Source: a virus. From it: a stretch of DNA of 38,992 nt. Under the pieces are notes generated by a model. The model had not been told where the DNA came from, ran no database searches, and saw nothing but the letters and a program-made list of their open reading frames with translations. Location of the stretch: IMG/VR virus record IMGVR_UViG_3300030329_004140, positions 1 to 38,992 of that record; one strand, given 5' to 3'. The stretch's first letter is position 1. Each line of letters starts with the position of its first letter. Made by a program: the position numbers and the translations under genes. Below, one piece after another: positions 1-38,992 of this stretch.

Positions 1-2
1 TT

Positions 3-359
3 CCTTACTCAAAGGCTAGGACACTACGCAAGTGGATTGTTCCGACAGCTTTTATCTTTGCTGCACTCATAACGCCATCACTAGACGGGACGTTAACATT
101 TTTGGTTGCCCTGCCTATGCTGATACTTTTCGAGGTAGGTCTAATTGCAGGGTGGCTTACTGATCGTCAAGGCAATTACTTTGCTGACTTGCCAATGGTT
201 CAAAGGGTATACCGATTGGAACTTAGCTTGTACAGGGCAATCAAATCAAGAGCATTACGACTTGCCCGAAAGATACGTAAAAAGATAGGGTTAGTAGTGA
301 GGGTGGTTCAGCGTGGTGGAGCGAAGATGGCGGAGTGGTGGAAACGGTTGGGCTACTAA
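3..359 (+). CDS. tatC: TatC-like twin-arginine translocase subunit, C-terminal part (5' end outside window)
   Basis: The reading frame is open from the first base, so only the last 118 residues are visible. TatC is the multi-spanning membrane subunit that recognises twin-arginine signal peptides and forms the export channel with TatA. The visible part matches the end of TatC: a basic LRKW stretch, a hydrophobic helix, the family's TP..D turn (here ITPSLDG), then LVALPMLILFEVGL, which lines up with the last helix of E. coli TatC (LLAIPMYCLFEIGV). A basic cytoplasmic tail rich in Lys and Arg follows. A TTG at 102 could be taken as a start but would split the conserved region, so the gene surely begins upstream. 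It is read rightward, opposite to the recombination operon that follows. TatC is unusual on a phage; contiguity with phage genes argues against host DNA, although a prophage border cannot be excluded. Confidence 0.82.
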   Translation, partial: PYSKARTLRKWIVPTAFIFAALITPSLDGTLTFLVALPMLILFEVGLIAGWLTDRQGNYFADLPMVQRVYRLELSLYRAIKSRALRLARKIRKKIGLVVRVVQRGGAKMAEWWKRLGY

Positions 360-390
360 TTATTTGTTGGTCGTTCTGTTTCTCTCTGGT

Positions 391-447
391 GCAGGGCGAC
401 CGCCCTCTGCGCCCCTCGTCGGCTTGCTAACTGGCTGGCGAGGGGCG
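391..447 (+). terminator. Hairpin pair after tatC, probable terminator
   Basis: Two GC-rich hairpins follow the tatC stop. The first (391-410) pairs GCAGGGCG with CGCC.CTGC across a 2-nt loop with a bulge. The second pairs CGCCCCTCG (410-418) perfectly with CGAGGGGCG (439-447) around a 20-nt loop. The T-run after it is weak (TTCGTT), so termination may be partial or factor-dependent. Confidence 0.5.
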
Positions 448-543
448 TTCGTTGGACATCTATATACCTGAAGTGTTGAATACTCAATAAGTCAAACACT
501 TGCTATAACCCCATGACGATTTGATGTATATATTTTTTATATA

Positions 544-573
544 TAACTGTTTATATATAACTATAAACAGTTA
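544..573. repeat. Perfect 12-bp inverted repeat upstream of a small ORF
   Basis: TAACTGTTTATA (544-555) and TATAAACAGTTA (562-573) are exact reverse complements separated by 6 nt. The element lies in AT-rich DNA 21 nt before the start codon at 595 and could be an operator or an RNA hairpin in the leader. No T-run follows, so a terminator is unlikely. Confidence 0.55.
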
Positions 574-594
574 CAGTTTCTTGAAAGAAATAAA

Positions 595-681
595 ATGGCA
601 GACCTATTCGCATTACTAATACTCGTAGCTATCTACACTGTTGTAGGTTTTATGGGTGTTTATATGTGTGACTGGTGTTAG
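595..681 (+). CDS. 28-residue single-pass membrane peptide
   Basis: An ATG at 595 opens a 28-codon frame ending in TAG at 681. The peptide starts MADLFALLILVAIYTVVGF and ends MCDWC, so it is essentially one transmembrane helix (residues 4-24) with two cysteines at the tail. A purine-rich GAAAGAAA lies about 4-11 nt upstream as a weak ribosome-binding site. It sits between the tatC hairpins and the convergent nuclease gene, and the 12-bp inverted repeat just upstream suggests its own regulated transcript. Tiny membrane peptides of this type occur in phages as lysis modulators or exclusion factors, but nothing here identifies a function. Being so short, it could also be a chance frame. Confidence 0.4.
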   Translation: MADLFALLILVAIYTVVGFMGVYMCDWC

Positions 682-687
682 TGGTTA

Positions 688-1146
688 TTAGACTTGCTCG
701 AACCACTCAAAGGGTATGTATACAACAGGCTCTATGTCCCACCTGTCTCTAGTATCTCTTGTTCTGCCACCGGATTGATGTACAGGCAGGTCTTTACCAG
801 TTAGCTTATATACAAAGTCTGCTTTTCCACCAAAGGATATTCCGACACCAACGCTCCAACCGCTTTGAGTAGCAGTAAGAAGCTTCTTCCATTTACTTGC
901 TGATAGTACTAGCCCGCCCTTTGCAATCAGCCCTCTAAATCTAGGGTGTCGAGTCTTTATCTCTAGCCCTATCTCGAAGGACGGAAAGTCTCCTTGAGGT
1001 TTATTCTCGTCCCAAAACGTCCAGTCTGGGGTGGCATAGTCAGGGGCTTTTACTGCTGTTAGTCCCTTCTTCTTTGCATATCTTTTTGCAAAGTAATATT
1101 CAAAATTTTTATCTGTTGTAGATTCGTATGTAGGTCTTGTAATCAT
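688..1146 (-). CDS. PD-(D/E)XK superfamily nuclease
   Basis: This 152-residue protein shows the catalytic signature of the PD-(D/E)XK nuclease fold: Glu16 in the first helix, Pro40-Asp41 (ATPDWTF), and Glu62-Ile-Lys64 in GLEIKTR, with the usual spacing of about 20 residues. Such small single-domain enzymes in phages act as Holliday-junction resolvases, recombination exonucleases or restriction-like nucleases on DNA. It is the last gene of the leftward operon, 80 nt after the RuvC-like gene, so two candidate junction-cleaving enzymes end the same transcript. The ATG at 1146 has no clear Shine-Dalgarno sequence. The fold assignment rests on the motif; the substrate is not predictable. Confidence 0.7.
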   Translation of the reverse strand: MITRPTYESTTDKNFEYYFAKRYAKKKGLTAVKAPDYATPDWTFWDENKPQGDFPSFEIGLEIKTRHPRFRGLIAKGGLVLSASKWKKLLTATQSGWSVGVGISFGGKADFVYKLTGKDLPVHQSGGRTRDTRDRWDIEPVVYIPFEWFEQV

Positions 1147-1226
1147 AATTTATTGGCGACTACCGACTGGTATGCAACGTAGATAACTGCATAGTCCAGC
1201 CAGTCGATAGCCTAAAATACTCTGGA

Positions 1227-1820
1227 CTAGTCTTGTGGGATAGTTTCTTTTTCCATGTAAGCAATGCCAAGTGCAAGTGCTGACCATACATGAGTCTTTA
1301 CTTCATACAGCTTGCCCTTATGCGTTTGGTATCCACACCCAGTAATGCCACTGTCTAGATTTTGTTTGCAATGGCAGGTGTTACAAATTTCATGCTCTCT
1401 CCCTCTCCACCCTTTGCCTTTACAATCAACACACTTCTTGCCCCCTATGGCTAGCTGGTCGCCACCATAGCGGTCTATCACTGCCTGTCTAACGTTGCCG
1501 TCTTTAGCCCTAGCGTCCCCGCACAGCGCAGCCTTGACCGTCGGACGAGTTAGATACCAGACCTTGAAATCAAACACGCTGTCAAAGCGTCCTGTCCACC
1601 TGACTGTTTGGAACACGTCGTACCCAACAGGCATTCCATAACTGCTGACATCTTCTATTACTACCTCACTATCGGGGTGTGCAATATTTGTGCCAATTAG
1701 TATGGTGTGTAGTTCTTCGTTTGGTATCCAACCTTGCTCGATTATGTTGGGTGGTGAGACTGAATTATCAAGAGCGGCATAACCTGAGTGGGTCGTACCT
1801 GCATCAATCGCTATCAGCAT
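1227..1820 (-). CDS. RuvC-like Holliday-junction resolvase with zinc-finger insertion
   Basis: The 197-residue protein has an RNase H/RuvC fold signature. IAIDAGTTHSGYA supplies Asp6, VIEDVSSYG supplies Glu56, and the C-terminal helix THVWSALALGIA supplies His177 where RuvC has Asp or His. The fourth acidic residue expected three positions later is Ser180, so the metal site is atypical. Between the RNAKDGNVRQAV-like helix region and the last helix lies an insertion with Cys130, Cys133, Cys146 and Cys149 in a CxxCxGxG (DnaJ-like) arrangement that should bind zinc. Phage RuvC-like enzymes resolve branched DNA before packaging. The ATG at 1820 follows AAAGG by 9 nt, and the start overlaps the upstream gene by 17 nt, as expected for an operon member. 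Confidence 0.75.
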   Translation of the reverse strand: MLIAIDAGTTHSGYAALDNSVSPPNIIEQGWIPNEELHTILIGTNIAHPDSEVVIEDVSSYGMPVGYDVFQTVRWTGRFDSVFDFKVWYLTRPTVKAALCGDARAKDGNVRQAVIDRYGGDQLAIGGKKCVDCKGKGWRGREHEICNTCHCKQNLDSGITGCGYQTHKGKLYEVKTHVWSALALGIAYMEKETIPQD

Positions 1821-2220
1821 TTAGCCAGCCTTTCTTCACACATGTCCTACATGGCTTGAATATTGGCTCATGTGAACCAGTCCATTCTTGGCTTACCTGA
1901 AACTTCATACTTCTCCTGTCATCGAAGAAGATAAACTTAGGAGAAACATATAAGCAACGACCGTCGTGGTAAACCAATTTGTGGTACGAATTACTTGCAT
2001 GTAGCTTCAAAGTTATTGGAGAGAGTGCAAACTTATACTCTCGAAAGGGAGTCGCAAGATCGACCCCTGATCCATCCCATTCAGCCTCTACAATTTCTTG
2101 CTTCTTGTCTGCCTTTATTTCTTGGGCAAGAGAACGAACCTCCTGCCCAAGAAGTGTTACTCGACGAGACAATAACTCAAGATCAAATTTCTTTTTCTTC
2201 TTGAATATCGAGAACACCAT
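1804..2220 (-). CDS. Unknown protein with coiled-coil N-terminus and C-terminal CxxC
   Basis: The product has about 138 residues. A lysine-rich start (FSIFKKKKKF) precedes a predicted helical, coiled-coil-like segment with leucines at heptad-like spacing (residues 13-40). A mixed alpha/beta body follows, and the C-terminus carries CRTC. No family was recognised. ATG 2220 is preferred because GGGAG lies 4 nt upstream; a GTG at 2223 is the alternative. It overlaps the RuvC-like gene downstream by 17 nt and the zinc-ribbon gene upstream by 38 nt, so translational coupling is likely. Its place in the recombination operon suggests DNA metabolism, which is inference from context only. Confidence 0.7.
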   Translation of the reverse strand: MVFSIFKKKKKFDLELLSRRVTLLGQEVRSLAQEIKADKKQEIVEAEWDGSGVDLATPFREYKFALSPITLKLHASNSYHKLVYHDGRCLYVSPKFIFFDDRRSMKFQVSQEWTGSHEPIFKPCRTCVKKGWLNADSD

Positions 2221-2383
2221 CACTCTCCCTTTTCACTAGTGGTGTTACTTCAGCACAGTCACGGCAGACCCACTCCTTACTAGGACTGCCTGAACTATCA
2301 TTTGTATTTCTTGCATAGCCATTTCTAGCATCGCAATTACCGCACCGAATACGGTTCTGCTTCATCTTCAAACGACTCGGCAT
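2183..2383 (-). CDS. Small zinc-ribbon protein
   Basis: This 66-residue protein has two CxxC knuckles (CGNC near residue 15 and CRDC near residue 40), typical of a zinc ribbon that binds DNA, RNA or protein. The ATG at 2383 is supported by AGGGGG 6 nt upstream, although an internal ATG at 2365 is possible. It overlaps the end of the RecT-like gene by 47 nt and the next gene by about 38 nt, which is an unusually long double overlap but consistent in all three frames. No specific function can be assigned. Confidence 0.65.
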   Translation of the reverse strand: MPSRLKMKQNRIRCGNCDARNGYARNTNDSSGSPSKEWVCRDCAEVTPLVKRESDGVLDIQEEKEI

Positions 2384-3494
2384 CGAATTCCCCCTGTTCT
2401 ACTGGAGCAGTACGTTCTGTCCACTCTGTATCTGTAATAGCATTCCAGTCAGCTATTCGGTACGCACTGCTTGGAACATCGACAAGATCAGGAAACTCTG
2501 CTTCTATCACTCCCCTTTGTTCAACGTCAGAGTAACCTGCTTCTTTCAAGTTCTCTCTTGCCTCTCGCATACAGTCAGTCCAGACTTCTTCATAGCTACA
2601 CCACGGCGCGCCAGAACCTCTCTGCCCTGTTGGGTGAGCATGACTTCTCATCTTGCCAACCTTCATAAACTGAACAATGCCATCTCTTGCTCCGCTCAAG
2701 CTACCTGCATGTGCCGCATGGAGCGGGCATGGCTCGTTACGAATCTGATCTAGGTCATTTGTTGCAGGGTAAGGAGGTCTTCCCATACTACTAGCTACAG
2801 GAGTGCTGGCAACAGGTTGCAACGATGGTGCGTTATACTCAGGCAATGTCTCAGTATTACTAGACATGCTCATAGGTTCTAATTCTTCTGGAGTATAAAC
2901 AGAACCTTCAAAAGCATCAGGACAGTACCACCTTGCTCCGTTTGTCAACGCTCTGGCAAACAGCATGTTGCGTGGATACTTAGACCAACCGCTCTTGGCT
3001 CTATTGATACCGGCTCTGTCAGCATCTTCTAAAGAGAAAACGCTTTCTCCGACAACAGAACCGCTATCAATAAACTCTAGGATACACTCATCAGCGTCCA
3101 TCTTTTTGATTCTGTAGTCGTATCTTGGGTGCTTACGTACCATGCTAGCTATCAAACCTGCTGACATAGCTACCTTGCCCTCAACAACATACAGGTTTCG
3201 CAAGGCTGTCATTGGTGACAAGCCAAGTTCTCTACCTGCAAGTATTTGAACGATTGCTTGGTCGCTTGTATGTATCCCGCTGAATCTATTAGAGTTCACT
3301 GCGATTGTGCCAAGTTGCATAATCTCAGCAAGACTTAGTTCTTGCTTTGCTATCTGCGTTGGTGGCAGAATCTCTGGCTCAGTAGGCTCAGCACTTTCAA
3401 GTGAATCAATAACTTCACCTGCATGTTCTGGAGTTATTTCAGGTACTTCGGGTTCACTATCCCACGGCACCTGCTCAACAATTTCTTTTTCCAA
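2337..3494 (-). CDS. RecT-like single-strand annealing protein
   Basis: The 385-residue protein has an acidic, proline-rich N-terminus (1-45), then a domain with the layout of phage RecT-type annealing proteins. Key stretches are QILAGRELGLSPMTALRNLY, VEGKVAMSAGLIASMV, GWSKYPRNMLFARALTNGAR and a C-terminal YTPEELE. RecT proteins bind single-stranded DNA and anneal homologous strands during phage recombination. The C-terminal 130 residues are extra, with two cysteines and two histidines, and may bind partners. The start is TTG at 3494 with GAGGT about 5 nt upstream. It follows the previous stop by 3 nt. With RuvC-like and PD-(D/E)XK enzymes downstream, it forms a recombination set. Confidence 0.75.
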   Translation of the reverse strand: MEKEIVEQVPWDSEPEVPEITPEHAGEVIDSLESAEPTEPEILPPTQIAKQELSLAEIMQLGTIAVNSNRFSGIHTSDQAIVQILAGRELGLSPMTALRNLYVVEGKVAMSAGLIASMVRKHPRYDYRIKKMDADECILEFIDSGSVVGESVFSLEDADRAGINRAKSGWSKYPRNMLFARALTNGARWYCPDAFEGSVYTPEELEPMSMSSNTETLPEYNAPSLQPVASTPVASSMGRPPYPATNDLDQIRNEPCPLHAAHAGSLSGARDGIVQFMKVGKMRSHAHPTGQRGSGAPWCSYEEVWTDCMREARENLKEAGYSDVEQRGVIEAEFPDLVDVPSSAYRIADWNAITDTEWTERTAPVEQGEFDAESFEDEAEPYSVR

Positions 3495-3497
3495 TTT

Positions 3498-3887
3498 CTA
3501 CCTCATACCTTTTTTAGTAATTGCTACTTCAATAGCACCTTTAGATTGTGCCTTTTGAATAATCTCTCCTACTTCTCCTCCTCTTTTTTCTAAAGTACGT
3601 AACTTACGCTTGTTGAATTTAGGGGGCTTGACTGTATTCTTTAAGTCAGCAAGTTCATTGGCTCCAAAGAACTCTCTTAGCTGACCTAATGCTTCTTCGT
3701 CCCATTTAGTTGGAGCCTTTAGTTGGATTACATACTGGTCACTGTCCCAATATGTTGCCCCGCTTGCGGTCATAGCGGCACGCATCTTCATTTCTAGCTG
3801 ACCAATTTTTATTATTAGGTCAGACTTCTCTGCTTGTAGTGCTTCCCATGTATCTATTAGTGCTTGTAATGCGTCCATTTTTACCAC
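3498..3887 (-). CDS. Unknown coiled-coil protein next to RecT
   Basis: The product has 129 residues. Residues 5-40 form a likely amphipathic helix or coiled coil (EALQAEKSDLIIKIGQLEMK), followed by a compact basic region with FNKRKLRTLEKRGG. Its size and position just before a recT-like gene fit the small accessory proteins found beside phage annealing proteins. No catalytic motif is visible and no family was recognised. The start is GTG at 3887, supported by AGGA about 5 nt upstream; ATG 3878 is the alternative. It overlaps the preceding gene by 7 nt. Confidence 0.72.
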   Translation of the reverse strand: MVKMDALQALIDTWEALQAEKSDLIIKIGQLEMKMRAAMTASGATYWDSDQYVIQLKAPTKWDEEALGQLREFFGANELADLKNTVKPPKFNKRKLRTLEKRGGEVGEIIQKAQSKGAIEVAITKKGMR

Positions 3888-4438
3888 TTCAATCCTGCAA
3901 ACCGACCGTCAACTTCATCAGACTCAACATCTTCCCAATCAGTTAGCTTTCTAGTTATAGGGTGAATCAACGCCCTCTCCATTATCATCGTTCCATCACG
4001 CCAGTTAGTGCTTACTTGCACTTGCTCCTCTGCATCTGGGTGTTCAGACAGGCTGTCATGCTCATCGAACCACTCGTCTACAGCTTGTTTGCTTTCAAAA
4101 GTAGGAACAATCCACGACTCCACGCTGAACATGAGAGCAGTAGCATTGACATCTCTTGCAGTGGCTTGCATCAAGCCCTGCCACAAAGACTTTGGTATGC
4201 CATGTAGATAAATACCTACAAGCACAGGTAGCTTTAGGTCTGGCGACGCTTTGTTTACTTCGGTTACATGAAGTGGAAGCCCGCCCTGCTTAGTAACTTG
4301 CTCTAAGTTTTTGGGTTCTCTGTCCCCAATAACAGCAAAGAACGGTGCTACTTCTCCATGTGTATCGAACTGGTCTACGGCAATGCGATGAAGCATTTCT
4401 TTTACTTCAACCACATCTTTGTCGGTTACTTTTACCAA
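3881..4438 (-). CDS. Unknown acidic protein, 185 residues
   Basis: The protein is acidic and soluble, with no signal peptide, membrane span or metal-binding motif. It is probably one alpha/beta domain (residues 25-125, ending in a FSVESWIVPTF strand region) with a polar tail. The start is TTG at 4438, chosen because a strong AGGAGG lies 9 nt upstream and the nearest in-frame ATG is 14 codons in. It lies 47 nt after the VWA gene and overlaps the next gene by 7 nt. No family is recognised; the operon position suggests a role in the early or replication phase. Confidence 0.7.
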   Translation of the reverse strand: MVKVTDKDVVEVKEMLHRIAVDQFDTHGEVAPFFAVIGDREPKNLEQVTKQGGLPLHVTEVNKASPDLKLPVLVGIYLHGIPKSLWQGLMQATARDVNATALMFSVESWIVPTFESKQAVDEWFDEHDSLSEHPDAEEQVQVSTNWRDGTMIMERALIHPITRKLTDWEDVESDEVDGRFAGLKW

Positions 4439-4485
4439 CTATTCACTCCTCCTATTAGTATTAATTTTACCACAACTCCACAACG

Positions 4486-6756
4486 TTATCCTGCGAAGCC
4501 ACGTTCTCGAATAAGTGAGAACATTTTTTCCAATGCTTTTGGTATGTCAGGACTTGCTTTTACTTTCACTGTGTAAGCATCTTTGTGATAGCTTTCAGCG
4601 TACTTTCCGACAAGAACTATTCCGAATTGAACCCCTGCTGTCACTAACTCGTCAGCATACTCAGCACATTTTTGAGGTAAATCAGGCTGACCGTCTACGA
4701 TTTGTATGATCGTAGTCTCTGCCAATGAACCAAACTCTTGTGCTTTATCATGTAAGTAGTGAAGCATTGCATACTCTGGAGTTCCACCACCAGTTTCTTC
4801 ATGTGTTGGCTCAATCCCGACATCACCGAATTTATCACCGTATCTATGTTCACATGTACAAAGAGGTCTAGTTCCTGCATTGACTTCTGTGACTGAGAGC
4901 GTTGCGCCATTCCCATCGTGATAGGCATACACTTTAGTATTTTCTGTATTACCTGCCATTGTTAGGGCAGAGGCAACTTCCCATATCAATGCCCCTGCAT
5001 CTTGATACGTATTTTTTACTCCTGCCTTACAGATACAACCTGTACTCCCTGAAACGTCTACCCCAACAACTAACCTCGGTCGCCATAAATCTTCTTCTCT
5101 AAAGACCTTCAAGTTCCCATAGTTCATCTCCATTACTCTATCGGTAACATCACCCTTGTCAGACCACTTCACTCTGCGCTCATCTTTCATGCTTTCAAGC
5201 ATCTGCTCAGCATAGAAAGATTGTTTCACTGGGAAGTTTGCTACTGACCTCCCTTCAAACAAGGGCTTACGACCACCCCATCGACTTGCACCAGCTTTTT
5301 TATACGCTTTATCAATACGTTTAGCTGTGCGGCTCCACTTCTTTTGCTCAGCCTTTTGCTTAGCTTCTGCACGCCTGTGGTCAACAATGTCCTTACCAAC
5401 ATCATTCATGTACTCTTGCAAGTTCTTTTCGTACCCATCTTGGTTCATGGCGTGTGCAGCCGGTTTGTTTGATGAGCCCTTGCCCTTCATCGCTTCTTCA
5501 ATAGACGACCTAACATCTTCTTGTTTGTTAGCCAACTCGGAACTTGCACCACCGCCACGCTTCTTGCCTTGATTAGCCTTCTCTCCCCTATTGGTCGGGG
5601 CTGAATCTTCTTCCGTTAGAATTTTTACTACCAAAGGAAACAGTTCATCGACCATAACATTGAGCCTATCTTCTTCTTTGGCTTTAGCTATGTTCGTTGT
5701 GACCTCATCAAGTGGCTTAGCTATATTATTCTTCGCTATTCCGCCCCAAATTTTTGGCGTATATAACTTACTGTCTAGCCATGGATTGCCACTAACAGGG
5801 TTTCTCTCTGGATACTGCATATCTAACTGCGCTGGATTCAGATTCTTGCCTGATAAAGCAGAATAGTAAGCAGGTTGAGCAGAAGATTTAGCACGTCTTT
5901 GCTTTTGCAATGCTTCTTCTGTTGTATCCCTGAGATACCACTGGTCTCCAATTTTGTGACCAATAGCTGTGCCAATCTCAGACATAAGTTCAGAAGCTAG
6001 GGCTCTCAGTTGAACTTGCTTTTCCGCAAGCTTAACTTCTTTTGCTTTTTCTGCACTACCCCACTCTCTTTCCTCTCCCGCCCTGATACGAAACTTATTT
6101 TTAGCTTCGTCTATAACAACATATTTTTGTAACGCTCTAGTAAATAACTCAATTTCTTGAGCGATTTTATTAGTATAGTTTTCACTAGTACTAGAAACGT
6201 AATCGTCAACGTCTGTTGTTTTGATAATATGTTGAAGCGTACAGTGCTGATTATTTTTCCTATAATTAGCAGATTCTAACTTCTTAGCCGCCGCCCTCTC
6301 TGCAAGTAGTTCACTGTCAATCGAATGGATATTCACCCTCGACATAAGATGCATGCTAGCATCACTAGTTTTTTCAACCATTGATCTTCGCTGAGTAGCA
6401 AAGTTAGTCAAAGACTTGTTATAACTACCTGTAAAGTTGCCTGAATAAGACGTTGTTTGCACAGCGTTCTTTACTCTTTCATCAGGCTCTTGCTGTAACT
6501 CTTTAGGCAATTGATTCCAACACATACCGCACTGTGTCTTTACTGTGAACCCACTTGGGTAGACTTCAGCAGAACAAGAAGGGCAGATCACATGACCTAC
6601 TTCTTTCTTTAGTTCTTCGCTTAGCCTTTGCCCAGTCCAATCAGTCTTGCCCTTATTTCGATCTGGGTCGGTGGAAACCCCAGCCATAACACCATCTTCA
6701 TCATCTTCTTCAAACCAACTAGCTTGTCGTATCCAACCTCCAATATTAGTTTTCAA
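4486..6756 (-). CDS. CobT-like VWA-domain protein with N-terminal zinc ribbon
   Basis: The 756-residue protein has three visible parts. Residues 50-85 form a zinc ribbon (C58, C61, C76, C79). A long polar helical middle (about 100-540) is rich in Lys, Glu and Gln. The C-terminal von Willebrand A domain (about 560-756) has an intact MIDAS: Asp567, Ser569 and Ser571 in DVSGST, Thr659 in GGGTPE and Asp688 in VDGQPD. VWA proteins of the CobT type work with a MoxR/CobS AAA+ partner to remodel or metallate target complexes, and exactly such an ATPase is encoded two genes upstream in the same operon. The start is TTG at 6756, overlapping the Cys-rich miniprotein stop by 4 nt. The cobaltochelatase-like label concerns architecture only; no CobN-like subunit is present. 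Confidence 0.8.
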   Translation of the reverse strand: MKTNIGGWIRQASWFEEDDEDGVMAGVSTDPDRNKGKTDWTGQRLSEELKKEVGHVICPSCSAEVYPSGFTVKTQCGMCWNQLPKELQQEPDERVKNAVQTTSYSGNFTGSYNKSLTNFATQRRSMVEKTSDASMHLMSRVNIHSIDSELLAERAAAKKLESANYRKNNQHCTLQHIIKTTDVDDYVSSTSENYTNKIAQEIELFTRALQKYVVIDEAKNKFRIRAGEEREWGSAEKAKEVKLAEKQVQLRALASELMSEIGTAIGHKIGDQWYLRDTTEEALQKQRRAKSSAQPAYYSALSGKNLNPAQLDMQYPERNPVSGNPWLDSKLYTPKIWGGIAKNNIAKPLDEVTTNIAKAKEEDRLNVMVDELFPLVVKILTEEDSAPTNRGEKANQGKKRGGGASSELANKQEDVRSSIEEAMKGKGSSNKPAAHAMNQDGYEKNLQEYMNDVGKDIVDHRRAEAKQKAEQKKWSRTAKRIDKAYKKAGASRWGGRKPLFEGRSVANFPVKQSFYAEQMLESMKDERRVKWSDKGDVTDRVMEMNYGNLKVFREEDLWRPRLVVGVDVSGSTGCICKAGVKNTYQDAGALIWEVASALTMAGNTENTKVYAYHDGNGATLSVTEVNAGTRPLCTCEHRYGDKFGDVGIEPTHEETGGGTPEYAMLHYLHDKAQEFGSLAETTIIQIVDGQPDLPQKCAEYADELVTAGVQFGIVLVGKYAESYHKDAYTVKVKASPDIPKALEKMFSLIRERGFAG

Positions 6757-6941
6757 CCTCTACTCTCCTTGCACTTCATGCAACCGCAGTTGCCTTCTCC
6801 GACATAATCGGGACAGTTTTTCCCGTCTTTACAAAAGTCCTCATAAGCCCTGCATCTGTGGTGCTTTTCGTTTTTATAACCCTTGCAACCAGTACAAATC
6901 GGGACTTTATTGTCCCAATTAGTTCTTGCTATTTTTGGCAT
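6753..6941 (-). CDS. Cys-rich miniprotein between the AAA+ and VWA genes
   Basis: The 62-residue product has eight cysteines (about C16, C19, C30, C37, C43, C52, C54, C57) plus two adjacent histidines, enough for two metal sites. It is fused by overlap to both neighbours: its ATG at 6941 shares a base with the ATPase stop, and its TGA overlaps the VWA start TTG. The three proteins are therefore probably translated together, and this one may be a metal-binding adaptor of the ATPase/VWA machine. That role is inferred from position only; no family was recognised. Confidence 0.7.
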   Translation of the reverse strand: MPKIARTNWDNKVPICTGCKGYKNEKHHRCRAYEDFCKDGKNCPDYVGEGNCGCMKCKESRG

Positions 6942-8449
6942 TAGTAACCTAGCTTTTCTACTGGACCGAACTCAGACCAGTCAGCAACAAAGTGTGTTTG
7001 CGCTACGCTTTCAGCCTTATCTGCTCCATCTGTTGACAGTGTGTTGAAGTAGTTGATCTGGAATGCAGACACAGGGTTTACTCCTCTTAGCAGAGACTTA
7101 GCCACCATAACCAACGCTCTTGTTGATATAGCTGTTTCTTCGTCCTCTCTGAGGTTCTGTGCTGTACGAATCAACCGTTTTCCGGTTTCGCCATAGTAAG
7201 TTTCAGGAATAAGCCCTTCAATAATCTTTTCCTCATCAGCAATAGGCTTGTTGACCTTGAACACTCTCATTCTGTCCAACAAAGCTTTGTCTAATGTATT
7301 GTTGAAGTAACCACCTCCGACAGGGTTGCCAGTAGCCATTACCCATAAATCATCATTGACTGTAGCCTGATCTTCAGCGTTCTCGTAGATGGTCATGGTA
7401 GGGAACTCATCTTCAAGAATTTCATGAAGCCTGTTTACAAACTCCGGTGGAGCCTTTGGCAACTCATCAAGCACTAACATACCGCCAGTACCGCCGTCCT
7501 CTTTCGCTCTTGCCATCTTGGTGACAATTCCATCACGCCATGAAAGACCAATGCCTAAGAACTTATAACCATCTAAGTTGATTTGGTTGCCGTCCTCATC
7601 AGTTTCAGCCCCAGTCAAATGAACTACTTTGCCTTCAGGACTGAGCCACATATTAGTTGGGTATCGGTTGCCCAACGTCATGGAGATGTCCATCTTCGCT
7701 GTAAAAGTAACTCTATTGATAACTGATTTACCTGCTTCTTCTCCCAACACCTGACAAAGCAAAGACTTTCCTGTTCCTGCCGCGCCTTCCAAGAATACTG
7801 GCTCGTTGATGTGCTTACGCAGTATGTCTTTCAAGTTTTCTGCATACTGTGTGTAGATGATTTGGAACTTCGACGCTTTTCTTGCGGCATAAAGTTCTTC
7901 TGTTGATAACTGTGGAACCTGCCAGTGACTTTTTTTATTCCCCGTTGCCTTTCCTATATCAACAGGCTCATCTCCGCTGTCCCAAAAGAATTTCTCTACA
8001 GCAACCTCAAGCTTTGGGCTATCTTCCCTAATAATCCATGCAGGTGTTTGGTGCTTTATCAATTCAACTTGAAGTTGCTTTGTAATAGCAACTAGCATCA
8101 ACCTGCTTCTTCCACCCAGCATGTTATATACCGACCAGCCTACAGGGTTATAAATAACAACTCTGTCTAAATCGTTCGGGTCAATCTTTCCGAGACTAAA
8201 TGTATGAGGAGTGCCACTAGTATCTGTGCAATCTACATTTATCCATCTTGCTGAGTCATATCCGTCATGCTCTATGGTCATGTTGTGACCATGTGAATCT
8301 CGAATCGGAAAAGTAAACTGGTCAAAGTTTAGGTCACGTTCATCAAGACACTTAGCAAAACGTTCTAAAGCTGTTACAGGGTCTTTATGTTCAACTCCCT
8401 GATATTCAGTTAGAAAATGTGCTTCTGAATTTGTCCACGTTATAGGCAA
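6941..8449 (-). CDS. MoxR/CobS-like AAA+ ATPase
   Basis: The 502-residue protein contains a full AAA+ module in its C-terminal 300 residues: Walker A GAAGTGKS (222-229), Walker B GMLVLDEL with Asp328-Glu329, sensor-1 Asn375 in MATGNP and an arginine-finger candidate at Arg393 (LLDRMRV). This arrangement, with ATP-dependent remodelling as the family activity, is typical of MoxR/CobS/NorQ proteins. The first 200 residues form a separate mixed domain not recognised from other families and may select the substrate. The start is TTG at 8449, with AAAGG 9 nt upstream. The pairing with a VWA gene downstream is the classic MoxR-VWA arrangement. The phage target is unknown. Confidence 0.85.
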   Translation of the reverse strand: MPITWTNSEAHFLTEYQGVEHKDPVTALERFAKCLDERDLNFDQFTFPIRDSHGHNMTIEHDGYDSARWINVDCTDTSGTPHTFSLGKIDPNDLDRVVIYNPVGWSVYNMLGGRSRLMLVAITKQLQVELIKHQTPAWIIREDSPKLEVAVEKFFWDSGDEPVDIGKATGNKKSHWQVPQLSTEELYAARKASKFQIIYTQYAENLKDILRKHINEPVFLEGAAGTGKSLLCQVLGEEAGKSVINRVTFTAKMDISMTLGNRYPTNMWLSPEGKVVHLTGAETDEDGNQINLDGYKFLGIGLSWRDGIVTKMARAKEDGGTGGMLVLDELPKAPPEFVNRLHEILEDEFPTMTIYENAEDQATVNDDLWVMATGNPVGGGYFNNTLDKALLDRMRVFKVNKPIADEEKIIEGLIPETYYGETGKRLIRTAQNLREDEETAISTRALVMVAKSLLRGVNPVSAFQINYFNTLSTDGADKAESVAQTHFVADWSEFGPVEKLGY

Positions 8450-8465
8450 AATATAAACCTTTCTA

Positions 8466-8927
8466 CTATTGTTTTGGTGCTAGTCCGAAACCGACGGTTC
8501 GTTTCTTTGGCTCTGCTTCTTCTTCATCTCCACGCTTCAACCTCAAACCTGTCTCAGCCTCAGCCTCTTTCACAATTCCGTCAATAATGCTGTCCACACC
8601 CATTTCTTTCTGGGCTTTCTTTACTTTTTCCTTGATTTGGAATTGAAGAATTGCATCAGTAAGCCCTTCTTCTGCATCTTCAAGGTGAACCAACATCTCT
8701 TTCAGCAATGTTGTTCGCTTGCTACCGCTTGACCTATTTATATGGCGTAGAGCCTTCATGAAGTGTTCTTCAGCCTGTTTTTGGGCACACTGAAAGTCTC
8801 GTTCCTTTAGGTCAAATACAACATCGAACAGTCGTTGAGCCTCGTCAATACTTACTTCACATCTTGGTTCAGAACGTGGCGGTGGCGACTGTGCCATCAT
8901 CGCCATCAACTCCGGTGGTAATTGCAT
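8466..8927 (-). CDS. Helical protein, first gene of leftward operon
   Basis: This 153-residue, charged and almost wholly helical protein has a proline-rich N-terminus, a helical core (residues 25-120) and a basic, Lys/Glu-rich tail. It has no enzymatic motif. The ATG at 8927 has an excellent AAGGAG about 8 nt upstream. It is the first gene after the leftward promoter and lies 16 nt before the AAA+ ATPase gene, so it may be a partner or adaptor of that ATPase. No family was recognised. Confidence 0.72.
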   Translation of the reverse strand: MQLPPELMAMMAQSPPPRSEPRCEVSIDEAQRLFDVVFDLKERDFQCAQKQAEEHFMKALRHINRSSGSKRTTLLKEMLVHLEDAEEGLTDAILQFQIKEKVKKAQKEMGVDSIIDGIVKEAEAETGLRLKRGDEEEAEPKKRTVGFGLAPKQ

Positions 8928-8985
8928 AAGCTATTCTCCTTTTCACTCTATATCCACACAACCCCACAATCCGTGGGACATCTAC

Positions 8986-9016
8986 ATTATAAACACACAA
9001 TCCAACCATTAGTCAA
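8986..9016 (-). promoter_or_regulatory. Probable sigma70-type promoter of leftward operon
   Basis: On the minus strand a perfect TATAAT (8986-8991) lies 59 nt before the first leftward start codon. TTGACT (9011-9016) precedes it with a 19-nt spacer, slightly longer than ideal. The -35 box lies inside the left arm of the palindrome at 9004-9046, so a protein binding the palindrome would occlude the promoter. Confidence 0.55.
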
Positions 9017-9046
9017 ATATCGCTTCGCGATATTTTACTAATGGTT
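9004..9046. repeat. Near-perfect 20-bp palindrome between divergent genes
   Basis: Arms 9004-9023 and 9027-9046 are reverse complements over 20 bp with one mismatch and a 3-nt centre (TTC). The element sits in the 353-bp gap between the leftward operon and the terminase small subunit and overlaps the -35 box of the leftward promoter. An operator is the simplest reading; an RNA hairpin or replication cruciform is possible. A second small inverted repeat (9096-9102 with 9106-9112) lies in the same gap, and the rest of the gap shows only AT-rich leader sequence. Confidence 0.65.
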
Positions 9047-9280
9047 GCGTAAGGGGGAATTCCGTGCCATCGCACAGGCGCGCGATTTTCTTTTCTTTAT
9101 CTTCTAGATAAATAAAAAGCCAGTCTTGTTGTTATAGCCATAGGAGAGTGAAGAAAGGAGTTGCGACCAGTAAGTAGTTTTTGGGAACTGAATTAGGAGC
9201 GCATGCATACAACAACAAAACTGACTTGCCGTAATCATAGATGTAGTTATTGCTGTTGTCTACCCGTTATACTGCTATAC

Positions 9281-9766
9281 ATGTCAGCACAACCAAAACT
9301 CCCAAACGGTCTAACGATAAAACAAGAAGGCTTCTGCCGTGATGTAGTAGCAGGTTCAAATCTTTCAGATGCTTATAGGCTCAATTACAACGCTGTTGCG
9401 ATGCAAGATAGAACTATAAACAGTAATGCAAAGAAGCTTTATGACCTGCCACGGGTACAAGAACGCATTGAAGAACTGCAAGAACAACAAGCTTGGCATG
9501 CTAGGTTGTCAGAGGAATTTGTATTAGGTGAGCTAGTCAAGAACCATCACAGAGCTATAGAACGTGGGGAATTAGGTAATAGCAACAAAACTTTGGAACT
9601 TTTAGGTCGTAATTTGAACCTCTGGAAAGAACAGCCGAAGCTAGATGAACAAGTAGCAAAGCTATTTACATGGCTAGCAGTGGACGAACCTGAACCAGAA
9701 GCATTGCCAGAAGAAGTAGTGGGGGTTAGTAATGTTGTTGTTGAGGATACTGAACCAGAAAAATAG
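9281..9766 (+). CDS. terS: Terminase small subunit
   Basis: The protein has about 161 residues from ATG 9281. The first 75 residues carry the terminase small-subunit pattern LTIKQEGFCRDVVAGSNLSD, then a Tyr/Asn segment and INSNAKKLYDLPRVQERIEE. This helix-turn-helix layout recognises phage DNA before the large subunit cuts it. An acidic tail follows. The frame also has an ATG at 9203 with AGGAG only 3 nt upstream, which would add a Cys-rich 26-residue leader (six Cys) unlike the family, so 9281 is preferred although it lacks a clear ribosome-binding site. The gene stands alone, 4.7 kb before the large subunit, separated by the non-coding accessory region. Confidence 0.8.
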   Translation: MSAQPKLPNGLTIKQEGFCRDVVAGSNLSDAYRLNYNAVAMQDRTINSNAKKLYDLPRVQERIEELQEQQAWHARLSEEFVLGELVKNHHRAIERGELGNSNKTLELLGRNLNLWKEQPKLDEQVAKLFTWLAVDEPEPEALPEEVVGVSNVVVEDTEPEK

Positions 9767-9856
9767 TATTCCAAGCTTGGTTATTATTTAGAATTCATTC
9801 CAAACTTTTAGGACAGTTTTCCCAGCTTGATTTTGGAAGAAAAGAAAGAAGAAAAA

Positions 9857-9976
9857 CCCCTAAAAAAGAAGAAAGAAAAGACTAAAAGCAATACTTGCAA
9901 TAGGGTGGTGGTGGCGGGGTGTGTCGAGCCACAGTTTGTATACCGCATGACGCGGTTTTAGGGGCTTTGCTATTGC
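9857..9976 (+). ncRNA. Candidate structured RNA with pseudoknot
   Basis: CCCCTAAAA (9857-9865) pairs perfectly with TTTTAGGGG (9956-9964), enclosing a TGTG/CACA hairpin with loop TCGAGC (9920-9933) and an ACCGC/GCGGT hairpin (9942-9956, sharing a base with the outer helix). GCAATAG (9897-9903), inside the outer helix, can pair with CTATTGC (9970-9976) outside it, which makes an H-type pseudoknot. The strand is not certain because the helices work on either. Confidence 0.4.
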
Positions 9977-10245
9977 TTGGCGGTCATTATCCCACCTAAT
10001 TTCACTCTCCGTGAAGCTAGCTTACCAGCTTTACAAGCTAGGTTGCAACATCAATATGCTAAGTCTGTATTCCGGTTAATAAGTTGGCAAGCTGGCTTGC
10101 TGGCTTGCTAGTTCGGAAAAAAAGTTGAAAGGTTGCTATAAACACAGTCACAAATATGCTTATATCTCAAGGCGGGCGATGACCGCCTAGCCCAAACGAA
10201 AATTGTATTCCGGCATATAAATACAAGCTAGTATTAGGTAGTTTA

Positions 10246-10304
10246 ATAAGCAAGGTGGCGGCGGGGTGCGTCGAGCCGCACCGGTTCGCCTTACACTTGC
10301 TTAT
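10246..10304. repeat. Three-tier hairpin, second copy of the TCGAGC-loop element
   Basis: Outer helix ATAAGCAAG (10246-10254) with CTTGCTTAT (10296-10304), middle GGCG/CGCC, and apical GGTGCG (10265-10270) with CGCACC (10277-10282) around loop TCGAGC. The core GGGGTGYGTCGAGCCRCA is shared with 9916-9933, and the T-A pair there is C-G here, so base pairing is kept. Confidence 0.55.
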
Positions 10305-10327
10305 GCAAATATACATAGTATATTTGC
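10305..10327. repeat. Perfect 10-bp inverted repeat with 3-nt loop
   Basis: GCAAATATAC (10305-10314) and GTATATTTGC (10318-10327) are exact reverse complements around ATA. The element directly abuts the preceding three-tier hairpin, so the two could stack coaxially if transcribed. Confidence 0.6.
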
Positions 10328-10343
10328 TTTTCTAGCTTGCTAG

Positions 10344-10372
10344 CAGCGCAGCCGGAAAAACCGACTGCGCTG
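10344..10372 (-). terminator. Terminator-like hairpin after the 61-residue gene
   Basis: CAGCGCAG (10344-10351) pairs with CTGCGCTG (10365-10372), continued by CGG/CCG after a C-A mismatch, with an A5 (+) loop. It lies 7 nt after the leftward stop codon at 10380. No clear T-run follows on the minus strand, so efficiency is uncertain. Confidence 0.5.
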
Positions 10373-10379
10373 ATTTGCT

Positions 10380-10565
10380 TTACTTGTCGTCTATCATCGA
10401 AGAGACGTGAACGACTGTAAAGCCAGCAAGCTTGAACTTGCGAGCCCAAGATCGACGCTGTTTTTCAGCTTTACTGATCTTGCCATCCCGACGCTTCGTC
10501 GGTTTGGTGGCTTGCAACAGTTCCGAGCTGGAGTAATTAGCACCAGCAAGCTGAGAAGTCTTCAT
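10380..10565 (-). CDS. Small basic protein, 61 residues
   Basis: The product is basic (KPTKRRDGKISKAEKQRRSW in the middle) and ends with a short hydrophobic strand and DDK. It looks like a small nucleic-acid-binding protein, but no family was recognised. The ATG at 10565 is backed by AAAGG about 9 nt upstream. It is flanked by strong hairpins: one directly upstream of its ribosome-binding site (10581-10631) and one just after its stop (10344-10372). It is probably expressed with, or processed from, the transcript of the Cys-containing gene upstream. Confidence 0.6.
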   Translation of the reverse strand: MKTSQLAGANYSSSELLQATKPTKRRDGKISKAEKQRRSWARKFKLAGFTVVHVSSMIDDK

Positions 10566-10580
10566 TCGTTTTTACCTTTC

Positions 10581-10631
10581 TTGAAGCATTGGGGCAACCC
10601 ACCGGATGGTGGGCTGCCCCGCACGCTTCAA
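10581..10631 (-). terminator. Long intercistronic hairpin between two leftward genes
   Basis: TTGAAGC (10581-10587) pairs with GCTTCAA (10625-10631), GGGGCA (10591-10596) with TGCCCC (10615-10620), and CCCACC (10598-10603) with GGTGGG (10608-10613) around loop GGAT: 19 bp in three tiers. It begins immediately after the stop of the 10632 gene and ends next to the ribosome-binding site of the 10565 gene. Without a U-run it may act as an RNA processing or stabilising element rather than a full terminator. Confidence 0.55.
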
Positions 10632-11387
10632 CTAAGAGTTGGAGCGTGCTCTGCTGAGCAAACCTGCAATACCAGAAGGTTCTGGTTTTGCTGGTTCTGG
10701 TGGAGTCGGCTCGACCGTCTCCACCTCGGCAGGTGCCTCAGAGCTGGCGAATTGTTGCTCAAGTGCAACAAATCTGCTTTCAAAGCTCTGAGCAAGAGCT
10801 TTGATTGCATCCAGCACGATAGTGTCCGACTGCACAGGAGCGACAGGCTGCACCGGCAAAGCTGGCTCAGGAGTTACAGCATTCGCTGTTCCTGAGATGG
10901 CTTGCAGTGCTGGCACAATGCTGGCATGAGGTCGAACGTGGTCGAGCCCCGGTCGAGCATTGTGCTGTCCGCATATCAGCCCAACGTTCGCCTTGTTGGG
11001 ACATCGAGTCCCATCATTGCGACCTGCTATACAAGTGCCATCGGGGCTCTGTATAGCTGAGGCTGATGCAGTTGAAGCGGTAGACTGCGAAGGCTGTCTG
11101 GCTGCGAGAAACGCTCGCCATTGCGCCTTGTTAGTCTGAAAATCCGCTTCAGACTGGCGGGTGCCGTATTGGGGAGCCACCTCGCCCAATGGACGATGCG
11201 TTCCTTCGGGTACTCCGAAAAGTTCGTGAGACCCCGGAATGCTCCACCAAGTCCCCTTGGTCTGTGCAGCTTCGATATGACGATTGAGATTATTCTCAGT
11301 CTTCATACCACCACCGCAGGTACAAACGTACCTAAACTGCATGGGGAAGCTATTCTGTTGTGGCATAGGTTTTGTATTCACCTCCAT
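10632..11387 (-). CDS. Unknown protein with two Cys/His metal motifs and coiled-coil tail
   Basis: Starting at ATG 11387 the product has 251 residues. Near its N-terminus it has a Cys/His finger-like motif (YVCTCGGGMKTENNLNRHIE). In the middle it has CIAGRNDGTRCPNKANVGLIC followed by QH, split here as C-x8-C-x8-C-x2-H, a motif known from small zinc modules in phage proteins. The last 100 residues are Pro/Ala-rich with a helical stretch (ALAQSFESRFVALEQQF). The frame can be extended to a TTG at 11465, but that lies inside a large palindrome; ATG 11366 is another option, with GGAGGTG 12 nt upstream. A DNA-binding or virion-associated role is possible; no family fits over the full length. Confidence 0.6.
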   Translation of the reverse strand: MEVNTKPMPQQNSFPMQFRYVCTCGGGMKTENNLNRHIEAAQTKGTWWSIPGSHELFGVPEGTHRPLGEVAPQYGTRQSEADFQTNKAQWRAFLAARQPSQSTASTASASAIQSPDGTCIAGRNDGTRCPNKANVGLICGQHNARPGLDHVRPHASIVPALQAISGTANAVTPEPALPVQPVAPVQSDTIVLDAIKALAQSFESRFVALEQQFASSEAPAEVETVEPTPPEPAKPEPSGIAGLLSRARSNS

Positions 11388-11434
11388 TTTGACTGTCGCC
11401 CCTGCGTCCCAGAGACGATACTTATATTGAAAAG

Positions 11435-11500
11435 CATAGTGGTCGCTGAATCTGTCAAGACGCAACTGCGTCCGTCTTGACAGATGTCCAGATCACTATG
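11435..11500. repeat. 66-nt two-tier palindrome upstream of the 10632 gene
   Basis: Outer arms 11435-11444 and 11491-11500 pair over 10 bp with one G-T wobble. After 5-nt internal loops, inner arms ATCTGTCAAGACG (11450-11462) and CGTCTTGACAGAT (11473-11485) pair perfectly over 13 bp around a 10-nt loop. A competing helix GACGCA (11459-11464) with TGCGTC (11467-11472) exists in the apex. It could be an operator, an origin cruciform or a leader hairpin of the leftward gene. Confidence 0.65.
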
Positions 11501-11642
11501 CCAATCTATGTAGCGGCTCGTAGCAGGGGGGACAGAGGAGGTGTATACAAACTAACAACAGAGTAGTTTCACAGTTTAGGTACTTTGTTAGTGGTGGTAT
11601 TAACTTGATTAGTCATATAGCTGTACAGCTAGGGAGGTTAGA

Positions 11643-11690
11643 GGGTTGAGGAGTTGATGGGTTGATGGGTTGAAGGGTTGGAGGGCTGAA
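11643..11690 (+). repeat. Six tandem 8-nt G-rich repeats (G-quadruplex motif)
   Basis: Six consecutive 8-mers follow the pattern GGGTTGAN: GGGTTGAG, GAGTTGAT, GGGTTGAT, GGGTTGAA, GGGTTGGA, GGGCTGAA. Units three to six give four GGG runs at exact 8-nt spacing (11659, 11667, 11675, 11683) with 5-nt loops, a textbook G-quadruplex motif. The array could be iteron-like or a structural DNA/RNA element. Confidence 0.65.
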
Positions 11691-11752
11691 TAGCTGTAGA
11701 CTTCATAGTTAATAAAGCACAGCCCTGACCCACCCATGGGGCAGCGTACCCC

Positions 11753-11810
11753 ACGTTGACTCCCACTCAGCCCCCTCGCAACGCTGCTGTCGTTGTGCTC
11801 TAGTCAACGT
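11753..11810. repeat. 9-bp inverted repeat enclosing a second hairpin
   Basis: ACGTTGACT (11753-11761) and AGTCAACGT (11802-11810) are exact reverse complements. Inside them CAACG (11779-11783) pairs with CGTTG (11791-11795). A protein-coding reading of this stretch is unlikely because the only frame starts within the terminator next to it. Confidence 0.5.
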
Positions 11811-11895
11811 TGCTGGAGTAGATGGGGTTGTGGGGGTGACGGGGGAGGGGTTTTGTTGGCGTTTAGGAGTAGAGGGTGGGGTTTGGAACGCCAAT

Positions 11896-11933
11896 AAAAA
11901 AAGGGCAAGTGGACGAATGTCCACTTGCCCTTT
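11896..11933 (-). terminator. Strong intrinsic terminator of the 12999-11956 operon
   Basis: GGGCAAGTGGAC (11903-11914) pairs perfectly with GTCCACTTGCCC (11919-11930) around GAAT, extended by AAA/TTT to 15 bp. Read on the minus strand, the stem is followed by seven T (complement of 11896-11902). It lies 22 nt past the stop codon at 11956. Confidence 0.9.
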
Positions 11934-11955
11934 GGGGACGTTAATCGTTTACCGA

Positions 11956-12597
11956 TCAACGTTCAATTATTGGCAACGTTCCGTTCAATTCACGATTGAT
12001 TTCCGCGGTTGCCCCCGGCATTCGATTTAGATCAATCGAACCCCCCTTGTCAACGGAAATCGCTTCATTGCGAATCGTTTCGCTGAGCTGAACTTGGTAT
12101 ACGTTACAATGTATCCCAAGATGGATGTAAAGTGAGCCTTTGTAACTTTCGTTACACCAGTCACACTTTGGTTTTGCTCGTTTAGAAGTAGGTCTTTTTG
12201 GACCTACTTCTCGCAAAACTTTTACATCTGGATATTGAGTTTGAAACTTGACTGCGACGATTTTCCAACCGCCCTTCGTTTGCACCCTGCGAATTTGTTT
12301 TCCTTTTCTCACGCTAGGCTCGAAAAAGAACAAATCCGCATCCCAATCACGAATCGATTCTGGTGGAATCAATCCGTTGTTGGAAAATTCGGTTTTTGAC
12401 GTATATGGCGGCTCAACCCACGAACAATCTTTCAGCCACGACGGCGTGTCTGGATTGGTGTGGGTATCGCAGTCATGCTCATGCGTGTGCTCAGCCATGA
12501 CTGACTGTTCACACACATCGCAGTGACGCCATATGAGCTCATACCCGTCATCGTAAATTACTCTGACGGTATCGTCTTGTTCTACTATCGTATACAT
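11956..12597 (-). CDS. Unknown Cys/His-rich protein, 213 residues
   Basis: The protein has an N-terminal strand-rich segment, then CDVCEQSVMAEHTHEHDC with clustered Cys and His (about residues 26-43), and a C2H2-like motif CDWCNESYKGSLYIHLGIHC (about residues 144-163). Two metal-binding sites are likely. A basic region (GPKRPTSKRAKPK) just before the second site suggests nucleic-acid binding. The ATG at 12597 has AGGAGAG about 6 nt upstream and follows the SLOG-family gene stop by 3 nt, so the two form an operon ending at the strong terminator. No family was recognised. Confidence 0.72.
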   Translation of the reverse strand: MYTIVEQDDTVRVIYDDGYELIWRHCDVCEQSVMAEHTHEHDCDTHTNPDTPSWLKDCSWVEPPYTSKTEFSNNGLIPPESIRDWDADLFFFEPSVRKGKQIRRVQTKGGWKIVAVKFQTQYPDVKVLREVGPKRPTSKRAKPKCDWCNESYKGSLYIHLGIHCNVYQVQLSETIRNEAISVDKGGSIDLNRMPGATAEINRELNGTLPIIER

Positions 12598-12600
12598 CGT

Positions 12601-12999
12601 TTACTCTCCTGTTTTGGTTTCGATGGCATCTACGCAAGCACGTCGGATGGGCAACCCTGCCCTTACAGCACGATTTACCATATCTGCTGTACCACGTCCC
12701 CCCGGAAAGGCAATAACGTGGGTGGGCTCGCCGTGCTTGAGCATGAATCCATTCCGACGTGGACCTGCCGATTTGCCATATTTGCCCCACAACGCTTTGT
12801 AGATCGAAACGCTGTATTCCATTTCTTTGGCAAAATCGGCTGCGATTCTGTCAACGCCCCTTGAATCCCCGACTACAACTGCATCGACTATATGTGTTGT
12901 GAACACATCCATCAATGCAGTTCTAATCGCATCCACGTCGTCAAAATCGCGCCCCCCGGTGATTAGTAGGCGTATACCTTTTTCTTCGTTTGTCATCAT
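12601..12999 (-). CDS. SLOG-superfamily (YspA/DUF2493-like) nucleotide-binding protein
   Basis: The 132-residue Rossmann-like protein shows the family signature in order: RLLITGGRDFDD at the N-terminus, VVVGDSRGVDRIAADFAKE, then GPRRNGFML and VIAFPGGRGTADMVNRA. SLOG proteins bind nucleotides or nucleotide-derived ligands; phage members are common and some SLOG domains act as signal sensors in defence systems, but the ligand here is unknown. The ATG at 12999 has AGGAG 5 nt upstream. It is the first gene of a two-gene leftward operon that starts at the border of the structured non-coding region. Confidence 0.82.
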   Translation of the reverse strand: MMTNEEKGIRLLITGGRDFDDVDAIRTALMDVFTTHIVDAVVVGDSRGVDRIAADFAKEMEYSVSIYKALWGKYGKSAGPRRNGFMLKHGEPTHVIAFPGGRGTADMVNRAVRAGLPIRRACVDAIETKTGE

Positions 13000-13066
13000 G
13001 ATCTCCTATGATCGAATTCAATGCTGGCAAGCCACCAGCTAGGCTCTAAATATCAAGGAGGCAAGC

Positions 13067-13227
13067 ACTGTCAACTACACGCAAGTAACTAATTGGAGCT
13101 ACTGCACCAAATAGTTAGAATTTTAGACTTTGTTGCCCCAAAGTCTTAAATTCGGCTAACTGTGTTGACAGTTCTTGTTGATGGCATACAGCCCCCATAG
13201 CTCCAACCCCCCACAACATGCCATCAA
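13067..13227 (+). ncRNA. 5' domain with kissing-loop pseudoknot
   Basis: Helix A pairs ACTGTCAAC (13067-13075) with GTTGACAGT (13164-13172) and encloses hairpin C (13118-13153). Helix D pairs TTGATGGCAT (13178-13187) with ATGCCATCAA (13218-13227). TTGGAGCTA (13093-13101), inside A, is the exact complement of TAGCTCCAA (13198-13206), inside the loop of D, so the two hairpins can kiss over 9 bp. Confidence 0.5.
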
Positions 13228-13243
13228 GTACTCCTTGGTATTA

Positions 13244-13260
13244 GGCTCGTCCGACGAGCC
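13244..13260. repeat. Compact hairpin GGCTCG-TCCGA-CGAGCC
   Basis: A 17-nt perfect palindrome gives a 6-bp stem with a TCCGA loop. The same loop and closing C-G pair recur at 13664-13680 (GTTGCG-TCCGA-CGCAAC), although the stems differ in sequence while keeping pairing. Confidence 0.55.
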
Positions 13261-13663
13261 GAGTAGAGATAGCTGGTGGTGGTAGTGTCTTCCTGTGGTG
13301 GATGCCTACGGCATCTTTGAGCCCTTATCCACCGCAGGAAGCTTGTGTGAGTGCTTGGCGCGGTTTTATGAACATGTTCCTTATTTCAGTTCATAAAACT
13401 TGTGGTTTTGCCCACGGCATCTCCTCGCCCGAAAAACCACAACAGCTCCAAGCTGGCAGGATGATTCCCGCAATTGAATAACGGGGAGTGCCTTGGGGTT
13501 TCGAGTGCATCCGAGGGGGATCGAACGCCATGGGGTATTGCAAAGCAATATGGCATGTTTCCTTTTAAGCCATGGGAGAAGGGAGTGGGCTGCGTTCGTC
13601 TTCAATTCCGGCGGATAAGCAGTTACAGGCTGAAAGACTGTAATAAGTAACTGCTGGTATCCG

Positions 13664-13680
13664 GTTGCGTCCGACGCAAC
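13664..13680. repeat. Compact hairpin GTTGCG-TCCGA-CGCAAC
   Basis: This is the second hairpin with loop TCCGA, 420 nt after the first, with an unrelated but fully paired 6-bp stem. It directly follows the 15-bp helix ending at 13663, so the two could stack. Confidence 0.55.
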
Positions 13681-14152
13681 GCCACCTCCCTAACTCCCGG
13701 CAGGGCTTCGGCGGACGTCCAAGGGGTCCGTGGGAAGCCCTGACGCCCCTTTTGGACGATGGGGGCGGGGAACAGAGTGGCGGGAAGAATATCGTAATTA
13801 GAAGAACTAACTAGCACTAGCTTAAGTACTAAGTATTAACATAGACCTAAGAAGACAACGTTAGCTCCTCCTCCTTGGTTAATGCTAGTTAGTTCGTTTG
13901 TGGCTAATAAACTGAGGCTTGGGCAGTTTATTAGCCAGTAATTCACCCTACTATCGTATCGGGGATACTACGTATGGTGAATTACAAGCAGTAGTGCGCC
14001 TCTCGACGAGGGGCACTACTCCTTAGCCGGAATACAGACTGAGTATAGAATCCACCTTCAGACAAATATTTGCAGAATATACAGTTGTGGTTGTGTGGTG
14101 TTTCATTTGTGAGGTTTGTGTGTGATATGCTTTTTTTGGAAGGGGATTAGGC

Positions 14153-14503
14153 ATGTCGATTTCATCAAACGATTTGAGGTTAATAAAATTGCGTAAGAGA
14201 GGGAGTATTGTTGTTTACCCGGATACTGTGCTTGCTGACCTTGCTTACGAGTATTATGTGGATAGGCAAAGAGATAAAGATGCGGATAGAATATTTTACG
14301 ATCAGACTGCGCCGAAAGGGGTTGATACTGAAATTGAGAAATTACTTGACCGTCAGGGATGGAGTTGGGAAAAAGAAGTCAATATTGCTGAAAGACAAAC
14401 CGTATATGTTATGCAACGGGACTTAGAGGAAAAACCACAAGGGGAACGATTAATAAACATAATCCCCGATCAGGGAAATAAAGGGCTCTATAAATACGGA
14501 TGA
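14153..14503 (+). CDS. Unknown protein, first gene of late operon
   Basis: The 116-residue charged protein has a likely helical first half (ADLAYEYYVDRQRDKDADRI) and ends in a polar tail. It has no recognised motif. The ATG at 14153 has GGAAGGGG about 7 nt upstream. It lies 8 nt before the terminase large subunit and is co-transcribed with it. Its position resembles that of a terminase small subunit, but it lacks the helix-turn-helix pattern, which is found in the 9281 gene. It could be a packaging accessory protein. Confidence 0.68.
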   Translation: MSISSNDLRLIKLRKRGSIVVYPDTVLADLAYEYYVDRQRDKDADRIFYDQTAPKGVDTEIEKLLDRQGWSWEKEVNIAERQTVYVMQRDLEEKPQGERLINIIPDQGNKGLYKYG

Positions 14504-14511
14504 GAGAGTAG

Positions 14512-15996
14512 ATGCAGAAAACAAAAGCCCAGCGAATATGGCAGGTTCTTGAAGACTCCGAACCGGGTTCTGGCGGAGGATACGAAGTCCCCGGTCTCTC
14601 TCACGAAGCATTTTTATTCGACGAAAGACCTACACTGCTGGCATCAGGCGGAGAACGAGGCTCTAAATCACACACCTCAGCTATGAAAGGGGTGTTGATA
14701 ACTCTAGATTTCATTGCGAAGCACCCGGACAAAGCATCAGGAGCAGTTGCTTGGCTTGTCGCAGAGAGTTATGAACTAACCAGACCTGAATTTGAATACA
14801 TGACGGAATGGCTGCTCGCTATTGTCCCCGGCACTAAGGCAACAAATCAGGTAGACCCCGGCGCAATCGACGTTCCAGTACCCGGCGGAGGGGCATTTAC
14901 AATCAAAACACGGTCTGCAAACGACCCTAAGAGCTTGAGAGCAGAGGCTCCAGTCTTCACACTGCTATGCGAAGCCGCTCTCGTTAGACAAGACGTATAC
15001 TTCAGACTTCTCGGACGTGCAGCACAGAGCCGTGCACAATTCCCCGGCTTCGGACAGTTGATAATGTCCGGGACATTCGAGAATAGTTTAGGATGGTATC
15101 CAACTTTATGGACAAAATGGCAATCCCAAGCAGCGCAAGCAGAGGACAACGCTAGATCACACGCTTTTCCTAGTCATGAAAATAGATTCATCTACCCCGG
15201 CGGACTCCAAAACCCAGAACTGGTGGCAATCAAAGCCCAACTCCCCGAAGACGTATGGAAAGAACGGCACCTCGCAATCCCGGCTCCACCAAGCGGGCGT
15301 GTATTTGGCAGTTTTGACGTTACTAAGCACGTTCAGAAAACGAAATACAATCCCGAACTTCCAGTTTATTTGGGTATCGACCCCGGATATTCTGGCAGGT
15401 CTAGTACGTATGCAGTAGAAGTAGTTCAACCACACGAAAATGACCAGTATCATGTCATAGACGAAATCGCAGTTAACAAAATCAGCACTCCCGGCTTCAC
15501 CGTTCGAGATATATGTGAGATGGTGCGGAATAAATACTGGTGGGGGAATGATGAAATCATCGGAGTCATTGATGTTGGAGGTACACAACACAATAACGCA
15601 CAAGAATCTAACGTTGAGGTATGGCAAAAAGAAACTGGGCTATATCTCAGCTACCAGAAAGTTGATATTCTTCCCGGTATAGACCGAATGAAGTCAATGC
15701 TTTCAATCAATCCTCTTACCAATGAACCAAATTTAATTATCGACCCTAAGTGCAAGCTCGTAATCTCGGAACTTGGCGGCGCGCCAAACCCATTTGACGG
15801 GCAAACCCATGTTTATAGCTACAAAATGGATACCACTGGACAACTTGTCAGCTCAAAGCCTCATGACGATTATTGTGACGGAATCAAAGCTTTGACCTAT
15901 CTATTTATCAACAAACTCGGTTATGCTACAGGGCGCGGGCTCCGAAAAAATATTGGCGTAACAAGGCGACGACGGCGTATAGCTGCTTCGATATAG
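14512..15996 (+). CDS. terL: Terminase large subunit
   Basis: The 494-residue packaging motor has an N-terminal ATPase and a C-terminal nuclease. The Walker A-like loop is GGERGSKS (46-53), in place of the usual G....GKS. The Walker B strand is FTLLCEA, so Cys153 stands where an Asp is usual while Glu154 is kept. The RNase H-like nuclease acids are visible as Asp290 (YLGIDPGYSG), Asp354 (GVIDVGG) and Asp456 (DYCDGIKAL). Terminase cuts concatemers and pumps DNA through the portal. The ATG at 14512 is preceded by a GAGAG purine stretch, and the portal follows after 6 nt. The identification is firm from motif order and synteny. Confidence 0.9.
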   Translation: MQKTKAQRIWQVLEDSEPGSGGGYEVPGLSHEAFLFDERPTLLASGGERGSKSHTSAMKGVLITLDFIAKHPDKASGAVAWLVAESYELTRPEFEYMTEWLLAIVPGTKATNQVDPGAIDVPVPGGGAFTIKTRSANDPKSLRAEAPVFTLLCEAALVRQDVYFRLLGRAAQSRAQFPGFGQLIMSGTFENSLGWYPTLWTKWQSQAAQAEDNARSHAFPSHENRFIYPGGLQNPELVAIKAQLPEDVWKERHLAIPAPPSGRVFGSFDVTKHVQKTKYNPELPVYLGIDPGYSGRSSTYAVEVVQPHENDQYHVIDEIAVNKISTPGFTVRDICEMVRNKYWWGNDEIIGVIDVGGTQHNNAQESNVEVWQKETGLYLSYQKVDILPGIDRMKSMLSINPLTNEPNLIIDPKCKLVISELGGAPNPFDGQTHVYSYKMDTTGQLVSSKPHDDYCDGIKALTYLFINKLGYATGRGLRKNIGVTRRRRRIAASI

Positions 15997-16002
15997 AAAC
16001 CA

Positions 16003-18045
16003 ATGCCCCAATCTACAAACCCCGGTGCCGTTATAAAAAAAATACGGCGTTATTTTCAAAACGAAAAGGCAATCTTCGACCGAATGGAAGAAGATCACGA
16101 TAAGTATTGGGCTCTAGAAGAATATCTGCCGCCAGAAGATGACAACATTCTTCCAGAAGACTGGTATACAACTAACCAGCCTAAAGTTTTAGCCCAGAAA
16201 ATTATTGCATTCATAGCGGAAACCGAAATGGTTATCCGTGTCCCTAACGACAACGCCCCCAAAGATCAAGAGGAGCGCAACAAGGCTACAGAACAACTCG
16301 GTATCGGCATGCTGGGCAATGTAGACCGAAGGAAACGACGTAATGGTGAGCCTCGTGTACAAAGACAAATGGCGTTCCATAGTGTGGTTCGTGGAAGATA
16401 TGTGGCAGCTCGTGCGTTTTTGCGTAAACGTGAAAACGGAGATACCTATGAGGACATTCTTCCGATAGACCCTGCCCAATTAGTCTTCCAAGCAGGAGAA
16501 GAAGAACCAATATGGGCAGCCCATCGTATCCAAAAGAGCAGAGCAGAAGTAAGAGACGAATTACCAAACTTCAAATTCCCAAACGAGACTGAAGATGATG
16601 GAGATGAAGAAGTAGAAGTCTTTGATTACTTTGTTCGTGAAGATAATCCAAACTTCAACATTAATTCAAACTTCTCATTTGATGCTCATCCATATATCTA
16701 TCAAATGGGAACAATCATCAACGATACTTGGGCGCGCCCTCTCCGAAATATTTTTACGCTACATTTCCCAATTATTATTTCGCCCGTTGATTCACAGCCA
16801 AAACTAACTCCACCATCAGATCGTTCTGTTGAAAAGCACAGCAGGTATATTGCGGGCTTTGGAGAAAGTATCTTTGCTGAGAACCGTCAAGTCTGGGACA
16901 TGATGAACCGCACAGCATCAACCATTATTGACATGGTTGGTAAATCTTCAGACCCCGGCAAGAAAGTATATTCATCTGACGGAACTAAAGAGATTGAAGA
17001 AGGCTCTAACGAACAGGGCGCACAGATTCGCCTCTCTGTTGGAGACCAACAAGATGTTCAGCTTATGGAAACACCTGACGTTAATCGTTCAGCCGGTTTC
17101 TTATTAGAACTTTTACAGAGAGATATTGTAGGCGGTGGTCTTCCACCTCAAGCCTTTGGATTGCTAGACAAACCGCTATCTGCTGTTGCGTTGAGGCAGC
17201 TTGGGAACAACTTGGAACATCGGGTATTGCCTCGCATGGAAGCCGTGCAATTGTGTATAGAAGGATGTCTGGAGGTCTTGATAGCGCAGTATGAAACGGG
17301 CGCGTTCGACCCTATTACTGTCAGCGGACAAAGGTTTGACAGACATCGTTTCAGCAACCAAGAAGTTACCCCAGAAGAAATCTTTGGACATGACGCTGTT
17401 ACCGTGTCTCTTGAATTAGTACTTCCAGAAGATGAGACTATCCGATGGAATGTAGCGAACATGGCAATGCAGCCAACTGTAACCGGCGAGCCATTAACGT
17501 CGCTCGAATACGTTCGTGAACATATTCTAAAGATTCAAGACCCTAAATTACTAGGAGATCAGAACAGGGAAGTGCTTACACGGCAAACTTCCCCTGTTCT
17601 AAATTTGCTTGACCAGTATCGAGCTGCTGTTAGAGATGGGGATACAATGGCTGCAACAGCTATCTTCGATCAGATTAGATTAATGACAATGCAGTTAGAG
17701 GTTCAAGGTACAATGCAGATAATGCAACTTGAACAAATGATGCAGCAAGTGAATCAAGCAAGGTCAGGAATGCCAACTGATCTAACATTTACAAGTAAAA
17801 CAGTTAACCCAAGCTTTGCAGGTCCAGACACTAACACTGTTCAGCAAGATTCTGTATCCTTTGGGGGAATGAATATGGGAAGCGGGCAAATGAATAATCC
17901 TGCTTTCGGGGCTCCACCGGCAACTTTATTCACGGGTCAGGGGAATACTCCATCTCCTGAAGCAGGTGCAAATACTACTGCACCAAGACAACGACAAGGT
18001 TCGGGTTTAGTTGATCCGAACGGGAATATATTAGGAGCCTTATAG
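16003..18045 (+). CDS. Portal protein
   Basis: The 680-residue protein directly follows the terminase, as portals do. It has a helical, charged N-terminus, a strand-rich wing region (about 130-280) and the conserved core AGFGESIFAENRQVWDMMNR, followed by the long helical segment FGLLDKPLSAVALRQLGNN and EAVQLCIEGCLEVLIAQY. The C-terminal 130 residues are Met/Gln- and then Gly/Asn/Pro-rich and low in complexity. Twelve copies would form the DNA gate of the capsid. The size suits portals of short-tailed phages with an extended C-terminal barrel or tail. The gene starts 6 nt after terL and ends 9 nt before the next gene. Confidence 0.83.
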   Translation: MPQSTNPGAVIKKIRRYFQNEKAIFDRMEEDHDKYWALEEYLPPEDDNILPEDWYTTNQPKVLAQKIIAFIAETEMVIRVPNDNAPKDQEERNKATEQLGIGMLGNVDRRKRRNGEPRVQRQMAFHSVVRGRYVAARAFLRKRENGDTYEDILPIDPAQLVFQAGEEEPIWAAHRIQKSRAEVRDELPNFKFPNETEDDGDEEVEVFDYFVREDNPNFNINSNFSFDAHPYIYQMGTIINDTWARPLRNIFTLHFPIIISPVDSQPKLTPPSDRSVEKHSRYIAGFGESIFAENRQVWDMMNRTASTIIDMVGKSSDPGKKVYSSDGTKEIEEGSNEQGAQIRLSVGDQQDVQLMETPDVNRSAGFLLELLQRDIVGGGLPPQAFGLLDKPLSAVALRQLGNNLEHRVLPRMEAVQLCIEGCLEVLIAQYETGAFDPITVSGQRFDRHRFSNQEVTPEEIFGHDAVTVSLELVLPEDETIRWNVANMAMQPTVTGEPLTSLEYVREHILKIQDPKLLGDQNREVLTRQTSPVLNLLDQYRAAVRDGDTMAATAIFDQIRLMTMQLEVQGTMQIMQLEQMMQQVNQARSGMPTDLTFTSKTVNPSFAGPDTNTVQQDSVSFGGMNMGSGQMNNPAFGAPPATLFTGQGNTPSPEAGANTTAPRQRQGSGLVDPNGNILGAL

Positions 18046-18054
18046 GAAATAGTT

Positions 18055-18945
18055 ATGAGACGTTGGTTATTTTGGGTACGAAGAGCTGATGGGGGAAATC
18101 AGTGGGTTTGGTCTAAAGAATTTAAGGATCACGGCGAGGCTGGTGACTGGCTGCGAGAACAAGAACCCGGTCTAATTGTTCAGGCGGGACCTTATATCTC
18201 CACAGACTCAGCTATGGAGCGGTTAGGTCAGAGAGAGGCTGATGGTGAGATGACCTTTCCCTACCATGCTTATGGCGATCCTCGGAATGCTCAGGACTGG
18301 AGCATCGCGGAGATGGACACTAACCAACAAGAGGCTGCGCGTCGCCGAGACGCAGGGAATCTTGGGTCAACAATCAGGAACTGGTTGCGGGACAGAGGCG
18401 GGATAGACCCGCTGTCAAATTTTGGTTTTGGATTAGCAGGTGATATAGAAAGTGCTTTACAGTCGGCTTCTAATCTTGCTGGACCCGCAGGAGTAGGTAT
18501 TGGAATGGGAGACAGTCCCACCTTTGATCCGCGGGGTATTCTAAATACGGGAGGTGTACAGGGTGCTTTTGGTTTTGCGAACAGGGTTTTTAACGACTTA
18601 GCAAACATGATACCCCAGACCGGAACTATTCAAGCTCCCGGAGAAATAACACCGGCGATGCTAGCTGAAATAAATCCTCAAAGTACAGGATCAAATGCTG
18701 CTAGGGCTGGAAACCAACTTGCAATGGCAGCAATGCAAGGTGTCAATCCTTTCTTTGCAAACACATTTGGTGCTCCAGCACTAGGAAGCCTTACCGCACA
18801 ATTTCTAGACCAAGCTGCTGCTAGACCAGATACAGCCGCCCCAAGTAATTGGTTTACCTTTCTAAGAAATCAATTGGGTAACCAAGTATTTACTCCTCAA
18901 GCAAATTACGATTGGAGTGCAGGATTATCCTCTCCCCAACGGTAG
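18055..18945 (+). CDS. Unknown virion-region protein, 296 residues
   Basis: The first 100 residues form a compact tryptophan-rich region (MRRWLFWVRRADGGNQWVW). The rest is rich in Gly, Ala, Asn and Gln with repeated FG/GFA patterns, typical of flexible or internal virion proteins. There is no enzyme motif. The ATG at 18055 has AGGAAA about 7 nt upstream. It lies between portal and the giant polyvalent protein and is probably a head or ejection protein; that is inferred from context. Confidence 0.68.
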   Translation: MRRWLFWVRRADGGNQWVWSKEFKDHGEAGDWLREQEPGLIVQAGPYISTDSAMERLGQREADGEMTFPYHAYGDPRNAQDWSIAEMDTNQQEAARRRDAGNLGSTIRNWLRDRGGIDPLSNFGFGLAGDIESALQSASNLAGPAGVGIGMGDSPTFDPRGILNTGGVQGAFGFANRVFNDLANMIPQTGTIQAPGEITPAMLAEINPQSTGSNAARAGNQLAMAAMQGVNPFFANTFGAPALGSLTAQFLDQAAARPDTAAPSNWFTFLRNQLGNQVFTPQANYDWSAGLSSPQR

Positions 18946-18960
18946 TTTAGAGATTAGTTT

Positions 18961-19308
18961 ATGACAATGCAGAATGATTTTCTTCTTAGCATCTTAGAAC
19001 AACAAGAAGCGGGAAGACGAGGAATATTTGAACAGTTTGGAGTTGGTCCTAACAGGCGTGCAAGTGAACGTCGTTCTGCATCTTCGCTTTTTCAACCTGC
19101 ATTCAATCAGTTTTTAGGTCAACTTGCTGGAGAAATTGGAGGCGGGCAACCAATGTCTACCTTCAAGGATTTCTTACAGGGTGGTCAGTTCAATATAGAC
19201 CGAGAACTTTTAAGAACTCCGAGTACTTCTTTTACTTCTAATCAAAATATACTTGGGCAAGCACCTACCCAATTTGACTTTGGGCAGCAACGCGTACAAG
19301 GCTTCTAA
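18961..19308 (+). CDS. Unknown Gln/Phe-rich small protein before the giant ORF
   Basis: The 115-residue product is rich in Gln, Phe and Gly (SSLFQPAFNQFLGQLAGEIG) and has no membrane span. Its stop TAA overlaps the next ATG by one base (TAATG), so translation of the giant protein is likely coupled to it. Composition resembles the preceding protein's tail; both may be internal head proteins. No family was recognised. Confidence 0.65.
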   Translation: MTMQNDFLLSILEQQEAGRRGIFEQFGVGPNRRASERRSASSLFQPAFNQFLGQLAGEIGGGQPMSTFKDFLQGGQFNIDRELLRTPSTSFTSNQNILGQAPTQFDFGQQRVQGF

Positions 19309-22300
19309 TGGTCTTTAGAGATTTTGCAAATAGCCGAATTGCAAACCGTTTTGTTGATCTTGTTGAGGAGCCTTTAAATTTCGCAGGACGATTGAACGCA
19401 CGCGCTTTTGAGAGACCTGAAGTTAGACGCGCTCTGAATGCCGTATTTCCTGTTACGCAGCCTACAGCTTCTAGGTTAACTGGGCAGTCTCCAGAGCCAA
19501 TGGCGGTCCAAGAGTTTATTGGGACACAGCTTCATGACGCTCTTATCCATAATTTGACTGACCCTCCTGAGTGGGTCCAACCTGCATCAATTTCTCCGCT
19601 TGAGCGTGATCTTAATAAATTAAAGTTTTTTGAAGAAGCAGGAACGTCAGGTCGCTTTAATGAATTCCTTAATGAAATAGGTGCAACACCGCAGGAATTT
19701 GCTCAATTCAGAATGACCGACTCAGTAGAAGCAGACCTTATGTTTGTTCAAAGCCAGCTTAGGCTATTAGGTTCATCTACGATTCTTCCGGGTAACACAC
19801 GTAAAGAACAACTTGATGCTGGATTATTTAGGCTAAAACGGCTAACTGGGACAGCTCCTTCTACTGGTGTAAGTCGTGCAGAAATACAAACACGAGCTGC
19901 ACATAATCCAGCAGTAGCTATTGATATGGCAGGAACAATAGCTGGGGCTGGTTTCTTACCGGGAGAAGCCGTATCAAGTCTTGCTTTGGGTCAAGGCGCA
20001 AGGCTAACTGCTAAAGCAATTGGGCTTGATGAAGAAGCCCAACGTCAAGCTGAACATATAGGTACATTTGTAGGAATGTTTGTTGCAGGTGCTCCAAGAA
20101 ATCCTGCTCGTACATTAACCTATCTTGACGACTTGCACAATATACGTAAAGCCAGAGGATTAACTACTAACCTTGGCGCAGATTTTTATTTTGAAGAAGC
20201 CCGCGACTTACTAAGACTTAGTAAAGGGATGTACAAAATTGGAGGATCAACACTTAATGCCCTTAGTGGTATTTCACAAGATGTAACTCAGAAGGCAGCA
20301 CGTAAACTCTTTATCCCAATGGATGGTTCAACAAAGAGGGTTCCTGAGTCAAAAGTCTATCAAGAGCTTAGAAGGGAAATTAATCACAGAATTAGAGAGA
20401 GATATAAATCAGACGGAAAGAATATAAAAGACTTTGATCCTAAAAATAATAATGATGATTGGTTGCTCTTAGAGCGTATGTCTGCTGCTGTAGGCAGAGA
20501 GATGATCCCGGAACTTAGAGCTGCTGAGACAGGGAAGCCTTTTAGAGCTACATTATTTAGAGGCTATGGGCGAGAGGATAAAGCTGAGAGCATAATCAAA
20601 CCGCAGGCAGGAGGAGAAGCATTTAATTCTTTATCTGACGGGACTTATGCAACTACAAATGTTCGATTCGCTAAAGGCTTCGGACCAGAGCTTGAGCAGT
20701 TAGAGATTAGATTAAACAATCCTCTTGTAATAGAGACCGACGGACAGATGGCAGAACTTATGCTTCGAGCTACTGGGCGTAAAAGTCCATATGGTCCAGA
20801 GAATGCAGGAGAAGCGGCTGCGCTTCAACACGTTATTAAAGAGATGGGACACGATGGAGTTGTTGTTAAGACCGCAGTTGGGGATGAAATTTGGGGTATT
20901 GATGGCAGACCACTTACACCAGAAGAAGCTGGTAGATATTTACAGGAAGTCAATGCAGACCCTCTCAGGAATCTTCTCCCGTCTTTACGTGGAGAAGGTC
21001 CAATACTTAAAAGATTGTCAGATGAAGTTAGTGCTGCTAGAAATGAACTTGATGATGCTATAGCGGATAGAGACCTTCGAGATTTAGAGCCTTCTAGATA
21101 CTACAAAGTTGTAGACAATGCTACTAAGAGGTGGGAAGTTGCTAAGAGTAGATTTTTTGAGGCTAAAGACGCTGCTGATCTGAACCCTCTAAATAATAAC
21201 CCTCTACTTGGAAACGCTGGTGCAACCGCTTTCGAAATCCAGAAGTTTCATGAATTAGGTCTTACACCGCTAAGTACTAAAAGTATAAGGCAGTTTTTTG
21301 GCGGAGACACTGTTGTTGATTTCAGTAGTCAACGCCCGGATGTAATAAATAGGAAGATTAGAAATCCTAATCTTGAAGACGGCATTAGCAACCTACATGC
21401 TGAAGAAGCTGCTGATAAAGCATGGACTGTAACTCTTCGTAGGCTAGACAAAGAAGAAGCGGAGAAAAAGATTCTTCAAGCTCGCAAGGCAGGAGAACAC
21501 AGTGTAGCTGAATCGCTTGAGTTAATAGAACAATATAAACGCGAAATGGAAATAGAGCAGAGAAGGTTATCTCGTCCAATTCCAGAACCTAACGAGGCTG
21601 TTGAAAACTTAATTCTTCATTGGGTATTAGCTATTGAAGGTCCTCGTGGATACCCTCGTAGAGGAGACCCGGCTGGTAAAACCCAGAGAAAACTTTATAG
21701 ACTTGATCCTAAGTCTAAGGTACCTAAAGAAGATATAGATGAATTAAAAAAGGCAATACTTGAACGAGGTGTTGATGAAAAATCATTAGAAGATGCACTT
21801 AATAAAGGGGGTGATCAATTATGGTTCGAGATGGTAAAAGAGTTTGGACGAGAGCATGCGAATGAAATATATCCTGCCGACCGCCCTGTAGTTGAATGGC
21901 TGCCTGATGCGATCAAAGTAAGAATGGATATAAGGAGGGCTCGCCTCAATCCTGATTCACCAGAAGAATTTGCGCGTAAACATCCAGAGATTCCGTCGTC
22001 AGAAATAGATAATGCAATAGATGATATACATGTAGACACAGCGGGTGCTCGCGCAGCAGACCCAACTAAGATACCTCCTCGTAATCCGGGAGACCCGATT
22101 GGATATTCCAATGGAAAGAATACTAGTGGACCAGATCATGTAACTCCTTGGCAAGCTCTATTTGACGGGTTTGAAGTTCCTACATGGGAAACTATAAGTC
22201 AAACAGTTATCAGATTATGGGAAGGGGCGCGTAATCGAGAAGCCATTATTATTCAAGGATGGTTTGACGATCTTACAGAATTCGCAAAAAATCCTGTCTG

Positions 22301-25250
22301 GTATAGAAAAAGGATAGATGCTTTAAAAAAGTCAGGCGAGCCTGATGCAAACATGCATACATTAAGGATGGCAGGTATACGCGCTCCTGACCGAAAGGAA
22401 TGGGTTTGGGATAAAGAATCAGCTCTCCCTATTTATAGAGCCCTTCATGACCACGATGGAAATAGATCAGAGAAGGATACATGGAAAGCCCTTAGTGATG
22501 AGCAAAGGTATATAGCTGAGGCAGTTCTAGAACAAAAAATAATAGAAGAAAATAATCATTTCCAATTTCTTCAAGCTGCTGTTGAAAGAGATGCAGACCT
22601 TTGGAGGTTTGACTTAGAGAATTTTAGTCGGCAAATGATAGCCCATCCTTCATATTTTCCTCGTGGATGGAGAAGTAAGATTCATCCTAACAAGACGTTT
22701 GGTGAGGTTGACTATATGGCTGAGCAGAGAGAGCTTGCCACCTTAGCGGATAAAGCGGGCAGAGGTCTTTCAAGTCAACCTGCTTTTACAAGAGAAAGAA
22801 ATAAGTATTCCTTTGACGAAATGATTAATTTTGGATACGAACCTTCAACTTGGAATCCAATAGCAATGATGGCTCAAAGAACAATTTCTGGTAATGAACT
22901 ACGAGAAATGACGGTTCTTGTTGATCGGTTAATGAAGAACAAGCAAGCAATAGCTGCTGGCAGACCTCAAACATTAACTGGTACAAGCAGAGAGACAGGT
23001 GAGCTTGTAGATTCCGAGGTCACCTTTACCGCTCCTCCACAGGGATGGGCAGAACCAAATCATCCAATATTTAGGGGCAGAGAGCAAATGGACATTACTG
23101 ACCCCAAAACTGGAAAAGTAAAAATACTTCAATCGCGCCCAGCAATATTTGTTCGTAAAGAAGTTTCTAATTGGCTTGATGCGACTTTTAACCGTTCGGA
23201 AGAATGGGGCAATCTAAACAAGTGGGGTAACAGGGCAAAGATAACTAAGCTTCTAATGTCCGCATTCCAGCATATTGATATTGTTGGTAGAGCAATAGGT
23301 GCAAGTTTTACTCCTTTGAATAATCTTGCATACCTTTCTGGGAAAAGGGGAAGCCGTATACCTCCATTCATTCGCGTCCCTTCACTTTTTATGGACGTTA
23401 TGAGAGCCCAAGCAACTAAAGGTTATAGAGAAAACGCAAGACAAGCTTTAATTACAGATAAACCAATTAATAAAAAAGCATTAGGAAACTTGTCTTGGAA
23501 AGATGTTGTTGATGCTGGATGGGAAACACGCGGAGACTTAACTCTTATTCGTCGTGAACTTAATAACTACACAGATAGTCTTGAAGGCACGATAAACAAG
23601 TTGACCTCAGAGAATCAGAGTTGGGAACTACGATCTGTTGGTGCTGCTGCTAAAGGAATAGCAAAACTTAATGACTGGTGGCAGTCGGGTCTTTTTGAGG
23701 GGGTATATCTTTCTTCACAGAAATGGGCGTTAGAACATTTTATTCTCCCAACTATTAAAGCTCAGAATCCTACTTGGTCTGACAAGATGGTTGCATCTCA
23801 GGCTGCTGAAAATGTAAATATTATGTTTTCATCTTTGGGTACTTGGCAAACTGTATTAAGACATGCGAACCCCGCTATCCGTAACGGTCTTACAGCGGCG
23901 ATCTTTTCAACTAATGAGACTGAATCATTAGCTAGAGCCGCAATGCGTTCTGTTCCTTTTAGTCGTGTTGCACACTGGGAAAGGGCAGGAAAAGCTACAT
24001 ATACGGCGCAAGATAGAACTATTCCAGATATGTGGGGCAGATTTACTACAGGAGCAAGAGGAGCTCGCAAGGCAGGAATTCCTATAAAAGGAACAGATTA
24101 TAGAGTAGTCAACTCTGAACACTTCCGTGTATTTGCTGAATGGCATTTAGGCATGTACGCATGGATGGCAATACTTAGTACGATGTTGCATAGAGCGGCT
24201 ACTGGAGAATGGCTGCCAGCAGAAGCTTATAATCCTGTTGAAGGATTTAGTCCTTATTCTGCATTCGGTCCCGGATATAGAACTTCATTCCTTTCTCCAG
24301 AACTTCCGTTTCTTACAGGACGTAATAACCAGCCAATCAATGCAGATTTAGTTGGACAAATGGATACTGCGTTTAGGTGGGGAACACATCCACTTAATGC
24401 TGCCGCAGCCCGATTGAATGTACTGCCTAGTGCTGTCATCAATCAAATAGCAGGAAGTACTTTTACAGGTGTTGATATGGAAACTTTGCCTGAGCGTGGT
24501 ATACAGTTGGGGCTAGATATAGCAGGTCCAATTAGTGCAATAAATGGAATAAATGCATTACGTAATAATATTCCTGCACTTGCCAACTATACTCTTCCAG
24601 CAGAAACAAGAATAGGTACAACAGGAGCTCTAATACAAGTAAGCGGATTGAATGTAAGAGCAGACGATAATAGAGAACTACGAAAGCGTTTGGGTGTTGT
24701 TGGAGATAAAGAGCAAGCTGAATTACGAGAAGAATTTGGTAAGTGGGCAGGAGTAGATCAAGTCCTTCCAACTTTCACTCAGGCTCAGCAATCTATTCTG
24801 GCAGGACGTGATCAGTTTGGTAACGAACGTTCTATATTTCCTAAAAGTAAAATATTAGAATTAAATAGGAGTGCCTTAGACGTTGTAAGAAGTAGGCTTG
24901 AAAGATTTGAACAGATTGATCCTGAAGCTCTGAATCAAGTAAAAGAATTAACTATGCGTGATGTTGAAAAAGCTATAAACGAGGGAGGAACTAAAGGAAC
25001 AGGGAAGAGTTGGCATCATATTAGTATTCAAGACGTACTGATAGCTTGGGACTTATTTGCTGACAAACCAAGAACTCGAAAGGCATTACTAAATAAAGCA
25101 AGAGATGGAGGGTATGGACATCTTCTTGAGCCGTTTGAAAATACTAAAACTGCTCCGGGCGCAACAAAAGCATTGCAGAATTCAGAGACAGGAACTACTA
25201 ATAGGAATCTGTTTGCTCCATTAACTGCTCCGACTAGAACTCCTGAATAA
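19308..25250 (+). CDS. Giant polyvalent-type virion protein with ADP-ribosyltransferase-like domain
   Basis: At 1,980 residues this is by far the largest gene (5.9 kb). Around residues 405-525 it shows the core of an ADP-ribosyltransferase-like domain of the kind found in phage polyvalent proteins: LFRGYGRED (Arg near 417), GTYATTNVRFAKGFG, LEQLEIRLNNPLVI and a final MGHDGVVVK. The long middle (600-1200) is helical and charged. Residues about 1240-1560 contain a Trp/Asn-rich region (MSAFQHIDIVGRAIGASFTP, then RHANPAIRNG) that resembles the C-terminal associated domains of polyvalent proteins. Such proteins are thought to be packaged and injected with the DNA to act on host targets early. Position between portal and scaffold supports a virion protein. 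No catalytic Glu was assigned with confidence, so activity is uncertain. Confidence 0.72.
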   Translation: MVFRDFANSRIANRFVDLVEEPLNFAGRLNARAFERPEVRRALNAVFPVTQPTASRLTGQSPEPMAVQEFIGTQLHDALIHNLTDPPEWVQPASISPLERDLNKLKFFEEAGTSGRFNEFLNEIGATPQEFAQFRMTDSVEADLMFVQSQLRLLGSSTILPGNTRKEQLDAGLFRLKRLTGTAPSTGVSRAEIQTRAAHNPAVAIDMAGTIAGAGFLPGEAVSSLALGQGARLTAKAIGLDEEAQRQAEHIGTFVGMFVAGAPRNPARTLTYLDDLHNIRKARGLTTNLGADFYFEEARDLLRLSKGMYKIGGSTLNALSGISQDVTQKAARKLFIPMDGSTKRVPESKVYQELRREINHRIRERYKSDGKNIKDFDPKNNNDDWLLLERMSAAVGREMIPELRAAETGKPFRATLFRGYGREDKAESIIKPQAGGEAFNSLSDGTYATTNVRFAKGFGPELEQLEIRLNNPLVIETDGQMAELMLRATGRKSPYGPENAGEAAALQHVIKEMGHDGVVVKTAVGDEIWGIDGRPLTPEEAGRYLQEVNADPLRNLLPSLRGEGPILKRLSDEVSAARNELDDAIADRDLRDLEPSRYYKVVDNATKRWEVAKSRFFEAKDAADLNPLNNNPLLGNAGATAFEIQKFHELGLTPLSTKSIRQFFGGDTVVDFSSQRPDVINRKIRNPNLEDGISNLHAEEAADKAWTVTLRRLDKEEAEKKILQARKAGEHSVAESLELIEQYKREMEIEQRRLSRPIPEPNEAVENLILHWVLAIEGPRGYPRRGDPAGKTQRKLYRLDPKSKVPKEDIDELKKAILERGVDEKSLEDALNKGGDQLWFEMVKEFGREHANEIYPADRPVVEWLPDAIKVRMDIRRARLNPDSPEEFARKHPEIPSSEIDNAIDDIHVDTAGARAADPTKIPPRNPGDPIGYSNGKNTSGPDHVTPWQALFDGFEVPTWETISQTVIRLWEGARNREAIIIQGWFDDLTEFAKNPVWYRKRIDALKKSGEPDANMHTLRMAGIRAPDRKEWVWDKESALPIYRALHDHDGNRSEKDTWKALSDEQRYIAEAVLEQKIIEENNHFQFLQAAVERDADLWRFDLENFSRQMIAHPSYFPRGWRSKIHPNKTFGEVDYMAEQRELATLADKAGRGLSSQPAFTRERNKYSFDEMINFGYEPSTWNPIAMMAQRTISGNELREMTVLVDRLMKNKQAIAAGRPQTLTGTSRETGELVDSEVTFTAPPQGWAEPNHPIFRGREQMDITDPKTGKVKILQSRPAIFVRKEVSNWLDATFNRSEEWGNLNKWGNRAKITKLLMSAFQHIDIVGRAIGASFTPLNNLAYLSGKRGSRIPPFIRVPSLFMDVMRAQATKGYRENARQALITDKPINKKALGNLSWKDVVDAGWETRGDLTLIRRELNNYTDSLEGTINKLTSENQSWELRSVGAAAKGIAKLNDWWQSGLFEGVYLSSQKWALEHFILPTIKAQNPTWSDKMVASQAAENVNIMFSSLGTWQTVLRHANPAIRNGLTAAIFSTNETESLARAAMRSVPFSRVAHWERAGKATYTAQDRTIPDMWGRFTTGARGARKAGIPIKGTDYRVVNSEHFRVFAEWHLGMYAWMAILSTMLHRAATGEWLPAEAYNPVEGFSPYSAFGPGYRTSFLSPELPFLTGRNNQPINADLVGQMDTAFRWGTHPLNAAAARLNVLPSAVINQIAGSTFTGVDMETLPERGIQLGLDIAGPISAINGINALRNNIPALANYTLPAETRIGTTGALIQVSGLNVRADDNRELRKRLGVVGDKEQAELREEFGKWAGVDQVLPTFTQAQQSILAGRDQFGNERSIFPKSKILELNRSALDVVRSRLERFEQIDPEALNQVKELTMRDVEKAINEGGTKGTGKSWHHISIQDVLIAWDLFADKPRTRKALLNKARDGGYGHLLEPFENTKTAPGATKALQNSETGTTNRNLFAPLTAPTRTPE

Positions 25251-25280
25251 TAGTAGAGCAATAATTAAGTAATATATATA

Positions 25281-25295
25281 CTCTCTTAGAGAGGA
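25281..25295 (+). promoter_or_regulatory. Small hairpin covering the scaffold gene ribosome-binding site
   Basis: CTCTC (25281-25285) pairs with GAGAG (25289-25293) around TTA, and the 3' arm is part of the Shine-Dalgarno sequence GAGAGGA of the gene at 25306. This could limit scaffold translation. The helix is short and the idea is tentative. Confidence 0.35.
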
Positions 25296-25305
25296 CTCAT
25301 ATTTT

Positions 25306-26256
25306 ATGGTGAATCAAAACACAATTTCGGCTGACGACAGTGCATCTGTTTCGGACGACAACGGCATGAACCCTTTGATTATCGAAGACAGTACTTCTCC
25401 TGAGCAGTTGGAAAAAGAAGCTGCATGGGAACGGGGGGAGAATATTGACGATAATACAGAGAATATTGACGGTGGCGTAGGAGCAGTTGAAACTGAAGAC
25501 AGAGGAGTTGATGAGGGGGAAACCCCTGAACCGGAACCGGTTGTACAACCATTAGCCAACGAAACTCCACAAATAGAAGAAAGCATAGAAGACAGGGTTT
25601 CCCGCCTAGTCTCTGAACAAACTAAAGGGCTTCAATCTTCTTATGACAAGCGTGTTGCTGAAGCGGAGAAGAAGGCTCGACTAGCTGAAGAAGAGAACCG
25701 TAAGTTCAATTTGGATACAGCAGTTGAAACTTCCCTTCGTAGACAAGAGCAGCAGCTTGCTGAAGGAATGGGAGAAGATGCCGCTCGTGATTATGTTAGG
25801 TCTGAGGAGAATGTCGCCAATGTGCGACAGTCCCATGAACAGGCAGAACAAAATCGCGTGTTGCAACAACAAGCTACTTATGCAGGTCTACAAAACAGGT
25901 CTAATACAATGGCTCAGTGGGTTGATAAGTTAGCTAACGACCATTCTCTCCAACAAGAAGATGTCGAAGTAATCACTGGAATGGTTACTCGTGAGAGCCT
26001 TGTTTCAGAAGAAGGCTTTATTCAAATGGGAGAGGCAATGGAGAAAGTTGCTAGACGTTTGGGCAGTAATGCTCCGGCTAAAGTAAAGAGACGGGTTCCG
26101 CGTGAAACACCGGGGCAAGCCCCCAGTGATGGAAGATCAACTACAGCTAGTCCCACCAGTGATGACGCACTTACTGACTCAGCCAACTCCAAGCCTTCTT
26201 GGCAATGGACTGATGAAGAAAAAGCCGCAATGCGGCGTATGGCGTTTGGTGGGTAA
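25306..26256 (+). CDS. Capsid scaffolding protein
   Basis: The 316-residue, strongly acidic protein has a disordered N-terminus (1-95, many Asp, Glu and Ser). A long coiled-coil region (about 98-190) contains DKRVAEAEKKARLAEEENRK. The C-terminus is short and basic (AKVKRRVPRETPGQ) and ends in WQWTDEEKAAMRRMAFGG. This layout and the place directly before the capsid gene are typical of scaffold proteins, whose basic end binds capsid subunits during procapsid assembly. The ATG at 25306 uses GAGAGGA about 10 nt upstream. No protease domain is seen. The gene ends 20 nt before the capsid gene. Confidence 0.78.
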   Translation: MVNQNTISADDSASVSDDNGMNPLIIEDSTSPEQLEKEAAWERGENIDDNTENIDGGVGAVETEDRGVDEGETPEPEPVVQPLANETPQIEESIEDRVSRLVSEQTKGLQSSYDKRVAEAEKKARLAEEENRKFNLDTAVETSLRRQEQQLAEGMGEDAARDYVRSEENVANVRQSHEQAEQNRVLQQQATYAGLQNRSNTMAQWVDKLANDHSLQQEDVEVITGMVTRESLVSEEGFIQMGEAMEKVARRLGSNAPAKVKRRVPRETPGQAPSDGRSTTASPTSDDALTDSANSKPSWQWTDEEKAAMRRMAFGG

Positions 26257-26276
26257 AGAATAAGGGATAACTAGTT

Positions 26277-27188
26277 ATGCCACAGACGGCTACTACTGGT
26301 AATCTTGCTAACGTCCAGAAGATTATTATTAATGCTGCTCGTTATGTGCAGGAGCACAAAGCTCCTTCATGGCAGCTAATTGATAAAGTCTCACTGCCGA
26401 AAGGTGCTTCAACAGTTCGTATTCCTAAAGTCGGACAGTTCACAATTGCTGAACTTGTTGACGGTCAGGACATGACTGACGAGCAATCTATTGGTTTGAC
26501 CAGTGTTGATCTGACCACCTCAGAAAAAGGTGCGAAGATTATTATCACTGACAAGCTTATGCGGCAGCATGGCAGCACTGATGTCATGTCGATTATTGGT
26601 CGGCAGTTCGGTGACGCAGGAGCCAGAAAACAAGATCGAGACACTCAGGCACTTTATAGTGGTCTGAATGGCGGTACTGCATATGGTGCCGCAGGTTCCT
26701 CAATGGGACTTTCTCGTTTTGCTGGTGCTATTGCACGGTCAAGAGGCGGAGGAAAATCAGGTTCTGCTACTGCAAATGAAACAGGCAGCGAACCGTTTGA
26801 CCCAACTTATGCAGTACATCATCCGCATAGCGTGTTTGATGTTACAGCCTCAGCAACTGCTATTGGTGCTGGCACTAAACAAGCAGTAAATGACAGACGT
26901 GAAGAAGCTATGTTGAAGAATTTCTTCAAAATTAGTTTCAACGGCGTTGACCTTTTTGAAAGCGGAAACCTTGACATCGACTCCAGTGGAGACGTAACAG
27001 GGGTTATTGCTCAGCGTGATGCTCTTATTGGTATTACCAGCGTAGGCTGGCATACTGAGCGACAGCGTGATGCATCCGCACGAGGATGGGAAGTTAACTT
27101 TACGTCAGACTATGACGTGTTTGAACAAGACGATAAGCACGGTGCACCGCTTCTTTACGATGCAACAGTACCGGGTACTTCTTCTTAG
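26277..27188 (+). CDS. Major capsid protein
   Basis: The 303-residue protein follows the scaffold and has the character of an HK97-fold capsid protein: an N-terminal helical arm, VRIPKVGQFTIAELVDGQDM with an extended loop, SEKGAKIIITDKLMRQHG (spine helix start), a Gly-rich central stretch, and a C-terminal GWHTERQRDASARGWEV with a final strand. It should form the icosahedral shell. No delta-domain or protease is apparent. The ATG at 26277 follows AAGGGA by about 11 nt. Assignment rests on synteny, size and composition. Confidence 0.78.
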   Translation: MPQTATTGNLANVQKIIINAARYVQEHKAPSWQLIDKVSLPKGASTVRIPKVGQFTIAELVDGQDMTDEQSIGLTSVDLTTSEKGAKIIITDKLMRQHGSTDVMSIIGRQFGDAGARKQDRDTQALYSGLNGGTAYGAAGSSMGLSRFAGAIARSRGGGKSGSATANETGSEPFDPTYAVHHPHSVFDVTASATAIGAGTKQAVNDRREEAMLKNFFKISFNGVDLFESGNLDIDSSGDVTGVIAQRDALIGITSVGWHTERQRDASARGWEVNFTSDYDVFEQDDKHGAPLLYDATVPGTSS

Positions 27189-27200
27189 TTAGGGCTCTAG

Positions 27201-27830
27201 ATGGTTAATCTTGATATTGAAATACAAAACAACATTCGTTCCGCCGGTTATGGTATTCAGTTTGTTGGACTAGATACGGGGATGCTCCCTTTGTATCTTC
27301 ATAAAGAATCTCTTTCGGACAAAGTTCGAGGCGATGTTTTTTTGAAAGCAAAGATTGCAAATCCTAGAACTGGACCTAATAATGCTGAAATGCAATACCT
27401 TGCAAAGAAAGCCTCTATTGGTATCTTTGCTTGGAAACCCGGAGAGGACTGTCTTGTTAAAACCTTTGAGAACATTAGTTATGAAAGGGTTGGACAAGAA
27501 ACAAAGATAGTTCGTGGTGAGCCCTACTTAGGATGCGAATGGTGTCGAGAAGAACCATCTTCAACAATTGTGCATGAGGCGGATGTAAGTACATCTTCCG
27601 AGGCAGAGCCCGTTGAGGAATCTGAACTTGCTCCGCCAAGTGCTTTTTGTTCCGATTGTGGACACGGCTTCAAACTTGAAGATAAAAACGGGAAACCGTT
27701 TTCTTATAAACAAAGAGTGGCTCAAGTCGCTGCTCATAATCGGAATAAACATACACCTAAATCCGCTGACACTTCAGTTGATACTGAGGTACCTGAACCT
27801 ATTGGCGAGGGTGTCAGCAAAGGAAATTGA
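27201..27830 (+). CDS. Unknown head-module protein with Cys/His zinc finger
   Basis: The 209-residue protein has a strand-rich first half (1-115) and CEWC near residue 113, then an acidic Ser/Glu linker. A C2H2-like motif follows: CSDCGHGFK plus H and NRNKH near residues 151-184. It lies 12 nt after the capsid gene and 1 nt before the probable decoration gene, in the place where podoviruses often encode head completion or minor capsid proteins. Zinc binding is likely from the motif; the function is not known. Confidence 0.68.
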   Translation: MVNLDIEIQNNIRSAGYGIQFVGLDTGMLPLYLHKESLSDKVRGDVFLKAKIANPRTGPNNAEMQYLAKKASIGIFAWKPGEDCLVKTFENISYERVGQETKIVRGEPYLGCEWCREEPSSTIVHEADVSTSSEAEPVEESELAPPSAFCSDCGHGFKLEDKNGKPFSYKQRVAQVAAHNRNKHTPKSADTSVDTEVPEPIGEGVSKGN

Positions 27831-27831
27831 A

Positions 27832-28617
27832 ATGAGCTTTCCGACAGTTGTTGGGCTAAAGCCCGGCGATGAGAAAGTAACAAGTACCGATAAGATTCGC
27901 CCTCTTGGTACTAGGGGACAGACTCCAGATGGTCGTGTCTTCTATTGGGCGCAGAATGCTGCGACTCAGCTTGAAGCTAACGTTGTGGTACAGAGTGCTG
28001 TTATGCATGGTGCTTCTGTTCACGGTGCTGGGCTTGATGTCGTAGGTGCTACGACTACTGGGAAGACTACTCTTACAGTAACTCTTCCGACTACCGATGC
28101 TGGTGCTGATCTGTATGCAGATGGGTACCTTACTATCGACACGTCGCCCGGTCGTGGTATTTACCAAATCGACAGCCATGATGCGGGTGCTTCGGCAGCC
28201 GATACGGTTTTCAACCTGAAAGAAAGCGACCCTCTTCGGGACGCACTTACTTCAGGCACGACTAAAGTAGGGCTTCGTCAGAATCCTTACAAGGCAGTCA
28301 TTGTCTCTCCAACTACCCAGACTGGTAGTGTGGTTGGTGTGACCTGTACAACTGTTGCTGCTTCAGGCGCAGCCGTTGATGGAGTTCACTCCAGTCCAGT
28401 TTACTTCTGGCTCCAGACGTTTGGTCCAGCGGCTGTAAAAACAGACGCTGCACTAGCAGCAGGTAAAAACGTTATTGTTCCCGGTGCTTCTGCCGGTAAC
28501 GTAACTGTTGCTACCTCAACTGCTGGAGAAGGTGCTTCTCAGATTATTGGTCATGCTCCTACTATTGGAGCTGGTGACGAGAAGTTCAACTACATTTGGT
28601 TGACAATCCGAGCATAG
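27832..28617 (+). CDS. Probable capsid decoration protein
   Basis: The 261-residue protein is rich in Ala, Gly, Thr and Val and probably all beta, with repeated T-V-T/V-V patterns (TTTGKTTLTVTLPTTDAG) and a C-terminal EKFNYIWLTIRA strand. It has no membrane span or catalytic motif. Start ATG 27832 is chosen because AGGA lies 7 nt upstream and the previous gene stops 2 nt before; a longer frame from 27613 would overlap that gene almost completely. The place just after the capsid and before a strong hairpin suits an abundant capsid surface protein. The decoration role is inferred. Confidence 0.68.
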   Translation: MSFPTVVGLKPGDEKVTSTDKIRPLGTRGQTPDGRVFYWAQNAATQLEANVVVQSAVMHGASVHGAGLDVVGATTTGKTTLTVTLPTTDAGADLYADGYLTIDTSPGRGIYQIDSHDAGASAADTVFNLKESDPLRDALTSGTTKVGLRQNPYKAVIVSPTTQTGSVVGVTCTTVAASGAAVDGVHSSPVYFWLQTFGPAAVKTDAALAAGKNVIVPGASAGNVTVATSTAGEGASQIIGHAPTIGAGDEKFNYIWLTIRA

Positions 28618-28620
28618 TCA

Positions 28621-28650
28621 GAAGGGGCGGGGTGAAAGCCCCGCCCTTTC
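28621..28650 (+). terminator. GC-rich hairpin after the capsid/decoration genes
   Basis: GGGCGGGG (28625-28632) pairs with CCCCGCCC (28639-28646) around TGAAAG, extended by GAAG/TTTC with a G-T wobble to 12 bp. The T-run is only TTT, so it may be a partial terminator that keeps capsid transcripts above those of the sugar cassette. Confidence 0.7.
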
Positions 28651-28663
28651 AGAAAGTAAATAG

Positions 28664-29407
28664 TTGAGAGAAATTTGTATCTCAGGGTTTTCAGCTCTTA
28701 CACGAGACTGGTACCTGCAACTTGATTCTTCGGTAGAAATATGGGCAATGAATGAAGCCCATATCTACCTCAAGCGCAAAGCCTCGCGCTGGTTCCAATT
28801 ACATCCACGCAACTGGAACGAAACAAAAGCCATCGAGAATGAATGGGATTTAGATAACTACGGTCGCCCAAAGCAACACGTAGAACTTCTTAGCAAACTT
28901 GATGTGCCTATTTATCAACAGGCAATTGACGAACGTATACCAATGTCTACCATCTATCCAATAGATGAAGTGGCTGAGCGATACGGTTTTGAATGGGTAG
29001 ATGGAAGCAAGCGTGCCTATCTAACTTCAACCGCATCATTCATGATTGCCCTTGCAGTATTGGAACATGATAGATATGTCGATAAGCATCCACGAGGTAA
29101 GAAGGGAAGAGTCCAGCGGATACACCTCGCCGGTATAGAATTAGCGATAGGGACTGAATACTTCGATCAACGTCCTTGTTTAGAGTATTGGTGTGGTTTA
29201 GCTACAGGTAAAGGCATTGATATTGTTTTACCTAAAACAGGTTCAAACTTATTGACTGGGCAAACCTACGCATACGAGCACTCTGACCCACTACATCCGG
29301 GTAGCACTAAAAGCGTTGCCTATGAATTCAATTCACAGACCAGTGAAAACTTTGCGGCTGTACTTGAAAACGAGGAAGGCAAGGCAGTTGGAATTCCCAT
29401 GGAATAG
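28664..29407 (+). CDS. GT42-like Rossmann-type protein, candidate nonulosonate transferase (paralogue 1)
   Basis: The 247-residue protein shares its whole motif series with the gene at 32607. The series is ICISGF at the N-terminus, VEIWAMNEAHIYL (Asn30), RWFQLHPRNW, YGRPKQHVE, SxxSFMIALAV (Ser122, Ser124), IHLAGIEL and EYFDQRPCLEYWCG. The order recalls family 42 sialyltransferases of Campylobacter (CstII), where a CNQFY motif, a TSGVYMCAVAI helix and IYLSGIDF follow one another. The next genes make CMP-nonulosonate, so a sugar transferase is the leading hypothesis. The key catalytic His is not assigned. The start is TTG at 28664 with a weak ribosome-binding site. A general MptE/DUF115-like Rossmann protein is the alternative. 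Confidence 0.6.
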   Translation: MREICISGFSALTRDWYLQLDSSVEIWAMNEAHIYLKRKASRWFQLHPRNWNETKAIENEWDLDNYGRPKQHVELLSKLDVPIYQQAIDERIPMSTIYPIDEVAERYGFEWVDGSKRAYLTSTASFMIALAVLEHDRYVDKHPRGKKGRVQRIHLAGIELAIGTEYFDQRPCLEYWCGLATGKGIDIVLPKTGSNLLTGQTYAYEHSDPLHPGSTKSVAYEFNSQTSENFAAVLENEEGKAVGIPME

Positions 29408-29408
29408 A

Positions 29409-29552
29409 ATGTGTAAAGGTGGTGGGAAATTTTCCGCTACTGGCTTCCTTCATTGGGACCAAAACAATCTCCAGCACAGCACTCAATGCCCTGAGTGTGG
29501 TAAAGTTCGTCCTTGTAATGGCGAAGGAAAACTAGAGGTACATAAGAAGTGA
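29409..29552 (+). CDS. Small zinc-ribbon protein, 47 residues
   Basis: From ATG 29409, directly after the previous stop, the frame encodes MCKGGGKFSATGFLHWDQ..., with CPEC and a further Cys four residues on (KVRPC), enough for a small zinc knuckle. A longer frame from 29316 overlaps the upstream gene and is not supported. Its stop TGA overlaps the next start GTG, so it is part of the sugar-cassette operon. Its function is unknown. Confidence 0.55.
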   Translation: MCKGGGKFSATGFLHWDQNNLQHSTQCPECGKVRPCNGEGKLEVHKK

Positions 29553-29734
29553 CAAAGGTTAATATAAAAGGCACTGTTTGGGACATCTTGAAAGTAGAAG
29601 CAGGGACTGTAACTTTTGTAGGCGGAGGTTCTACTCCTGTCAATGCTGAAACTCAAAAGGAAATAGAACTTCAGTTAGCCCCTAAAGAGACAGCCCCTAA
29701 AAAGAAAAAGGCTAAACGAAAGAAGAAAGCGTAG
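29549..29734 (+). CDS. Small protein with Lys-rich tail, 61 residues
   Basis: The first 35 residues form a short strand-rich unit (VWDILKVEAGTVTFVGGG) and the last 20 are almost only Lys, Ala and Pro (KKKKAKRKKKA). It starts at GTG 29549, overlapping the previous stop (GTGA), and ends just before a T8 run (29736-29743). A nucleic-acid- or membrane-binding tail is possible. No family was recognised. Confidence 0.55.
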   Translation: MTKVNIKGTVWDILKVEAGTVTFVGGGSTPVNAETQKEIELQLAPKETAPKKKKAKRKKKA

Positions 29735-29741
29735 ATTTTTT

Positions 29742-30449
29742 TTGCTTGAAAATCCATCTCTCCAGATGCTCGACGATCCAGAGAGATTGCTAAATATACG
29801 TAAAGTTACTGATTATGCAGAGTGGAGGTCTAAGGCTGTTGCAAAGGAGCCGTGGACTTATGAGTGGTTAAAAGACTTTGACCACAGTACAGTCCTCTGG
29901 AATATCGGAGCCTGTGTTGGCAGTTATGCTTTGATGGCTGGGGCAAGGGGGGCTCGTGTTTATGCCTTTGAGCCTATGCCAGTTAATTACCATGCGCTTC
30001 AAGACCACGTAGAACTAAACGGCTTACAAGAGAATGTCTTTTGTATGCCTATTGGTCTCGGCTCTCATAATAGATGGGCAGATTTCTATACTCATGAAGA
30101 CGGGCTAAACCTGCCCGGTTACGGGCTAGCGTCCACAGAGGGAAGGTCTGAGCTAGTCAGGGGTATCAAGCTCCCCCTAATGTCTGGCGACGCTCTCTCT
30201 GAGTCCATGATTTTGCCTCCTACCCATATTCTTATGGATGTTGAGGGTGCAGAGCTACATGTGCTTGAAGGGATGCAAAAGATTTTTGAATCAAAAAAGG
30301 TTCAATCAATACTTATGGAAATTGAAAGTGAACAAAGTGAAGAACGTGTGAATAACTTTATGTATCCACATGGATATTACGGTGAAGAAGTTGCTAGGCG
30401 TAGAGTTAATTCAAAAGTAAGGGTCATAGTTTATGAGCAGGAATCTTGA
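29742..30449 (+). CDS. FkbM-family SAM-dependent methyltransferase
   Basis: The 235-residue protein has the class I methyltransferase signature of the FkbM family: LWNIGACVGSYALMA (SAM-binding loop, residues 52-66), VYAFEPMPVNYHAL with the family's FEP motif (residues 73-86), and MDVEGAELHVLEGM around residue 165. FkbM enzymes O-methylate sugars or polyketides using S-adenosylmethionine. Next to nonulosonate genes, methylation of a sugar or sugar precursor is likely. The TTG at 29742 is the longest start; ATG 29766 is a good alternative because the TTG lies at the edge of a T-run. It overlaps neuB by 17 nt. Confidence 0.82.
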   Translation: MLENPSLQMLDDPERLLNIRKVTDYAEWRSKAVAKEPWTYEWLKDFDHSTVLWNIGACVGSYALMAGARGARVYAFEPMPVNYHALQDHVELNGLQENVFCMPIGLGSHNRWADFYTHEDGLNLPGYGLASTEGRSELVRGIKLPLMSGDALSESMILPPTHILMDVEGAELHVLEGMQKIFESKKVQSILMEIESEQSEERVNNFMYPHGYYGEEVARRRVNSKVRVIVYEQES

Positions 30450-31458
30450 AATAGACCAAGTACAAATTAGTGATGACGACCCAGCTTACATTATTGCTGA
30501 TATTGGTCATAACCATGCTCGTAATATGGATCGCTTAGAAGCCATGGTTGATACGGCAGCAGCTTCTGGTGTAAGTGCAGTCAAGTTTCAAACTCGACAT
30601 CCAAAAGAAACCTATGCTCCTCATGAGTATTATCGCGAAAGCGACAATCCTCAATGGATGGATAAGACATATGGTATTCACAGAGAAAAACTGGAATGGT
30701 CGCCAGAAGAATGGTCTTATGTATTTCAGTATTGTGATGAGGCAGGAGTGACTGCCTTTTCTACGCCCTTTGATTTTAAAAGCCTTGACCTCTTAAGCTC
30801 CTTGAATGTTCCTGCGTTCAAGATTGCAAGCGGAGATGCAACAAATCTTCCTTTGATTGCTGCTATTGCCAGTCACGGCAAGCCAATGATTATTAGTACA
30901 GGCGGATGCTATATCGAAGAAGTTGATGAAGTTGTAGAAGTTATGGAAAACACCACAACTCCTTATGCACTTCTACAGTGTTCTTGTATTTATCCTGCTC
31001 CGCATGATGTTCTAAATCTAAAAGCAATTACTACATTTAGAGAGCGATATAAAAATATATGTACTGGTCTTTCTACGCATGATCCAGATACTCACCCAAC
31101 TATTGGGGCATTTGCTCTTGGCGGAAGAATCTTTGAGCACCATTACACTAACAACCGTAGATGGAAAGGAACAGACAACGCCTTTTCTCTAACCCCTCCT
31201 ATGATGAAGAAGCTTCGTCAGCAACTTGACGACTTACTTCCAGCACTAGGTACTGGTGAGAAGAAGCCAGATAAAAGAGAGGTTGCTTTTACGATGGAGA
31301 GACGGAAGCAGCTTTATTGGGGAAGCAGTGGAATAATGATTCAATGTCCGTATGCGGGAGGAATAGACCCTAAGTATTACGAGGAGCTAAAAAATAAACC
31401 ACGCTTCAATGAATTGATGCCAGTAGGCAGGGAAGTACGGTGGGAAGACTTTGAGTAA
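30433..31458 (+). CDS. neuB: NeuB-like nonulosonic (sialic) acid synthase
   Basis: The 341-residue protein has the length and TIM-barrel motifs of NeuB, which condenses phosphoenolpyruvate with ManNAc or a related hexosamine. Visible are AYIIADIGHNHARN, AVKFQTRHP (Lys51), FKIASGDATNLPLI, MIISTGG, the metal ligand His216 in GLSTHD, and FEHHYTNN with His236/237, followed by KGTDNAFSL. In the C-terminal part, ALGTGEKKP is followed by a shortened, diverged SAF-like tail, so the usual antifreeze-like domain may be degenerate. Whether the product is sialic, legionaminic or pseudaminic acid cannot be told. It overlaps the methyltransferase by 17 nt and the cytidylyltransferase by 8 nt. Confidence 0.88.
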   Translation: MSRNLEIDQVQISDDDPAYIIADIGHNHARNMDRLEAMVDTAAASGVSAVKFQTRHPKETYAPHEYYRESDNPQWMDKTYGIHREKLEWSPEEWSYVFQYCDEAGVTAFSTPFDFKSLDLLSSLNVPAFKIASGDATNLPLIAAIASHGKPMIISTGGCYIEEVDEVVEVMENTTTPYALLQCSCIYPAPHDVLNLKAITTFRERYKNICTGLSTHDPDTHPTIGAFALGGRIFEHHYTNNRRWKGTDNAFSLTPPMMKKLRQQLDDLLPALGTGEKKPDKREVAFTMERRKQLYWGSSGIMIQCPYAGGIDPKYYEELKNKPRFNELMPVGREVRWEDFE

Positions 31459-32188
31459 CGTTGCTTTTATCCCGGCTCGTGGAGGCTCCGCGCGTGTTCC
31501 AAGAAAAAACCTAAAGCCTCTTCAAGGACACCCTCTAATTGCATATACGATTGCTTCGGCACAGCAATCAAAAGTATTTGACCATGTATATGTAGCGACT
31601 GATGATCCTGAAATATTAAAAATAGCTGAGCATTATGGAGCTGAGCCAGTTCTTCGTCCTGTATCAGAACCAGAAGAACGAGACATTGAATGGGTAACTC
31701 ACACCTTTAGAAGTATTGCCCGTAATGGGGTTGAGCCTCATAGTTATGCCATCGTTCGCCCGACCTCTCCATTTAGACAGCCAAAAGATATTAGAACAGC
31801 TTGGGAAATATGGGAGAGAGTTCATAGAGAAGGATTTACTTCATTACGGGCTGTTGAAAAATGTAGCGAGCATCCTGCCAAAATGTGGCGTAGGCAAATA
31901 ACAGGAGAGATTACACCGCTTTTGTTACAGCCTCCAGAAGAATGGCATAGTACTCCATACCAAGTTCTTCCCGATGTTTATATACAGAATGCTGCTCTTG
32001 AAATTTCATTGGCATCAGTTGCTATAAAAGAACAGTCGATAACAGGCAAACGTGTATATGGATTTCTTATGACTGGAGATTCGGGCTTTGATATTAATCA
32101 TGAATATGATTGGGATTTAGCTGAGGCTAAAGTCAAATCAGGAGTCAGGCTTCCAAAGATAGAGGTAGAAGAATGGCACCCGGCTTAG
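31451..32188 (+). CDS. neuA: NeuA-like CMP-nonulosonate cytidylyltransferase
   Basis: The 245-residue enzyme activates nonulosonic acid with CTP to CMP-sugar. The N-terminus gives the nucleotide-binding signature AFIPARGGSARVPRKNLK (Ala14 in place of the common Lys in GGSKR). It is followed by HPLIAYTIASAQQSKVFD, VYVATDDPEIL and VRPTSPFRQPKDIRTAWE, with acidic metal ligands expected in the DSGFDINHEYDWDLAE stretch near the end. The start is TTG 31451 with GGGAAG just upstream, overlapping neuB by 8 nt. With NeuB it gives the last two steps to the activated sugar. No NeuC-like epimerase is found in this window, so the precursor must come from the host or from elsewhere in the genome. Confidence 0.88.
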   Translation: MSNVAFIPARGGSARVPRKNLKPLQGHPLIAYTIASAQQSKVFDHVYVATDDPEILKIAEHYGAEPVLRPVSEPEERDIEWVTHTFRSIARNGVEPHSYAIVRPTSPFRQPKDIRTAWEIWERVHREGFTSLRAVEKCSEHPAKMWRRQITGEITPLLLQPPEEWHSTPYQVLPDVYIQNAALEISLASVAIKEQSITGKRVYGFLMTGDSGFDINHEYDWDLAEAKVKSGVRLPKIEVEEWHPA

Positions 32189-32607
32189 AGTTACCAACTC
32201 CAGACAATGCTGATGACGCAACCCAATCACTATGGACTCCAACTGAAGTTGAATATATTCAGTCTTGGGTTGTACCTACTGATTATCCAGAACTTGGACG
32301 TGCAGTAAAGCATGAGTTCAAATTGTCATATCACGGAGAGGTTGAATATTTTGGTGTACTTGCAATGGAGGATGAATCTGAAGCACTCATTGAAGACATG
32401 GCTGCTAGCACAGCAGAAGCAGTAGTTGTAAAAATCCTTGAAAAAGAACAGATTAGATCAGGGCGTTTGATTCCAGTAGACCTGTCTAAGCCTGAGAACT
32501 TGCAAGTACGTCGTGATCTTGCAGCTACTTTTAGAGATTTCAAAAGACACCAACATAAACGACGTGAAAGCACTAATGGTCGAATTTATTATCCGGGTAC
32601 CCACTAA
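32173..32607 (+). CDS. Unknown protein between neuA and the second transferase-like gene
   Basis: The 144-residue acidic protein has a basic C-terminal segment (FRDFKRHQHKRRES). A central strand pair (FKLSYHGEVEYFGVLAME) and a helix are predicted, with no catalytic motif. It overlaps neuA by 16 nt and its stop shares a base with the next ATG (TAATG), so it is translationally coupled to both neighbours. It could be a virion or adaptor protein, or a cassette-specific factor. No family was recognised. Confidence 0.68.
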   Translation: MAPGLELPTPDNADDATQSLWTPTEVEYIQSWVVPTDYPELGRAVKHEFKLSYHGEVEYFGVLAMEDESEALIEDMAASTAEAVVVKILEKEQIRSGRLIPVDLSKPENLQVRRDLAATFRDFKRHQHKRRESTNGRIYYPGTH

Positions 32608-33617
32608 TGATTAAAAAAGAAGTTTGCATCTTTGGTTACGCAGAAGAAACACGCAATTTAGTATTTGAACTCCCTGATTCTGTAGAGGTTTGGGGAATAA
32701 ATATGGCTCATATGTTTCTTGGAGATAAGCGAAAGGCTCAAAGGTGGTTGCAGATTCACCCCAGAGACTGGAGTTCTCAAGGTCAGCCAGCTACAGGATA
32801 TTGGGGAAGACCTCGTGCCCACTTTGAATTCTTACAAAGGTTTGAAGGAAAGATCATTATGTCTTACGACGAACCTGATCTTCCTCAATCAGAATTATTT
32901 CCTTTTGAAAAATTTAGAAAAAAGTACGGACGAGAATACTTTACTAATTCCTTTTCATACTTGATGGCTATGGCTATTGATGAAGGGTATGGGCGTATTT
33001 ATTTATATGGGATAAATTTGACAGCCCTTGACGAATATATTCACCAGCGTCCTTGTATGGAGTATTGGATTGGGCAAGCTGAAGCTCGTGGAATTGACGT
33101 TATAATACCTCCCGCCTCTGCATTAGTTAAAGCTAATACATCATATGGATTGAAAAGTACTGACCCTTCAGAGGATTTAGCTAATCATGTAGCAGAAAGA
33201 CTAGATAAGGCTCGTCAGAAATACACAGAAGCAATGTTCAATTACAATACTGCTGCATCTCAATTACTAGAGATTAGACATTGGGACGAGTTTCTTGGAG
33301 ACTTATTAAAAGTTTCAGTTAATGAATTCAATGACATCAAAATGTCAAAGGCTGCTAGGGAAAAAATAGGAGCACTGGCTAAAAAAATTCAACAGACGGC
33401 TGGTGCCCGCTTTGACAAAAGACGTGCTGCTTTTAACAAACTTCAAGAGAGAGCACAGAATGAAATCAATACTGCTTCTGGTAGAGTACAGTCAGAACAG
33501 CATTACTTATCGGTCATGGGTGGGGTAGACTATCGGGCAGGGGCTCTGCCAGAAATGTATTATCCGAACCCGGTGCTAGCGACAGACTTTGATCCACCGG
33601 AGCAACAAGCGGTGTAA
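32607..33617 (+). CDS. GT42-like Rossmann-type protein, candidate nonulosonate transferase (paralogue 2)
   Basis: This is the longer paralogue (336 residues) of the gene at 28664. Shared motifs are VCIFGY, VEVWGINMAHMFL (Asn32), RWLQIHPRDW, WGRPRAHFE, NSFSYLMAMAI (Ser115, Ser117), IYLYGINL and EYIHQRPCMEYWIG, ending in GIDVIIPPAS. The SFSYLMAMAI-to-GINL spacing matches the TSGVYMCAVAI-to-SGIDF part of CstII-type sialyltransferases. A C-terminal extension of about 140 residues (195-300 likely coiled coil) is missing in paralogue 1 and may anchor it to the virion or to a partner. Transferase activity is inferred from motif order and the NeuB/NeuA neighbours. The gene starts on the stop of the previous one. 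Confidence 0.62.
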   Translation: MIKKEVCIFGYAEETRNLVFELPDSVEVWGINMAHMFLGDKRKAQRWLQIHPRDWSSQGQPATGYWGRPRAHFEFLQRFEGKIIMSYDEPDLPQSELFPFEKFRKKYGREYFTNSFSYLMAMAIDEGYGRIYLYGINLTALDEYIHQRPCMEYWIGQAEARGIDVIIPPASALVKANTSYGLKSTDPSEDLANHVAERLDKARQKYTEAMFNYNTAASQLLEIRHWDEFLGDLLKVSVNEFNDIKMSKAAREKIGALAKKIQQTAGARFDKRRAAFNKLQERAQNEINTASGRVQSEQHYLSVMGGVDYRAGALPEMYYPNPVLATDFDPPEQQAV

Positions 33618-33620
33618 ATC

Positions 33621-34001
33621 GTGCAGACATATAGAGTCCGAACTGATTACGACCATAGAAAGGCTTGGGCTCAGCCTTTAGGTGTAGCAGAGGGCAGCGA
33701 CTTTGAGTTGCAAGCCGTGCTACTTCGTAATGGCGTAGTCGATGCAACAACTTTTTCTTCAGGCGTTACAATAGCCTTAACTGTTTCTGATTCAGTTCTT
33801 AATGGTGGCACTGCCCTTCTAAATGCTGAAGGGTCAGACTCTTTTACTGCTGCTTCTGGATTAGTAAAGTGGTCTATCACTGATACACAGTCTAATGACT
33901 GGCAAGCAGGAACTTATAACGGTGATATTAAGGTCACAGATACAAGTAGCCTTATTCATTACTTTCCTATATCACTCAAAGTGAGGGAGGTAAAAGCATA
34001 A
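33621..34001 (+). CDS. Ig-like/BppU-type baseplate or tail protein
   Basis: The 126-residue protein starts at GTG 33621. The layout (FELQAVLLRNGVVDATTFSSG, VTIALTVSDS, SGLVKWSITDTQSNDWQAGTY, NGDIKVTD, FPISLKV) matches the small beta-sandwich of phage baseplate upper proteins: a strand pair, a central tryptophan, then the AGTY.GDIKV edge strand. Such domains connect receptor-binding proteins to the tail. It starts 3 nt after the transferase-like gene and overlaps the next gene by one base, so it is the first structural gene of the tail module. Confidence 0.65.
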   Translation: MQTYRVRTDYDHRKAWAQPLGVAEGSDFELQAVLLRNGVVDATTFSSGVTIALTVSDSVLNGGTALLNAEGSDSFTAASGLVKWSITDTQSNDWQAGTYNGDIKVTDTSSLIHYFPISLKVREVKA

Positions 34002-35278
34002 TGGCAGGACCAAATCAAAGTCGTACTAGAAAACAAATTAGGCAGTCTATTGGAGTAAGCCTGAAAGCTATCGACCTTGACGCAGGAACAATTACTCGTG
34101 CTCCTGCTGAAACTTCATCTGCTAAATCTTTTATCTATGACAATGCAGTTGCCTTTGGTGCGGTCAATGACTATCGAGGTAAATGGGTTATAGCTACAGA
34201 TAGTGGAGGGACTACAGAGACACGCAGGATTTTATCTTCTGATCCAAACGCCCGTGTCTTTGAAGTCTCTGTTCCTTTTTCAAATACCCCTGATACAGAC
34301 TGGGAGTTTGAAGTTTGGGATGAAGATGTATCTCCTGTATCGGTACATGAATACATCAACAATGCCATTATGGAAGTGAATTTAGCCTCAGCCGTAAAGT
34401 TCGATTCAGACTCTATGCACTATACAAGTGCAGTCAAAGAGTATCCTCTTGCATCAAGCTTTTCGGGTGTGATTAACGTCAGTTATAGAACTGGTGTGAA
34501 GGGCAAGCAACTTGTCTCGTACAACGACGCGCCGTCAACCCTATCATCCAACACGTCCATTTCCTCCGACACTGCTCATTACAGAGAAGGAACGGCGGCA
34601 GCAAAGATTTCGATCTCGGCTTCGGAAAGTGCTTCTACTGATATTGCTGGGTCTAGTTTTGACTCTACTGATATATCTGGCTATGACACTCTTGAACTCT
34701 GGGTAAATTCTAACGTTGCAACTGATACTGCTCAGTTAGTAGTAAAGCTAATGAACGGTAGTTCTGTTAGAGAATCATTAGTAGTTCCTGCTTTGAATGC
34801 AGATAGCTATACGCATGTTCAGCTTTCTTTGAATAACCCAGAAATAGATACAGATATTACGGCAGTTCGTATATCAACGGGTTCTAGCGGAGGGTCATCA
34901 AGGACAGTCAACATAGATAACTTAAGGGCTATTAGAGCTCAGAGTGGAAAGTATGAGCCTGTTCATGACAGACTCTGGAGCTTAAATCAAAGTGATCGAA
35001 GCATTGTCTTCTCTGAAAACATGAGTATCCCTGCATCTAAATTACGAGTTACTGGTACAAAAAATCCTTCTCTTTTATCTAGTGATAGCGCGGCATCAGA
35101 TGTTCCTGCTGAGTTTATTAAGAACTCTGCTATCGCAGAACATCTTCGAGCTACTGCTAGTAGATCAGGAGAAAATATTGACGCTTCGTTTGAGCAGTCT
35201 ATTCGATTTGAATCGCTAGCTCAGGCTGAACGTTATCGTATTCACGCACCTAATAACGTAAAGTGGCTGGATGGATAA
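34001..35278 (+). CDS. Tail/adaptor protein with inserted carbohydrate-binding-like beta domain
   Basis: The 425-residue protein has an N-terminal region (1-165) with RTRKQIRQSIG, GKWVIATDSGG and a VHEYINNAIMEV helix, as in phage connector or tail adaptor proteins. Residues about 170-310 form an extra Ser/Thr-rich jelly-roll-like domain (SGYDTLELWVNSNV, VVKLMNGS, VNIDNLRAI), similar in pattern to carbohydrate-binding modules. The C-terminal part resumes the helical and strand pattern and ends in FESLAQAERYRIHAP. An inserted sugar-binding domain would fit attachment to host surface glycans. No catalytic residues are seen. It overlaps the preceding gene by a base and abuts the next. Confidence 0.6.
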   Translation: MAGPNQSRTRKQIRQSIGVSLKAIDLDAGTITRAPAETSSAKSFIYDNAVAFGAVNDYRGKWVIATDSGGTTETRRILSSDPNARVFEVSVPFSNTPDTDWEFEVWDEDVSPVSVHEYINNAIMEVNLASAVKFDSDSMHYTSAVKEYPLASSFSGVINVSYRTGVKGKQLVSYNDAPSTLSSNTSISSDTAHYREGTAAAKISISASESASTDIAGSSFDSTDISGYDTLELWVNSNVATDTAQLVVKLMNGSSVRESLVVPALNADSYTHVQLSLNNPEIDTDITAVRISTGSSGGSSRTVNIDNLRAIRAQSGKYEPVHDRLWSLNQSDRSIVFSENMSIPASKLRVTGTKNPSLLSSDSAASDVPAEFIKNSAIAEHLRATASRSGENIDASFEQSIRFESLAQAERYRIHAPNNVKWLDG

Positions 35279-35596
35279 ATGCGAACTGCTTACGGTACAA
35301 GTAATTCAACAGCTTCATCAGTAGCTACGATTTTGTATTCAACCGATACTAATGCTCGTATGTTTTCTATAACAGTTAGAGCTCGTGCTGGTAATAATGC
35401 AGCAATGTATTTTGGCAATGACTCTAATGTAAGTTCAACTAATGGATTTGAGCTGACAGCAGGAAAAGAACTTAGTATTTCTGCTGCTTCTATATCAGAG
35501 AATACAATTCCTGCTTCTCTTAAGGCGCATAACTTTACTGTTAGCGGTGGCAATACCGCTGACTTTGTAGACTGGTTCATGTTGCTGGAGACATAA
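35279..35596 (+). CDS. Small beta-rich tail-associated protein
   Basis: The 105-residue protein is rich in Ser, Thr, Ala and Asn with alternating hydrophobic residues (MFSITVRARAGNNAAMYFGN), predicted as a beta sandwich. It has no transmembrane segment or motif. Start ATG 35279 is right after the adaptor stop, and the next gene starts on the base after its own stop. It is probably a small tail or neck structural protein. Confidence 0.62.
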   Translation: MRTAYGTSNSTASSVATILYSTDTNARMFSITVRARAGNNAAMYFGNDSNVSSTNGFELTAGKELSISAASISENTIPASLKAHNFTVSGGNTADFVDWFMLLET

Positions 35597-37531
35597 ATGG
35601 TTTTATCTGCAAACAGAACAGACAATATGATACAAATTGGCGACCGCCGATTTCATACTGTAGGCGATCCTGTTCGCACGCTTGTATCTCAATTCCCTGA
35701 GAAAAGAGTTGAAGGGGATTATGGAATTACTTCAAACCCAATTACTTCTTTATTGGTATTCTCCGATCATAGAGATGGGATTGGGGTAGAGAATATAAGC
35801 GGAGCAACTCAAAGCAATTGGTATTCAACTCTTTCATTACGTCATAACAATCATCTTGTATTACAACGCCAAGCAATTGATACAGACGCAAATGCAGCTC
35901 TTTCTGCTTCAGGCAGCGTTAGCTATCTTGCAGAATTAAGTAATGAGATATATCAAGTTACTAGCGAGAACAAGCTTTATAAATATAATAATGGAACCAA
36001 TGGTTGGGGAAGCGTCTTACACACTTTTGATTCCGATGTCACCGATGTAATCACTGCCCCTCTTAACGGAACTGATACTATGATTGCCGCTGTTACTAGC
36101 GGAGCTGTTGAGTTCAGTACCAATGGCACATCATGGACAGACGAAACAACAACTACTGGAATCAAGTATCTTGCTTATGGATTCCGAGAAAAACTTTGGG
36201 GTATTAGCGCAGATGGAACCACATATTTCGCTAATACTCTTGCGGGCTCTGGTACTACTTCATGGACTGAAGTAGCTAAACTTCAACTTTCGTTTGGTGA
36301 AGTCACAAAACTTCTTGTTGGACCGGGACCAAATCCAACAGATGACATCCTCTATGCAGCAACACAAGTAGGGCTATACGCATATAACAATGTTTCAGAA
36401 CGCTGGATAGCCACAGACCTAACACTTCCTTTCCATGAAAGTAATGGCACAGGAACTACAGTATTTCGTAATGCCATTTATGTAAATGCAGGAATGTCTG
36501 TCTATCAATATACGCCTTCTATGATAGGCGCACGGGTCAGCATTATGGGACCTGATCTTAATGACGGACTACCATCTAATAACCAAGGTATTATTCGCGC
36601 TATGCACGGAACTCATCAAGAGCTTGTAGCTATTATTGATGGGGCAGATACAGCGACGGATGATGATGAGTCATTACTAATGGAAGCGACTGGTGGCATC
36701 CATAATATTATGACTATCAATGCAGGTCTTGGGTATCCAACAGTGCTTGGGTGGAACACTCGTGGTTGGGAAATAAAGTTTGCTGCATCTATAGCAGGTA
36801 AAACAGTTTGTAATAATATGCTGGTTACTAATGCTTACAGTTCTTATCGTTTGTGGTGGGCAATAAATGGAGATGTTCAATATGGACTTCTTCCTGTAGG
36901 AATTGAGAATCCTAATCAAGTAGAAACTACGCGCCGCAATAGTACAGGCACATGGATTTCTCCTTGGTTCGATGCAAATCTTATTCACCAGAATAAAACA
37001 GCTCTTGAATGGCATCTTGATTCCACGTCTCCGTCTACATCAGAAACTATTACTTTGTCATATGCCATTGACTACGATAATAATGACACTGCATATACTG
37101 TGCTTGGAGTAAATAATAAAAGCGGTAATTTCCAGTATGAAATGCCGAACAAAGCAAGTCCAGAAGGGGTTCCGTTTCGGGCAATTCGAGCAAAGCTTGA
37201 GTTTGCTAGGGGAAGTAACATAACCCAAACTCCTGATATGAAAAAACTAGCTTTGGTATATAAGCCAACGCTTGAAACTTTGTGGGGTTGGGATGTTACG
37301 CTTGATCTATCTAGGGATGCAGACGGGTATACTCCTTCACAACAAAGAGAGTATCTTATAGATACAGCAAACAGTAGGGTGCTAGTTCCTTATGCCCCTT
37401 CTGATAATAATGATGGGAATGATATTTCGTGGGTGTTCTTAGCTAATGCAAGGGCTGCTGAGACACCGGGCTTCAGAGATACTTCTAATTGGATTGTAAC
37501 TCTCGCAGAAGCGAGATCGGATTCAGAGTAA
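35597..37531 (+). CDS. Tail protein, probable beta-propeller
   Basis: The 644-residue protein shows repeated blade-like units in the first 350 residues (VSYLAELSNEIYQVTSENKL; VITAPLNGTDTMIAAV; IKYLAYGFREKLWGI; LLVGPGPNPTDDILYAAT), each with aromatic-glycine-aspartate turns, which suggests a beta-propeller. The second half (380-600) is a mixed strand-rich domain with a final WVFLANARAAET. Large proteins of this kind form the tail tube or hub of short-tailed phages. No enzymatic motif is visible. It is followed by the fibre gene after 6 nt. Confidence 0.62.
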   Translation: MVLSANRTDNMIQIGDRRFHTVGDPVRTLVSQFPEKRVEGDYGITSNPITSLLVFSDHRDGIGVENISGATQSNWYSTLSLRHNNHLVLQRQAIDTDANAALSASGSVSYLAELSNEIYQVTSENKLYKYNNGTNGWGSVLHTFDSDVTDVITAPLNGTDTMIAAVTSGAVEFSTNGTSWTDETTTTGIKYLAYGFREKLWGISADGTTYFANTLAGSGTTSWTEVAKLQLSFGEVTKLLVGPGPNPTDDILYAATQVGLYAYNNVSERWIATDLTLPFHESNGTGTTVFRNAIYVNAGMSVYQYTPSMIGARVSIMGPDLNDGLPSNNQGIIRAMHGTHQELVAIIDGADTATDDDESLLMEATGGIHNIMTINAGLGYPTVLGWNTRGWEIKFAASIAGKTVCNNMLVTNAYSSYRLWWAINGDVQYGLLPVGIENPNQVETTRRNSTGTWISPWFDANLIHQNKTALEWHLDSTSPSTSETITLSYAIDYDNNDTAYTVLGVNNKSGNFQYEMPNKASPEGVPFRAIRAKLEFARGSNITQTPDMKKLALVYKPTLETLWGWDVTLDLSRDADGYTPSQQREYLIDTANSRVLVPYAPSDNNDGNDISWVFLANARAAETPGFRDTSNWIVTLAEARSDSE

Positions 37532-37537
37532 AGCCAT

Positions 37538-38992
37538 ATGCCTAGTACATACAGTTTATCGGGATTTTTATATGACAATGCTGGAGCTGCAATTGCAGGA
37601 GCCAGTGTCAACCTCCTTAAAAAAAATACAACTACTGCTTTAAGCGAAGGAACTACAGACACAGCAGGGTACTGGAAACTAAGTCCGGGTTCTACTCTTT
37701 CTGAAATGGCAGAGGTTGATGTTCAACTTACGAATGCAACTACTGGAGCTGTTCGTCGTATCAAATATGACGATGTGTCTGCTCAAGAAGCAGTAATTAC
37801 TAAGCGTGTTAGCTTGTCGCCTGACACCTTGCAATCAAATTCAAGCGGTGGTTTCTTTACAACCCTAACTGCTACTGGGTTGCAAGGAGCGTCACATACT
37901 GTAACGTTCCCAATGCTGACTGGTTCGCCATTGGTTATGAATACACCTCAGTCTTCTGTGGGAGCAATTACTCTCTCCAATGCTGAAAGCATTACTTCAT
38001 CGGCAGACATCACTGCCCGAACTATTACTGCTGGAGATAGCCTTGCTATATCGTCTGGCGGTCTTTCTATAAGCGGGAGCAACTTTGTAATTTCTTCTGC
38101 GGGCACTGTCACTGCGGGCACATGGCAGGGCTCTGCTATAGCCTCTGCGTATCTTGCTGCGGACGTTGTGACTGGAGCTAAGATAGCGGACGATTCTATT
38201 GACAGCGAACATTATGTTGCTGGTTCTATTGATAATGAGCATCTCGCAGACGACGCTGTTGATAGTGATGAGATTGCAGCGGGGGCTATTGATACAGCGC
38301 ACATAGCTGATAACCAAGTAACTCTAGCAAAGATGGCAGGTCTTGCAAGAGGCAAGATTATTTATGGAGATGCTAGCGGAGACCCTGCTGCGTTAGCAGT
38401 AGGTACAGCAGGTTATGCTCTTGCGACAGACGGGACAGACCTAGCTTATACAAACTCTTTGTTAGCAGCAGACTACAAAATCGGAGAAGATGACGAGACT
38501 AAGATTGATTTTGAAACTGCTAATGAAATCCATTTCTACGCTAACAATGTAGAACAGGTTTATCTTGCAGATAATATATTTGGACCTCAATCAGACAGCG
38601 ATGTTGATCTAGGTACGACAGGGGTTAGGTGGAAGGATGCGTTTGTAGACTCGCTTACAGTTACGGACGACGTAACTATTGCTGGAAACCTTACTGTTAG
38701 TGGAACTACGACAACTGTTGACACAACAAACACGGTAGTCAAAGACAGCTTGATCGAGTTGAATACGGGTGATAGCAGTAACTCTGATGACCTAGGTATC
38801 GTTATGGAGCGTGGCTCTACAGGCGACAATGCGATTATTGCTTGGGACGAAAGTGAAAACGGCTTTATTGTCGGAACAACTACTGCAACTGGAGCATCAA
38901 CAGGCAACCTAACCATTACCGCTGCCCCTCTTGTTGCATCAGATATTACAGCAGCTAGCTTAGATATATCAGGCAACACCGACATTGATGGA
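37538..38992 (+). CDS. Tail fibre protein, 3' end outside window
   Basis: An open frame runs from ATG 37538 to the window end (485 codons), so the gene is incomplete. Residues 1-70 form a carboxypeptidase-regulatory-like (transthyretin-type) domain (SLSGFLYDNAGAAIAGASV, ending GYWKLSPG). Next is a Ser/Thr/Ala-rich shaft, then around residues 210-265 a series of repeated D-S-I-D/A-I-D units (DDSIDSEHYVAGSIDNEHL; DDAVDSDEIAAGAIDTAHI), a repeat common in phage fibre shafts. Later comes DVDLGTTGVRWKDAFVDSL, another typical fibre unit. A receptor-binding head would be downstream. Strong similarity in pattern to tail fibres; the host receptor is unknown. Confidence 0.8.
   Translation, partial: MPSTYSLSGFLYDNAGAAIAGASVNLLKKNTTTALSEGTTDTAGYWKLSPGSTLSEMAEVDVQLTNATTGAVRRIKYDDVSAQEAVITKRVSLSPDTLQSNSSGGFFTTLTATGLQGASHTVTFPMLTGSPLVMNTPQSSVGAITLSNAESITSSADITARTITAGDSLAISSGGLSISGSNFVISSAGTVTAGTWQGSAIASAYLAADVVTGAKIADDSIDSEHYVAGSIDNEHLADDAVDSDEIAAGAIDTAHIADNQVTLAKMAGLARGKIIYGDASGDPAALAVGTAGYALATDGTDLAYTNSLLAADYKIGEDDETKIDFETANEIHFYANNVEQVYLADNIFGPQSDSDVDLGTTGVRWKDAFVDSLTVTDDVTIAGNLTVSGTTTTVDTTNTVVKDSLIELNTGDSSNSDDLGIVMERGSTGDNAIIAWDESENGFIVGTTTATGASTGNLTITAAPLVASDITAASLDISGNTDIDG

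Follow-up and report, generated by a model that had tools for sequence, protein, structure and literature searches.

A phage nonulosonic-acid cassette with two candidate nonulosonosyltransferases beside the major capsid gene

A 38,992-nucleotide stretch of viral DNA (the window; positions 1 to 38,992 of IMG/VR record IMGVR_UViG_3300030329_004140) carries, between its major capsid gene and a tail-fibre-like gene, a five-gene nonulosonic-acid (NulO) cassette: T1, FkbM, NeuB, NeuA and T2, where T1 and T2 are paralogues of a family that we call T. We consider it probable that this cassette makes an activated nonulosonic sugar and that T1 and T2 transfer the CMP-nonulosonate, most likely to a virion protein. 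In the proposed pathway, the host would supply a hexose precursor, NeuB would condense phosphoenolpyruvate (PEP) with it, and NeuA would turn the product into an activated CMP-sugar. T1 and T2 would then move this sugar onto acceptors, the most likely of which is a virion protein encoded next door, and FkbM may O-methylate it; a nonulosonic (sialic-acid-like) sugar would thereby be made and used during phage assembly. As NeuB and NeuA occur together with T, which has a predicted sialyltransferase fold, the sugar is probably added to the phage's own particles or to its host. Catalytic activity, sugar identity, the donor used by T, the acceptor and the linkage are what we infer here. Only a few phage isolates are known to glycosylate their virions, to our knowledge with other sugars. 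If our reading is correct, a phage that makes and attaches its own acidic nine-carbon sugar would have a new kind of particle coat, one that bears on receptor choice, adsorption and recognition.

A preliminary description of this DNA had placed the cassette between capsid and decoration genes on one side and tail genes on the other. Upstream, on the plus strand like all features described here, there is indeed a major capsid gene (26277..27188; Phage_capsid_4, 9e-7; phrog_267, major head, 5e-5), whose product is 25-31% identical to pelagiphage major capsid proteins by tblastn. It is followed by a gene for a virion-region protein of unassigned function (27826..28617), which is kept between capsid and cassette in the related contigs L001, L002, L006 and L007; this protein has no PHROG match, and its earlier label as a decoration protein is not confirmed. 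The tail-fibre-like gene (37538..38992; phrog_28766, 2.6e-6, and phrog_892, 1.5e-5, both tail fiber) runs off the window and lies further downstream, not right after T2 as the tail genes had been placed. At about 28618..28653, a strong G+C hairpin (RNA fold -27.9 kcal/mol, z -7.4) has counterparts of different sequence at the equivalent place in L001, L002 and L007. It is terminator- or attenuator-like and lies between the capsid-side genes and the cassette. A promoter scan of the region gave a number of sites not above that in shuffled sequences.

The cassette genes had also been described as overlapping. This holds from FkbM to T2, where there are four overlaps (FkbM/NeuB, 17 bp; NeuB/NeuA, 8 bp; NeuA and a 144-aa ORF, 16 bp; that ORF and T2, 1 bp), but not for T1, which has no overlap with the preceding gene or with the small ORF that follows. 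The 144-aa ORF (32173..32607) is kept in L001, L002, L007, L010, L015 and L016, and its structural model (confidence 66.9) has no clear fold match, with a best Z of 6.2. Two small ORFs follow T1: one of 47 aa (29409..29552), Cys-containing and zinc-ribbon-like by sequence, with a 36% match in L007, and a basic one of 61 aa (29549..29734), with a 35-aa match at 49% in the same contig. These three ORFs and the hairpin did not figure in the preliminary description.

Profile searches bore out the enzyme families first named from motifs: an FkbM-family methyltransferase (29742..30449; TIGR01444, 1.7e-20; Pfam Methyltransf_21, 4.4e-10), whose gene is kept in L001, L002, L007 and L010; a NeuB-family nonulosonate synthase (30433..31458; Pfam NeuB, PF03102, 5.5e-67, 226.2 bits against a cut-off of 22.1); and a NeuA/PseF-like CMP-ulosonate cytidylyltransferase (31451..32188; CTP_transf_3, PF02348, 2.4e-21, 77 bits against a cut-off of 22.6). 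When the same gene order was sought in related phages, as had been suggested, it was found again in related viral contigs, and T is linked to NeuB in many lineages. Synonymous sites in the cassette are near saturation and the proteins are conserved, indicating purifying selection; in the closest pair of contigs, dN/dS is 0.11 for NeuB and 0.15 for FkbM, and the NeuB and NeuA genes are kept across contigs that are 45-80% identical. Since the order recurs and the proteins are conserved at near-saturated synonymous sites, the arrangement is not due to chance. No precursor genes are present here, in keeping with the earlier proposal that the host supplies the precursor; some other T-bearing phages carry such genes.

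T1 (28664..29407; 247 aa) and T2 (32607..33617), noted previously as transferase-like paralogues, are 33-36% identical depending on the alignment, and are candidate nonulosonosyltransferases with a GT42/Maf-like fold. The closest relatives of T1 are in L007, L021, L152 and L155, and neither protein finds a match over the cut-off in Pfam, PHROGs or NCBIfam. The AlphaFold model of T2 (pLDDT 85.6) predicts a soluble protein with a GT42/Maf-fold domain (residues 1-175), then two long helices (190-305). By Foldseek, the sole PDB match of this model below 1e-3 is CstII (5.7e-4). In VIA, the top ranks for the N-terminal domain are Maf, Cst-I/II, the P. multocida sialyltransferase, thiamin pyrophosphokinase and archaeal HPPK. 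The T2 model scores Z 12.1 against Maf over 225 residues, at an rmsd of 18.6 that reflects several domains superposing poorly as one; Z 11.2 against Cst-I; Z 10-11 against the GT42 fold (rmsd 3.2-3.8, about 150-160 residues); and Z 11.2 and 11.1 against thiamin pyrophosphokinase and archaeal HPPK, respectively. When the T profile is compared with PDB sequences, GT42 enzymes come first and make up all the best matches, which are weak (E 0.02-0.4). Glutamate-receptor matches of a 7-sequence T profile in the PDB were weak and spurious, and larger alignments led to GT42.

Within T, from phages and bacteria alike, Glu27, His51 and Tyr144 are invariant and Gln147 and Arg148 nearly so. The catalytic residues of CstII are Arg129, Tyr156 and His188. 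Conservation of the GT42 catalytic residues is not visible in T; the sequence alignment of T with CstII spans only about residues 131-158, and Tyr156 is not seen in T. The Pfam cut-offs for CST-I (PF06002) and for MptE/Maf (PF01973) are each reached in 0 of 28 T contigs. As both are missed, we regard T as a new family and not as a member of GT42 or Maf; it probably works like those enzymes.

T and NeuB occur together much more often than chance would give. NeuB is present on 15 of 39 T-bearing viral contigs (0.92 Mb), compared to 0 of 67 random ones (2.0 Mb; p 4e-8), and under an approximate lineage-collapsed count the linkage has p = 6e-5. The control was a random 15-mer sample of viral contigs; a terminase query had matched the source contig only. 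Many T-bearing phage contigs have no visible NeuB, and most of these are fragments. That the linkage reflects a single inherited block and nothing else was rejected, as the T tree requires 12 changes of NeuB label and sets the T genes of cellular origin apart in one clade, which is starred. In seven Firmicutes MAGs (L135-L139, L141 and L142), T adjoins NeuB and/or NeuA, with two tandem T copies in five. In phages L049 and L053, T adjoins NeuB together with a PseB-like dehydratase, WbuX/WbuZ-like genes and a CMP-sugar transferase, and L053 additionally has a PseC-like gene. A search for T in plasmids gave none, a genome-contig scan with the window-clade T alignment gave no match, and among named phages T was found only in the Microcystis phage Mvi-Yong1342-1, annotated as a 'type 11 methyltransferase'.

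Collectively, these data make it quite likely that T transfers the CMP-ulosonate made by NeuB and NeuA. More tentatively, we propose that the T proteins are a new nonulosonosyltransferase family with protein acceptors, which sialylates phage capsids in many uncultured phages, with CMP-nonulosonate supplied by phage NeuB/NeuA, and is also found in some Firmicutes, and that recurrent duplication has given T pairs with different acceptor sites. A large unnamed family would gain a function open to testing, both in phages and in the nonulosonate loci of bacteria, and T might offer a small soluble transferase for glyco-engineering.

Mutated catalytic residues in NeuB or NeuA had been named beforehand as the result that would speak against a phage-made activated sugar. 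The barrel residues of NeuB for PEP, metal and acceptor are kept (Lys51, Thr111, Lys130, Tyr187, His216, Glu235, His237 and Asp248, aligned to Lys53, Thr110, Lys129, Tyr186, His215, Glu234, His236 and Asp247 of the N. meningitidis chains). This list of active-site residues is in part that of PMC6795526. Two other active-site positions are changed: Cys185 stands in place of Asn184, and Asp in place of Glu25, although some relatives keep the Glu. In N. meningitidis NeuB, Arg314 is essential and places the N-acetyl of ManNAc (PMC6795526); this position is Cys here and Cys or Ser across the window's clade. Of the NeuA Mg ligands, Asp209 is kept as Asp214 and Asp211 is replaced by Asn216, which is common to intact relatives and present in most clade members, and thus not a private mutation. 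In meningococcal NeuA, D211A cuts kcat 15,000-fold. The presence of two NulO-synthesis genes within a conserved cassette of virion genes stands. With catalytic residues partly mutated, the pair may or may not yield active CMP-nonulosonate: given the Arg314Cys and Asp211Asn changes, the sugar could be an unusual one, or one of the enzymes could be impaired.

The first of these, that NeuB and NeuA make an unusual product which T then uses, for example from an acceptor without the C2 N-acetyl of ManNAc, with Arg314Cys marking a shifted acceptor specificity, is a reasonable possibility, somewhat short of an even chance. It agrees with our preferred reading in all but the sugar. The PEP- and metal-binding residues of NeuB are largely kept, and the equivalog cut-offs of NCBIfam are missed throughout: by NeuB for NeuB_NnaB (218.7/399.65 bits) and PseI (196/340.25 bits), so that its product is not fixed by family, and by NeuA for PseF (TIGR03584; 107.6/205.7 bits), yet its best-scoring model. 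Against a shifted specificity, several NeuBs in phage and Firmicutes T loci entirely lack the SAF (antifreeze-like) domain, which is shortened in the window, and Arg314 may therefore be dispensable in this branch.

As Maf enzymes act on flagellin, we favour by analogy a virion protein as the acceptor, with nearly even chances of being right. The same chemistry might instead be directed at the host surface, where T1 and T2 would modify LPS, capsule or S-layer glycans, alter receptors and block superinfection. GT42, among the closest folds to T, acts on lipooligosaccharide in its known hosts, and it is common for phages to carry genes that convert glycans of the host surface. We nevertheless find this target unlikely. 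T2 is predicted to be soluble with long helices, and in 21 of 39 loci T lies within 5 kb of a capsid gene. Such a position is that of a late gene, while proteins that convert the host surface are usually active early in infection or expressed from prophages.

That T is not a glycosyltransferase, and uses a fold common to thiamin pyrophosphokinase and archaeal HPPK for some other enzymatic activity or for binding sugars, is improbable, given that T is repeatedly linked to NeuB/NeuA in both phages and Firmicutes and that its best profile matches are GT42 enzymes. Still less probable is a decaying cassette, with NeuB or NeuA impaired and a host CMP-sugar used, for which the NeuA Asp211Asn change, the shortened SAF domain, a degenerate NeuB in contig L015 and the many T phages without visible NeuB can be cited, but which is at odds with purifying selection on NeuB and NeuA, their retention across divergent contigs and the sharing of Asn216 by intact relatives.

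In the part of the literature covered, we found no report of a phage that combines NeuB/NeuA and a dedicated transferase. In A. baumannii phages, epaA/epaB and O-acetyltransferases act on the NulO capsule of the host (PMC12053666, PMC6586298); as described in the accessible parts of these papers, they alter a host capsule sugar, without CMP-NulO synthesis and a dedicated transferase in a virion cluster. Closer in its target, mycobacteriophages Che8, Rita and Maravista use phage glycosyltransferases and carry glycans on their major capsid proteins, although the accessible text of PMC11256854 makes no mention of NeuB/NeuA, the T family or a phage-made donor. The GT42 sialyltransferases (Cst-I/Cst-II, PF06002), which use CMP-sialic-acid donors, are the best Foldseek and sequence-profile matches of T, but T falls below their Pfam cut-off and does not visibly conserve the CstII catalytic residues. 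Maf enzymes (PF01973; 5MU5) transfer CMP-NulO to Ser/Thr of the flagellin protein and resemble Cst-II (PMC11339370). T is much shorter (200-350 aa, compared to a Maf chain of 632 residues), scores below the Pfam cut-off and is encoded within virion clusters or next to NeuB/NeuA, not in flagellar loci; it is like Maf in predicted fold and in its genetic linkage to NulO synthesis.

Each of the five genes that the preliminary description had interpreted as a nonulosonic-acid cassette was confirmed in the 38,992-base IMG/VR virus record: two paralogues, T1 (28664-29407) and T2 (32607-33617), a NeuB-like synthase (30433-31458), a NeuA-like cytidylyltransferase (31451-32188) and an FkbM methyltransferase (29742-30449). 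NeuB and NeuA scored well over Pfam cut-offs, and FkbM passed those of both Pfam and NCBIfam. Reading 5' to 3', a capsid gene at 26277 is followed by genes at 27201 and 27826, a hairpin (about 28618-28653), T1, two small ORFs, FkbM, NeuB, NeuA, a 144-aa ORF (32173-32607), T2 and the genes from 33621 onward. The proposed overlapping frames were borne out, with short overlaps linking FkbM through T2, as was the capsid border at 26277, which has a Pfam match, a PHROG major-head match and likeness to pelagiphage capsid proteins; a gene farther downstream shows tail-fibre likeness. Also in the window are a 47-aa zinc-ribbon-like ORF with a CPECGK motif (29409-29552), matched in L007 only, and a 1,980-aa virion-region protein (19308-25250) with no PHROG or NCBIfam match.

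We call the core of the cassette a new protein family, T; neither T1 nor T2 was named by any library searched (Pfam, PHROGs, NCBIfam). An AlphaFold model of T2, built from a 39-member alignment, had a mean pLDDT of 85.6, and its only PDB match below 1e-3 in Foldseek was the sialyltransferase CstII. VIA-align returned the flagellin glycosyltransferase Maf 5mu5 (Z 12.1; the rmsd of 18.6 marks this as a multi-domain match that calls for caution), Cst-I (Z 11.2, rmsd 3.2, 159 residues), CstII (Z about 10.8) and a P. multocida sialyltransferase (Z 10.6). Thiamin pyrophosphokinase (Z 11.2) and archaeal HPPK (Z 11.1) scored like the sialyltransferases, and thus fold alone cannot tell a transferase from a pyrophosphokinase. 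Sequence-profile searches, which are independent of fold, ranked GT42 sialyltransferases first at weak E-values (0.02-0.4); one T member matched PF06002 at 0.0035, and the members scanned fell below the cut-offs of PF06002 and PF01973. Across phage and bacterial members, five residues (Glu27, Trp29, His51, Gly135, Tyr144) never vary and two more (Gln147, Arg148) hardly do, conservation of the kind expected of an enzyme.

Among named phages, T turned up only in a Microcystis phage (PP496355.1, 34781-35584), where the gene lies directly upstream of terminase; its annotation, 'type 11 methyltransferase', is at odds with the family as found here. A homologue at L055:6470-8233 (also in L056 and L057) carries an intein-like insertion within the conserved GVDMA...EY motif, a site typical of active sites.

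Pfam NeuB was present in 15 of 39 non-redundant T-bearing viral contigs (0.92 Mb) and in 0 of 67 random viral contigs (2.0 Mb) chosen via an arbitrary 15-mer (Fisher p 4e-8; about 6e-5 with positives collapsed to roughly eight lineages), an effect whose size is approximate because the controls were not matched for habitat and many members of the seed alignment were NeuB-linked. In the reverse search, T occurred in 15 of 45 viral loci retrieved with NeuB, some on contigs already seen. In both phage L049 and phage L053, the genes near T include a PseB-like dehydratase, WbuX/WbuZ-type amidation genes, a cytidylyltransferase and NeuB, and L053 also has genes named PseC-like and Pse-methylase; by eye, G018 and G009 hold similar sets. 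L029/L050 combine NeuB, NeuA and a pyruvyl-transferase-like gene.

The gene order recurs in related contigs: with variations, the block lies at the same place in L001/L004, L002, L005, L007, L010-L012 and L014-L017, a list in which some entries are one contig retrieved twice and L005 and L014 end inside the block. L015 and L016 lack FkbM there, and their 144-aa ORF lies after T. T1-type genes occur in the window, L007, L021, L152 and L155; in L001, L002 and L010, the interval from the capsid-side genes to FkbM showed none. A strong hairpin of differing sequence lies 3' of the 27826-type gene in the window, L001, L002 and L007, and may be a terminator or attenuator setting the cassette apart from abundant capsid transcripts. 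L001 and L002 have capsid proteins 99% identical (dS 0.25), whereas their downstream NeuB, NeuA and FkbM are 71-82% identical (dS >1 where computable), which suggests cassette exchange or fast diversification. In L015, a close relative, NeuB (6600-7214) is degenerate and lacks a PF03102 match, through either natural synthase loss or assembly error; NeuA and T look intact.

Some active-site positions cast doubt on the NeuB and NeuA chemistry. NeuA keeps Asp209, and most clade members have Asn in the column of Asp211; in the meningococcal enzyme, Asp211Ala lowers kcat 15,000-fold (PMC2901514). The column of Arg314, the key SAF-domain residue of N. meningitidis NeuB (PMC6795526), is Cys in the window and Cys or Ser in relatives; the window enzyme has a shortened SAF domain, and the domain is missing from several other NeuBs linked to T. 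Among block relatives, proteins are 45-80% identical although synonymous differences are near saturation, and the closest pair gives dN/dS of 0.11 for NeuB and 0.15 for FkbM. Because the Arg314 and Asp211 changes are common to intact, selected relatives, we infer altered specificity rather than decay. The window enzymes missed the NCBIfam equivalog cut-offs for NeuB, PseI and PseF, and we therefore give the sugar no name.

Scanning the T alignment against 84,980 species genomes found 15 loci. By eye, some of the contigs have a phage-like appearance, L133 most of all: it combines NeuB, NeuA, T and a FkbM-like gene with genes resembling portal and capsid. In seven Firmicutes MAGs (L135-L139, L141, L142), T adjoins NeuB and/or NeuA, with a tandem T pair in five (L135, L136, L137, L139, L141); the tandem genes have Arg-rich tails. 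NeuA is longer in most of these MAGs, where visual inspection suggests a fusion with a HAD-type domain. The neighbouring genes, viewed by eye, suggest a chromosomal rather than a prophage setting, and the loci may represent a bacterial nonulosonate system that has yet to be studied. In the T tree the cellular genes group in a single starred clade; T pairs seem to have emerged independently in this clade, in that of the window and in L053.

In the best-supported scheme, NeuB would convert a host precursor to an ulosonate, NeuA would turn this into a CMP-sugar and T1/T2 would transfer the ulosonate; FkbM, from its family, may methylate the sugar. A capsid gene lies within 5 kb of T at 21 of 39 loci, a position that fits a virion acceptor; the host surface may be the target instead. 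In the partial literature covered, we found no phage described as both making a CMP-nonulosonate and carrying a dedicated transferase family. Mycobacteriophage capsids are already known to be glycosylated by the phages' own glycosyltransferases (PMC11256854), and phage enzymes are known to modify host nonulosonates in Acinetobacter (PMC12053666, PMC6586298). Maf enzymes, with which T has its predicted fold in common, make a transfer of the proposed kind onto flagellin (PMC11339370).
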